A DNA stretch of 64,000 nt from Lotus japonicus (Eukaryota > Streptophyta > Magnoliopsida > Fabales > Fabaceae). The translations under genes were made by a program, and so were the position numbers. Below, piece after piece: positions 1 through 64,000 of this stretch. How positions within the stretch are numbered: position 1 is the stretch's first letter; the number at the start of each line of letters is the position of its first letter. Where the stretch lies: contig NC_080044.1 in the NCBI RefSeq assembly GCF_012489685.1, positions 56,473,507 through 56,537,506 on the forward strand. Direction: 5' to 3'. The notes under the pieces were generated by a model. It made no database searches. It saw nothing but the letters and a program-made list of their open reading frames with translations, and was not told the origin of the DNA.

Positions 1-365
1 AACAGTTGTTTGATTTTTCCTTTAGGAGATCAAGGTTGATCGGATCCTAGAGAAGACTAAGAGAGTGAATCTTAGTGTGAGCTAAGTCAGTGTAATTGTT
101 AGTCACTTGTAGGTTTCAAGTGCAGTTGTAACTCTTACCTGATTAGTGGATTGCCTTCATTCTAAGAAGGAAGAAATCACCTTAACGGGTGGACTGGAGT
201 AGCTTGAGTGATTTATCAAGTGAACCAGGATAAAATCCTTGTGTGCTTTTCTATCTCTATCTTTTGCACTTAGTTCTCGAAAAGATTTGTTAAATCTTTA
301 AGGTGGTAGTTTGTACTGAAAACGTTATTCAAACCCCCCCCTTTCTACCGTTTTTCATACCTTCA
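1..365 (+). mobile_element. 3' part of a Ty1/copia-type LTR (SIRE/Maximus-like)
   Basis: The stretch ends in a C-rich run followed by CTTTCTACCG and ...ACCTTCA, and a primer site for initiator tRNA-Met starts at the next base. This is how copia LTRs of the plant SIRE/Maximus group end. Only the right part of the LTR is in the window, so neither the LTR start nor a target duplication can be seen. The family name rests on resemblance of the LTR tail and is inference. Confidence 0.55.
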
Positions 366-393
366 TGGGTATCAGAGTCTTGGTATCAGAGTC
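366..393 (+). other. Duplicated primer-binding site (initiator tRNA-Met)
   Basis: TGGGTATCAGAGTC at 366 and TGGTATCAGAGTC at 381 both resemble TGGTATCAGAGC, the complement of the 3' end of plant initiator tRNA-Met. The first copy has an extra G and sits directly against the LTR end. The second is 15 bases downstream. The duplication is unusual and suggests a slipped or repaired priming event. Confidence 0.6.
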
Positions 394-799
394 AAACTAA
401 AATCACTTCAGAGGAAGTGAAATGTATTCTTTGTATTTGCCCAGTGACACATCTATGGTCATAAAAGTGGAACTCTTAAATTCTCCAAAAGAAAAATAAG
501 TCACACTAACACGTCTTACACATCAAAAACTGGGTTGTACTCCCCTTTTTGTCATAAGCAAAAAGCCTGGGGGTGTGAAAAACTTAGCTTGAAGTACAAG
601 GTACTCCCCCTTAGAGAAGGTCTAAGTTTGAAGAAAAGTAAAACGATGCATGAATCAGAGTAAGGCGAAATAAAGAGAAGAGTTAATGCAGAAGAGGAAC
701 GTTTACCACCGGCCAAGGGAGTAACGAAGAGGGTCAGTTATCAAGAACTTAACCTCGAGAAACTGAAGGAGCATTAACTTTCAGAGAGAGAGTGAGGCC
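394..799 (+). other. Non-coding leader of the copia-type element
   Basis: No convincing reading frame is present. The stretch is purine-rich, with short repeats of AAGTGAAA and GTACTCCCC type. It links the primer site to a TATA-like motif and a coiled-coil reading frame. It is probably the internal leader of a non-autonomous copia derivative. Confidence 0.3.
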
Positions 800-808
800 T
801 ATATAAAG
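800..808 (+). promoter_or_regulatory. TATA-box-like motif upstream of the coiled-coil reading frame
   Basis: TATATAAAG lies in a GC-richer context (GGCC before it, CGATGG after it) just upstream of the 822-1259 frame. It is too close to that frame to be a normal promoter for its first codon, so this may be chance. Confidence 0.25.
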
Positions 809-821
809 CGATGGAGAAATA

Positions 822-1259
822 GTGAAGCTTTACAAATCAAGCAATTCCATCATAGAAGAAAAAAAAAATGGCATCATATATGGTAGCGCTAAGGAGCTCA
901 AAAAGAGGGCTTTTGAGGAGGACTTGTTCCTTAATATAAGGCATCCAGAGGGTACAAAAACCATTTCGGAGCTAACAAGGACACTGCTGGAAGAGGACCT
1001 GCGTCCAGAGTTGAGGAATGATTTAGAAGAATTCCTTGCCTTCGTTGAGGAAGTTGAAGAACTCAGCCGGCTTGAACTGAAGCTGCTGGAAGAGAAGGTA
1101 GACATTGAAAGAAAACTCAAGACTTCAGAGGAAAGTCTGGAGAGGGATGAGCAGATCGTCAATCTCAACAATATCCAGTATACACTGGATCGTCTGGAGA
1201 AGAGTCGGTCAGAGCAGCGCCAAGAGTGTAGAAGAATGAGGAGAGATCCTCCATTCTAG
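822..1259 (+). CDS. Hypothetical coiled-coil protein fragment, no ATG start
   Basis: This open frame of about 145 codons encodes a highly charged, Glu/Leu-rich protein with heptad-like spacing (LEEFLAFVEEVEELSRLELK and following), so most of it would form a coiled coil. It has no in-frame ATG near its beginning: the previous in-frame stop is at 804-806 and the first codon is GTG. It is therefore either an exon or a fragment whose start has been lost. It follows the copia-type primer site by about 430 bases, so it may belong to that element's interior. I do not recognise the family. The opposite strand is also open here, but only as a low-complexity Ser-rich shadow. Confidence 0.3.
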   Translation: MKLYKSSNSIIEEKKNGIIYGSAKELKKRAFEEDLFLNIRHPEGTKTISELTRTLLEEDLRPELRNDLEEFLAFVEEVEELSRLELKLLEEKVDIERKLKTSEESLERDEQIVNLNNIQYTLDRLEKSRSEQRQECRRMRRDPPF

Positions 1260-1339
1260 ACTTTAGGGAAAAAGATGAAGAATGTATGATGTAAGCATAA
1301 CCAGATTATGAATAAAAAAATTTTTGCAAACACAATGTG

Positions 1340-1343
<4 letters not shown>

Positions 1344-1384
<41 letters not shown>

Positions 1385-1388
1385 ATAT
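1344..1388. repeat. (AT)n microsatellite
   Basis: About 45 bases of alternating A and T with one TT interruption. Confidence 0.9.
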
Positions 1389-1504
1389 GTATGCAGAGAT
1401 AAACAGAACCAGCAAAGCAAAAATAACGAGAAAAGCGAAAAGAAAAGAACTATAGTTTAAAAATAAAATTAAGTTAAGCAAGGAAAAACGAAGAGATCCT
1501 AAAG

Positions 1505-1643
1505 CTAAGGTTTATCACTGCGACGCAGAAGTTCCATCATCATTTGCTTCATTTCTATCAGCATAGACTCATGAATATTGAGACGTTGTTCCACGTGTCG
1601 AGTCTGGACGAGCTGGACTGTGTAGAACTGGAAGGAACAGTCT
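1505..1643 (-). pseudogene. C-terminal fragment of a Met/Gln/Leu-rich coiled-coil frame, cut by the gap
   Basis: On the minus strand a frame runs out of the assembly gap and stops at 1505. Its last residues (HESMLIEMKQMMMELLRR) have the look of a short coiled coil, such as occurs near the N-terminus of plant gag proteins. Nothing upstream can be read because of the gap. The family is not identified and the fragment could be chance. Confidence 0.2.
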
Positions 1644-1743
1644 NNNNNNNNNNNNNNNNNNNNNNNNNNNNNNNNNNNNNNNNNNNNNNNNNNNNNNNNN
1701 NNNNNNNNNNNNNNNNNNNNNNNNNNNNNNNNNNNNNNNNNNN
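1644..1743. other. Assembly gap (100 N)
   Basis: Exactly 100 N, the usual placeholder for a gap of unknown size. The start of the Tekay-like gag gene and the element's 5' LTR are missing here. Confidence 0.99.
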
Positions 1744-4700
1744 AAGCGGATCTCTGGATCCAGGAGATTGAAAAGATCTTCGGTGTATTGCAGACTGCTG
1801 AGGGGGCCAAGGTGGGAATGGCAACCTTTCTACTGTTGGGTGATGCTGAGTACTGGTGGAGAGGCGCCAGAGGAATGATGGAAGCAAACAACCTGGAAGT
1901 GAACTGGACTTCGTTTCGTGCTGCTTTTCTGGAAAAGTATTTTCCAGATAGTGCGCGGGACGAGCGTGAGTCGCAATTCCTGACACTTCGTCAGGGTAGC
2001 ATGTCCATCCCGGAATATGCTGCCAAGCTGGAATCGTTGGCCAAGCACTTTCGATTCTTCCGCAATGGGGTCGATGAACCCTACATGTGCAAGCGCTTTG
2101 TGAATGGGCTGAGGCCCGATATTGAAGACTCGGTGAAACCGTTGGGGATCACTCGTTTTCAGACTTTGGTTGAGAAAGCCACTGAGGTGGAGATAATGAA
2201 GAACAGGAGACTGAACCGTGTTGGGACAGGAGGGCCGATGAGGTCGGGCTCTCAAAATTTTCAAGGCAGAGGGAGATTTCAGAGTAGGAAGCCGTATCAA
2301 CGTCCTGCAGGTAGAGGAATTGCTTCAGGATCTTATAGGCCCATGGTGGGTACTGCTGGAGGTTCTGGAGGTCAGACTGTGAACAGGGAGATGACCTGTT
2401 ACAGATGTGGGCAGCCTGGACACTATGCCAATACTTGTACTGACATGAGGCCCAAATGCTTTAACTGTAACAAGTTGGGGCATACTGCTGCTCAATGCAG
2501 AGCACCTAAGACAGAACCAGCTGTAAACACTGCTCGTGGGAAGCGTCCTGCTGCCAAGGCAAGAGTCTACACCATGGATGGTGAAGAAGCTGAAGATGTT
2601 GATGGTCTGATCAGGGGAGATTGCGAGATTGACGGTAATCTCCTAACTGTACTTTTTGATTCCGGAGCAACGCACTCTTTTATCTCTAGGGAATGTGCTA
2701 CTAGATTAAAACTTCCCGTTACTGCTTTGAGTTTCGATCTTATAGTTACCACACCTGCCAAAACTCTGCTTGCCAATACTGCATGCATGTATTGCCCAGT
2801 AACCTATAGGGATAAAGTTTACCATGCTAACCTAGTGTGCCTAACTCTCAAGAACCTAGATGTTATCCTAGGGATGGACTGGTTGTCCCACTACCATTGT
2901 CTTCTGGACTGTAGCCGAAAGAGAGTGGTATTTCCTGACTCGGACCTTTCCGAGTATCTATCCGCCAATCATATTAATGTCTCTCTGAATGAAGGATCTC
3001 AAGAGTATTCAGTTTTGTTGAGCTTGGAGAGTAAAGGAAATTCGGAAGTGAGTAATATTCCAGTTGTGAGGGACTTCGCGGATGTTTTTCCTGGCGATGT
3101 ACCTGGTTTGCCGCCTGTACGCGACATTGAGTTTGTTATTGACATCGTACCGGGAACAGGACCGATTTCGATTGCACCATATCGGATGGCACCTGCGGAA
3201 TTGGTGGAGTTGAAGTCTCAACTTGAGGATCTTTTGTCGAAAGGATTCATCCGACCAAGCGTTTCACCTTGGGGAGCACCCGTCTTATTGGTGAAAAAGA
3301 AGGATGGGAAATCTAGACTTTGTGTCGACTATCGACAACTGAACAAAGTAACCGTCAAGAATAGGTATCCGCTACCCAGAATTGATGATTTGATGGATCA
3401 ACTACGAGGAGCTGCGATATTCTCAAAGATAGACCTGAAGTCGGGTTACCATCAGATCAGAGTAAAGACTGAGGATATCCAGAAGACGGCATTCCGGACT
3501 CGTTATGGACACTATGAGTATCTAGTGATGCCATTTGGGGTGACAAACGCACCTGCTATCTTCATGGATTACATGAACAGGACATTCCATCCGTTCTTGG
3601 ATCGATTCGTCGTGGTGTTTATCGACGACATTCTGATCTACTCAAAGAACGCTGAAGATCATGAAGGGCACTTGCGTCAGGTTTTACAAGTGTTGAGAGA
3701 GACAAAGTTGTACGCCAACCCTTCTAAGTGTGAATTTTGGCTCGAAGAGGTAAAATTCTTGGGCCATGTGATTTCTAAAGAAGGTATAGCTGTGGATCCA
3801 GCAAAGGTAGAGACGGTGTTGTCATGGGAACGGCCAAAGACCGTGACTGAGATCAGGAGTTTTGTCGGTTTGGCGGGGTACTATCGTCGTTTCATTGAGA
3901 ATTTCGCCAAGATCGTTGGACCCTTGACTCAACTTACGAGAAAGGATCAACCTTTTGCATGGACCGAAGCGTGCGAAACTAGCTTTCAGACAATGAAGGA
4001 ACGTTTGACGACGTCACCTGTACTCGTCTTACCGCAACCAGAGGAACCGTATGAAGTGTACTGTGATGCTTCGCATCAAGGTTTGGGATGTGTGCTGATG
4101 CAGCATCGGAAAGTGGTGGCTTATGCTTCACGACAACTGAAGACTCATGAGAAGAACTACCCGACTCATGACTTAGAACTTGCTGCCATTGTGTTTTCGT
4201 TGAAGATCTGGAGACATCACTTATATGGATGCAATTTCACCATATTTAGCGATCACAAGAGCTTGAAGTACTTGTTTGACCAGAAGGAGTTGAACATGAG
4301 ACAACGACGTTGGATGGAGTTTCTCAAGGATTACGATTTTACCTTACAATACCATCCTGGAAAAGCTAATGTTGTTGCTGATGCACTGAGCAGGAAAATG
4401 CATATCTCGTCAATGATGGTGAAGGAGCTACAACTGCTGGAACAATTCCGAGATTTGAGTTTGGACGTAAGATTATCCAAGGGAGAACTGAGGTTCGGGA
4501 TGATCAGGATTACCAATGGATTGATGGAAGAAATCCGAGACCAACAGTTACAAGATGAATTTTTACTCGGAAAAAGGAATTTGGTAATTCAGGGTAAGGA
4601 CCCGGAATTCAAGGTAGGAAGTGACAATATCCTACGGTGTAAGGGTAGAGTTTGCGTACCCAACAACCCTGACCTAAGGAGGTTGATACTGGACGAAGGT

Positions 4701-5951
4701 CACAAAAGTAAGCTGAGCATTCACCCTGGAATGAAAAAGATGCACCAGGACTTGAAGGTGAATTTCTGGTGGCCAGGAATGAAAAGACAAGTGGCAGAAT
4801 ATGTAGCTGCATGTTTGACCTGTCAAAAGGCGAAGGTGGAACATCAGAAATCTGCGGGTATGCTACAAAGCTTGGATGTACCTCAATGGAAATGGGATAG
4901 CATATCGATGGATTTTGTCGTGGCATTACCAAGAACTCAAAGAGGATATGACTCGATTTGGGTAATCGTGGATCGACTGACTAAGTCGGCTCATTTCATA
5001 CCGGTGAGAACTACGTACAATGTGGATAAGCTATCAGAGATTTATATAGCTGAGATTGTGCGACTTCATGGAGTGCCAACAAGTATCGTTTCCGATAGAG
5101 ACCCGAAGTTTACTTCCCATCTGTGGGGAACTCTTCATGAGGCTTTGGGAACGAGGCTGAGATTAAGCTCTGCTTATCATCCACAGACTGATGGGCAAAC
5201 TGAGAGAACTATCCAATCATTGGAGGATTTGCTACGAGCTTGCGTGTTAGACAATAAGGGCAGTTGGGACACCCTATTGCCACTGATTGAATTCACATAT
5301 AACAACAGTTTTCATACGACCATAGGTATGGCACCGTATGAGGCATTGTATGGCCGCAAGTGTAGAACACCTTTATGTTGGTATCAGGATGGAGAGAATT
5401 TGTTAGTAGGACCGGAACTTCTGCAACAGACAACTGAGAAGATTAAACAGATCAGGGAGAAGATGAAGGCTTCTCAGAGTAGACAGAAGAGCTATGCAGA
5501 TCAAAGGCGTAGAACCCTGGAATTCGAAGAAGGAGATCATGTGTTCCTGCGAGTTACCCAGACTACAGGAGTTGGTCGAGCAATCAAGTCAAGAAAGCTG
5601 ACGCCAAAGTTCATTGGACCTTATCAGATTACTCGTCGTGTAGGACCGGTAGCTTACCAGATCGCACTACCGCCTTTTCTATCAAACGTTCACGATGTAT
5701 TCCATGTGTCACAACTGCGGAAGTATATTGCTGATCCGACGCACGTCATCGAGCTGGATGACATTGAGTTGAAGGATAACTTGTCTTTCGAGACACCGCC
5801 AATCAGCATTGGTGACACAAGGGTAAAGCAGTTGAGGGGTAAAGAGATCGAGTTAGTGAAGGTTATTTGGAACAAGGACACCGGTGATGCAACGTGGGAG
5901 CTGAAGGAAAAGATCAAGGAACAGTATCCAGAACTTTTTACTGACCCTTAA
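1744..5951 (+). CDS. Ty3/gypsy chromovirus (Tekay-like) Gag-Pol polyprotein, 5' end in gap
   Basis: A single uninterrupted frame runs from the gap to TAA at 5949-5951. Residues below are counted from 1788. In order: gag capsid region (about 1-140, with EYWW and FLEKYFPD); two CCHC zinc knuckles, [14 protein letters not shown] at 204 and [14 protein letters not shown] at 224; aspartic protease DSGATHS (Asp291); reverse transcriptase with FIDDILIYS (Asp613, Asp614); RNase H with YCDAS (Asp760); integrase zinc finger ([10 protein letters not shown]); integrase core Asp1042, Asp1103, Glu1139, giving the D,D(35)E spacing; GPY region (KFIGPYQI); and a C-terminal chromodomain-like end (VKVIWNK...ATWELKE). 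The chromodomain places it in the chromoviruses. A Tekay assignment fits the very long LTR and the C-terminal sequence. All catalytic residues I checked are present and there is no internal stop, so this could be a recently active copy. The true ATG lies in the gap. Confidence 0.93.
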
Positions 5952-5970
5952 GTTTCGAGGTCGAAACTTT

Positions 5971-5988
5971 CTTTTTGGAGGGTAGTAA
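5971..5988 (+). other. Polypurine tract of the Tekay-like element
   Basis: CTTTTTGGAGGGTAGTAA sits directly before the LTR's TG at 5989. The same motif (CTTTTTGGAGGGGAGTAT) precedes the 3' LTR of the related element at 25119. Confidence 0.8.
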
Positions 5989-6662
5989 TGTAAGGCCCAA
6001 GTTTTAACGTTTTGGATAAGTGAATAAAATAAAGGAGTTATTTGATTAAGATAAATTTGGGAAGGAAAGAGGTTCAGGAAAAGTCCAAGAATGTATCGAA
6101 AAACCGAAAGAGTTATAGCACGACTAACATACGCTTAATCCTAGGTCAAAGGTATTAGTGAATAGTTAATTTACGCTTTAGGACACGATGGAAACTAATT
6201 CCAAAAATCCTCAGAGAAATGTTAGAACTTCTCTTTTCCGTCCTTAAACAACCATTTCGATGCGAAATCCTGGAAAGTACGAACGTCAAATTCCAATTCT
6301 CGGAAGTTTGCCGAAACGGAATCCCTGATAGTTCGAAAAACCTAAGATCGACAGACGATGAAGACTTTTTCTATCCGGAAACTCAAATGAAGATTCCACC
6401 CGCGTTCACCTACTTCTCTCATCATTCCTAATCTTTCTTCAGAAGGAAGTTTTCTTGTCCGACGATCACTGCAAAAAGTAGTTTTTCGGGATAAACCGAC
6501 TTACACCGACTTATGCCGATTTTGGATCTTTTGGTTTAATTCCAAGAATTTTATTTTGAGTTCTGGAATTCTGTCGCCAGAACCTATCTTAGAATGCGCA
6601 GAGGAACGCGCAGGAAAAATCGGAATCGCAAAAAAATCATTTTTCCGTTTTTTTCCAAAACC

Positions 6663-6670
6663 TATAAATA
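6663..6670 (+). promoter_or_regulatory. LTR TATA box
   Basis: TATAAATA in the context AACCTATAAATAGC, about 675 bases into the LTR. The related LTRs have the same motif at 18326, 25811 and 59198. Transcription should start about 30 bases downstream, so everything to the right of it in the LTR belongs to R and U5. Confidence 0.75.
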
Positions 6671-8211
6671 GCTTGAAAAATTAGATTTTTTTCACAAAAC
6701 CCATTTTCCCCACCCCTCCAAGCCGCGAGTTTCTAGAGAGAGAGAGAGATCCGGATCTTCGTCGTTTCTTGCCCGTTTGCTTCACCGTTCGTCACTAATC
6801 GAAGACCTCGAGGTAGGTAATCTATACTCTCCTTCGAATCGTCGTTTCTGTCCATTTCTCTTGCGACTTTCTGAGTTCAAAATTTTGAGGTTTTTGAAAA
6901 ACTGTTCAAATCAGCTGATTTCAGCGTCTAAACTTCTTCCCTGCATGCTCCTGAGCGTGTTCTGCGGATTAGATTTTGTCAAATGTCGACGAAATGCCGC
7001 CGGGATCAATTTCTACCCTAAATACCCATTTTTCGCCAAAGTCGCAACCTTTACGCTCTAATCTATCGACTTGGCTTAGTGCTAGTAGGATTTGTCGTCA
7101 TAAACGTCGTTGTGGACGTCCCCATCCAATTTGTTTTTCAAAAATCCAATTTTGAAATTCTGAGCTAAAAATAATGACCAAACTACCCCTATATCAGTTT
7201 TCGATCCGAAAATTTTTCCGAGCCTAGAACCGTCTTAGTTACGGCTTATGTTAACCTAGGAACCAAGTTTGATCGAAGAAAAATCGACCCTCCCAATTAA
7301 GGAAAGTGGCCGAGAGCTATATCAAGGGGGGAGGAGAATCCGATTTTTCGAAAACTTGTCTTAACGCGTTAGATTGTCGTACCACGGAGGTAGTAGTGTA
7401 CTGTGTAACCCTAGGACTCTTTGATTGCTGAGTTTCTGACTCTTGGTGTTGATTTCTGTGATTTTTGCTTAAGGTTCGTTTGAGGAGATTCCAAGAAACC
7501 AAGGAGAAGAGCTTGAAGAACATTTGGAGGAGGAAGCTGGAAGACCCACCGGTGAGGGCTACTCTCTGAATTACTAGATAATGCTTTAGGTGTCGATGAA
7601 ATTCGACTTGATTTATGTGTTATGCACTTAATTGCTAAATGTCTGAAATGATTTCTGAGGCTTCGGCCGAACTTGTTGAGTACTTGATGCCATGATATTG
7701 TGTGCTAAATGATTCACATGCTATGTGCTACATGGTTAACTTAGGATGTGTTGGAATATGCTGTTTATGTCTTTTGGTTGAGCTGTTTCAATGATGCTAT
7801 TCCACTCGTGCCTATGTTTCTGGAAAGTGAGGATTACGGGCAGGTCATGCCGAATTTTTATGAGATTTTGAGAGAGTTTTAAAAGGACGAACGGAGTTCG
7901 GACCTTGTCATGCTCCAATGGATCGAGACCTTCTCAGGGAATTACTTGGGTTATGGGAACTTTGAAACTCATAGGGAATACGATAAGACTAAAAAGAGCT
8001 ATTTTTATAAAGAAATTCATAAGATATTAAACAACCTCTAAACCTTTAAATAAAGATAACAATCTCGGATGCAAGCTTTGGATTGAAGTTTAGTTTTGGA
8101 AAACGAGAAGTGTCGTCGGATCCAAGTGTTGGGAAGATTTCGAGTTTTGGGTATGTTGATACTCATTCGCTCTGGGAGCAGTTTGTTTAGCCATCCAAGG
8201 GATGAGCCGAG

Positions 8212-8464
8212 AAGCTTCACGGAGGTGTGAGACCTTGTGAATGCGTGATACTCCACTGAGGCGTGAGACCTTGTGGAAAGCATGGATCTTCACTGAGGCG
8301 TGAGACCTCGTGAACAGCATGAAACTTCATTGAAGCGTGAGACTTCGTGCAAGTGTGTAAATTCACTGAGGCGTGAGACCTTGTGAAAGCATAAAACTTC
8401 ACTGAAGCGTGAGACTTTGTGAATGTGTGAGACTCCACAGAAGCGTGAGACTTCGTGAGAGCAT
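8212..8464 (+). repeat. 36-bp tandem stem-loop array in the LTR (class II, 7 units)
   Basis: The core GCGTGAGAC or GTGTGAGAC recurs at 8225, 8261, 8298, 8335, 8371, 8407 and 8443, a period of 36-37. Each unit can fold: TTCAC pairs with GTGAA across the conserved loop. In the second unit both arms change together (TCCAC with GTGGA). A 12-unit version is in the LTR at 17634. Confidence 0.85.
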
Positions 8465-9177
8465 TGATGACTCGAAGAGTTGTCGTGAGTGGCTGCACTC
8501 TTTTGTTTATGATTAATTGTATTTTGTCGCAGAATCGACATTTACCTTAGGGTATTCTTTTAGAGACTTTAAGTTATCTAGAACACGTGGCGACGTGTCG
8601 GGTGAGGTCGGAGACGTTGTTTGGCTAATCACTTGCATTCATGCACTCATTTTGAGGTTAATACACGGCGTGATACCGGACCTCGGTGGATTCCAAAATG
8701 GTCATAAGACCCGGATTTCCATATTTAGGACACTACGGTGGTCCTCAGTAGCAGACGGAATGGCAGACCTACGGGTTCACTGCTGATCTGACTACTTTTG
8801 TGTGGTGTAAGAGACACGCGAGCAGGAAGGTACCCACCGTGGCTGGTGTTAGGGCCGTCTCGTTGATGTCCATCCTTCTTCCGGAATGCATTTTGTTACC
8901 CAGCATTGCATTTCATGCAACATACATGCTAACTTAGTTGCTGAGTGTGATTGGTAACTGTTTATCCTATTTTTTTGAGGCATGCTACTTGTTTTTGTGG
9001 CTCTTTATATTTATTGTGATACATGCAACCCTAGGAAGCTACTCCAAAACTTATAAGCCTGAGAGGCGAGTATATATATTATCCTATAATTGTATCTGGC
9101 TTTATTAATTATATAATTCTTTGGAGTTGACCCTCGCGTCTGCTGTGTGTGTTTGGGCGGACTACGCCATTTGTCAG

Positions 9178-9660
9178 ATGAGTATGGGGGATTGGTTTAC
9201 CATGGTCAGCCCATCAGGGGGGACCAGGTACGAGATGCTTGACCAAGACGACCCAGGTGCATGGGTGGTCGATCCCGAGGGCCACCGTGCGACCTACACC
9301 GGTCGGATCATGGAGGACCGTGTCGATCGATTCGGACGCTTGACGGAGGGAGTGATGAGGAGGCACATAGTGAGCTTCAACCTGCCTCCAGGAGTACACT
9401 GTGGACCCGGCTTGGGAGTACCTCCACCGCCACCATCTCCTTCAGATGATGAGGACCCTGCTGAGGAGTTGCCAGTAGGTGGGGCTTCGACGGAGTCTAG
9501 TCCGTCTACTGCTGCTGCTGTCGTTGCGGATCTCGTTCCGGGCCCCGAGCCCGAGAGTCCAGTGCGGGAGCGCATTAGGGTGGACAGAGAGGGCAGTGTT
9601 GAGTACGTCGACCTAGTCGTCCTGGATGCAGATTCGGATGACGACCGCGCTAGCGTGTAG
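9178..9660 (+). CDS. LTR-embedded conserved ORF (acidic-tailed protein), copy 1
   Basis: The frame encodes 160 residues from ATG at 9178. The start was chosen because the two homologous frames (13790, 61375) also begin with ATG directly after CAG and show the same first residues (MS[MI][GA]DWF). The first 75 or so residues form the conserved part: WFTMVSPSGG, RYEM, DDPGAWVVD, HRATYTGRIMEDRVDR, then SFNLPPGVHCGPG. A Pro-rich spacer follows (PPPPPSPSDDEDP), then a Ser/Ala-rich stretch and an acidic end (DSDDD). I see no signal peptide, membrane segment or known catalytic motif, and I do not recognise the family. It lies in the U5 part of the LTR about 2.5 kb downstream of the TATA box, so in a full-length element it would precede gag on the RNA. 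Differences from the other copies are mostly single residues and the frame stays open, which suggests past selection. Acidic Ser/Asp tails are seen in many nuclear proteins, but no role is shown. Confidence 0.6.
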   Translation: MSMGDWFTMVSPSGGTRYEMLDQDDPGAWVVDPEGHRATYTGRIMEDRVDRFGRLTEGVMRRHIVSFNLPPGVHCGPGLGVPPPPPSPSDDEDPAEELPVGGASTESSPSTAAAVVADLVPGPEPESPVRERIRVDREGSVEYVDLVVLDADSDDDRASV

Positions 9661-10404
9661 GATCGAGTGCTAGTGTGGGCTCCTCGGGTAGGGATAGTGT
9701 AGGAGTTGTGTCGATGCTCTGACCGTCATGCTTCCGTTTTTGGGGACCGGGTAGTTTTCCTACCGGTAGCTTTTGTGTGGTTTCCTATGGAGATCGCAGA
9801 GAGCTGGTTGGATTTAGGGGGGTCTTTTCTTAGGCCGCTGGGCCAACTTGCTCTCAGTTTTTGTAGGTTAGTGTTGCGGACACAGCATCTTTATTTTGGA
9901 CTGTACATATTGCCTTCGGGCGTTACTCTTTTCTGTCACCCGACACGAGGCATGTATATATAGTTGTATAGTAGTTCCTTTTATCTTTTGTTAGGGAGTT
10001 TTATTGCTTTCTGTCTTTAGTTATATTGTCGAAAAAAAATAATTCACGTTTTTCCGCTTAAAGTATTTTCTTTTGGTTACTAAAGTGACGCCACCGAAAT
10101 CGGGGTGTTACACATTCTCTGGAGTCATTTGGGGATTATGAGATCCCGGAAACTTATAAGATTTCGATAAGACTAAAAGGATATTATTTTGTAAAGAAAA
10201 CTCATAAGACATTAAACAACCTCTAAATCTTCAAATAAAGATAATAAACTCGAAAGGAAGCTTAGGATGCAAATCTTAGTTTTTGGAAAACGAGAAGTGT
10301 CGTCGGATCTAATCGTTGAGGAAGTTGAGAAGTGCTGAGTTTGTCGATGTTCTTGTGCTGTTGGAGCAGCTATGTGTTGTTGGGCTATCCTGGGGATAAG
10401 TCCG

Positions 10405-10498
10405 GGAAACCGTTAGTTTCCGAGAGTGTGATACTCTGTGCTCGTTGAGCAGTTGTGACCATCGGATTGAGATGAGTCGGATGATTTGGAGATCATCG
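10405..10498 (+). repeat. Cluster of unlike short stem-loops in the older LTR
   Basis: Four small inverted repeats follow one another: GAAAC/GTTTC, GAGT/ACTC, GCTC/GAGC and GATGAT/ATCATC. They occupy the place where the other LTRs have their tandem stem-loop arrays, but the sequences differ. This part of the LTR thus keeps forming hairpins even where the repeats are not conserved. Confidence 0.5.
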
Positions 10499-12427
10499 TG
10501 CGTTATGTGTTGTTGTGAAGAAGTGTCTTTTGTCGCAGAATCGACTTTACCTTAGGGTAAGCTTTTAGAGACTTTAATTTACCTAGAACACGTGGCGACG
10601 TGTCAAGTGAGATCGGAGACGTTGTAAGGCCCTAAGTTCAACTTGGAACAAATTTTATGGAAGTTTGAATAAAATTGAAGTTTTTGGCTATGTTTGATAA
10701 CTGGCAGATTAGAACTGTCAACTTGTGTGAATATTTAGAGGGTCTTAACGACTTCATTTGGGAAAACTTCCTTCATGAGAGTTGTAGCCCTTCAAGTCTA
10801 GAAAATTCTCCAAGTCGTTTCGCGTCGATCCGATATCTGTAGCTCCAGATATCCCCGTTTTAGTGAACGCAGTTCCGGCTGTACAGTGCCAACAGAATTA
10901 TTGCATTGTTTTCTTCTAAGTCCGTATTTAATTATGAATTTACCTTTGAGGGCTTAGGTTTTAGTAAGTTTCAGGCCTGAGTAAGTTCTTAAGTGATTGG
11001 GTCACGGGTTTTGACTTGGGTCGGGCTTGAAAGAAAACAAACCCTAGCCCAAGAGAGGGGGCGCGGGCTATGTAGGGTTTTGGGGGGGGGAGGGTTTCTT
11101 TTCACACTATTCTGAAGAAAGAAACCTTGTGCACTTCTGAAACACGTAAAAACAGAGGAGAAAGAGTGAGAGAAACTTTCCCCTTGCACCCTAGCCGTCA
11201 CCGTCCCAAGCCCTACCACCGTCGACGTGTTCACGCAAGAGAGAGGAGGAGTTCGCGAGCGAGAGGGAGAGAGGAAGGGTTACGCGTGGAGAAGAGGAGA
11301 GAAACCAGAACCTTGCTCTTCAATTTCATCTTTTCTTCAAGCCTAAGGACAAAGGTAAGGGCTGGTTCTAGGAATGGGTAGATTCTTTAGGGAATATGCC
11401 ATGAATTGCCACGAGAAACAACTTGAGTTTTGGACTGTTTTTGCATGATTTCCTGTACATGCTTGCTTGCTGGAATTTTTCTCTTGAAAAGCCATGAATA
11501 TGATCCTCAAACGTTGTTTATGATCTGAATCCTTGATTTTATGCGAGTTGCCATGGTATTTGTTAAGTTTTGTGCTATTTTGCACTTGTTATAGCATGAT
11601 CCTTGCTAAATGTTTGGTTCTGAAATTTTGAGTGGATATTTGGGTTGTTGGGGCTGTACCAAGATTGCCATGATCAAAGGGGAAGGAAGGAAAATTATTT
11701 TTGAAAACCATAGAGCCATGGGAGTTTCGCTGCCAGTTTTCTGTACTGGACAGCGGACTTCAGAGCCCCTTTTTACCTGTTTATGGTCATCGAATGAAAA
11801 AGTGAGTAAAATGAAAGTTGTAGATTTTCGAAATATCTTTCCAGACATATAAAAATCATAATTTTTGGTTTAGTAATGTGATCTGGGGGTCGTGTTTAGT
11901 AACTGTCACACTTGCTGTTTTTCCTGTTCCGGACAGTTAGCTTTAAGGCCTAATATCACCTAATTCTGGGACTCAAATGAACAAGTGTGTAACTAGAGAG
12001 TTGTAGATATTTAAAATAGCTTTCTAGAAAGGTATCATACGTGATTTTTGGTTGAAAGATGCATTATGTGGCTCTATTTTTGTGAAAGTTGTTTCTGCTG
12101 TCAATATGTTGAAGTTGCGATGATATATTATGCATGAGTGAATGTTCTTGCGTTCCCTTACGTGGATTATATTTATTTTCTCAGTTAATGGTTCAAGGGT
12201 CGCTCACCTAGCCGTAATTCCCTTGTAACCCGTGAATGTTGTGTTGTGAAGGTTGTTGTATAAAGAGTATGATAAGACTCTAGGATTGACTTTAGAGACT
12301 TAAACAAAGAGAAACGCGTAATTAACTCGCTTGCAAGAAGATTGTGAATGAAATTTTATTGGACATAGGTCTAGTGAGACTATGGACCATGAGAACGATG
12401 GTACCTTGCACGCGAGGGAGTTATTTG

Positions 12428-12560
12428 GGTTGACTGCGGTCTCCCGTGAACCTTGTGGGCCGGTGTGGCTCCACGTGATTAGGTTGATTGCGGTCACCGT
12501 GAACTTTTGTGGATCATTGCGGCTCCACGTGATTTGGTTGACTGCGGTCACCGTGATAAC
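12428..12560 (+). repeat. 54-bp tandem repeat in the solo LTR
   Basis: GGTTGACTGCGGT or GGTTGATTGCGGT starts units at 12428, 12482 and 12536. Units contain the small inverted repeat CGGTCACCG and the motif GGCTCCACGTGATT. The array corresponds in position to the stem-loop arrays of the Tekay-type LTRs. Confidence 0.75.
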
Positions 12561-12776
12561 CGTGCCTCTGCGGAAGCACGAAGATGGCCATGGAAGGTTT
12601 GGTGGGTTGTGTGAAGTGAGATTCCGTTAGTAACTGACTCTTTCCCATAAAAGACATATAATGTACTTATATTATATATGTTGTTGTTGGTTTTGTCATT
12701 ATCATTCTTTTGTTGGACCTGACCCTGCTTGTTTGCTATGTGTTTATTTGGGGGGGGGTAGATGATCGTGAAGATA

Positions 12777-12899
12777 ATGGCGACGACTCATTCTTGGGAG
12801 TTGATGCTACGTGGCGAGCCACTACCGGATGACGACTACACTTCTGATGAAGAGGAAGAAGATAAAGAGGAAGGGGCCAAGGATATGGTTGGGTTGTGA
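12777..12899 (+). CDS. Short acidic LTR reading frame (40 aa)
   Basis: ATG at 12777 opens a 40-residue frame that begins MATTHSWELM, contains PLPDDDYTSDEEEEDKEEG and stops with TGA at 12899. It lies 326 bases from the LTR end. The sequence before it (GACCCTGCTTGTTTGCTATG, then a TTTGGGG-type run) resembles the stretch before the larger frames at 9178, 13790 and 61375. This is similarity of position and character (acidic, Asp/Glu/Ser-rich), not clear protein homology. The inverted relative at 42522 ends 337 bases from its LTR end and is also acidic. It may be the last exon of a spliced product, or chance. Confidence 0.3.
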   Translation: MATTHSWELMLRGEPLPDDDYTSDEEEEDKEEGAKDMVGL

Positions 12900-13789
12900 G
12901 ACATCCATTTTTCTTTTGGGTTGAGAGTACCGAGTTTTGGAAGTATTGAACCATTACTTTATTTTAGTTGAGATAGTTTAACTTGATGTAATTTACTTTG
13001 AAGTTTTCTTCCGGATATTTATTTCATACTCTTTTCAATGATTAATAAAGTTTGAGGTTTACGTTGATGATTATTTCCGCAAGTTTGAAATGGTTAAGTT
13101 TCGAGAATTTTGTAAAATTGAACTTTTATCATTAATTCAAGATTAATAAGTGAATCGACGAAAACTCTTTACGAAAATTTGGTTAATTAGTTACTGTGTA
13201 ACACTCGAGAAATCGGGGCGTTACAGACGTTGTTTGACTAATCATTCTGCATTCATGCAGTATTAATGAGGTATTAACACAGGACGTACTCTGGACCTCG
13301 TCGGTTTCCAAAATGGTCATAAGACCCGGAATGCCGTGTAAGAGCGTTGGTAGACGTCTCTTGTAGCAGACCGAAATGGCAGACCTACGGGTTTACTGCT
13401 GATCTGACTACGTGTGGTTGTTGGAGTAAGAGGCACGCGGGCCGAAATGGCTCCACCGTGGCTGGTGTTAGGGTTGATCCGTTTGATGTCCATCCCTTTC
13501 CGGAATGCATGTGGTTAACTGGGTTAACCGTCATTTGCATATCATGCAGCATGCATACTAATTTAGTTGTCGGATGTGATTGCTATTTGTTAATCCTAAT
13601 TGGAACATGTTAAGTGTTTTATTGTCGTTTACGTTATCGTGAAATATGCAACCCTAGGATGTTATCCCTAGTTATAAGCCTAAGCGGTTATTTCTTATCT
13701 TTACCTATTGGGTTTATTATCTACATAGTTCTTTGGAGTTGACCCTCGCGTCTTCTGTGTGTGTTTTGGCGGACAACGCCTTTTGTCAG

Positions 13790-14269
13790 ATGTCCATTGC
13801 GGATTGGTTCACAATGGTCCACCCTTCGGGGGGGATCAGATATGAGATGATTGACCAGGATGACCCCGGTTCGTGGGTGGTAGACCCCGCTAGCCACCGC
13901 GCGACCTATTCCGGGAGGATCATGGAGGATAGGGTAGATAGGGGAGGACTCTTGGTAGAGGGAGTGCTGAGGAGGTGCTCTGTCAGCTTCAACTTGCCAC
14001 CGGGTGTGCATTGCGGACCAGGAGCAGGAGGACCACCACCGCCACCGTCATCTTCAGAGGACGAGGATCCCTCAGAGGAGGAGTCAGTGGGAGTGCCTTC
14101 GGCAGAGTCTAGTGCACCCACCGCTGCGATCATTGAGGATCATGGATCGGGCCCAAAGCCCGTTAGTCCAGCACCGGAGCGCATCGCTGTTGCGAGAGGG
14201 GGCGGGGTAGTGTTTGTAGACTTAGTTGTTCTGGATTCCGATTCAGACGACGATCATGCTGACACATAG
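13790..14269 (+). CDS. LTR-embedded conserved ORF, copy 2
   Basis: The frame encodes 159 residues from ATG at 13790, again directly after CAG. It shares with copy 1 (9178) DWFTMV, PSGG, RYEM, DQDDPG, WVVDP, HRATY, GRIMEDRVDR and SFNLPPGVHCGPG, then has a Pro-rich spacer, an EDEDP acidic patch and the end VDLVVLDSDSDDD. It is intact although the LTR around it is truncated and carries a solo LTR insertion, and the two copies differ at many scattered positions. An open frame after that much divergence is the main argument that it encodes something. No known domain is recognised. Confidence 0.58.
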   Translation: MSIADWFTMVHPSGGIRYEMIDQDDPGSWVVDPASHRATYSGRIMEDRVDRGGLLVEGVLRRCSVSFNLPPGVHCGPGAGGPPPPPSSSEDEDPSEEESVGVPSAESSAPTAAIIEDHGSGPKPVSPAPERIAVARGGGVVFVDLVVLDSDSDDDHADT

Positions 14270-14763
14270 TTTTGAGTGTTAGTGTGAGCTCCTCGAGTTA
14301 GGATTAGTGTAGGAGTAGAGTCTTAGCTCTGACAGTCATCGCTTCATTTGCTTCTTTGGGGGACAGGGTAGTTCCGCCTATAGCTTTTTGTGTGGTTTCC
14401 TTACGGGAATCACAGAGAGTTGGTTGGACTTAGGAGGTCTTACTTTCAGACCATTGGGTCAGCTTATTCTCAGTTTTTGAGGGATGGTGTTGCGGACACT
14501 TCACCTTTTCATTTGGTTTGTACATATTGCCTACGGGCGCTACTCTTCTATTACCCGTCACTGGAGGTTTACTCGTGACGAGGTTGCTACTTACAGCGGG
14601 GGCTGTTATATATATTGTATATTAGTTCTATTGCTTTTCGCATTTGGGTTTTATCTATTTCAGTTTGTCCTAGTTATTATCGAAAAAAAAAAATATTCAC
14701 GTTTTTCCGCATTAAGTTTACTTTTGGTTACTAAAGTGACGCCACCGAAATTGGGGTGTTACA

Positions 14764-17633
14764 GGCAGCATCTCACAGCTTCCGACAATCGCGGGACCCT
14801 CCTAAAAGTCGAAACATCACAAAAGTTCATTTTCAAAGTTGTAGTTCGTTAAGTTAGCTCTGCGTGGCCTCAATCAGACTGAAATTTCGCGACTTGTAGC
14901 CTGAGGTATGATCCTTTCATCGCAGACTGTGTCGAGAATTTGATGTTCTTGAGCGGCAGAATCTCACACCTTCCGACAATAGCGGGACCCTCCTAAAAGT
15001 CGATACTTCACAAAAGTTCTTTTTCAAAGTTGTAGCTCGTTAAGTTAGCTCCGCGTGGCCTCAATCAGACTGAAATTTCGCGACTTGTAGCCTGAGGTAT
15101 GATCCTTTCATCGCAGACTGTGTCGAGAATTTGATGTTCTTGAGCGGCCGCATCTCCCAGCTTCCGACAATCGCGGGACCGTCCTAAAAGTTGAATCTTC
15201 ACAAAAGTTCTTTTTCAAAGTTGTAGCACGTTAAGTTAGCTCCGCGTGTCCTCAATCAGACTGAAATTTCGCGACTTGTAGCCTGAGGTATGATCCTTTC
15301 ATCGCAGACTGTGTCGAGAATTTGATGTTCTTGAGCGGCCGCATCTCCCAGCTTCAAACAATCGCGGGACCGTCCTAAACGTTGAATCTTCACAAAAGTT
15401 CTTTTTCAAAGTTGTAGCTCGTTAAGTTAGCTCCGCGTGGCCTCAATCAGACTGAAATTTCGCGACTTGTAGCCTGAGGTATGATCCTTTCACCGCAGAC
15501 TGTGTCGAGAATTTGATGTTCTTGAGCGGCCGCATCTCCCAGCTTCAAACAATCGCGGGACCGTCCTAAAAGTTGAATCTTCACAAAAGTTCTTTTTCAA
15601 AGTTGTAGCTCGTTAGGTTAGCTCCGCGTGGCCTCAATCAGACTGAAATTTCGCGACTTGTAGCCTGAGGTATGATCCTTTCATCGCAGACTGTGTCGAG
15701 AATTTGATGTTCTTGAGCGGCCGCATCTCCCAGCTTCCGACAATCGCGGGACCGTCCTAAAAGTTGAATCTTCACAAAAGTTCTTTTTCAAAGTTGTAGC
15801 ACGTTAAGTTAGCTCCGCGTGTCCTCAATCAGACTGAAATTTCGCGACTTATAGCCTGAGGTATGATCCTTTCATCGCAGACTGTGTCGAGAATTTGATG
15901 TTCTTGAGCGGCCGCATCTCCCAGCTTCAGACAATCGCGGGACCGTCCTAAAAGTTGAATCTTCACAAAAGTTCTTTTTCAAAGTTGTAGCTCGTTAAGT
16001 TAGCTCCGCGTGGCCTCAATCAGACTGAAATTTCGCGACTTGTAGCCTGAGGTATGATCCTTTCATCGCAGACTGTGTCGAGAATTTGATGTTCTTGAGC
16101 GGCCGCATCTCCCAGCTTCCGACAATCGCGGGACCGTCCTAAAAGTTGAATCTTCACAAAAGTTCTTTTTCAAAGTTGTAGCACGTTAAGTTAGCTCCGC
16201 GTGTCCTCAATCAGACTGAAATTTCGCGACTTGTAGCCCGAGGTGTGATCCTTTCATTGTAGACTGTGTCGAGAATTTGATGTTCTTGAGCGGCAGCATC
16301 TCACAGCTTCCGACAATCGCGGGACCTTCCAAAAAGTCGATATTTCACAAAAGTTCTTTTTCAAAGTTGTACCTCGTTAAGTTAGCTCCGCGTGGCCTCA
16401 ATCAGACTGAAATTTCACGACTTGTAGCCTGAGGTGTGATCCTTTCATCGCAGACTGTGTCGAGAATTTGATGTTCTTGAGCGGCAGCATCTCACAGCTT
16501 CCGACAATCGCGGGACCCTCCAAAAAGTCGAAACTTCACAAAAGTTCTTTGTCAAAGTGGTAGCTCGTAACGTTAGCTTCGCGTGTCCTCAATCAGACTG
16601 AAATTTCGCGACTTGTAGCTTGAGGTGTGATCCTTTCATTGCAGACTGTGTCGAGAATTTGATGTTCTTAAGCGGCAGCATCTCACAGCTTCCGACAATC
16701 GCGGGACCCTCCTAAAAGTCGAAACATCACAAAAGTTCATTTTCAAAGTTGTAGCTCGTTAAGTTAGCTCCGCGTGGCCTCAATCAGACTGAAATTTCGC
16801 GACTTGTAGCCTGAGGTATGATCCTTTCATCGCAGACTGTGTCGAGAATTTGATGTTCTTGAGCGGCAGAATCTCACACACCCTCCTAAAAGTCGATACT
16901 TCACAAAAGTTCTTTTTCAAAGTTGTAGCTCGTTACGTTAGCTCCGCGAGGCCTCAATCAGACTGAAAATTCGCGACTTGTAGCCTGAGGTGTGATCCTT
17001 TCATTGCAGACTGTGTCGAGAAATTGATGTTCTTGAGCGGCAGCATCTCACAGCTTCCGACAATCGCGGGACCCTCCTAAAAGTCGAAACATCACAAAAG
17101 TTCTTTTTCAAAGTTGTAGCACGTTAAGTAAGCTCCGCGTGTCCTCAATCAGACTGAAATTTCACGACTTGTAGCCCGAGGTGTGATCCTTTCATTGCAG
17201 ACTGTGTCGAGAATTTGATGTTCTTGAGCGGCCGCATCTCCCAGCTTCCGACAATCGCGGGACCGTCCTAAAAGTTGAATCTTCACAAAAGTTCTTTTTC
17301 AAAGTTGTAGCACGTTAAGTTAGCTCCGCGTGTCCTCAATCAGACTGAAATTTCGCGACTTGTAGCCCGAGGTGTGATCCTTTCATTGTAGACTGTGTCG
17401 AGAATTTGATGTTCTTGAGCGGCAGCATCTCACAGCTTCCGACAATCGCGGGACCCTCCAAAAAGTCGAAACTTCACAAAAGTTCTTTGTCAAAGTGGTA
17501 GCTCGTAACGTTAGCTTCGCGTGTCCTCAATCAGACTGAAATTTCGCGACTTGTAGCCTGAGGTGTGATCCTTTCATTGCAGACTGTGTCGAGAATTTGA
17601 TGTTCTTAAGCGGCAGCATCTCACAGCTTCCGA
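14764..17633. repeat. 191-bp satellite, array 1 (about 15 monomers)
   Basis: GTGTCGAG recurs at 14929, 15120, 15311, 15502 and 15693, exactly 191 apart. Monomer variants differ in a few diagnostic places (GCGGCAGC or GCGGCCGC; ACCCTCC or ACCGTCC; GTAGCTCG or GTAGCACG). The left part mainly alternates two variants. One monomer near 16877 has lost 27 bases (spacing 164). The array is cut at 17633 by the element at 17634 and continues in phase at 28994. Confidence 0.97.
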
Positions 17634-18325
17634 TGTAAGACCTGGATTTTCAGAACAAGCTAGTTTTCGACTCACGCGTAGAATCAGTGTAAGCGTGACA
17701 GGAGTTTGATATTTGAGGAAGATTAATGAAGAAGAAAGTTCAGGAATTGCTTGAGGGATGTTGCGTAGTTGTTTTCGGAGTTAGTGCGAGTCGTCTGCAC
17801 ACTTGCCTTAGGGCGAGCGTGTCCAGAATAGGCTATTTCGCTCTTAAAGCAACGTTTTGAGTGAGATTTCGAACTCTCGGAAAATTTAAAGATTCTCTTT
17901 ATTTTTCCATCGACCAGCGTTTCATTTCGGAACTCTGGACTGTACGCACGATAGGTTTCACTTTTCGGATGTCCGCCGACGCTAATTTCTTTGCTTCGAA
18001 ACCCTATTTTCGAGCAATGGATGAAGACTTTTTCTATTCGGGACTTCTAACGAAGATTCCGTCCGCGTTGCCAGATTTGTTTCGACGTTTCCAATCTTTC
18101 TTCAGAAGGAAGTTTTGTCGTCCGGCGATCACAGCAAAAAGTAGTTTTTCGGGACAGATTTAACTTACACCGCTTTTGAGATTTTCGATATCGTTTTTCC
18201 CATATCATAGATATTTGTTTTGAGTTATGGATTTCTAACGCCAGAATCTCTCTTAGAATTCCTTGGTGAACGTGCTGCAAAAATCGGAATCGCGAAATTT
18301 TCATTTTCCCGCGATTTCACCCGCC

Positions 18326-18333
18326 TATAAATA
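18326..18333 (+). promoter_or_regulatory. LTR TATA box (5' LTR)
   Basis: TATAAATA within the near-palindrome GCCTATAAATAGGC, about 690 bases into the LTR. Confidence 0.78.
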
Positions 18334-19808
18334 GGCGAAAAAGCAAAATATCTTTCATTTTCCTCCATTAGTGGCCCAAATTCGTGGAGAGCAAGGGGGG
18401 AGGAGATTTTCGCGAAAACTTGACCAATCTTCGTGCAGTTCGTCCCTACTTCTAGGTATCAAGGTAACTAACACGATTCCTACCTCTGATTGTTGTTTCT
18501 GTTGCGTTTCTGAAGTCGTTTCTGTGCTCTAAGTTTTGAGCTTTTTCTAAAATTGTCCGATTTCTCTGATTTCTCGCTTGGGTTATGTTCCTTATGTTCC
18601 CCTGAGTCTAAAACCTCTGTCAGTAAACTCTGATTGCGATTCAGTTGTCCAGGATCTGAAAAATTGACTCAAAACTCTTTTTGTCTCACATTTCGAAACT
18701 TTATTGTCGTAAAGCTATAATCTGACTTCGTGCCTTTAGGATTTGTTGTCACGGATGTCATGAGGATCGTTGCTGTCAAATCTGTTTTCAGAACTGATAA
18801 CTTTGAAGTTTTGAGCCTTTATTTTGGACCAAAATGCCCCTGCGTAGTCGTATTTCGACCCGATTGTCCGAAAATTGTTCTGACAGTTTCTTTGCCTTAG
18901 TTTTACCCTAAAACTACCTTGTAAACTGGTTTGATCGAAGAAAAAGAGCCGAAGCCCTTTTCTCCTTATGGCCGTGGGTTTTTCCTAAGGGGGGGGGAGT
19001 TTTTCGTTTTCGAAAACTTGTCCTTTCGTACCCGTTTGTCGTATTCTGAAGCTTTGATGCTTTGTCTATCGTTTATGTATTGTTTTGCGATCGAACTAAT
19101 CGATTTTGTTTGAATTCTGCTTTGTTTTTCTCCGAGGTTCAGTTGAAGGAACTTTGGAATATTCAGAGCAACTGTTTGAGGACAACCTTGATTTCGAAGC
19201 TGGAACAGCTCGAGGTTAGGGCAACTTGCTATATTTAGCTATGATTTCATGATAGGCGTCGATAAACTCGACCTATGCTTTATCTGATGTTGTATATGAT
19301 GATGATTTCTTGTTATGATTGTTTCATAACTTATGATATTGATGATGTGTTGAATTGAGCGTTTTGACGCAACTTCGGAGTGGAGGTTCATTGATCCGGT
19401 GATCTTTGACATTTCGGGTTGGATGAACAAACCTAGGCAAGTCCAAATGTGGGGTTTGAGACTTAGCCATTTGTTGGGATTCGTTGGAATTCCTAGACTT
19501 TCCCCGGGAAATGTATTTTGGGTGGTTGATTTTTGGAAACTTAGAATGATAGAGCTTTCGAAAAATAAAGACTTGGGAAACTTAGACTTTGAGAAATAAA
19601 CTCATAATTTGACTAATTTGAATTGAAATCATTTTTATTAACGTTTAAGCATAGGAGAACTGAAGGGGAAAAATATTTACGAAAGGCGGGGAAAAGTCGA
19701 CCTTTGTTGTGGGTTTGGAGAGTTATCGGAATTGGGAAAGCCACTAAGGTGAGCTATGGTGATGATTGAAAGTCACCGAGTACTCTAGTACTCTTGGGAG
19801 TGTTGTTC

Positions 19809-19896
19809 GAGTCGTGCTGTATTGACCGGCACAGACTCTGGGCTTTGTTTGTGGGTTTTGTGGTGGGAGTTGTGTTGTATTGACCGACACTAACTC
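19809..19896 (+). repeat. Class III stem-loops (2 units)
   Basis: Units at 19809-19838 and 19867-19896 share the loop TGTATTGACCG. In the first, GAGTCGTGC pairs with GCACAGACTC. In the second, GAGTTGTGT pairs with ACACTAACTC. Two stem positions change on both arms at once. Confidence 0.7.
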
Positions 19897-19981
19897 ATGG
19901 TTTTGTTGGGATTGGGTTGTGAGCTAAACACTTCCGTGGTAAGGGCGATTCGTTGTTTGGCTAACCATATTGCATCAATCG

Positions 19982-20122
19982 GGTGAATAACGGGAATGGT
20001 TCACCTGTGCATATCATATGGTGAATAACGGGAATGGTTCACCAAGGATGAATAACGGGAATGGTTCATCCAGGATGGATAACGGGAATGGTCCATCCAT
20101 AGTGAAGAACGGGAAGCTTCAC
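19982..20122 (+). repeat. Class I stem-loops (5 units)
   Basis: The units share a loop close to TAACGGGAATGG. Stems: GGTGAA/TTCACC (19982 and 20020), GGATGAA/TTCATCC (20046), GGATGGA/TCCATCC (20073), and AGTGAAG/CTTCACT with a shorter loop (20101). Every arm change is matched on the other arm. Confidence 0.82.
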
Positions 20123-20552
20123 TGAGGCGTGAGACTTCGTGAAAGCATGGAACTTCACTGAAGCGTGAGACTTCGTGAAAGTGAGTAAGCTTCACTGAGG
20201 CGTGAGACTTCGTGAAAGCAGAAACTTCACTGAGGCGGGAGACCTCGTGGAGACGGGAACCTTCGCTGAAGCGGGAGACTTTGCGAAGGCGTACACCTTT
20301 GCTGAAGCGGGAGACTTTGCGGAGGCGTGCAACTTCACTGAAGCGTGAGACTTCGAGAAGGTATGGAACTTCATTGAAGCGGGAGACTTCATGAAGGCGC
20401 GAAACTTCACTGAAGCGTGAGACTTCGTGAATGCGTGAAAATTCACTGAAGCGTGAGACTTCGTGAATGTGTGAGATTTCACTGAAGCGTGAGACTTCGT
20501 GAAAGCCTAAGACCCCATTGAAGCGTGAGACTTCATGGAAGCGTGAGATTTC
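20114..20552 (+). repeat. Class II stem-loop array, 36-bp period (12 units)
   Basis: The core GCGTGAGAC or GCGGGAGAC lies at 20127, 20163, 20200, 20235, 20271, 20307, 20343, 20379, 20415, 20451, 20487 and 20523. Arms pair as TTCAC/GTGAA in most units, CCTTCGC/GCGAAGG in the unit at 20271, CCTTTGC/GCGGAGG at 20307 (two G-T pairs, allowed in RNA) and CTTCAT/ATGAAG at 20379. Inner arms GAGG/CCTC also co-vary. Confidence 0.88.
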
Positions 20553-20877
20553 ATCGTCGTTTACCCTAGGGCAACGACAGGGAACATTGGTTTAGTTGGA
20601 TACGTGTGTGTTGGGAGGACGATACATTGTTTGACTAACCTTATCACCTAACTTCCTATGTTGAGATTATGATGATTTGATGTTGATGAACATCGTTAGG
20701 TATTAATGATTGAACTGTGTAGGAGATTCGAGAACATGCTATGTATATACCTTAGAGTAGGCAATACATAACTTATATGTATATATATACAACATATGTA
20801 TATATCCCCTTTATCACAAGTTGATTGTATATCTATTGTATTCTGTAAGTTGACCCTAGCGCCTTGGCTTTGTTTGT

Positions 20878-21186
20878 ATGTTTGTGTTTGGGCGGTCGGC
20901 CTGCTGCCTGGCGTCTGTCAGCCGGTTCGTGATGATTCGTTGTGCGGGAAAGACCCGGAGCGGAACGACTATTACTAAAGCTTTCGACGAGGACCCGGAC
21001 TTCATGCCTGATCGAGGGAGGGTCGATGATAGTAGTGTGGGGTATGGGTGGTTAGAGTCTTTTGGAGTTGGTTGTTACTGTAATAGCTCTGATTCGTTTT
21101 GCTTTTGGGACAGGGTAGGTTCCCGATGCATGACTTTTTGTGTGGTTCTCTTACGGAGGGATCACAGTGAGTCAGTCGGACCATAG
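20878..21186 (+). pseudogene. Remnant of the LTR-embedded ORF in the 5' LTR
   Basis: The lead-in (TTGACCCTAGCGCCTTGG, then MFVFGRSACC in translation) is the same as before the intact frame of the solo LTR at 61342. After about ten codons the sequences part: the MADWF...GVHCGPG core is absent and a short unrelated frame of 102 codons replaces it. The downstream non-coding part (TTTTGTGTGGTTCT and so on) is conserved again. The core therefore appears to have been deleted or replaced in this non-autonomous family. Confidence 0.6.
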
Positions 21187-21511
21187 GGGTCTTTGCTTAG
21201 GCCATTTTGAGGCCGACTTTCTCCTAGTGGTTTGTAATTATACTTTTTCTCACTCACACTTCTGGATCTGTAAATATTTGCCTACGGGCACACTACTTTG
21301 GAGTCACCGCGAGTGTGTGTGACGTGGAAGTGCAGCTGAGGCTGTACATGTTTATATTTGATGTATATCGGTTAGTTTAGTAGTTGGGTTTTGTCTTTAC
21401 TTCCTTATCGTTTTGATTTAAAGGAAAGAAAACGAAAAAAATTACCTGTTTTCCGCGTAAAGATTATTTTTGGTTACTAAAGTGACACCTGGAAATCGGG
21501 GTGTTACATTG

Positions 21512-21523
21512 TGGTATCAGAGC
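21512..21523 (+). other. Primer-binding site (initiator tRNA-Met)
   Basis: TGGTATCAGAGC lies 3 bases after the 5' LTR end and is a perfect match to the complement of the tRNA-Met 3' end. Confidence 0.93.
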
Positions 21524-21680
21524 TTAGTCGAGTCTTTTGGGAGTCTTTGGGGAATAGGTCTTCTGTGCTAGGTTGTGTGACTCTGCAAAGAGTGAAAATT
21601 GATTGTCTGCAGAGCGATTTTCGCTCTAATTGTTTGCGTTACTACTTAATCGGATTGAGTGGTTTGTCTAGTGCTACCGT

Positions 21681-22503
21681 ATGGCTAGTACTAATCGGAC
21701 GTTTGATGAGATATAGGATGGTGGACCTTAACCGGATGGCGGGGGCAATAGCTACACTGATCGAGGCAATGATGAACCAGGCTGCGGAAGACGCTTATAT
21801 GCGCGCTGAAGAGGCTGCACGTGAGCATCACCAACGATTGATGGCGACGGCGATGTATCAACAAAGAGGAATGAACCGAACAGGAGCTGGGGGACCAATA
21901 AGGTCAGGATCTCAAGGCTACAACAGAAGGGAGAGCTACCATCAGTGGGGACCGTATCAGCGTTTCAAGGGAAGAGATCTTATCTCAAGAGTCTACAAAC
22001 CAACGACTGCTGATACTGGAGGGGAGCCAGTTGGTGACAAAGGTGTGACATGTACTCGTTGTGGAAAGTTTGGGCATTTTGCTAACAAGTGCTCAGTGAC
22101 TGGATGGAGATGCTTCAAGTGTAACCGAGAGGGGCATCTAGCTGTGAACTGCAAGACACCCTAGGAGGAAACGTCTGATAGTAAGATGAAAGGGAATGAT
22201 GCTACCGAAGGAACATGAAACAAGACTTCGGGAAGAGCAGTGACGTGTTACAGGTGCAGGGAAGTAGGGCACTATGCTAGTAAGTGCAAGATCAAGGGAA
22301 AACTATGCTTTAATTGCAACCAACTGGGACATTTCTCCAGAGATTGTAAGGCACTCAAGGGCGAATCATCAGGGAATGTTGGGAAAGGAAAACAATTTGC
22401 TACAGAGGAAAGGATTCATACCAAGGAGGGGGCAAGAGCTGAGGAGTTGAACGAGGAAGAACGTGGGAACGATGGTAATATTTTAACTGTTCTTTTATTC
22501 TAG
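21681..22503 (+). pseudogene. Decayed gag with four zinc knuckles
   Basis: ATG at 21681 begins MASTNRTFDE and meets a stop after ten codons. A second frame (ATG 21706 or 21718) carries on with an Ala/Glu-rich stretch and then jumps to the post-capsid region (RTGAGGPIRSGSQ, like [13 protein letters not shown] in the 1744-5951 protein), so the capsid core is deleted. Zinc knuckles follow: CTRCGKFGHFANKC and CFKCNREGHLAVNC, then, after in-frame stops (22162 and near 22216), a second pair CYRCREVGHYASKC and CFNCNQLGHFSRDC. The full-length relative has only one pair. The frame ends where the protease should start: the DSG motif is lost and a stop follows LLF. It cannot make a normal Gag, but a small nucleocapsid-like peptide is conceivable. 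Confidence 0.8.
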
Positions 22504-25080
22504 AATAACTTACTCTTTTCTCTTCGAAGCGAGTGTGACGCGCCTAACTTGTATTTACGACCTAGACTATGATCTTATGATTATTATCCCTAGTAGGACC
22601 TTATTCGAAGTTGCTCGTGTTTTAACTATAGGAGTTACACGAGGTTGGGAATAGCACACTAAGTCTAGAAAGTAGCCTTCCACCGATGCGATTGTGAGGA
22701 AGCTAGTAACTGAAGAACGAATCTTAGGGAGATTCCGTATGGGTAGTATACGTGTCATGTTGAGGGTGTGTAGTTCCGTAGCGGGATCATTAAAGGATTT
22801 AGTATCAGGATATTTGTGACTACTGGAGGATAGGAACTCATTGACTGTTCCAGTGGGTTTTTCTAAATTTCCACCTTCGATGTATTAGGCCTGATCAACC
22901 TAATATTGAGGGGGTGATATTCGGAATCACAGCTGGTTATGGACTTTGATAGAAGGACGGGTAAGATGAATTTGAATTGATTGAGGATTAGTCGGATTTG
23001 GGAGGAAAGTTCGTGTTAAGCATTTGATTGTAAAAGATTAAGATTTGAATCTGTGGAAGTCGATGAGTGTCGTATAGACATTGATTGGTTAGTTCGTGTG
23101 ATTACTCCAAGTAGAGGTAGACTAAGTCAAGAGGTTTAATGCCGGAAAAGTATTAAGTAGTTTCTCGGAAGTTATGAAGTCATAGGTTATGTGATTGCTG
23201 AGGGGAGTTGTTAGAGACTAAATAAGTTGGATTTAATCATGTTTTAGATGATACCTTGATGGTAGCGAGATTGAGAAGAATTAGCTCTGAACTAGATTGT
23301 TATAGTCGAGTTCGAGGAATAAGTTTTGCTAAGCGTTTGATTAATATGTGGAGACATTATACTCTTAAGAGATGAATTTTCGCTTGAAAAGTGTTGAATT
23401 AATGATTAAGTTGGAGAAAGAAAGTTTAGCATAAGTTGAATACTTGAGGTTGTTGATATGGATTCCAAAGAAATATGCTGAGATTACTAAGTGAGATATA
23501 CTAAGTTGGATTGAAATCTTAGGGTTAAGATTGAATCTTGAGAGCCGAGAATCGCGTACGAGTAGGAGATCTTATGGTTGTAGGTGTGACAATAGGAGTT
23601 GAATCTTAGAAGATTGAAGACCTGAAGGTGAGTTTCGGGTTAAGACCATTGATGTATAATATAAGAGTGATCTTGAAGTAAAGGAATTCTGGGTTGTGTA
23701 GAGTGTTAAGGTTGGTTATAAGTTGGTGATCGATTGATGTTGATTATGAGGTTGCGGACATAATGACCATGTGATAAGATTTGAATGATGTTGGCATAAT
23801 AAGTTGTGAATGTGAAAGCATGACGACACTGGTCAGGTCGTTTGGGTAAGTGAAGGAGTTATAGTTTTTAAGAAACGGATATCCATTTAAGAAGTATTGA
23901 AGGATTAAAGGTCATTAGAGGACCAAACTTGGTGAAGGTTTAGGTTTTAAATCTATGAATGTCTGTCTAAGGTGTGTAGGACTCGAAGTTTGTCAGAATT
24001 TGATTGAGAGATTAAGAAGTTGAGTGACGAGATGGTGATGGAGTGACAAAAAGGAAAGTGTTAGTATTAAGATGAATACTTGAAGTTGTTATGTTTGGAC
24101 AAGTTCCTCAGAGTCTAAGAGGGAATGAAACTTTGTTATGGATTTTGATGGTGCACATTACGGGTAACAAGTGAATTTTGCTAAAGTTGAATAAGAATCC
24201 TAGGGCTAAGGTTGTCCTAGAGAGCTGAGATTCCTGTACACATAAGAGATTTGGTGGTGTTAGCGGTTACGGTAAGAGTTAAATCTCAGAATGTTGAAGG
24301 ATCGGATGATAAGATGGCTAGTTAAGTCCCTTGAGGTATAGTTATGATTTAATCTTCTAGAGGATAAGTCTCGATTGGTGCGAAGTGTTAGGGATTTCAG
24401 TAAGTGTAAATAGGTTTGAGTGAGGGAAGTTCTAAGGAAGAAGACGATAATAATGGATTGTTAGATATTAAGAAGAGGATTATCTTATAAGTTGTTGATA
24501 ACTTGATGTTGAAGGGGATAAGATTAGTGAAGGACAAGAAATAAGGACATAAGTCGATTTTTAATTCGAATGGTGACTAAGTAGGAGATTGATTTCATTG
24601 TGCGAGTGATGATAGTTACGAAGTTGGATGTGACGTTAATGGACTATTAGATTCCAACGCAATATTTCGTCTAGGAGTTATCGAACGGACAAGTGGAGTT
24701 TTGGACTGTAGATGAAGATCACGAGGACGAGTTGAGTATTTACCTTGAGATGACAGAGAGACACCGAGTTTAAGAAGAATTTCGGACGACCGAAAGTAAA
24801 GAAGTAAGTGGCTAAGGTTGTGCGACTGCACGGAGTGCCAACCGGTATCATTTCAAGCAGAGATCCGACGCAAAGTGATCGAGCCAGACGACATGAAGTT
24901 GAATGATGGTTTGTCTTTTGAGACACCGACAGTTAGCAGTGGGGATAGAAGAGTGAAACAGTTAAGGGAAAAACAGCTTGCTTAAGTAAAGGTTATGAGG
25001 AACAATGACACGGGCAATGCTACATGGGAATTGGAAGACCAGATCAAGGAACTGTATTCCGGAATTTTCTCAGAACTCTG
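22504..25080 (+). pseudogene. Heavily decayed pol with chromodomain remnant
   Basis: No frame longer than about 70 codons fits pol. Recognisable ends remain. At 22504-22550 the sequence still aligns to the protease start without its catalytic motif. At about 24814-24870 a piece matches the integrase around the second Asp (VRLHGVPT, with SDRDP changed to SSRDP), then jumps to the region matching [19 protein letters not shown]. About 620 bases between them, including the integrase Glu and the GPY region, are missing. The last 190 bases match the chromodomain end of the intact element ([18 protein letters not shown] becomes NATWELEDQIKELYSGIF-like) with an in-frame stop. The middle part shows only weak traces. 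Confidence 0.72.
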
Positions 25081-25100
25081 AGTTTCGAGGACGAAACTTT

Positions 25101-25118
25101 CTTTTTGGAGGGGAGTAT
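25101..25118 (+). other. Polypurine tract of the non-autonomous element
   Basis: CTTTTTGGAGGGGAGTAT immediately before the TG of the 3' LTR. It is intact although the coding interior is dead. Confidence 0.85.
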
Positions 25119-25810
25119 TGTAAGACCTGGATTTTCAGAACAAGCTAGTTTTCGACTCACGCGTAGAATCAGTGTAAGCGTGACAGGAGTTTGATATTTG
25201 AGGAAGATTAATGAAGAAGAAAGTTCAGGAATTGCTTGAGGGATGTTGCGTAGTTGTTTTCGGAGTTAGTGCGAGTCGTCTGCACACTTGCCTTAGGGCG
25301 AGCGTGTCCAGAATAGGCTATTTCGCTCTTAAAGCAACGTTTTGAGTGAGATTTCGAACTCTCGGAAAATTTAAAGATTCTCTTTATTTTTCCATCGACC
25401 AGCGTTTCATTTCGGAACTCTGGACTGTACGCACGATAGGTTTCACTTTTCGGATGTCCGCCGACGCTAATTTCTTTGCTTCGAAACCCTATTTTCGAGC
25501 AATGGATGAAGACTTTTTCTATTCGGGACTTCTAACGAAGATTCCGTCCGCGTTGCCAGATTTGTTTCGACGTTTCCAATCTTTCTTCAGAAGGAAGTTT
25601 TGTCGTCCGGCGATCACAGCAAAAAGTAGTTTTTCGGGACAGATTTAACTTACACCGCTTTTGAGATTTTCGATATCGTTTTTCCCATATCATAGATATT
25701 TGTTTTGAGTTATGGATTTCTAACGCCAGAATCTCTCTTAGAATTCCTTGGTGAACGTGCTGCAAAAATCGGAATCGCGAAATTTTCATTTTCCCGCGAT
25801 TTCACCCGCC

Positions 25811-25818
25811 TATAAATA
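25811..25818 (+). promoter_or_regulatory. LTR TATA box (3' LTR)
   Basis: TATAAATA, the same context as at 18326. In this copy it could drive transcription rightward into the satellite array. Confidence 0.75.
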
Positions 25819-27293
25819 GGCGAAAAAGCAAAATATCTTTCATTTTCCTCCATTAGTGGCCCAAATTCGTGGAGAGCAAGGGGGGAGGAGATTTTCGCGA
25901 AAACTTGACCAATCTTCGTGCAGTTCGTCCCTACTTCTAGGTATCAAGGTAACTAACACGATTCCTACCTCTGATTGTTGTTTCTGTTGCGTTTCTGAAG
26001 TCGTTTCTGTGCTCTAAGTTTTGAGCTTTTTCTAAAATTGTCCGATTTCTCTGATTTCTCGCTTGGGTTATGTTCCTTATGTTCCCCTGAGTCTAAAACC
26101 TCTGTCAGTAAACTCTGATTGCGATTCAGTTGTCCAGGATCTGAAAAATTGACTCAAAACTCTTTTTGTCTCACATTTCGAAACTTTATTGTCGTAAAGC
26201 TATAATCTGACTTCGTGCCTTTAGGATTTGTTGTCACGGATGTCATGAGGATCGTTGCTGTCAAATCTGTTTTCAGAACTGATAACTTTGAAGTTTTGAG
26301 CCTTTATTTTGGACCAAAATGCCCCTGCGTAGTCGTATTTCGACCCGATTGTCCGAAAATTGTTCTGACAGTTTCTTTGCCTTAGTTTTACCCTAAAACT
26401 ACCTTGTAAACTGGTTTGATCGAAGAAAAAGAGCCGAAGCCCTTTTCTCCTTATGGCCGTGGGTTTTTCCTAAGGGGGGGGGAGTTTTTCGTTTTCGAAA
26501 ACTTGTCCTTTCGTACCCGTTTGTCGTATTCTGAAGCTTTGATGCTTTGTCTATCGTTTATGTATTGTTTTGCGATCGAACTAATCGATTTTGTTTGAAT
26601 TCTGCTTTGTTTTTCTCCGAGGTTCAGTTGAAGGAACTTTGGAATATTCAGAGCAACTGTTTGAGGACAACCTTGATTTCGAAGCTGGAACAGCTCGAGG
26701 TTAGGGCAACTTGCTATATTTAGCTATGATTTCATGATAGGCGTCGATAAACTCGACCTATGCTTTATCTGATGTTGTATATGATGATGATTTCTTGTTA
26801 TGATTGTTTCATAACTTATGATATTGATGATGTGTTGAATTGAGCGTTTTGACGCAACTTCGGAGTGGAGGTTCATTGATCCGGTGATCTTTGACATTTC
26901 GGGTTGGATGAACAAACCTAGGCAAGTCCAAATGTGGGGTTTGAGACTTAGCCATTTGTTGGGATTCGTTGGAATTCCTAGACTTTCCCCGGGAAATGTA
27001 TTTTGGGTGGTTGATTTTTGGAAACTTAGAATGATAGAGCTTTCGAAAAATAAAGACTTGGGAAACTTAGACTTTGAGAAATAAACTCATAATTTGACTA
27101 ATTTGAATTGAAATCATTTTTATTAACGTTTAAGCATAGGAGAACTGAAGGGGAAAAATATTTACGAAAGGCGGGGAAAAGTCGACCTTTGTTGTGGGTT
27201 TGGAGAGTTATCGGAATTGGGAAAGCCACTAAGGTGAGCTATGGTGATGATTGAAAGTCACCGAGTACTCTAGTACTCTTGGGAGTGTTGTTC

Positions 27294-28037
27294 GAGTCGT
27301 GCTGTATTGACCGGCACAGACTCTGGGCTTTGTTTGTGGGTTTTGTGGTGGGAGTTGTGTTGTATTGACCGACACTAACTCATGGTTTTGTTGGGATTGG
27401 GTTGTGAGCTAAACACTTCCGTGGTAAGGGCGATTCGTTGTTTGGCTAACCATATTGCATCAATCGGGTGAATAACGGGAATGGTTCACCTGTGCATATC
27501 ATATGGTGAATAACGGGAATGGTTCACCAAGGATGAATAACGGGAATGGTTCATCCAGGATGGATAACGGGAATGGTCCATCCATAGTGAAGAACGGGAA
27601 GCTTCACTGAGGCGTGAGACTTCGTGAAAGCATGGAACTTCACTGAAGCGTGAGACTTCGTGAAAGTGAGTAAGCTTCACTGAGGCGTGAGACTTCGTGA
27701 AAGCAGAAACTTCACTGAGGCGGGAGACCTCGTGGAGACGGGAACCTTCGCTGAAGCGGGAGACTTTGCGAAGGCGTACACCTTTGCTGAAGCGGGAGAC
27801 TTTGCGGAGGCGTGCAACTTCACTGAAGCGTGAGACTTCGAGAAGGTATGGAACTTCATTGAAGCGGGAGACTTCATGAAGGCGCGAAACTTCACTGAAG
27901 CGTGAGACTTCGTGAATGCGTGAAAATTCACTGAAGCGTGAGACTTCGTGAATGTGTGAGATTTCACTGAAGCGTGAGACTTCGTGAAAGCCTAAGACCC
28001 CATTGAAGCGTGAGACTTCATGGAAGCGTGAGATTTC
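27294..28037 (+). repeat. Stem-loop arrays of the 3' LTR (classes III, I and II)
   Basis: Duplicate of the 5' LTR arrays: class III at 27294-27381, class I at 27467-27607, class II (12 units of 36 bp) at 27599-28037. Confidence 0.85.
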
Positions 28038-28362
28038 ATCGTCGTTTACCCTAGGGCAACGACAGGGAACATTGGTTTAGTTGGATACGTGTGTGTTGGG
28101 AGGACGATACATTGTTTGACTAACCTTATCACCTAACTTCCTATGTTGAGATTATGATGATTTGATGTTGATGAACATCGTTAGGTATTAATGATTGAAC
28201 TGTGTAGGAGATTCGAGAACATGCTATGTATATACCTTAGAGTAGGCAATACATAACTTATATGTATATATATACAACATATGTATATATCCCCTTTATC
28301 ACAAGTTGATTGTATATCTATTGTATTCTGTAAGTTGACCCTAGCGCCTTGGCTTTGTTTGT

Positions 28363-28671
28363 ATGTTTGTGTTTGGGCGGTCGGCCTGCTGCCTGGCGTC
28401 TGTCAGCCGGTTCGTGATGATTCGTTGTGCGGGAAAGACCCGGAGCGGAACGACTATTACTAAAGCTTTCGACGAGGACCCGGACTTCATGCCTGATCGA
28501 GGGAGGGTCGATGATAGTAGTGTGGGGTATGGGTGGTTAGAGTCTTTTGGAGTTGGTTGTTACTGTAATAGCTCTGATTCGTTTTGCTTTTGGGACAGGG
28601 TAGGTTCCCGATGCATGACTTTTTGTGTGGTTCTCTTACGGAGGGATCACAGTGAGTCAGTCGGACCATAG
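28363..28671 (+). pseudogene. Remnant of the LTR-embedded ORF in the 3' LTR
   Basis: Copy of the remnant at 20878. It keeps the MFVFGRSACC lead-in but lacks the conserved core. Confidence 0.58.
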
Positions 28672-28993
28672 GGGTCTTTGCTTAGGCCATTTTGAGGCCG
28701 ACTTTCTCCTAGTGGTTTGTAATTATACTTTTTCTCACTCACACTTCTGGATCTGTAAATATTTGCCTACGGGCACACTACTTTGGAGTCACCGCGAGTG
28801 TGTGTGACGTGGAAGTGCAGCTGAGGCTGTACATGTTTATATTTGATGTATATCGGTTAGTTTAGTAGTTGGGTTTTGTCTTTACTTCCTTATCGTTTTG
28901 ATTTAAAGGAAAGAAAACGAAAAAAATTACCTGTTTTCCGCGTAAAGATTATTTTTGGTTACTAAAGTGACACCTGGAAATCGGGGTGTTACA

Positions 28994-31900
28994 CCGACAA
29001 TCGCGGGACCCTCCTAAAAGTCGAAACATCACAAAAGTTCATTTTCAAAGTTGTAGCTCGTTAAGTTAGCTCCGCGTGGCCTCAATCAGACTGAAATTTC
29101 GCGACTTGTAGCCCGAGGTGTGATCCTTTCATTGTAGACTGTGTCGAGAATTTGATGTTCTTGAGCGGCAGCATCTCACAGCTTCCGACAATCGCGGGAC
29201 CTTCCAAAAAGTCGATACTTCACAAAAGTTCTTTTTCAAAGTTGTAGCTCGTTAAGTTAGCTCCGCGTGGCCTCAATCAGACTGAAATTTAACGACTTGT
29301 AGCCTCAGGTGTGATCTTTTCATCGCAGACTGTGTCGAGAATTTGATGTTCTTGAGCGGCAGCATCTCACAGCTTCCGACAATCGCGGGACCCTCCAAAA
29401 AGTCGAAACTTCACAAAAGTTCTTTTTCAAAGTGGTAGCTCGTTACGTTAGCTTCGCGTGTCCTCAATCAGACTGAAATTTCGCGACTTGTAGCCTGAGG
29501 TGTGATCCTTTCATTGCAGACTGTGTCGAGAATTTGATGTTCTTAAGCGGCAGAATCTCACAGCTTCCGACAATCGCGGGACCCTCCTAAAAGTCGAAAC
29601 AACACAAAAGTTCATTTTCAAAGTTGTAGCTCGTTAAGTTAGCTCCGCGTGTCCTCAATCAGACTGAAATTTCGCGACTTGTAGCCTGAGGTATGATCCT
29701 TTCATTGCAGACTGTGTCGAGAATTTGATGTTCTTGAGCGACAGAATCTCACACCTTCCGACAATCGCGGGACCGTCCTAAAAGTTGAATCTTCACAAAA
29801 GTTCTTTTTCAAAGTTGTAGCACGTTAAGTTAGCTCCGCGTGTCCTCAATCAGACTGAAATTTCGCGACTTGTAGCCTGAGGTATGATCCTTTCATCGCA
29901 GACTGTGTCGAGAATTTGATGTTCTTGAGCGGCCGCATCTCCCAGCTTCCGACAATCGCGGGACCGTCCTAAAAGTTGAATCTTCACAAAAGTTCTTTTT
30001 CAAAGTTGTAGCACGTTAAGTTAGCTCCGCGTGTCCTCAATCAGACTGAAATTTCGCGACTTGTAGCCCGAGGTGTGATCCTTTCATTGTAGACTGTGTC
30101 GAGAATTTGATGTTCTTGAGCGGCAGCATCTCACAGCTTCCGACAATCGCGGGACCCTCCAAAAAGTCGAAACTTCACAAAAGTTCTTTGTCAAAGTGGT
30201 AGCTCGTAACGTTAGCTTCGCGTGTCCTCAATCAGACTGAAATTTCGCGACTTGTAGCCTGAGGTGTGATCCTTTCATTGCAGACTGTGTCGAGAATTTG
30301 ATGTTCTTAAGCGGCAGCATCTCACAGCTTCCGACAATCGCGGGACCCTCCTAAAAGTCGAAACATCACAAAAGTTCATTTTCAAAGTTGTAGCTCGTTA
30401 AGTTAGCTCCGCGTGGCCTCAATCAGACTGAAATTTCGCGACTTGTAGCCCGAGGTGTGATCCTTTCATTGTAGACTGTGTCGAGAATTTGATGTTCTTG
30501 AGCGGCAGCATCTCACAGCTTCCGACAATCGCGAGACCTTCCAAAAAGTCGATACTTCACAAAAGTTCTTTTTCAAAGTTGTAGCTCGTTAAGTTAGCTC
30601 CGCGTGGCCTCAATCAGACTGAAATTTAACGACTTGTAGCCTCAGGTGTGATCTTTTCATCGCAGACTGTGTCGAGAATTTGATGTTCTTGAGCGGCAGC
30701 ATCTCACAGCTTCCGACAATCGCGGGACCCTCCAAAAAGTCGAAACTTCACAAAAGTTCTTTTTCAAAGTGGTAGCTCGTTACGTTAGCTTCGCGTGTCC
30801 TCAATCAGACTGAAATTTCGCGACTTGTAGCCTGAGGTGTGATCCTTTCATTGCAGACTGTGTCGAGAATTTGATGTTCTTAAGCGGCAGAATCTCACAG
30901 CTTCCGACAATCGCGGGACCCTCCTAAAAGTCGAAACAACACAAAAGTTCATTTTCAAAGTTGTAGCTCGTTAAGTTAGCTCCGCGTGTCCTCAATCAGA
31001 CTGAAATTTCGCGACTTGTAGCCTGAGGTATGATCCTTTCATTGCAGACTGTGTCGAGAATTTGATGTTCTTGAGCGACAGAATCTCACACCTTCCGACA
31101 ATCGCGGGACCGTCCTAAAAGTTGAATCTTCACAAAAGTTCTTTTTCAAAGTTGTAGCACGTTAAGTTAGCTCCGCGTGTCCTCAATCAGACTGAAATTT
31201 CGCGACTTGTAGCCTGAGGTATGATCCTTTCATCGCAGACTGTGTCGAGAATTTGATGTTCTTGAGCGGCCGCATCTCCCAGCTTCCGACAATCGCGGGA
31301 CCCTCCTAAAAGTTGAATCTTCACAAAAGTTCTTTTTCAAAGTTGTAGCTCGTTAAGTTAGCTCCGCGTGGCCTCAATCAGACTGAAATTTCGCGACTTG
31401 TAGCCTGAGGTATGATCCTTTCACCGCAGACTGTGTCGAGAATTTGATGTTCTTGAGCGGCCGCATCTCCCAGCTTCCGACAATCGCGGGACCGTCCTAA
31501 AAGTTGAATCTTCACAAAAGTTCTTTTTCAAAGTTGTAGCACGTTAAGTTAGCTCCGCGTGTCCTCAATCAGACTGAAATTTCGCGACTTGTAGCCCGAG
31601 GTGTGATCCTTTCATTGTAGACTGTGTCGAGAATTTGATGTTCTTGAGCGGCAGCATCTCACAGCTTCCGACAATCGCGGGACCTTCCAAAAAGTCGATA
31701 CTTCACAGAAGTTCTTTTTCAAAGTTGTAGCTCGTTAAGTTAGCTCCGCGTGGCCTCAATCAGACTGAAATTTCACGACTTGTAGCCTCAGGTGTGATCT
31801 TTTCATCGCAGACTGTGTCGAGAATTTGATGTTCTTGAGCGGCAGCATCTCACAGCTTCCGACAATCGCGGGACCCTCCAAAAAGTCGAAACTTCACAAA

Positions 31901-34900
31901 AGTTCTTTGTCAAAGTGGTATCTCGAAACGTTAGCTTCGCGTGTCCTCAATCAGACTAAAATTTCGCGACTTGTAGCCTCAGGTGTGATCCTTTCATTGC
32001 AGACTGTGTCGAGAATTTGATGTTCTTAAGCGGCAGCATCTCACAGCTTCCGACAATCGCGGGACCCTCCTAAAAGTCGAAACATCACAAAAGTTCATTT
32101 TCAAAGTTGTAGCTCGTTAAGTTAGCTCCGCGTGTCCTCAATCAGACTGAAATTTCGCGACTTGTAGCCTGAGGTATGATCCTTTCATTGCAGACTGTGT
32201 CGAGAATTTGATGTTCTTGAGCGACAGAATCTCACACCTTCCGACAATCGCGGGACCGTCCTAAAAGTTGAATCTTCACAAAAGTTCTTTTTCAAAGTTG
32301 TAGCACGTTAAGTTAGCTCTGCGTGTCCTCAATCAGACTGAAATTTCGCGACTTGTAGCCTGAGGTATGATCCTTTCATCGCAGACTGTGTCGAGAATTT
32401 GATGTTCTTGAGCGGCCGCATCTCCCAGCTTCCGACAATCGCGGGACCCTCCTAAAAGTTGAATCTTCACAAAAGTTCTTTTTCAAAGTTGTAGCTCGTT
32501 AAGTTAGCTCCGCGTGGCCTCAATCAGACTGAAATTTCGCGATTTGTAGCCTGAGGTATGATCCTTTCACCGCAGACTGTGTCGAGAATTTGATGTTCTT
32601 GAGCGACCGCATCTCCCAGCTTCCGACAATCGCGGGACCGTCCTAAAAGTTGAATCTTCACAAAAGTTCTTTTTCAAAGTTGTAGCACGTTAAGTTAGCT
32701 CCGCGTGTCCTCAATCAGACTGAAATTTCGCGACTTGTAGCCCGAGGTGTGATCCTTTCATTGTAGACTGTGTCGAGAATTTGATGTTCTTGAGCGGCAG
32801 CATCTCACAGCTTCCGACAATCGCGGGACCTTCCAAAAGTCGATACTTCACAAAAGTTCTTTTTCAAAGTTGTAGCTCGTTAAGTTAGCTCCGCGTGGCC
32901 TCAATCAGACTGAAATTTAACGACTTGTAGCCTCAGGTGTGATCTTTTCATCGCAGACTGTGTCGAGAATTTGATGTTCTTGAGCGGCAGCATCTCATAG
33001 CTTCCGACAATCGCGGGACCCTCCAAAAAGTCGAAACTTCACAAAAGTTCTTTTTCAAAGTGGTAGCTCGTTACGTTAGCTTCGCGTGTCCTCAATCAGA
33101 CTGAAATTTCGCGACTTGTAGCCTGAGGTGTGATCCTTTCATTGCAGACTGTGTCGAGAATTTGATGTTCTTAAGCGGCAGCATCTCACAGCTTCCGACA
33201 ATCGCGGGACCCACCTAAAAGTCGAAACATCACAAAAGTTCATTTTCAAAGTTGTAGCTCGTTAAGTTAGCTCCGCGTGTCCTCAATCAGACTGAAATTT
33301 CGCGACTTGTAGCCTGAGGTATGATCCTTTCATTGCAGACTGTGTCGAGAATTTGATGTTCTTGAGCGACAGAATCTCACACCTTCCGACAATCGCGGGA
33401 CCGTCCTAAAAGTTGAATCTTCACAAAAGTTCTTTTTCAAAGTTGTAGCACGTTAAGTTAGCTCCGCGTGTCCTCAATCAGACTGAAATTTCGCGACTTG
33501 TAGCCTGAGGTATGATCCTTTCATCGCAGACTGTGTCGAGAATTTGATGTTCTTGAGCGGCCGCATCTCCCAGCTTCCGACAATCGCGGGACCCTCTTAA
33601 AAGTTGAATCTTCACAAAAGTTCTTTTTCAAAGTTGTAGCTCGTTAAGTTAGCTCCGCGTGGCCTCAATCAGACTGAAATTTCGCGATTTGTAGCCTGAG
33701 GTATGATCCTTTCACCGCAGACTGTGTCGAGAATTTGATGTTCTTGAGCGACCGCATCTCCCAGCTTCCGACAATCGCGGGACCGTCCTAAAAGTTGAAT
33801 CTTCACAAAAGTTCTTTTTCAAAGTTGTAGCACGTTAAGTTAGCTCCGCGTGTCCTCAATCAGACTGAAATTTCGCGACTTGTAGCCCAAGGTGTGATCC
33901 TTTCATTGTAGACTGTGTCGAGAATTTGATGTTCTTGAGCGGCAGCATCTCACAGCTTCCGACAATCGCGGGACCTTCCAAAAAGTCGATACTTCACAAA
34001 AGTTCTTTTTCAAAGTTGTAGCTCGTTAAGTTAGCTCCGCGTGGCCTCAATCAGACTGAAATTTAACGACTTGTAGCCTCAGGTGTGATCTTTTCATCGC
34101 AGACTGTGTTGAGAATTTGATGTTCTTGAGCGGCAGCATCTCACAGCTTCCGACAATCGCGGGACCCTCCAAAAAGTCGAAACTTCACAAAAGTTCTTTT
34201 TCAACGTGGTAGCTCGTTACGTTAGCTTCGCGTGTCCTCAATCAGACTGAAATTTCGCGACTTGTAGCCTGAGGTGTGATCCTTTCATTGCAGACTGTGT
34301 CGAGAATTTGATGTTCTTAAGCGGCAGCATCTCACAGCTTCCGACAATCGCGGGACCCTCCTAAAAGTCGAAACATCACAAAAGTTCATTTTCAAAGTTG
34401 TAGCTCGTTAAGTTAGCTCCGCGTGTCCTCAATCAGACTGAAATTTCGCGACTTGTAGCCTGAGGTATGATCCTTTCATTGCAGACTGTGTCGAAAATTT
34501 GATGTTCTTGAGCGACAGAATCTCACACCTTCCGACAATCGCGGGACCGTCCTAAAAGTTGAATCTTCACAAAAGTTCTTTTTCAAAGTTGTAGCACGTT
34601 AAGTTAGCTCCGCGTGTCCTCAATCAGACTGAAATTTCGCGACTTGTAGCCTGAGGTATGATCCTTTCATCGCAGACTGTGTCGAGAATTTGATGTTCTT
34701 GAGCGGCCGCATCTCCCAGCTTCCGACAATCGCGGGACCCTCCTAAAAGTTGAATCTTCACAAAAGTTCTTTTTCAAAGTTGTAGCTCGTTAAGTTAGCT
34801 CCGCGTGGCCTCAATCAGACTGAAATTTCGCGACTTGTAGCCTGAGGTATGATCCTTTCACCGCAGACTGTGTCGAGAATTTGATGTTCTTGAGCGGCCG

Positions 34901-37900
34901 CATCTCCCAGCTTCCGACAATCGCGGGACCGTCCTAAAAGTTGAATCTTCACAAAAGTTCTTTTTCAAAGTTGTAGCACGTTAAGTTAGCTCCGCGTGTC
35001 CTCAATCAGACTGAAATTTCGCGACTTGTAGCCCGAGGTGTGATCCTTTCATTGTAGACTGTGTCGAGAATTTGATGTTCTTGAGCGGCAGCATCTCACA
35101 GCTTCCGACAATCGCGGGACCTTCCAAAAAGTCGATACTTCACAGAAGTTCTTTTTCAAAGTTTTAGCTCGTTAAGTTAGCTCCGCGTGGCCTCAATCAG
35201 ACTGAAATTTCACGACTTGTAGCCTCAGGTGTGATCTTTTCATCGCAGACTGTGTCGAGAATTAGATGTTCTTGAGCGGCAGCATCTCACAGCTTCCGAC
35301 AATCGCGGGACCCTCCAAAAAGTCGAAACTTCACAAAAGTTCTTTGTCAAAGTGGTAGCTCGAAACGTTAGCTTCGCGTGTCCTCAATCAGACTAAAATT
35401 TCGCGACTTGTAGCCTGAGGTGTGATCCTTTCATTGCAGACTGTGTCGAGAATTTGATGTTCTTAAGCGGCAGCATCTCACAGCTTCCGACAATCGCGGG
35501 ACCCTCCTAAAAGTCGAAACATCACAAAAGTTCATTTTCAAAGTTGTAGCTCGTTAAGTTAGCTCCGCGTGTCCTCAATCAGACTGAAATTTCGCGACTT
35601 GTAGCCTGAGGTATGATCCTTTCATTGCAGACTGTGTCGAGAATTTGATGTTCTTGAGCGACAGAATCTCACACCTTCCGACAATCGCGGGACCGTCCTA
35701 AAAGTTGAATCTTCACAAAAGTTCTTTTTCAAAGTTGTAGCACGTTAAGTTAGCTCTGCGTGTCCTCAATCAGACTGAAATTTCGCGACTTGTAGCCTGA
35801 GGTATGATCCTTTCATCGCAGACTGTGTCGAGAATTTGATGTTCTTGAGCGGCCGCATCTCCCAGCTTCCGACAATCGCGGGACCCTCCTAAAAGTTGAA
35901 TCTTCACAAAAGTTCTTTTTCAAAGTTGTAGCTCGTTAAGTTAGCTCCGCGTGGCCTCAATCAGACTGAAATTTCGCGACTTGTAGCCTGAGGTATGATC
36001 CTTTCACCGCAGACTGTGTCGAGAATTTGATGTTCTTGAGCGGCCGCATCTCCCAGCTTCCGACAATCGCGGGACCGTCCTAAAAGTTGAATCTTCACAA
36101 AAGTTCTTTTTCAAAGTTGTAGCACGTTAAGTTAGCTCCGCGTGTCCTCAATCAGACTGAAATTTCGCGACTTGTAGCCCGAGGTGTGATCCTTTCATTG
36201 TAGACTGTGTCGAGAATTTGATGTTCTTGAGCGGCAGCATCTCACAGCTTCCGACAATCGCGGGACCTTCCAAAAAGTCGATACTTCACAGAAGTTCTTT
36301 TTCAAAGTTGTAGCTCGTTAAGTTAGCTCCGCGTGGCCTCAATCAGACTGAAATTTCACGACTTGTAGCCTCAGGTGTGATCTTTTCATCGCAGACTGTG
36401 TCGAGAATTTGATGTTCTTGAGCGGCAGCATCTCACAGCTTCCGACAATCGCGGGACCCTCCAAAAAGTCGAAACTTCACAAAAGTTCTTTGTCAAAGTG
36501 GTAGCTCGAAACGTTAGCTTCGCGTGTCCTCAATCAGACTAAAATTTCGCGACTTGTAGCCTGAGGTGTGATCCTTTCATTGCAGACTGTGTCGAGAATT
36601 TGATGTTCTTAAGCGGCAGCATCTCACAGCTTCCGACAATCGCGGGACCCTCCTAAAAGTCGAAACATCCCAAAAGTTCATTTTCAAAGTTGTAGCTCGT
36701 TAAGTTAGCTCCGCGTGTCCTCAATCAGACTGAAATTTCGCGACTTGTAGCCTGAGGTATGATCCTTTCATTGCAGACTGTGTCGAGAATTTGATGTTCT
36801 TGAGCGACAGAATCTCACACCTTCTGACAATCGCGGGACCGTCCTAAAAGTTGAATCTTCACAAAAGTTCTTTTTCAAAGTTGTAGCACGTTAAGTTAGC
36901 TCCGCGTGTCCTCAATCAGACTGAAATTTCGCGACTTGTAGCCTGAGGTATGATCCTTTCATCGCAGACTGTGTCGAGAATTTGATGTTCTTGAGCGGCC
37001 GCATCTCCCAGCTTCCGACAATCGCGGGACCCTCCTAAAAGTTGAATCTTCACAAAAGTTCTTTTTCAAAGTTGTAGCTCGTTAAGTTAGCTCCGCGTGG
37101 CCTCAATCAGACTGAAATTTCGCGACTTGTAGCCTGAGGTATGATCCTTTCACCGCAGACTGTGTCGAGAATTTGATGTTCTTGAGCGGCCGCATCTCCC
37201 AGCTTCCGACAATCGCGGGACCGTCCTAAAAGTTGAATCTTCACAAAAGTTCTTTTTCAAAGTTGTAGCACGTTAAGTTAGCTCCGCGTGTCCTCAATCA
37301 GACTGAAATTTCGCGACTTGTAGCCCGAGGTGTGATCCTTTCATTGTAGACTGTGTCGAGAATTTGATGTTCTTGAGCGGCAGCATCTGACAGCTTCCGA
37401 CAATCGCGGGACCTTCCAAAAAGTCGATACTTCACAGAAGTTCTTTTTCAAAGTTGTAGCTCGTTAAGTTAGCTCCGCGTGGCCTCAATCAGACTGAAAT
37501 TTCACGACTTGTAGCCTCAGGTGTGATCTTTTCATCGCAGACTGTGTCGAGAATTTGATGTTCTTGAGCGGCAGCATCTCACAGCTTCCGACAATCGCGG
37601 GACCCTCCAAAAAGTCGAAACTTCACAAAAGTTCTTTGTCAAAGTGGTAGCTCGAAACGTTAGCTTCGCGTGTCCTCAATCAGACTAAAATTTCGCGACT
37701 TGTAGCCTGAGGTGTGATCCTTTCATTGCAGACTGTGTCGAGAATTTGATGTTCTTAAGCGGCAGCATCTCACAGCTTCCGACAATCGCGGGACCCTCCT
37801 AAAAGTCGAAACATCACAAAAGTTCATTTTCAAAGTTGTAGCTCGTTAAGTTAGCTCCGCGTGTCCTCAATCAGACTGAAATTTCGCGACTTGTAGCCTG

Positions 37901-39443
37901 AGGTATGATCCTTTCATTGCAGACTGTGTCGAGAATTTGATGTTCTTGAGCGACAGAATCTCACACCTTCCGACAATCGCGGGACCGTCCTAAAAGTTGA
38001 ATCTTCACAAAAGTTCTTTTTCAAAGTTGTAGCACGTTAAGTTAGCTCCGCGTGTCCTCAATCAGACTGAAATTTCGCGACTTGTAGCCTGAGGTATGAT
38101 CCTTTCATCGCAGACTGTGTCGAGAATTTGATGTTCTTGAGCGGCCGCATCTCCCACCTTCCGACAATCGCGGGACCCTCCTAAAAGTTGAATCTTCACA
38201 AAAGTTCTTTTTCAAAGTTGTAGCTCGTTAAGTTAGCTCCGCGTGGCCTCAATCAGACTGAAATTTCGCGATTTGTAGCCTGAGGTATGATCCTTTCACC
38301 GCAGACTGTGTCGAGAATTTGATGTTCTTGAGCGACCGCATCTCCCAGCTTCCCGACAATCGCGGGACCGTCCTAAAAGTTGAATCTTCACAAAAGTTCT
38401 TTTTTCAAAGTTGTAACACGTTAAGTTAGCTCCGCGTGTCCTCAATCAGACTGAAATTTCGCGACTTGTAGCCCGAGGTGTGATCGTTTCATTGTAGACT
38501 GTGTCGAGAATTTGATGTTCTTGAGCGGCAGCATCTCATAGCTTCCGACAATCGCGGGACCTTCCAAAAAGTCGATACTTCACAAAAGTTTTTTTCAAAG
38601 TTGTAGCTCGTTAAGTTAGCTCCGCGTGGCCTCAATCAGACTGAAATTTAACGACTTGTAGCCTCAGGTGTGATCTTTTCATCGCAGACTGTGTCGAGAA
38701 TTTGATGTTCTTGAGCGGCAGCATCTCACAGCTTCCGACAATCGCGGGACCCTCCAAAAAGTCGAAACTTCACAAAAGTTCTTTTTCAAAGTGGTAGCTC
38801 GTTACGTTAGCTTCGCGTGTCCTCAATCAGACTGAAATTTCGCGACTTGTAGCCTGAGGTGTGATCCTTTCATTGCAGACTGTGTCGAGAATTTGATGTT
38901 CTTAAGCGGCAGCATCTCACAGCTTCCGACAATCGCGGGACCCTCCTAAAAGTCGAAACATCACAAAAGTTCATTTTCAAAGTTGTAGCTCGTTAAGTTA
39001 GCTCCGCGTGTCCTCAATCAGACTGAAATTTCGCGACTTGTAGCCTGAGGTATGATCCTTTCATTGCAGACTGTGTCGAGAATTTGATGTTCTTGAGCGA
39101 CAGAATCTCACACCTTCCGACAATCGCGGGACCGTCCTAAAAGTTGAATCTTCACAAAAGTTCTTTTTCAAAGTTGTAGCACGTTAAGTTAGCTCCGCGT
39201 GTCCTCAATCAGACTGAAATTTCGCGACTTGTAGCCTGAGGTATGATCCTTTCATCGCAGACTGTGTCGAGAATTTGATGTTCTTGAGCGGCCGCATCTC
39301 CCAGCTTCCGACAATCGCGGGACCCTCCTAAAAGTTGAATCTTCACAAAAGTTCTTTTTCAAAGTTGTAGCTCGTTAAGTTAGCTCCGCGTGGCCTCAAT
39401 CAGACTGAAATTTCGCGACTTGTAGCCTGAGGTATGATCCTTT
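28994..39443. repeat. 191-bp satellite, array 2, with six-monomer (1146-bp) higher-order repeat
   Basis: About 55 monomers. The marker GAGCGACAGAATC, present in one monomer type only, occurs at 29736, 31073, 32219, 33364, 34510, 35656, 36802, 37948 and 39095. Spacings are 1337 (seven monomers), then 1146, 1145, 1146, 1146, 1146, 1146 and 1147 (six monomers). Six monomer types follow each other in fixed order. They can be told apart by GCGGCAGC/GCGGCCGC/GCGACAGA, ACCCTCC/ACCGTCC/ACCTTCC, TTTCGCG/TTTAACG/TTTCACG and TTGAGCGG/TTAAGCGG. The array runs into an assembly gap, so its real length is unknown. Confidence 0.97.
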
Positions 39444-39543
39444 NNNNNNNNNNNNNNNNNNNNNNNNNNNNNNNNNNNNNNNNNNNNNNNNNNNNNNNNN
39501 NNNNNNNNNNNNNNNNNNNNNNNNNNNNNNNNNNNNNNNNNNN
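39444..39543. other. Assembly gap (100 N)
   Basis: Exactly 100 N at the right end of the satellite, as expected where an assembler fails in a near-identical array. Confidence 0.99.
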
Positions 39544-39588
39544 AGCCCTCCCGGGAGTTTTACCCTTCTTCTTATGATGACCAGCCAT
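39544..39588 (-). CDS. Start of an antisense gene of a Tat-like element, cut by the gap
   Basis: On the minus strand ATG at 39588 opens MAGHHKKKGKTPGRA, which runs into the gap. Upstream (to the right) are a splice-acceptor-like TGTGCAG|G at 39597, a donor-like CTT|GTAAGT at 39854 and a TATA motif at 40025-40033. A Tat-type LTR lies further right on the plus strand (from 40623, 40736 or 40839). This is the layout of the complete Tat element at 46991-55708, which has an extra gene of opposite strand between pol and the 3' LTR. Only 15 residues can be read, so the family of this protein cannot be stated. Confidence 0.4.
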
Positions 39589-39596
39589 ACCGGAAC

Positions 39597-39854
39597 CTGC
39601 ACAAGGGAAAACGTCGTATCAATATATTATCTAATTGAAAACGACTCAAAGGGGAGACCCGCTAGGATCCACCTTGTTCCCGGCAGGAAAGACGAACTCC
39701 GCACCGGCAGAAGGGCCCAAGGGAGGCCCCCACCGCTGCGAAGAGGGGGGAGACTACTCCACCCCAAAAAGGCACAACCTTCGGGAAAACCTAGGAAAAG
39801 GAGAGGGGAAAGAAGTAAAAGGAAAGGAGAAGGCAAAGTAGATGATATACTTAC
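39597..39854 (-). other. Putative 5' UTR intron of the antisense gene
   Basis: On the minus strand a consensus donor (GTAAGT, first G at 39854) and an acceptor (GCAG ending at 39597) enclose 258 bases just before the ATG at 39588. Prediction from consensus only. Confidence 0.35.
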
Positions 39855-40024
39855 AAGGAAAAGTGGTGGGAACGAGGGACGACGGAGCTTGCAGAGTACG
39901 ACCACCGAGCAGTTAAGAACGACCACCACAAGAATAACACCAAACGGGGGAAAGTTTGAAACTCTTAATCAGAGAGAAAGAGGATTCAAGAAGCGAAAAA
40001 ACGCAAATGAATCATCTTCCCCCC

Positions 40025-40033
40025 TTATATAGG
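40025..40033 (-). promoter_or_regulatory. TATA box of the antisense gene
   Basis: CCTATATAA on the minus strand, 437 bases before the ATG at 39588 and followed by a pyrimidine-rich leader. Confidence 0.45.
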
Positions 40034-40209
40034 AAACTGGAGAGGGGGAAACGACGTTTCACCAACCCTAGCAACCCTAATGATGACGCTTGGGGGAGTG
40101 GAAAAGACCCCTCCAATCAGCACACGCTACGTCACTCCAAGGAAGTGAAACGACGCGACGCGTACCATGCCTTTTCACCTGCACCTGTCAAACGTCGTTT
40201 CACCTTACC

Positions 40210-40450
40210 TCTGTTCCCGCCGTGAGAAATTCAAAACCTCCGTGCATTACCGGCCCGACCGGTGAGGCACGAACTTACCCATCCGATGTGCCAACCCGTC
40301 CAGCGAGGCACAGACTCACCTGTCCAATGTTCTAACCCGCCCAAGTGGCACGAGCTCCCCTGTCTTGAACATCAACCCGCCAGTGAGACTCGAAGTCATC
40401 CGTTGACCTGTCAACCCGTCCATAGAGACACAGTCGCTCTCGCCCGGTTG
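40210..40450. repeat. Degenerate tandem repeat, about 45 bp
   Basis: The motif AACCCGTCCAGCGAGGCAC recurs in diverged form about five times (near 40260, 40305, 40345, 40383 and 40430). No gene is seen in this stretch. Confidence 0.5.
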
Positions 40451-40559
40451 AGTGCAGATAACAGCCCTGCGATAGGGGGTGTATCGGGAGAACAACCCGG
40501 TAAACCCCTTATCGAGTTTCTAGGGAACTTCACCCGGTAAACCCCTTATTCGGTTACCC

Positions 40560-40900
40560 GGAGGCGATCTCGCCCTTAAGCTCATGCTCCACCTGGGCGA
40601 TGGACCAGAGTTGGGGGACTACTGTTCCGGGAAGGCCTGAGTAAGGACGATCATGACCACCCAGAGGCGGCCTCAGGCGGTCTCACCCTTAAGCTCATGC
40701 TCCACCTGGACGGTGGACCAAAGTTGGGGGACTACTGTTCAGGGAAGGCCTGAGTAAGGATGATCAGGGCCACCCGGAGGCAACCTCGCCCTTAAGCTCA
40801 TGCTCCACCTAGGTGGTGGACCAGAGCTGGGGGACTACTGTTCCGAGAAGGCCCGAGTTAGAACGATCAGGGCCACCCTAGAAGCGACCGGGACAGATAC
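40560..40900 (+). repeat. Triplicated polypurine-tract/LTR-start unit
   Basis: A 103-113 bp unit occurs three times (CCCTTAAGCTCATGCTCCACCT at 40573, 40686 and 40789). Each copy contains TTGGGGGACTAC followed by TGTTC, which looks like a polypurine tract joined to an LTR start (TG at 40623, 40736 and 40839). Confidence 0.75.
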
Positions 40901-41504
40901 CATCTCTGAGGCGACCACCTGAGACCACGACTGGGCCGAGGCTTGCACCCGGAGCAGACAATCGCCCGCGTAGGGCGCCTTGCCTCAAGATAGCATTGGG
41001 ACCGATCACCCTCCAAGACGGGGCCTGTTTGGACGACCACAGAAGGGACGGTACCTGTCTCTAAGATAGCCACCGGGCCCACTGGGTCGTACAAGGCCGT
41101 GGCGGACCCCACCACCTAGGAGTTGACCTAAGCCAACCACCCTACGGAACTAGAGTGGTTGAGTGCAAATCCCTAGGAACCCTGGACCGTTAGATCACTG
41201 CCTTACAGCATGAGGGACAGAGGATCCAACGACCCGCAACCAACCGGTACGGACCATGCATGACGATGCATGGCTCCAACCCTAATCCCTCTACGTGTAT
41301 ATAAGGGAGGCTTTCCCTTTATGCTAAGGTAACTTATTCTCATCATTCAACCTTCCTTCCTATTTATACCTCTACTTATTTTAGCATCAGAGTCCCTTGC
41401 AGGAGCCCCTCCCGGGATCGTCCAGCTCGCCGGCTCACCAGTCCCCCACTTCTCTCCGCTGCCCCTTCTCACCGGGTAGCTTGGTCCTCCCGATCATATT
41501 TACA
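40839..41504 (+). mobile_element. 3' LTR of a Tat-like Ty3/gypsy element
   Basis: The LTR begins at one of three TGTTC positions (40839 is the innermost) and ends near TTTACA at 41504. It has a TATA box at 41298 and a downstream leader with TTTTAGCATCAGAGTCCCTT and GCAGGAGCCCCTCCCGGGAT, which resembles the R/U5 of plant Tat-lineage LTRs. The rest of the element lies in or beyond the gap. No second LTR or target duplication can be checked. Confidence 0.6.
41298..41305 (+). promoter_or_regulatory. TATA box of the Tat-like LTR
   Basis: TATATAAG in the context CGTGTATATAAGGGAGG. Confidence 0.6.
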
Positions 41505-41777
41505 GCAAATAGAACAGATTTTGTAGCACGAAATATTTTCTTGGTTATTTTTTATCTTTGAAGTGGTATTTATCCCTCTAGTTTTGTTTACCTTAGATCC
41601 TGCAATTGAATTGCCTAAACGAAATCCTGCAAACTAGATGTTCTACAGTACAACCACATTTGGGCAAAGCCAATAATTAAAACAAATGTCCAGAGAATAG
41701 AAACTGAAACTGAGTCGCGATGCGAAAATTGGAACCGATTTGACCAAACATGATCGAGTTGGGCTGAATCAAATTTA

Positions 41778-41885
41778 GGGCCTGTTTGGTACAATGTATA
41801 GTATAAGGCCTGATAGTATAAGGCCTGATTATATTAGGCCTGATAGGATAAGGCCTGATAAAATTTTAATACTATACAGCGTTTG
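41778..41885. repeat. MITE-like terminal sequence with minirepeats
   Basis: GGGCCTGTTTGGTACA, preceded by TTA, looks like the terminal repeat and 3-bp duplication of a PIF/Harbinger (Tourist-like) element. It is followed by four or five copies of AAGGCCTGAT. The matching other end is not seen, so only a fragment remains. Confidence 0.4.
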
Positions 41886-41924
41886 GTCATACACTGTATA
41901 ATTTGGTGGCAACACTGGTAATGT

Positions 41925-42184
41925 GGTAGTGGTGGTATTGAAAGGTCATGATGGTGGCAATCGTGGTGGATGGTGGTGGCGGCGGTAGTGGCAGTAATGG
42001 CGGTGGTGGATGGTGTCGGTGGTTGTAGAGGGTGGGGGCGGCGACAGTGGTGGTATGAAGGTATCAACTATGGTGGCAGTGGTGGAGCGTGGTGGTGGCA
42101 GCGACGACAGTGGTGGTGGTGGCGGCAACGGTGGTTGTAGTGGTGGCAATAGTGGCGGCGGTGATGGTGGAGGGTGGTGGTAGT
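41925..42184. repeat. GGT/GGC-rich trinucleotide minisatellite
   Basis: About 260 bases of imperfect GGTGGT and GGCGGT repeats. The reading frames seen on both strands here are products of the repeat. Confidence 0.88.
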
Positions 42185-42775
42185 CGTAACGCCCCGATTT
42201 CTCGAGTGTCACACAGTAATCCAAACGTCACAATTTTCGTAAAGAATTTTCGTCGTTCAATTAATTAATCTTTATTTACTGACAAGATTCTTTTTATAAA
42301 AACTCTTCAATACTTAAGTTTACAAACTCGCGGAAATGAATAACAACATAAACTTCTGTATTAAACAACTCTTCAATTAAAAGTAATAATCCAACATAAA
42401 CATTATCCAAAACCACGGGCTAAGGTCCAAAATCTAAATACATCAAATATCCTTTGAAAAATAAAATAAGTACAAGATAGTTCAGTGCTACGCATCACTC
42501 GACCCCCAAAGGAAACAAACATCACTCAGAATCGGACTCCTCAAGCCACCCGCAAAGTCTCTGCCGCTTCTTGACTGGAACCTTGACTTCTGGCTCATCA
42601 TGGTTAACCTTCGCCTCTGACTCCACTGGTGTAGCAGCTTCAGCAACGGACGGTAGGACAGCAACCTCAACATGCTCGGAAAGATCCTCATCTACGTTAG
42701 TCACCTGTGGAGAGTTTGACCCGGAGCCCTCATCGCTAGGATGTAGGAAACGACAAGGCGCAAATGTATGCAATA
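42185..42775 (-). mobile_element. Inverted LTR fragment of the 10623 family
   Basis: CGTAACGCCCCGATTTCTCG at 42185 is the reverse complement of the 3' end of the solo LTR at 10623-13225, and similarity continues (CACAGTAA, TTTTCGTAAAGA, GCGGAAATGA). The terminus abuts the GGT repeat directly. The left LTR end cannot be located; similarity fades around 42775. Confidence 0.65.
42522..42770 (-). pseudogene. Acidic reading frame in the inverted LTR fragment
   Basis: An open frame of about 83 codons without ATG (first codon TTG) contains KVPVKKRQRLCGWLEESDSE at its end, so it has a basic patch and then an acidic tail. The stop lies 337 bases from the LTR end, much like the 326 bases for the short acidic frame at 12777-12899. 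It may be a last exon or a remnant. Confidence 0.3.
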
Positions 42776-42789
42776 TTCTTTCAGCATCT

Positions 42790-43137
42790 CTTCATAACAG
42801 GGAAGTATATTCTTTACCATAGCCCAACACATTAGGAAATAATTTTTTTTTTCAAAGGATAACAGATTCTTTTTTTTTTGAAACTTATAACAGATTCATT
42901 AGTACAATGAGAATGAATATAATACAATCAAAGACTGTATTTTTAGTTTTTTACTATCATTTGGTTTGGGTTCACACCATTATAATATAAGGAGCAAAGT
43001 TTTCAATTGTAAACATTAAAAAAATGCAAAAGATGATTATCGGCTAATTTGGTCCCTCTAAAATATGCTTCTTTTTTACTTTTATCTTTTTTAACGGTTA
43101 ATTGAAAAAAAAATTAAAATCATATATCGTTCAAGTA
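42790..43137. other. AT-rich stretch without a gene
   Basis: T- and A-runs, no coding potential. Its right part (43061-43151) recurs downstream of the LINE at 57551-57629. Confidence 0.6.
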
Positions 43138-43190
43138 TAGTATCCATTCACAAAACAGGAACACGTGACAATACATATAGAGCAAGAGGT

Positions 43191-43385
43191 GTGGTGATCC
43201 GTGAGGGAGGAGGAGCAGGAGGGGGCACAAAACATGATATCCCTCCAATGAAGAGGTCTAGTGTGTCATCTTCCATACTTGTGCCTTTGAGCACGGAGTT
43301 CTCACCCCCTCTAAAGAAGAAAAATACTGATGATGGATTGGCATTGGTGGAGGCTGCGGATGAGCAGTCCCGCCCGCCTCAATGA
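43191..43385 (+). pseudogene. LINE ORF1 C-terminal remnant
   Basis: The last 60 or so codons of a frame rich in Gly, Ser, Pro and Lys end with TGA at 43383-43385, overlapping the ATG of ORF2 (43382) as ATGA. This overlap is a usual arrangement in plant L1 elements. The zinc knuckle and the rest of ORF1 are missing because the LINE is truncated. Confidence 0.55.
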
Positions 43386-46300
43386 AGATCCTATCGTGGA
43401 ACTATCGTGGGCTTGGGAACCTACAGACAATACGGGTTTTAAAAAAACTCATCCCCTCCAAAGATCCCGACGTGGTGTTCCTTATGGAGACTAAGTTGCA
43501 TACATCAGAGGCTCTTCAACATAGAGGTATTTGTGGTTTACCTAATATTTTTCCAGCTCATTGTGCAGGGCGAGGGAAATCTAGAGCAGGAGGCTTATGC
43601 TTTTTGTGGCGCAGTGATATTCAATTGGAAATTATTAATGCATCATTGCATCATATTTTGTGCACTATTTTGCACCCTGATGAGGCAGCCCCTATGACAA
43701 TGGTTGGCCTTTATGGCTATCCGGAGGAAGGTAGGAAAATAGAGACATGGAACCTTATAAAAAAATTTCCCCAGGACCCGAAGGCCTGTGTGATGATCGG
43801 AGACTTTAATGATGTCCTATCCCCCTTTGATAAATTGGGTGGGGACCCTCCCGATTTGGGACATATTGAGTGGGCTAATCAGATGTGTAGAGATCGGGGC
43901 CTATTTGAGGTGGAGTTCTCAGGGAAGCGGTTCACTTGGTCTAATAATCGAACCGCTCTGGAAACTATTGAAGAAAGGACGCATATGTTCAGGTTTGAGG
44001 AGTTATGGCTTCAGGAAGGAGTTGAGTGTGCAGAGGTTGTAACTGAATCATGGTGCAATGGGGGAAGAGATTTTCTTACCAAAATTGCAAACGTGAGTAG
44101 TGCTCTTGATGGTTGGGGCAAATCCAAGTTTGGAGACTTACCCAAGAAAATTGCTGATCAGCAAGCCTTGTTGCAAGACCTTCAGGGAAAAACCCAAACA
44201 GAGCAAGTGAGGTTGGCAACTAGGGAGGCATCAAAAGAGTTAGATAACTTGTTGGAGCAGGAAGAGATCTGGTGGGGTCAGAGATCAAGAGCGACATGGC
44301 TAAAACATGGAGATAAAAACTCAAAAAATTTCCATCAGAAAGCGTCCCAAAGGCGTAAGAGGAATATGATTGAGCAAATCCGAGATGACCGAGGAAGGAA
44401 ATTTGAAGAGGATAAAGACATTTCTAGGGTTCTTATGGACTAATTTACTAACCTTTTTGCCACTTCACATCCTTCGGGGGTGGAGGAGGTAACTTCTTTG
44501 GTTACAGGTCGCATTTCTACAGCTCATCTGACCATCCTCAACGAACCTTTCAGCAAGGAGGAGGTTGAGGAGGCGCTATTCTAGAGGCACCCAACAAAAG
44601 CGCCAGGCATTGATGGTCTTCCTGCATTCTTTTATCAAAATTTTTGGAATGTTATAGGGGAGGAGGTGTCAGAGTTTTGTCTTCAAATTTTGAGTGGTGC
44701 TCTATCACCAGGTATTATTAACCATACTTTGCTGGTTCTTATCCCTAAGATTAAAAAGGCTGAGCAGGTGAATCAATATAGACCTATCAGTTTATGCAAT
44801 GTTATCTTTAAGATTGTCACTAAGATAATTGCATATAGGCTAAAATTGATTTTGCCGGATCTTATTAGTGAAAATCAGAGTGTGTTTGTCCCAGGGCGTT
44901 TAATTACTGATGATGCGTTGATTGCATATGAATGCTTCCACTATATGAAGAAGAAAATTACTGGCCGTAATGGCACTATGGCGCTAAAATTGGACATGTC
45001 CAAAGCATATGACCGTATTGAATGGTCCTTTCTTGAGGCAGTACTAAAAAAGATGGGTTTTCCTGATAGCTAGGTAAGTCTTATTATGTATTGTGTGACA
45101 TCAGTGTGCTTTTCTATTATGTTAAACGGAAACCCTCAGCCTGGTTTTGAGCCACATAGGGGACTTAGACAAGGGGACCCTCTATCTCCTTATTTATTTA
45201 TCCTATGAGGGGAAGTTTTCTCAGCTCTTATTGAAAAATCTATTCTTTCGTCTTACCTTACTGGCCTTAAAATTAGTAGGCATGCTCCTGCCATTTCACA
45301 TTTGCTGTTTGCAGATGACAGTGTCCTGTTTGCTCGAGCAAGGGTTGAGGAGGCCCAGTGCCTGAAAAATATTCTCACCATCCATGAGAGAGCTTCTGGC
45401 CAGATGATTAATCTTGACAAATATATGCTTTCTGTAAGCTGAAACGTACTTGATAATAGTTTTCATGAGCTTAAGCAGCTGTTGAATGTAAAGGCGGTGG
45501 AAAGCTATGACAAGTATTTGGGATTACCGATCATCATTGGTAAGTCTAAATCCCGAATCTTTAGTTTTGTCAAGGATAGAGTTTGGAAAAGCTTAAAGGA
45601 TGGAAAGAGAAATTCTTATCATGAGCAGGGAGGGAAGTTTTAATTACATCTGTAGTGCAAGTGATACCCTCTTATGTTATGTCATGCTTTGTTTTACCTA
45701 ATGGTTTATGTGCAGATATCTCAAAAAAATTCTGGGGCGGAGATCCATCTCCACAAGGTCTACATTGGACAAAGTGGGAGAACCTATGCAAGAGTAAAAC
45801 AAATGGTGGCTTGGGATTTAGAAACTTTAAATCTTTAAACTTGGGTTTGGTGGCAAAAAATTGGTGGCGTATTTACACTAAACCAGAGAGCCTTTTGGTG
45901 CGAATTTTCAAGGCGGTCTATTTTAATAACTGTGATTTAAGGTTGGTTAAAAAAGGTTTTCGCCCTAGCTATGCATGGTCTAGTATCATGAAAACTAGTT
46001 GGATTTTTTAGCGTGGGGGAATGTGGAGGATTAGGGATGGAACCCAAGTCAATTTATGGACTGATAAATGGTTGCCTAGTGGATCTTCTCCTGTCTATAG
46101 GAAAGACCTTGCTGCAAAACTAGCACTATCAAAGGTGGCCAATTTAATTAACCACGAGCAATATAGCTGGAAGAGGGACTTGATAGAACATGTTTTCAGT
46201 CCAAGCACAGCTGAGGAAATTCTTTCAATCCCTTTGAGCATAAATGGTGGCCGGGATGTGCTGTTTTGGCCCACAGATTCAAGAGGTCAGTACACTTCTA

Positions 46301-46408
46301 AGGCAGGTTACAACTTCCTAATGCACCAAGCGTCCCGTGAAGCTCCTTCATCATCCTCATTTGTTTTGTTCACGACGGGGTTCTGGAAAGGATTTTGGGC
46401 ATCCACGG
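43382..46408 (+). pseudogene. LINE ORF2, first block: endonuclease and reverse transcriptase
   Basis: It begins MKILSWNYRGLGN, the start of the apurinic-type endonuclease domain (METKL, GDFND, GKRFTWSNNR follow), and is open to 44443. Reverse transcriptase motifs are [50 protein letters not shown] and LLFADDSVLF, so the FADD active site is still present. Breaks: stops at 44441, 44582, 45071, 45206, near 45440 and at 46009, plus a frameshift near 45640. Several stops fit C-to-T or G-to-A change of an expected Trp, Gln or Arg codon. The block ends at WKGFWAS, where an LTR element is inserted. Confidence 0.9.
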
Positions 46409-46789
46409 TGATGACCCTAGTTTAGTAGTGTTTTTAGGGTCATTTCTTAGTTTGTTTTGAGTCTTTTTGTTGAGTCTCATGTAGTGTTTCATGCATTCTC
46501 ATGCATTTTTATCTTTATTTGTGTTTTTACTTTGTTTTGGTAATTTCATAGTTTTATAGGGACCTTTCATGCATTTTAAGTAAGTTTAAGACTTGCATAT
46601 CTTTTCTACTTGAATTGAGGGTCTTTTGTGCTAATAAACTCTTGGAAATCCTAGATATTTTCCTTTCTTTGTTTCCAAGCAGCTAGGTCTGAAAACTAAT
46701 GAAGAAAGAAGGTCAAAAGGCTTGGAAAATTGAAGGGAGGCTTAAAGGGGAGTTAAGAAGAAGGTCAAGAGGCTTTCTAGCATGTAGAG

Positions 46790-46975
46790 AGCGCTCAGGC
46801 TCTCGTGTTGAGCGCCTGAGCGCCAATTGGATCGATGTTTACAAGATGCTAGAAAGGAATTGGCGCCTGAGCGCTCCTGATTGAGCGCCTGAGCGCCAAT
46901 TACTTCCAGAGAGCATGTTTTCAGCTTGGAATTGGCGCTCAGGCGTGCTTAATTGGCGCCTGAGCGCCTAGACTC
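46790..46975. repeat. Cluster of GCGCCTGAGCGC inverted repeats
   Basis: GAGCGCCTGAGCGCC or its reverse complement occurs about six times in 185 bases (near 46795, 46816, 46862, 46883, 46930 and 46953), often next to AATTGG. Copies in both orientations allow several alternative hairpins in the LTR. Confidence 0.75.
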
Positions 46976-46990
46976 GACCTGTTTGCCTAT

Positions 46991-47270
46991 TGTTCTGGGA
47001 ATGAACATTGAAGAGAGGTATAGTACCTAAGGGTAGAGAGATTGTGCTAGAGAGTGAGAGAATGAGAGAGAGAATGCTGAATTTCATGTGTAATTTCATC
47101 AATGAGCCAAAAGTCCCCTCCAATTGATAACTACCTCCTATTTATAGAGCTTGGGTACCACCTATTGGGCCAATTGGGCCTCCGAGATCAAGGCCCGATT
47201 TAAGGCCAGGACCCCGCCTCTGGGCGGGCTACATGCGGGGCGTTGCCCCTCTAGGGGCTCGCCCAGTCCA
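46991..47270 (-). repeat. 3' LTR of the Tat element (280 bp)
   Basis: TGTTCTGGGAATG...GCCCAGTCCA as read on the plus strand. A minus-strand TATA motif (CTATAAATA) is at 47139-47147. It looks identical to the copy at 55429. Confidence 0.92.
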
Positions 47271-48105
47271 CTAGTCCACAAGACACCGAGCTCGAAGTAT
47301 GAGAGCTAAGTGTGTCTTTTAAATGCCTTTACACGTGTCCTATTGTACACTGGAATCTAAGCTGTCAACATGACTTGAGAAAAGCGTGGTAAACTACGTC
47401 GCCAACATGGCGTGAGCAAAAGGAAATTAACATCTTTGGCCACCTAGTCCACTGACTTGGCGAGCAACCCGAGCTGGCAAGTCCACAAGTCCACAAGTCC
47501 ACGAGCGGCGAGAGCGATCGCTCCACGCCGGCGATTTACTGGAACAGGTACGTGATCATTCGCCGGCGGGCATCGTTCTGAAGCGACTAGACTGTTGCTG
47601 GCGTCACCTGCCAGGCGATGGCGTTCGGCTTCTTCAGTGGCAAGGCCTTTCACGCTTTCTCTTATTTCAAAATCCTTTCAAATCTCTAACTGCCCCACGT
47701 GATGCGTCAGTTACCTCAGTCTCCCTCTTTCTCCGGAATCGTCACTTCACTTTTCGTAACCATCCCATCATGCGCATTAACTCCCCCTTGCACGCAACCC
47801 ACTTCCCCAAAAAACCATCATGACTTCCAACCTTCCTCACGCGCCCACCACGCGTCACTCTTCCAATCTTCCACCTTTTCCTATAAAAACCCTTCTTCCC
47901 TACAATCACCCCTTTCCGAAACCTCTCTTTACCTCCCTAATCGCTTACCAGACTCCCTCTGCCCACTTCCGTTCTGGAGCCGTTGCTTATCACCCTTTCC
48001 GCTACCCACTCTTCACTTCTTACTCCGGTGAGTCCTACTGTCCTGTTCTCTGCATCATTTACATACTCATCTTTTCCTTTCTTTTACTTTTGCTGACTTC
48101 TAAAA
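47271..48105 (+). promoter_or_regulatory. Upstream region and TATA box of the antisense gene
   Basis: No gene fits here. TATAAAA at 47882-47888, in a CT-rich context, lies 218-224 bases before the ATG at 48106 and is followed by a pyrimidine-rich leader, as in ordinary plant promoters. The short direct repeat AAGTCCAC occurs at about 47479-47500. Small reading frames in the leader look incidental. Confidence 0.5.
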
Positions 48106-50750
48106 ATGGCTTCAAACCCTACCTCCCCTAATCACTCCTCTTCCTCCTCCGAGAGCGACCCTGATTCCACCGCTGCCGGTGGTCTTCATTTAGAGGCTTC
48201 AGAGATCCCTGCTTACCGGCTAAAAACCTACGCCACTCTGCCCCTTCCAGTCCAAGTAGCCCCCAAACACGAGGCTATAGACCAACCCTCCATCTTCCAA
48301 GATAGCGACCTCATTGTGCAATTCGTGAGTTCCCTGGGTGGCTTGTCCCATGACGATGAGTTTAACGCCAAACTCAGGGTCTGGATTTGCAGTCCCGGGG
48401 ATCGCCCCTGGCTCCATAAGCCAAACGGCGACGTAAAAAGATCCCACTTTTTCTTCGCCTACGAATACATGTTCAGCGAGCTTGGAATCAGGCTTCCTTT
48501 CTCGCCCTTCGTCCAAGCCGTCCTTCGTGACATCAACGCGGCTCCCTGTCAACTCCACCCCAACGCCTGGGCCTTCATTCGGTGCTTTGAAATCTTATGC
48601 GCCGCGGTTGGCATCGCTCCATCTCCTACCAGTTTCTTTTACCTTTACGATGTCGATCCCAAATCCATCAAAAACAAAGGATGGATTTCCCTAAAGGCCC
48701 GGGCCGGCCGGAAGTGCCTGAATCCTCACAAGAGTAACGCGAAGTCCTCTTTCGCACGGAAGTATTTTCGTGTGGCGGTGCACCCCGCCTACCCAGAGGC
48801 ATTTACCCTTAGGGACGGGACCGCCCTGTTCCCTCTTTACTGGACGGAGAAACCCAACGGGATCACCGACCCTTCAGAGGAATCTTTGTCTGTCAATGAC
48901 AAAGCCTTCCTGAATCTTCTCGCCCCGCTTCCCATCCTTGACTGCTCAACAGTCCTTGAGGGCGCTGGCTCCTCAAGGACCCCCAAATACTTAGGTCGCC
49001 CATGGCTTACCCCTATTATCGACATTTTTCCTTCTCGCCTCTTATGTTGTTACTGATGTTTTTCTTTGTTGCAGAAGTTATGAACTTCACAAACGCCGAG
49101 CTCCTGAAGGCTCGCGAGAGGAGAATGGCCCGCTTTTCCCCAAAGTTCAACACTGAAGGCGATGGGAAAAAACGGGGCGGTGCCGAGAACCATACTGAGG
49201 GCGCCAAAGCTCCCAAGAGGAGGAAATTGGTCAAAGCCTCCTCCGGCGCCGGCACCTCCAACCCTGGCGCTCAGACCTCCACTGCTGCCGCGCCTAAAGG
49301 TAAAAATGTCGCGGAAGCCTCCTTCGCCGCCGAGACAACCACCGTCCCGGCTCCTACTTCCGCCACTAATGCCGCCAAGTCCACTGCTGGCGCCGAGTCC
49401 ACTGTTGGCGCCGCAATCGCCTCCTCCGTTGCCATAGCCACCTCCACTGACACAAACACCATCATTTCCCAATCTCCGGCTGTTGAGAAACCCGCTGCCA
49501 CCAATGCTGCTGCGTCCTCCGATTTTCCCGCCGGGGAGAGAGAAAAAGAAAATGAAATCCCAAAATCTCCCACCCGCCAGGACGCATCTCCTGCCCGCCA
49601 GGACGCATCTCCTGCCCGCCAGGACGCACCTCCTAGCCCACTCCCAACAAACGATGGGGGCCCCATGCCTTCTCCGCCTCATCAAGAGGAAAGATCCTGC
49701 CCCGGCGCCACCATTACCTCTGAGGCAGCCCAGATTGAGCAAGCTCCTGCCCCCGAGGTCGGCTCTTCAAGCTATTACAGTATGCTCCCCAACGCCGTCG
49801 AACCCTCAGAATTCCTGCTCACTGGCCTCAACCGCGATGCCATAGAAAAAGAAGTGCTGAGCCGAGGCCTCACCGAGACTAAAGAGGAAACCCTTGCCTG
49901 CCTTTTACGTGCGGGGTGCATTTTTGCTCACGCGTTTGATAAGTTCAACGCCGCCACCGTTGAAGCTGAGCGGTTGAAAACCGAGAGTTTTAAGCATCAA
50001 GAAGCCGCCGCTGCTTGGGAAAAGCGTTTCGACAAACTGGCGACGCAAGCAGGAAAAGACAAAGTCTATGCCGACAAGATGATTGGCACGGCGGGAATTA
50101 AAATCGGCGAACTGGAGGATCAGCTGGCGCTGATGAAGGAAGAAGCGGATGACCTTGACGCAAGTCTTCAAGCTTGCAAGAAGGAAAAAGAGCAAGCTGA
50201 GAAAGACCTGATCGCCAGAGGCGAGGTGTTGGTTGCGAAGGAGTCCGAGCTCGCCACATTGCGCGCTGAGCTGGAATCAGTGAAGAAGGCGTTGGCGGAG
50301 CAAGAGAAAAAGTCTGCAGAGTCCTTGGCCTTGGCGAAGTCTGACATGGAGGCGGTGATGCAGGCTACGTCCGAGGAGATCAAGAAGGCGACCGAAACTC
50401 ATGCCGAGGCCCTCGCCGCGAAAGATGCTGAAATTGCCTCCCAACTGGCAAAGATCAAAGGGCTAGAGGACGAGCTGGCGACGGAGAAAGCCAAAGCCAC
50501 TGAGGCGAGGGAACAAGCTGCTGACATTGCCCTTGACAATCGTGAGCGCGGCTTCTACCTTGCTAAAGATCAGGCCCAGCATTTGTACCCGAACCTTGAT
50601 TTCAGCGCCACGGGAGTGATGAAAGAGATAACCGCTGAGGGACTAGTTGGCCCTGACGACCCTCCCTTGATCGACCAACACCTCTGGACGGCGACTGAAG
50701 AAGAAGAAGAAGAGGAAGAAGAAGAAACAGGAGAAAAGGATAAACAATGA
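48106..50750 (+). CDS. Antisense gene of the Tat element: PF04195-like (plant gypsy-type transposon) protein with coiled coil
   Basis: Two exons, 48106-48994 and 49075-50750, joined across an 80-bp intron (ttag|gtcgcc ... ttgcag|aagtta) give one frame of about 854 residues. The splice completes a Glu codon and continues EVMNFTNAELLKARERR. The first 270 residues resemble the putative gypsy-type transposon domain (FVSSLGGLSHDDEF, FFFAYEYMFSELGIRLPFSPF, PNAWAFIRCFEILC, GWISLKARAG, FPLYWTEKPNG). Then come a low-complexity Ala/Ser/Thr/Pro region with three copies of PARQDAS, and a long coiled coil from about residue 620 of the spliced product, ending in a Glu run. This gene type is known on the opposite strand in Tat-lineage elements; its role is not known. 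I see no stop or frameshift, in contrast to the broken pol of the same element. Confidence 0.82.
48995..49074 (+). other. Intron of the antisense gene (80 bp)
   Basis: GT at 48995 and AG at 49073-49074 with a T-rich 3' part (TTTTTCTTTGTTGCAG). Without splicing the first exon frame would stop at 49056. With it the two long frames join in phase. Confidence 0.8.
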
Positions 50751-51556
50751 ACAATGTAATTTTAATGTCACTTAGCCTTTTCCTGTCTTTTTGTCATGCA
50801 CTTTTCCGCCATTTATATATATATATATATAAGCAACCCTTCGCCATACTTTTCATATCGCCGTCGGATATTTTGTAAATCATGTTGGAATGCTTTCGCC
50901 GCATACCTTCCGCCTTATATCTCGCGCTATTTTTTCACGCGTCGTATGATTGAATTACGCCTAACGATTCTGTGCGTTAATTTTAACTAGGACTTGTTGC
51001 TTGACATTTCCCCGCCAAGACTTTATCATTTTCCACAAAGGGACAAATGGCCTCCATTCTCGAGGGCTTTGCCCGCTCGGGGCTTACAATGCTTGGGTCC
51101 CAATGGCCATTTGGGGGTCCCAAGACTTTTGCCTAGTTAACGGAGCTCGTCGTATTCTGGCGAGACTTACCCAGCACATCGTTTACGGGACCGGCGATCA
51201 CGTCAGACTTTCCGGGGGGTGATTCCCAGGCGTCAAAGGCCATTTGTGGAATCGCCGCCGCCTTCAGGGTTCCAGCAAGCCCCTTTGGGGATCAAGCTTG
51301 TCCCACTTAGTGATCGCCGTAATTCTTTATGTCGATCGGCAATTCCGATCGTCAGGGGAATCCCTGGAATTTTTGTACACGAATTTCGTGAATTTTCGTT
51401 TTATTTTATTGATGGAGCGCCTCATTAAAAAACTCCTTCCGGAGAAAAAGAGCGCGCTTTGTTACTGCAATACATTGGAGAATTTAAAAGCACTTCAGAA
51501 AATTTCAAAGATATCTGGCCCCAGCGACTCCGCCTTGTTCACTTTCTCGCCGGCGA
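50751..51556. other. Region between the convergent antisense gene and pol
   Basis: It holds a (TA)n run at about 50815-50832, then GC-richer sequence with repeated GATCGCC and GGGGATC-like motifs. No convincing gene. It probably contains the 3' ends of both transcripts, which run towards each other. Confidence 0.5.
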
Positions 51557-52345
51557 TCAACTATAATAGTAGCGCAAGTTCAAACCATTGAACGACCGAG
51601 GTAACCGCCTTCCGTCAAGCTCTTCCAAGTGATAGGCCCCATTACCAAGAACTTTAACAATGCGGTAAGGCCCTTCCCAGTTAGGAGTAAGCTTGTTCCC
51701 CGGGGCTCCCGATCGCCACTTGAGGACCAGGTCGCCGACCTGCATATCTCGGACGCGAACCCTGCTGTTGAACTTTGCCGCCACGCGCTGCTTCATCGCT
51801 GTTTCCCGAATGTGCGCCTCGTCGCGCGTTTCCGACAAAAGGTCCAGCTCCATCGCCATGTTGGCCTGATTTTCCCCTTCAAAACCTGGTTGAGTCCGCC
51901 ATGTAAAGTTGTCAATCTCCACCGGCAACATGGCATCTACCCCATAGGTCATTCTAAAGGGAGTTTCCCTTGTAGTAGATTGCTCAGTGGTGTTGTACGA
52001 CCACAGAACCGCCGGAAGTTCATCCAACCAAGCTCCCTTAGCCTCCGCAAGCCGTCGTCTTAGTCCTCGTAGGATTACCCTGTTTGCAGATTCCACCTGC
52101 CCGTTCGTCTGCGGATGCTCAACAGAGGCGAACCTCATCTGTATGCCCATTTCCCTGCAAAACTCCCTTGTTTGGCTGCTTGAAAACTGGGTCCCGTTGT
52201 CAGACACGATCGCCCTTGGGATCCCGAACCTGCAAACAATACGCTTCCAGTAGAAATTGACTATCTTTGCAGAAGTAATCCACTTAGTGAAGTAGTCCAC
52301 CGCCACTAATATAAACTTCATTTGTGCTCTGGCGGTCGGAAAAGG
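51557..52345 (-). pseudogene. Tat pol, integrase core
   Basis: The frame continues in phase from the 52346 stop and reads MKFILVAVDYFTKW, IVSDNGTQF, HPQTNGQVESANR and GPYRIVKVLGNG, so the D, D and E of the integrase core and the GPY region are present. Several residues seem to be missing between the first Asp region and FYWKRIVCRFGIP. It is separated from the upstream pol frame only by the TGA at 52346-52348. Confidence 0.85.
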
Positions 52346-53422
52346 TCATACTAAGTCCACACCCCACATGGCGAAAGGCCATGGGGCGCTCATTGTTGCC
52401 AACTCTTTTGGCGGAGCTTTAGACAAATCCGCGAACACTTGACATTTCTTGCACTGCTTCACGAAATCCATACAATCTTTCCTGAGGGTGGGCCAGTAAA
52501 AACCCGCCCTCAACACCTTGCAAGCCAAAGACCTTCCCCCGATGTGGCTCGCGCACACTCCTTCATGTACCTCAGACATTACCGCCTCGTACTTCTCTGG
52601 CGGTACGCATTTCAACAACGGCACTGTAAAACCACGGCGATACAAGTGTCCGTCAATGAGAGTATAGTGGCTCGCCTCCCGCCGTTGTTCTTTCGTGCAT
52701 TGCTCCACTTCTGCCGGGTCCCCCGCCAAGATAGATATTATGGGACCCATCCATGTCCCCCCTCTGTTCACGCAAGCCATGAGCTCGCCTTCGATGCTTG
52801 GGTACGCCAGCGTTTCCTGAATCACACTTTTGTTATTGCCGGGCTTCCGCGTGCTCGCCAATTTGGCCAGCGCGTCCGCCCGCTGATTTTCTGCCCGAGG
52901 AACGTACTCTACTACGACCTCTTGAAAAAGTGTCATCAAATACCGTACCCGCTCAAGGTACTTGATCAGATTGGGATCTTTGACCTGGAAAGTTCCCTTC
53001 ACTTGATTCTCCACCAATTGTGAGTCCGTCCTTATCAACAAACTCCTGATCTTCACTTCCCGCGCCAACTTCAATCCTGCGATGAGAGCTTCATATTCTG
53101 CCTGGTTGTTCGTTGCTTTGAACTCGAATTTCAGCGATTGCTCCAACACTAGTTCCCCTGGCCCTTCTAACGTTACTCCCGCTCCACTGCCACTACTGTT
53201 GGAGGATCCATCCACGAAGAGAGTCCACTGAGTATTCACTCTTTCGAACCTATCTGGAGTCAACTCAACCACAAAGTCAGCTAATGACTGCGCACCAACC
53301 GTGCCCCGCTTGTCATATTGCAAACCATACTCTGACAATTCAACCGACCAGGCGACCAATCTACCCGATAAATCCGGTTTTTGTAATACTTGTCTCAAGG
53401 GCAAATCCGTCCGCACCTTCAC
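52346..53422 (-). pseudogene. Tat pol, second RNase H and integrase zinc finger
   Basis: It reads WTLFVDGSSNSSGSGAG, ATNNQAEYEALIAGL and IRTDSQLV, then ADALAKLAS, which is the second (archaeal-type) RNase H found in the Tat lineage. The integrase finger HEGVCASHIGG with CKKCQ follows. It stops at GVDLV with TGA where the family usually has Gly (GGA), a one-base change. Confidence 0.85.
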
Positions 53423-55427
53423 GGGGAAACTGAAAATAAGGTCTCAACCGCCGGGCGGTGATGAGGACCGCCAGCGCCGCCTTCTCAATTTTTTGATATC
53501 TGACCACTGCGCCCTGGAGTGTGTGACTAACAAAATAAACAATTCGATGCTCGCCATCTAACTCCTGCAACATCACAGAACTCAGAGCACTATCGCTCAC
53601 AGCAAAATACAAATGCAGCGGGTGTCCCTGTATTGGTTTCGACAAGATTGGCGGCGACGATAGGAGTTCCTTGAGGCGAACAAAAGCTTCCTCACACTCC
53701 GCTGTCCACTCAAATGCGACATTCTTGCGGAGACACTTGAAAAAAGGGAAAGATCTGTCGCCAGACTTGGGAAGAAACCGAGATAATGCTGCTATTCGCC
53801 CTGTTAGACGTTGGACCTCTTTCACATTAGAAGGGCTTTTCATCTGCTGAATCGCCTTGCATTTATCTGGGTTTATCTCTATTCCTCTGGATGTGATCAT
53901 GAACCCCAAAAACTTGCCACCCTGAACACCGAAAGAGCATTTCTCCGGGTTGAGGCGCATATTGTGCTTCCTTATCTCGCCAAATGCTTCCTCCAGATCT
54001 TGATGATGGTCCAAACCACGTACTAATTTAACAATCATATCATCAACGTAAACCTCCATGTTTCTTCCCACCTGTCCAGCAAAAACCCTATCCATCAATC
54101 TTTGGTAAGTTGCCCCAGCGTTCTTTAGTCCAAACGGCATGGTGCGATAGCAATAATTGACTCTGGCGGTCATGAAAGCCGTTTTGTCTTCGTCTGCCGG
54201 GTGCATGCGGATTTGATGATAGCCAGAATAAGCATCCATCAAGCTAAGCAGTTCGTTGCCCGAGGCACCATCAACAAGGCTATCGATGCTGGGAAGGGGA
54301 TACGAGTCTTTTGGACATGCGTTGTTTAAATCTGTGTAATCTACACACATTCGCCATTTCCCGTTCGCCTTCTTCACCATTACGACGTTCGCCAGCCACG
54401 TCGGATACTTCACTTCCCTGATGAACTCTGCCGTCAGCAACTTGTCGACTTCCTGTTGCACCGCCTTCCCCTTGTCGCCACCCAAACGCCGCCTGAGTTG
54501 TGAAACTGGCTTGACGCTTGGATTCAATGCTAATCGATGGCAGATGAAGTTTGGATCAATTCCAGGCATGTCTTTGCAGCTCCAAGCAAACAAGTCTAAA
54601 TTCTCCCCAAGCAGTTTTGCCAGGCGCGTCTCCTGCTCTTCCGTCAGTCTGGTCCCGATCTTCAAAGTGCGATCGCCAAACTTTAGTGCCTTCGTTTCCT
54701 CAATTGGCGTGGGCCTATTTACTCGCCCTTCGCCCCGGGGGTCGAGATTTTCATCCGAAGCTTCTATTTCATAACATCTATGACCGACCAACGCACTCTT
54801 CTTGCCGTACAAGTTAAGGCAATTATTGTAACACTCCCTCGCCATCTTCTGGTCCACCTTCAGCTTTCCCACCTTTCCACTGCTTAGCGGATACTTGACC
54901 GCCAAGTGTGCTGTTGAAATTACAGCACAAAGGCGATTCAATGTATTTCGCCCAATGATGATATTGTAAGATGCCACCACCTGGAGAACCAGATACCTTA
55001 CCTTCAAAACCCTCGCACACTCATCTTCCCCAAATATTGTGTCTAGATCAATGTATCCCCGCACCATTACTTGCTCCCCCGCGAAACCTACCAAGGTTCC
55101 CGCATATGGGGTCAGATCATTGTCAGTTAGTCCCAACTTGTCAAATGCATCACCATAGATAATATCAGCCGAACTACCCTGATCCAGGAGTACCCTTCTA
55201 ACGTTGAAACTGTTCATCCTTAACTGCACCACGATCGGGTCGTCCTTATGAGGCTTTATCCCCTCAAAGTCTCCCATCGAGATTGTTATGTCAGGGTGTA
55301 CGAATCCAAAAGCGACCTCATGGACGGAGTTAACGGCACGAACATGGCGTTTCCGCGCCGCACGAGTGTCGCCACCGCCGCCAAATCCTCCGGCGATGGT
55401 GTTTATGGTCCCCACAGACGGCGCCAA
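53361..55427 (-). pseudogene. Tat pol, protease, reverse transcriptase and first RNase H
   Basis: The open frame starts inside the primer site without an ATG. It shows the gag-protease border (TIAGGFGGGG, ARKRHVRAV), protease LDQGSSADII, reverse transcriptase with VDYTDLNNACPKDSYPLP and YVDDMIV, and RNase H (FAVSDSALSSVML). It leaves the pol frame at the run GGGG at 53423-53426, consistent with one extra base; the pol reading continues in the overlapping frame that begins at 53422. With no start codon and no gag, the copy cannot make the normal polyprotein. Confidence 0.88.
55409..55426 (-). other. Primer-binding site of the Tat element
   Basis: TGGCGCCGTCTGTGGGGA on the minus strand, two bases from the 5' LTR. 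It partly matches the tRNA-Asp complement used by Tat and Athila elements (TGGCGCCG plus a G-rich end). Confidence 0.75.
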
Positions 55428-55428
55428 A

Positions 55429-55708
55429 TGTTCTGGGAATGAACATTGAAGAGAGGTATAGTACCTAAGGGTAGAGAGATTGTGCTAGAGAGTGAGAGAA
55501 TGAGAGAGAGAATGCTGAATTTCATGTGTAATTTCATCAATGAGCCAAAAGTCCCCTCCAATTGATAACTACCTCCTATTTATAGAGCTTGGGTACCACC
55601 TATTGGGCCAATTGGGCCTCCGAGATCAAGGCCCGATTTAAGGCCAGGACCCCGCCTCTGGGCGGGCTACATGCGGGGCGTTGCCCCTCTAGGGGCTCGC
55701 CCAGTCCA
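55429..55708 (-). repeat. 5' LTR of the Tat element (280 bp)
   Basis: Same length as, and apparently identical to, the copy at 46991. Minus-strand TATA motif at 55577-55585. Confidence 0.92.
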
Positions 55709-56528
55709 CCTATAAATAGGCTTTTTGTCATTTCTTTTGAACATTTTGTCATTTTTATCATTTTTTTTCATAAGTTAGAAGAGAGAGCTTGAGTTCTGGA
55801 GCTTTGGGAGCTTTCCCTAGGCCTTATGACCCAGGTTTTATCTTTACTTTCTAGCATGGATTCCATAGCCATGTTTGGCTAAAACCCCTTTTGTTTTGGG
55901 TTCTTTGGGAGACTTTGGATGTTTTAGCTTTCAATCCATTTCTATTCATGATGTTCTGAGTAAACCCTTGAATCTCACCTCTATGCTTTATCTTTCAAGC
56001 TTGAATGCATGCTAGCTTCTTACTTTTCTATAATCATAACGATAGTTTGTTATAGAATTGGGACTTGTTGTGAGATTACTCCTTCTATACTTGCTACTAG
56101 GAATAGAGGAAGGGTTGGGGTTTGTTGGCCTGATTTGTATGCTTAGTGCTTCTAGCAAATGTTTAGGTTATCAAGGAATTGAATCTATCTTTTGATTAGA
56201 AAGGGTTTTCTTTACGAGGCATCGATAGATGACTATCTAGGCTAGAACATCAAGGAGGGACTCAGGATTAATTGAATAGGAAGGTTTGCTAAAACTGAAA
56301 TAGTTGAACAAGAACCCAAGGCAATCTCATCTCTGTTTTTCAATCACTTTATTACTTGATTACTTGTCTCTTTACAAACTCAAGAAACAACCAATTATTA
56401 AAACTGAATTTTACTTGCTTTTCAACCTTAAACTTGGATCTTAAACTGAATTGCCACACCAATTCCCTGTGGTTCGATAAATTAAAACCGGGTGAATTCC
56501 GTACACTTGCGGATTGACCAACACACGG

Positions 56529-57457
56529 CCTTACCTCGATGCAAGGAAGTGAGTTGGAGAGTGGTTTCAAGTTATCTTCCTTTGAGAGCGAAGTTGTTTC
56601 GGCGCCATGTCGATGTAGACCCAGGCTGCAATCTGTGTGCTGAAGAGAGTGAGATGGAGGAGCACCTTTTTATGCATTGTCCAGCGGCTTGTCAGGTCTG
56701 GTTTGCATCACCTCTGTCTCTCCGCGTTGATAATTTTCTCACGTTTGCAGATTTTTGGAGACACATTCATGAGCTGCATGATAGTGAAGTTATGGCTCTA
56801 GTCCAGACAACTATTTACATGATGTGGGAGGCCCGTAATCACCACCAGTTCCAGCAGCGACCTTCTTCAACGGAGCACATTCTCCAGCGAGTAGCAAGCG
56901 TGCAGGCGGAGGTGCGCATTGGTGCATCAGCTCCAGCTACGATTGAGAGAAATGTGGCTTGGCGTGGACCTGTTCGTGGCACTTATAAGTGCAATTTTGA
57001 TGCTTCATTCGTGGATGGGAGACCGGTCGGTTTGGGTATGGTGGTTCGTAAACATAGAGGCGAGGTGATGGCCTCTGCGTGCTCCTATCCAGTTCATGTT
57101 ACCACTCCTATTCTGGCTGAAGCAATGTCCATGAGGTGGTCCTTACAACTGTTTATTGATTTGGGTTTCCGGCGGATTTCATTGGAAACAGATTGTCTGC
57201 AGTTGTTTAACCACTAGCATGCAAAGGAGGATGGCCGGTCGTATTTGAGTTCTATTATTAGTTATTGTCGTTTATTGAGTTCTGCTTTTGATTTAGTTTC
57301 TGTTATGTTTGTTCGCCGTAAGAGCAATGCGGTGGCGGATTTTTTGGCTAAGAGCGCGGAAGCTTATACCAATATGGTATGGGTGGAAGAGGTCCCTTTA
57401 GCCGCCGCACCGCTTATTGATGCTGATGTAATGAACCTTTTGCCGGTTGGCCTTTAA
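56529..57457 (+). pseudogene. LINE ORF2, second block: zinc-binding and RNase H domains
   Basis: It continues from the first block as ALPRCKEVSWRVVSSYLPLR, then CNLC...HLFMHC (the zinc-binding region after plant LINE reverse transcriptase), then a C-terminal RNase H with NFDASFVDG, ILAEAMSM, LETDCLQL and AVADFLA; the four acidic residues are present. One stop, TAG at 57215, fits a Trp codon. The end is at 57457 (LLPVGL). Confidence 0.88.
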
Positions 57458-57550
57458 TATATTTGCAGTCGAATTTAAAAAAAAATTAGTATCAATTCAC
57501 GTTTAAAAAAAATTATATTATACATTCATCAATTAAAAAAAGAATTATTA

Positions 57551-57629
57551 AAATATGCTTCTTTTTTACTTTATTTTTTACGGTTAATTGCAAAAGAAAA
57601 TTAAATTGATTGTTATAGTATCCATTCAC
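57551..57629. repeat. AT-rich direct repeat of 43061-43151
   Basis: AAATATGCTTCTTTTTTACTT at both places, then ACGGTTAATTG and TAGTATCCATTCAC, with small indels between. The LINE seems to have inserted into a pre-existing AT-rich tandem duplication. Confidence 0.7.
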
Positions 57630-57649
57630 GGCAAAATTAAAATATTCAT

Positions 57650-58501
57650 TCATCAATGATGGCATCTTTTGTTAGTATATATCTTACAAGAGCGATTGTA
57701 GAGACTTTCAAGCTCTGGAGTTATAAAGTATTTGAAGTGAGAATTGACTTTGAGGCTATACTTTATGTTCTAAGTCTAGAGAAAGTGAGATAAGAGGATT
57801 TGACTCAGGGTATGGTTCTCTTATTGAAGCAGACAATGTCAAAAAATTTCACAAAGATTCTAGTCGTTGGATCAAACGGTGCTTTAGTGTACTTGTGTCA
57901 GGTACATTAAATGCATGACACTATTTGATGAAGACTTTTTGCCCAAAAGAAGTAGTCTGTCAGTTGGTAGATAGCATTGGTCTTTACTTCTATCCGTTGA
58001 GAAGCAAATATGGCAGCGTGATGGTGACAACGTTGTACTCCAGCTTTGGCCATTGTGCTTTGTCAGATCACGTGCTCTCCTCTTGAAACTTCTTCTCCAA
58101 GTTTGTCTAATATCTTTTTGTGATTCAAAGATAACGCTCATTCTTCAGACGATCTTCTTCGGTTAGATGATCTTCTTTCTTCCAATGGTCATTTTGAGTA
58201 AGACGATGCGCTTTGACCAATAGAATGTAGCTTCTTCACAGGGATTGAACTGTCGTTTTGTGTAGGCTGTTTAGACTTGAACAAAACAACATAGTCATAG
58301 ACGATAAGTCAAAGTGTTCCTAAAATATGAAATTTATAGTGTTCCATTATGCCTTTAAAATTGTTATCGTACAAAACATGATAAACGATGTAATTAGACG
58401 TTTGAACTTAACAAATTTAATATAAAATATAAACAAAATAAAGTATAATTTTTTTTTGTTGTAAAAAAAATATATAAACAAATGGTAACTCACGCGGTAC
58501 T
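57650..58501. other. Possible copia-type LTR remains, no gene
   Basis: The middle (about 57860-57915: GTTGGATCAAACGGTGCTTT, then GTGTCAGGTACATTAAATGC) resembles U3 sequence of legume SIRE/Maximus LTRs as I remember it. Boundaries are not visible. A minus-strand frame of 85 codons at 57884-58141 lies inside this stretch and is probably not a gene. Confidence 0.3.
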
Positions 58502-59197
58502 AACGTTGTAAGACCTGGATTTTCAGAACAAGCTAGTTTCCGACTCACGCGTAGAATCAGTGTAAGCGTGACAGGAGTTTGACATTTGAGAAAGATTAAT
58601 GAAGAAGAAAGTTCAGGAATTGCTTGAGGAATGTTGCGTAGCTGTTTTCGGAGTTAGTGCGAGTCGTCTGCACACCTGCCTTATGGCAAGCGTGTCCAGA
58701 ATAGGCTATTTCGCTCTTAAAGCAACGTTTTGAGTGAGATTTCGAACTCTCGGAAAATTTAAAGATTCTTTTTATTTTTCCATCGACCAGCGTTTCATTT
58801 CGGAACTCTGGACTGTACGCACGATAGGTTTCACTTTTCGGATGTCCGCCGACGCTAATTTCTTTGCTTCGAAACCCTATTTTCGAGCAATGGATGAAGA
58901 CTTTTTCTATTCGGGACTTCTAACGAAGATTCCGTCCGCGTTGCCAGACTTGTTTCGACGTTTCCAATCTTTCTTCAGTTGGAAGTTTTGTCGTTTGAGC
59001 ATCAAAGCAAAAAGTAGTTTTTCGGGGCAGATTAACCGACACCGCTTTTGAGTTTTTCGATATCGTTTTTCCCAAATCCTAGATATTTGTTTTGAGTTCT
59101 GGAATTATGACGCTAGAATCTCTCTTAGAATTCCACGCTGATCGTGCTGCAAAAATCGGAATCGCGAAATTTTCATTTTCCCGCGATTTCGCCCGCC

Positions 59198-59205
59198 TAT
59201 AAATA
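59198..59205 (+). promoter_or_regulatory. LTR TATA box (solo LTR)
   Basis: TATAAATA in GCCTATAAATAGGC, as at 18326. The solo LTR thus keeps promoter, stem-loops and reading frame together. Confidence 0.77.
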
Positions 59206-60661
59206 GGCGAAAAAGAAAATATCTTCTTCATTTTCACTCATTTGGCCGAGAATTGTAGAGAGAGAGGGAGAGGAGAGATTTCGAGAAATCTTGACCAATC
59301 TTCGTGCAGTTCGTCCCTACTTCTAGGTATCAAGGTACCTAACACGATTCCTACCTCTGATTGTTGTTTCTGTTGCGTTTCTGAAGCCGTTTCTGTGCTC
59401 TAAGTTTTGAGCTTTTTCTAAAATTGTCCGATTTCTCTGATTTCTCGCTTGGGTTATGTTCCTTATGTTCCCCTGAGTCTAAAACCTCTGTCAGTAAACT
59501 CTGATTTCGATTCAGTTGTCCAGGATCTGAAAAATTGACTCAAAACTCTTTTTGTCTCACATTTCGAAACTTTATTGTTGTAAAGCTATAATCTGACTTC
59601 GTGCCTTTAGGATTTGTTGTCACGGATGTCATGAGGATCGTTGCTGTCAAATTTGTTTTCAGAACTGATAACTTTGAAGTTTTGAGCCTTTATTTTGGAC
59701 CAAAATGCCCCTGCGTAGTCGTATTTCGACCCGATTGTCCGAAAATTGTTCTGACAGTTTCTTTGTCTTAGTTTTACCCTAAAACTACCTTGTAAACTGA
59801 TTTGATCGAAGAAAAAGAGCCGAAGCCCTTTTCTCCTTATGGCCGTGGGTTTTTCCTAAGGGGGGGGAAGTTTTTCGTTTTCGAAAACTTGTCCTTTCGT
59901 ACCCGTTTGTCGTATTCTGAAGCTTTGATGCTTTGTCTATCGTTTATGTATTGTTTTACGATCGAACTAATCGATTTTGTTTGAATTCTGCTTTGTTTTT
60001 CTCCGAGGTTCAGTTGAAGGAACTTTGGAATATTCAGAGCAACTGTTTGAGGACAACCTTGATTTCGAAGCTGGAACAGCTCGAGGTTAGGGCAACTTAC
60101 TATATATTAGCTATGACTGCATGATAGGCGTCGATAAATTCGACTTATGTTTTATCTGATGTTGTTTTTGATGATGAGTTGATGTTATGATGCTTTTCCA
60201 TACTTGTGATGTTGTGCTTTTGTTGGATTGAGCGTTTTGACGCAATTTCGGAGTGGAGATTCATTGATCTGGTGATCTTTGATATTTCGGGTTGGATGAA
60301 CAACCCTAGGCAAGTCCAAATGTGGGGTTTGAGACTTAGCCATATGTTGGAATTCTTAGACTTTCCCCGGGAAATGTGTTTTGGGTGGTTGATCTTTGAA
60401 AACTTAGAATGATAGAGCTTTGAAAAACTAAAGACTTGGGAAACCTAGATTTTGAGAAATAAACTCATAACCTGACTAATCTGAATTGAAATCATTTTTA
60501 TTAACGTTTAAGCATAGGAGAACTGAAGGGGAAAATATTTACGAAAGACGGGGAAAAGTCGACCTTTGCTGAGAGTTATCGGAATTGGGGAAAGCCACTA
60601 AGGTGAGCTATGGTGATGATTGAAGTCACCGAGTACTTTAGTACTCTTGGGGAGTGTTGTG

Positions 60662-60811
60662 GAGCCGTGTTGTATTGACCGACACTTAGCGCTCTTGTTG
60701 TTTGGGCTGTGTTGTATTGACCGACACTAGACCCTTGTGTTTTCTTGTTGGAGTTGTGTTGTATTGACCGACACTTACTCCGAGTTGTGTTGTATTGACC
60801 GACACTAACTC
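60662..60811 (+). repeat. Class III stem-loops (4 units)
   Basis: Loop TGTATTGACCG four times. Stems include GGAGTTGTGT/ACACTTACTCC and GAGTTGTGT/ACACTAACTC; the second unit has GGG at one foot and CCC at the other. Confidence 0.78.
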
Positions 60812-60898
60812 ATTGGGTTGGTTGAGATTGGGTTGTGAGCTAAACACTTTCGTGGTAAGGGCGATTCGTTGTTTGGCTAACCACGTTGCATTCAATCG

Positions 60899-61134
60899 GG
60901 TGAATAACGGGAATGGTTCACCTGTGCATATCATGGTGAATAACGGGAATGGTTCACCTTGCATTAATGATGAATAACGGGAATGGTTCATCATTCGGTG
61001 AATAACGGGAATGGTTCACCAAGGATGAATAACGGGAATGGTTCATCCAGGATGGATTTCATCCAGGATGGATAACGGGAATGGTCCATCCATAGTGAAA
61101 ATGCTTCACTTGTGGCGAACGGGAACGCGTCACA
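60899..61134 (+). repeat. Class I stem-loops (about 7 units)
   Basis: Loop TAACGGGAATGG with stems GGTGAA/TTCACC, GATGAA/TTCATC, GGATGAA/TTCATCC and GGATGGA/TCCATCC, then GTGGCG...CGCGTCAC with a shortened loop. One unit is partly duplicated (GGATGGATTTCATCC). Confidence 0.82.
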
Positions 61135-61374
61135 AATCCGGATTCATATTGTGCATTTCACGCATACATTCATGCTGACTGAGACTGTGTGCTGTTTGTT
61201 TATTGAAGCAATGTTAGAGCCATAACATGCTAGGATTATTTATATGCTTATATAACAACTTATATATATATACCCTGTCACTTGCTGTGTGTATATGTAC
61301 TTATTGCTGTGAGTTGACCCTAGCGCCTTGGCTTTGTTTGTATGTTTGTCTTTGGGCGGTCGGCCTGCTGCCAG

Positions 61375-62043
61375 ATGTCGATGGCCGACTGGTTCTCGAC
61401 GGTCTCTCCCTCGGGGGGGATCAGATATGAGTTGCTGGATAGGGATGCCCCCACCGCTTGGGTGATCGATGTGGCTGGTCACCGGGCGACGTATAGGGGA
61501 AGGGTCATGGAGGACCGGACGGATGAGCGAGGACGCCTGACGAGCGGAGTGCTACGGCGTATGGAGCTGAGTTTTGACTTGCCGCCCTCAGTTCATTGTG
61601 GACCAGGCACTGGACATGCACCACCTGCACCACCTCCGACTTCACCTTCTGTTGAGGAGGACCCAGAGGAGATCGAGCCTGCTGCTGCTTCTACACCTGT
61701 TGTGCCACCTCCGGCTACTGCCATCGCTTCTACCGACGTGGCGTCGTCCTCTAGGCTCGTACAGCCGAGGAGGGAGTCTGTTGTCCCATCTGTCTCACGT
61801 CTCTTATCTTTCTCTTCACCGCACGGCTACCGTGTGGACCCCTTGATGAGGGTGGAGGAGGAGGATGTTCTCACAGGAGAGGTGGATGTGGAGACCGGCT
61901 CGACTAGGGCGGTGCGCAGGACAGTGAGGAGGGAGGTTATGGATTTGGACACCGAGATGATTACGGTGGATTCCGACTCTGACTCCGAGAGCAGTGGGGA
62001 GAGCTACTCGCCGAGCAGCGATGAGGAGGAGGATGATTGGTGA
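61375..62043 (+). CDS. LTR-embedded conserved ORF, copy 3 (longest)
   Basis: The frame encodes 222 residues from ATG at 61375, directly after CAG; an earlier in-frame ATG at 61342 (MFVFGRSACCQ) is less likely because the other copies have no matching start. The core is shared with 9178 and 13790: MADWF, VSPSGGIRYE, HRATYRGRVMEDR, RGRLTSGVLRR and PPSVHCGPG. The Pro-rich spacer and Ser/Val-rich middle are longer here, with an extra Arg-rich segment (RRTVRREV) before the very acidic end (DSDSDSESSGE, then DEEEDDW). It belongs to a different LTR subfamily from the other two copies, so the core has outlasted the LTR sequences around it. No known domain is recognised. Confidence 0.62.
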   Translation: MSMADWFSTVSPSGGIRYELLDRDAPTAWVIDVAGHRATYRGRVMEDRTDERGRLTSGVLRRMELSFDLPPSVHCGPGTGHAPPAPPPTSPSVEEDPEEIEPAAASTPVVPPPATAIASTDVASSSRLVQPRRESVVPSVSRLLSFSSPHGYRVDPLMRVEEEDVLTGEVDVETGSTRAVRRTVRREVMDLDTEMITVDSDSDSESSGESYSPSSDEEEDDW

Positions 62044-62507
62044 GCTGAGCTGGGAGGGTGGGTTAGGATTAGCGACATTTTTTGTGTAGAGCTCTGATCG
62101 TCAGTTTCTTTTTGGGACAGGGTAGGTTCCGATGTGTGGCTTTTTGTGTGGTTCTTTTGAGGAGGATCACAGAGAGTCTGTCGGAGTATAGGGGTCTTCC
62201 TTTCAGGCCATTTTTGAGTGCCGACTTTCTCTGGGATAACTGTATTTTGATACTTTTACTCACAGTTCTGGTTTGTATATTTGCCTGCGGGCGTACTACT
62301 TTGGAGTCACTGCGGCTTCGCGTGACATGGAGTGCAGCCGAGGCTGTACAGATGTATATATATTTGTATATCGGTTAGTTTAGTTGTTGGGTGTTGTCTC
62401 TACTTCTTTATCACTTTGATTTAAAGGAAAGAAAAAAAAATTACCTGTTTTCCGCGTAAAGTTTATTTTTGGTTACTAAAGTGACACCTGGAATTCGGGG
62501 TGTTACA

Positions 62508-63865
62508 AACGTCGTCAATGGGGGAGCGTCAATATTTAAGAGGCAATAACAAAAACTTGAGGAAGCATTTCAACCATAAAAGCATCTCCAATGATAGTAT
62601 CTAATGTTAAATACATACTCATATGAATATCTATTACCATTGAAGTACATATTCAATTCAAACATGACAAGGATGAGTATGTGAGAATGGATATTCTACA
62701 CTAGACTTGAAAAGTGAGCTTGTATTTATTGCAATCACTTACAATTAATATAATTAGTTAAAATAGAGATAAATAATAAATAATGAAAGGAGGCTTGTCT
62801 GGCTTGATATGATCATAAAAAACATTAAACTCAAACTATCATGCATGGACTCATGAACAGAAATAGATAAATTGGCTGAAACAAAATATAAATGAACCAT
62901 GACTATTCATGTTACAAATTAACTAACATTTAATACCCCATATTAAACATTTGGGATAGAGTAGATATTTCAAATACACATCTTTTTGTAGCACCGGACT
63001 CTCTAGAAGCATTTGAAGCTTTGCCCATTAACCTTGATAAATGTATCCTAGCTTTTCCTTTTTCATTTCCACCGCACCACGAGGAAAAACGTTAGTGACA
63101 ATAAAAGAGGCCTCCTATCTTGAGGGAAGCTTATTGGGTATAAGTTTGAGATGAAAGTTGAAAAGAAGAACTTTTGACCCACATAAAACTCCTTCTTCAA
63201 TATCACTTCATTATGGTTGTCTTGTCTTCTCCTTGAATTTCTTGTAGTTTTAATAAGCTTTTAGATGAAGCTCCTCAAACTCTTGTAACTCTAGCTTTCT
63301 CTTCATTTTAGACTTCAAAACACAAATTGCAGCACTTCATTGCCCAATAAAATTGATGCCCAAAATTGAGTCCATATGGATACACTCGTCAATCCACAAA
63401 CTCGCCAAAATTGGCGATAATAGGTTAGGGTCGGTCAACCTACCCTACCCAACCTACAATCCGACGAGCCAACAACAACAAAATATTGAATTACCTACGA
63501 TGATGAGGATCACTCTCCCTGCCCTGTGGGGTCCCCGCCTTGTATATATAAGTAAAAAAATACAATAAAGTACTTCAAAATATTGAATTACCTACGATGA
63601 AAACTTCACATTTTGGATGAGTTAAATGCTTGAGAAAGTATTGAGTTTTATACTTCCCATTTTAAATGAGTTGAATTTAGTACTTTACGTTTTAAATTGT
63701 TTATTTAGTAAGCTTCACATATTGTGTGATGAATTTCATTTAGTATTATTTTAACTTTGTTATACATTTGTATGAAATTTGATGCAGTTGCATTATCATT
63801 TGTATTTTTTAAATTTATTAAATTAACTTATGTATTTTATATATTTAATTTAAAATTTTAATGAC
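62508..63865. other. AT-rich region without a recognisable gene
   Basis: No long frame, no LTR and no RNA gene were seen. The repeated phrase AATATTGAATTACCTACGATGA occurs near 63481 and 63579. This may be host intergenic DNA or an old degraded element. Confidence 0.5.
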
Positions 63866-63869
63866 ATAC

Positions 63870-64000
63870 TGAGGATCCCCGTGAGAACCTGTAGGAAGAT
63901 AGGGAACGGGGATGGGGTAAAAATTCACCCCGCCGTGGGAAATGGGGATGGGGACGGGGAAAGAGGAAATATGTGGGGATGGGCCCGCCCCCGCCCCGCG
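63870..64000. repeat. G-rich low-complexity sequence
   Basis: Runs of GGGG with short spacers (GGGGATGGGGACGGGG around 63944-63959) and CCCCGCC at the window edge. Four G-runs at 63937-63959 could form a G-quadruplex. Confidence 0.65.

What the first reader, a model, noticed from the sequence alone, without database searches (positions are those of the whole stretch)
9178..9660. A conserved reading frame sits inside the LTRs of Tekay-type elements (three intact copies)
Seen: frames at 9178-9660, 13790-14269 and 61375-62043 share a core of about 75 residues (DWF, PSGG, RYE, HRATY, MEDR, PPGVHCGPG), a Pro-rich spacer and an acidic Asp/Ser tail, and each ATG follows CAG. The copies lie in two LTR subfamilies that have diverged greatly around them. 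Known: LTRs normally hold no protein gene, and extra frames in Ty3/gypsy elements usually lie between LTRs. Inference: this is an LTR-encoded accessory protein, first on the genomic RNA and duplicated with each LTR pair.
Basis: partly seen in the sequence, partly recalled or inferred. Interest (0 to 1): 0.88.

Follow-up and report, generated by a model that had tools for sequence, protein, structure and literature searches.

The report
Spliced accessory gene within retrotransposon LTRs
The long end-repeats of a group of jumping genes in Lotus plants appear to carry a small spliced gene for a protein kept by selection, an unusual place for a gene, and the job of the protein is still unknown.

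Summary
Three intact frames (160, 159, 222 aa) lie inside three LTRs at the stated coordinates, each ATG after CAG. They evolve as protein: A versus B shows 47 amino-acid changes against 78.4 expected after context-matched shuffling (0 of 2000 as low). The one ORF gap is 3 bases; the flanks hold 21 gaps, 17 not multiples of three. A profile search gave 17 relatives; 9 are named, all Lotus japonicus.

The interpretation needs changing. The CAG before ATG is probably a splice acceptor: LTRs A and C have a TATA box, two AUG-free leader segments bounded by splice-like sites, a TTGACCCT motif, then CAG|ATG. Two L. japonicus gene models join that leader exon to the ORF exon, in two frames. On unspliced RNA 44-46 AUGs precede the frame. 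Against: the ATG acceptor scores poorly, and one model reads through unspliced. The only LTR pair in the window (100% identical) lacks the frame.

Best reading: an LTR-borne, probably spliced accessory gene, a new variant of plant additional ORFs. Function is inferred. RNA, genome-wide intactness and Tekay phylogeny were not testable.

The parts
9178..9660 (+). LTR ORF, copy A, 160 aa (predicted exon 3, ATG right after CAG)
   Evidence: coding selection
13790..14269 (+). LTR ORF, copy B, 159 aa
61375..62043 (+). LTR ORF, copy C, 222 aa, longer linker and tail (in-frame ATG also at 61342)
5989..10112 (+). LTR A (TGTAAGG...GTGTTACA) behind gag-pol 1818-5951
   Evidence: comparison searches used 5990 as its start
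6663..6669 (+). TATA box TATAAAT of LTR A; counterparts 59198 (C) and 18326 (Y)
6694..6812 (+). Predicted exon 1 of LTR A (start assumed 31 bases after TATA), donor GAG|GTAGGTAA; no ATG
7474..7551 (+). Predicted exon 2 of LTR A, 78 nt, acceptor TTAAG|, donor CCACCG|GTGAGG; no ATG; matches the N-terminus of L. japonicus P0004
9127..9177 (+). TTGACCCT (branch-point-like), T/G-rich stretch and CAG before the ATG; the 60 aligned positions from 9110 are the most conserved of the A-B comparison (0.90)
13739..13789 (+). Same TTGACCCT...CAG segment in LTR B
58507..62507 (+). Solo LTR C with 5-bp duplication AACGT (58502-58506, 62508-62512)
59229..59334 (+). Predicted exon 1 of LTR C (assumed start), donor AAG|GTACCTAA
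60008..60085 (+). Predicted exon 2 of LTR C, 78 nt
61314..61374 (+). TTGACCCT...CAG segment before the ATG of C
10113..14763 (+). LTR B, 5' part absent from the window, interrupted by D
10623..13225 (+). Insertion D, solo-LTR-like, TGTAAGG...GTTACA, 5-bp duplication GACGT; donor AAG|GTAAGG after 11354, CTGACCCT at 12719, TAG|ATG at 12762
12762..12899 (+). 45-aa acidic frame of D opened by TAG|ATG; no Pfam match
17634..21508 (+). 5' LTR of element Y: TATA box, predicted exons 1 and 2 and TTGACCCT kept, ORF lost
25119..28993 (+). 3' LTR of element Y, identical to the 5' LTR

Best explanation
The LTRs of this Lotus Ty3/gypsy group carry a whole small gene. Transcription starts at the TATA box about 0.7 kb into the LTR. 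Two short leader exons without AUG are spliced and joined to a CAG|ATG acceptor, so the coding exon begins with its own start codon. The product is a 160-222 aa protein: an N-terminal domain of about 75 residues, predicted beta-rich, a disordered Pro/acidic linker and an acidic end. Unspliced RNA would serve as the genome for reverse transcription; spliced RNA would make the accessory protein. Shown here: the frames, their coding selection, and the conserved promoter and splice-like sites. Supported by outside annotation: the exon 2-exon 3 junction. Inferred: that RNA is made and spliced so in the plant; that the protein acts in trans (Y moved recently without the frame); and that it helps the element against host silencing or in RNA control, perhaps through a SUMO-binding C-terminus (about 0.2 for an anti-silencing role).
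For: Coding selection in all three pairs. TATAAATAG, donor 1, both sides of the 78-nt exon 2, aligned in A, C and Y. Leader with 0 ATG in A, C, Y and in a 255-nt stretch of D, against 46, 44 and 38 ATG unspliced in A, C and D; chance of no ATG by shuffling 0.040, 0.022, 0.011 for A, C, D. (T/C)TGACCCT 40-58 bases before the ATG in A, B, C and D. T content 0.17-0.28 in predicted exons, 0.32-0.40 in predicted introns of A, C, D. N-terminus of L. japonicus P0004 equals LTR A exon 2 joined to MSMADWF (score 109, 0 of 500 shuffles) and that of P0009 matches across the same junction in another frame (88, 0 of 500). Eight annotated L. japonicus loci on six large contigs.
Against: No RNA data were reachable; whether the gene models rest on RNA is unknown. 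The ATG acceptor ranks only 35 of 266 AGs in A and 128 of 227 in C, exon 2 acceptor 39 of 227 in C and donor 22 of 270 in A (recalled weights). U3 (T 0.30-0.33) and the stretch after the ORF (0.37-0.41) are as T-rich as the introns, so composition is not specific. ATG-free windows of leader length make up 8.5% (A) and 9.2% (C) of the unspliced stretch. P0005, an annotated L. japonicus model, reads through the unspliced codons, and P0006 and P0010 look the same. P0007 fits only weakly (24 of 500) and unspliced A also scores for P0009 (43, 0 of 500) because exon 3 is shared. D's start was guessed at 11100; no TATA-like box was found upstream of it. A-B synonymous divergence exceeds that of the flanks, unexplained.
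Confidence: 0.7

Rival explanations
1. Same selected protein, but translated from unspliced RNA started at the proximal TATA-like stretch about 110 bases before the ATG; the CAG is only context.
For: TATATAT at 9071 (A) and 61261 (C); P0005 reads through the unspliced codons; weak ATG acceptor score.
Against: No TATA match before the ORF in B (one search lists 11848, 12673, both in D, and 14607); does not account for the exon 2 to exon 3 joins in P0004 and P0009 or for the aligned donor and exon 2 sites.
Confidence: 0.2
2. It is the ORF0 / 5' additional ORF known from grass and sunflower Tekay elements, displaced into the LTR in Lotus; nothing else is special.
For: Same side of gag-pol, element group by features, Pro-rich and disordered stretches; ORF0 also evolves under constraint (mean Ka 0.2574, Ks 1.6471) and diverges fast (PMC3485330).
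Against: ORF0 is described upstream of ORF1 and found only in grasses, soybean and other dicot homologues having ORF1 alone (PMC3485330); the sunflower protein is 402 aa with helices and an NLS, this one is 159-222 aa and predicted beta-rich. My protein searches returned no grass protein, which only excludes close relatives.
Confidence: 0.15
3. A host gene or gene fragment captured by one LTR lineage, now evolving as passenger or domesticated again as host genes.
For: Annotated as ordinary L. japonicus genes.
Against: No relative outside the family was found by sequence; present in both diverged LTR subfamilies with constraint between them.
Confidence: 0.05
4. Chance frame in a GC-rich LTR stretch, not translated.
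For: The frames are GC-rich (0.58-0.60); A-B DNA identity is no higher than in the flanks; one antisense frame of A has only 1 stop.
Against: 0 of 2000 context-matched shuffles reach the low number of amino-acid changes in each of three pairs; the one gap keeps frame; the other two forward frames hold 7-11 stops.
Confidence: 0.02

Closest known systems
ORF0 / 5' additional ORF of Tekay-Del elements (Retrosat2, RIRE3, sunflower Tekay group 2)
   Same: Extra sense frame on the 5' side of gag-pol, fast-diverging, unknown function, long LTRs (PMC3485330 passages and one section; PMC11728184 passages and one section).
   Different: Those are described upstream of the gag-pol ORF, not inside the LTR; sizes and predicted folds differ; no sequence link found.
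MMTV Sag
   Same: A protein encoded in an LTR and kept by selection (called an LTR-encoded ERV protein, sag under purifying selection: PMC11998498 abstract and passages).
   Different: Animal retrovirus superantigen; no sequence or fold link; here the frame lies after the promoter, probably in R-U5.
Ogre partial splicing
   Same: Plant Ty3/gypsy element using an intron for expression (PMC6317226 passage).
LORE1 / LORE2, transpositionally active L. japonicus chromoviruses
   Same: Same host genus as the named relatives; Gypsy elements (PMC2832683 passages).
   Different: Described there with one long ORF; whether LORE2's LTR holds this frame could not be checked.

Membership tests
Tekay/Del chromovirus | Ty3/gypsy reverse transcriptase | tested here: met
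   RVT_1, E 4.1e-38, in piece 3018-3737; Pfam does not separate lineages
Tekay/Del chromovirus | Chromodomain at the integrase C-terminus | tested here: inconclusive
   Piece 5568-5948 gave SH3_Tf2-1 and Integrase_p58_C, no chromodomain at E 0.1
Tekay/Del chromovirus | Primer site complementary to initiator tRNA-Met (recalled as typical) | tested here: met
   TGGTATCAGAGC at 21512 in Y only; A's site is not in the window
Tekay/Del chromovirus | Position in a reverse-transcriptase tree | not tested
   No classified plant reference set was at hand
ORF0 / 5' additional ORF | Frame in the internal region between 5' LTR and gag-pol | tested here: not met
   All three frames lie inside LTRs
ORF0 / 5' additional ORF | Sequence relation to grass or sunflower proteins | tested here: inconclusive
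   Protein searches returned no such hit; no direct comparison was made
LTR-encoded accessory protein (MMTV Sag type) | Coding frame located in the LTR | tested here: met
LTR-encoded accessory protein (MMTV Sag type) | Made from a spliced RNA | tested here: inconclusive
   Predicted sites and two gene models; no RNA data
LTR-encoded accessory protein (MMTV Sag type) | Homology or fold similarity to Sag | tested here: inconclusive
   The P0001 model gave no match at E <= 0.001 in the viral library, but the model is of low confidence

The most novel reading that the evidence does not exclude
In legume chromoviruses the LTR is itself a portable spliced gene: promoter, leader introns and a coding exon opened by AG|ATG. 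Each solo LTR therefore stays a complete gene, unrelated products (the 160-222 aa protein in A, B and C, a 45-aa acidic peptide in D) have filled the same slot, and the protein acts in trans against host chromatin silencing.
Probability: 0.25. Interest if true: 0.86.

Novelty: new variant of a known kind. Interest (0 to 1): 0.68.

Why it matters
LTRs are treated as regulatory DNA, and the surveys of additional ORFs that I saw describe them in the internal region. A selected, spliced gene inside LTRs would mean that a solo LTR can go on expressing an element protein after the rest of the element is gone, and that repeat masking may hide it. It could also give a reason for unusually long LTRs. 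One RNA junction decides the main claim.

Tried and rejected
Known families: Pfam none at E <= 1 for the three proteins. PDB sequences: three weak matches (E 0.12-0.16, proteasome subunit, over the Pro-rich part) for P0001, none at E <= 1 for the alignment. Foldseek: P0003 model against PDB and P0001 model against the viral library, none at E <= 0.001. The models are weak (mean pLDDT 57.9 and 56.4; blocks for residues 21-70 at 69-81), so no fold is named.

Relatives outside Lotus: one IMG/VR scan gave none; a core-only search gave 7 proteins, all in the earlier set. The search scored only the 7992 candidates sharing most words. No plant genome collection was at hand, so 'Lotus only' describes these searches.

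The window's own assembly: not answered in three tries, so the test 'most copies broken' was not run.

SUMO-interacting C-terminus: an idea only. A strict pattern sits at the C-terminus of 8 of 20 proteins, but not in P0001 or P0003 themselves; shuffled P0001 and P0003 match in 264 and 528 of 5000.

In-frame extension into the leader (65 codons in A, 61 in C without a stop): no AUG opens it, so left as leader.

Print: the searches for ORFs or introns in plant LTRs listed no plant element with a gene in the LTR. Listings were capped (20 of 164, 20 of 22, 10 of 14); the 2011 extra-ORF survey of Steinbauerova et al. was seen only as a reference.

Full report
Check of the observation. Copy A lies in a 4.1-kb LTR (5989-10112) behind a gag-pol frame; copy C in a solo LTR with a 5-bp target duplication; copy B in an LTR ending at 14763 that abuts a 191-bp satellite array, lacks its 5' part in the window and is interrupted by insertion D. 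A fourth LTR insertion of the group, element Y with 100% identical LTRs, has lost the frame. So three of four LTR insertions of this group in the window carry an intact frame. Intactness after insertion is weak evidence by itself; the selection test below rests on divergence between families.

Is it coding? Between A and B the differences fall 34, 28 and 71 on codon positions 1-3; dN/dS is 0.164 (bootstrap 0.083-0.278), in the core 0.090. A-C and B-C are near saturation at synonymous sites, with dN/dS 0.233 and 0.288 and wide intervals reaching 0.398 and 0.471. Since third positions might be hypermutable through methylated CG or CHG sites, I redealt the same substitutions onto sites of the same base and context: 47 amino-acid changes against 78.4 +/- 4.0 (A-B), 78 against 113.2 +/- 4.0 (A-C), 81 against 111.4 +/- 4.3 (B-C); 0 of 2000 shuffles as low in each. 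The one A-B gap in the ORF is 3 bases; the flanks hold 21 gaps of 1-18 bases, 17 of them not multiples of three. One thing does not fit a simple picture: synonymous divergence (pS 0.60) is far above flank divergence (0.23-0.24). Either the LTR flanks are themselves constrained, or the ORF segments have an older, mosaic history. I leave this open.

What lies around it. Aligning LTRs A, C and Y shows shared landmarks in diverged sequence: TATAAATAG about 0.7 kb in; a donor AG|GTAGGTAA (A), AG|GTACCTAA (C), AG|GTAACTAA (Y); a 78-nt segment bounded by AG and GTGAGGG or GTTAGGG. Before the ORF lie TTGACCCT, a T/G-rich stretch and CAG|ATG in A, B and C. The predicted leader (197 nt in A, 184 in C) has no ATG, against 46 and 44 in the unspliced stretch; shuffles give an ATG-free leader with probability 0.040 and 0.022, and ATG-free windows of that length make up 8.5% and 9.2% of the unspliced stretch. 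T content is 0.17-0.28 in predicted exons and 0.32-0.40 in predicted introns of A, C and D, but U3 (0.30-0.33) and the stretch after the ORF (0.37-0.41) are T-rich too. By a recalled weight table donor 1 ranks 2 of 270 (A), 2 of 272 (C) and 1 of 272 (Y); donor 2 ranks 22, 6 and 6; the exon 2 acceptor 7 of 266, 39 of 227 and 40 of 222; the ATG acceptor only 35 of 266 (A) and 128 of 227 (C).

Outside evidence for the junction. The profile search gave 17 proteins, 9 named, all L. japonicus; eight of these are annotated loci on six large contigs. The N-terminus of P0004 (LOC130723053) matches LTR A exon 2 and is joined directly to MSMADWF, where the genome would read CAG; P0009 (LOC130727753) matches across the same junction in another frame (scores 109 and 88, 0 of 500 shuffles each). 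For P0009 the unspliced stretch also scores (43, 0 of 500), because exon 3 is shared. P0007 is compatible but weak (24 of 500). Against this, P0005 aligns with unspliced codons and P0006 and P0010 look alike. P0011-P0014 begin at or near the ORF's own ATG and say nothing. I could not see whether any model rests on RNA. P0016 bears a UniProt name that I recall as typical of cDNA clones; not tested.

The protein. The core is predicted as a short helix and beta strands at moderate confidence; the linker is disordered; strands near the C-terminus may pair. No relative outside the family was found by sequence or fold. P0016 and P0017 keep the core but lose the linker and acidic tail; P0018 does so too and starts later.

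How it works. Shown: a selected coding frame in LTRs, and conserved promoter and splice-like sites. Supported: exon 2 to exon 3 joining. Inferred: a spliced mRNA makes the protein; unspliced RNA is the genome; the protein acts in trans, since Y, whose internal part holds only one frame of 120 aa or more, moved recently without it. The role is most likely defence of the element against silencing or control of its RNA; I give the anti-silencing role about 0.2.

Compared with what is known. Additional ORFs of plant LTR elements are described in the internal region (PMC7264820, passages), ORF0 upstream of gag-pol and only in grasses (PMC3485330, passages and one section), a 402-aa 5' additional ORF in sunflower (PMC11728184, passages and one section), and heterogeneous extra ORFs elsewhere (PMC6317226, passages). 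A survey of Del LTRs reports CpG islands, not frames, in the passages I saw (PMC4029996). Retrosat2 has a U3 of 244 bases and an R of about 2 kb, which agrees with an early start site in a long LTR. The closest parallel in location is Sag of MMTV (PMC11998498, abstract and passages). My searches listed no plant element with a gene inside the LTR (some listings capped). Hence a new variant of a known kind.

A second case. Insertion D has a 255-nt ATG-free stretch from 11100 (a start that I chose; no TATA-like box was found upstream of it), donor AAG|GTAAGG, CTGACCCT and TAG|ATG opening a 45-aa acidic frame. One copy cannot show selection, but it suggests that the layout may be wider than this protein.

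Noticed in passing
9178-9660 against 13790-14269: Synonymous divergence (pS 0.60) is far above divergence of the non-coding LTR on both sides (0.23-0.24); not explained.
   Followed up: partly
10623-13225: Insertion D in LTR B: solo-LTR-like, with splice-like sites and a 45-aa acidic frame opened by TAG|ATG.
   Followed up: partly
17634-28993: Element Y, LTRs 100% identical over 3875 bp, 4-bp repeat CCGA at its ends, inserted in the satellite array; internal part of 3.6 kb with zinc-knuckle gag remnant, probably moved by other elements' proteins.
   Followed up: partly
14764-17633 and 28994-39443: 191-bp satellite array, about 15 and 55 copies at 93% match, split by Y.
   Followed up: no
46985-55709: 287-bp repeats 99.3% alike flank an element with gypsy pol frames on the minus strand and plus-strand frames at 48106-49056 (Pfam Transposase_28) and 49002-50750; looks like a Retand-type element with antisense extra ORFs.
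   Followed up: partly
43382-44443 and 56654-57217: Endonuclease and RNase H-like frames (Exo_endo_phos, RVT_3) on either side of the 46985-55709 element: probably one LINE split by it.
   Followed up: partly
1-400: The window seems to begin in the end of another LTR element, followed by GGTATCAGAG repeats; origin not examined.
   Followed up: no
8204-8462 and 20093-20553: Short tandem units (GCGTGAGAC...) within predicted intron 2 of LTR A are shared with the LTR of Y (77-89%).
   Followed up: no
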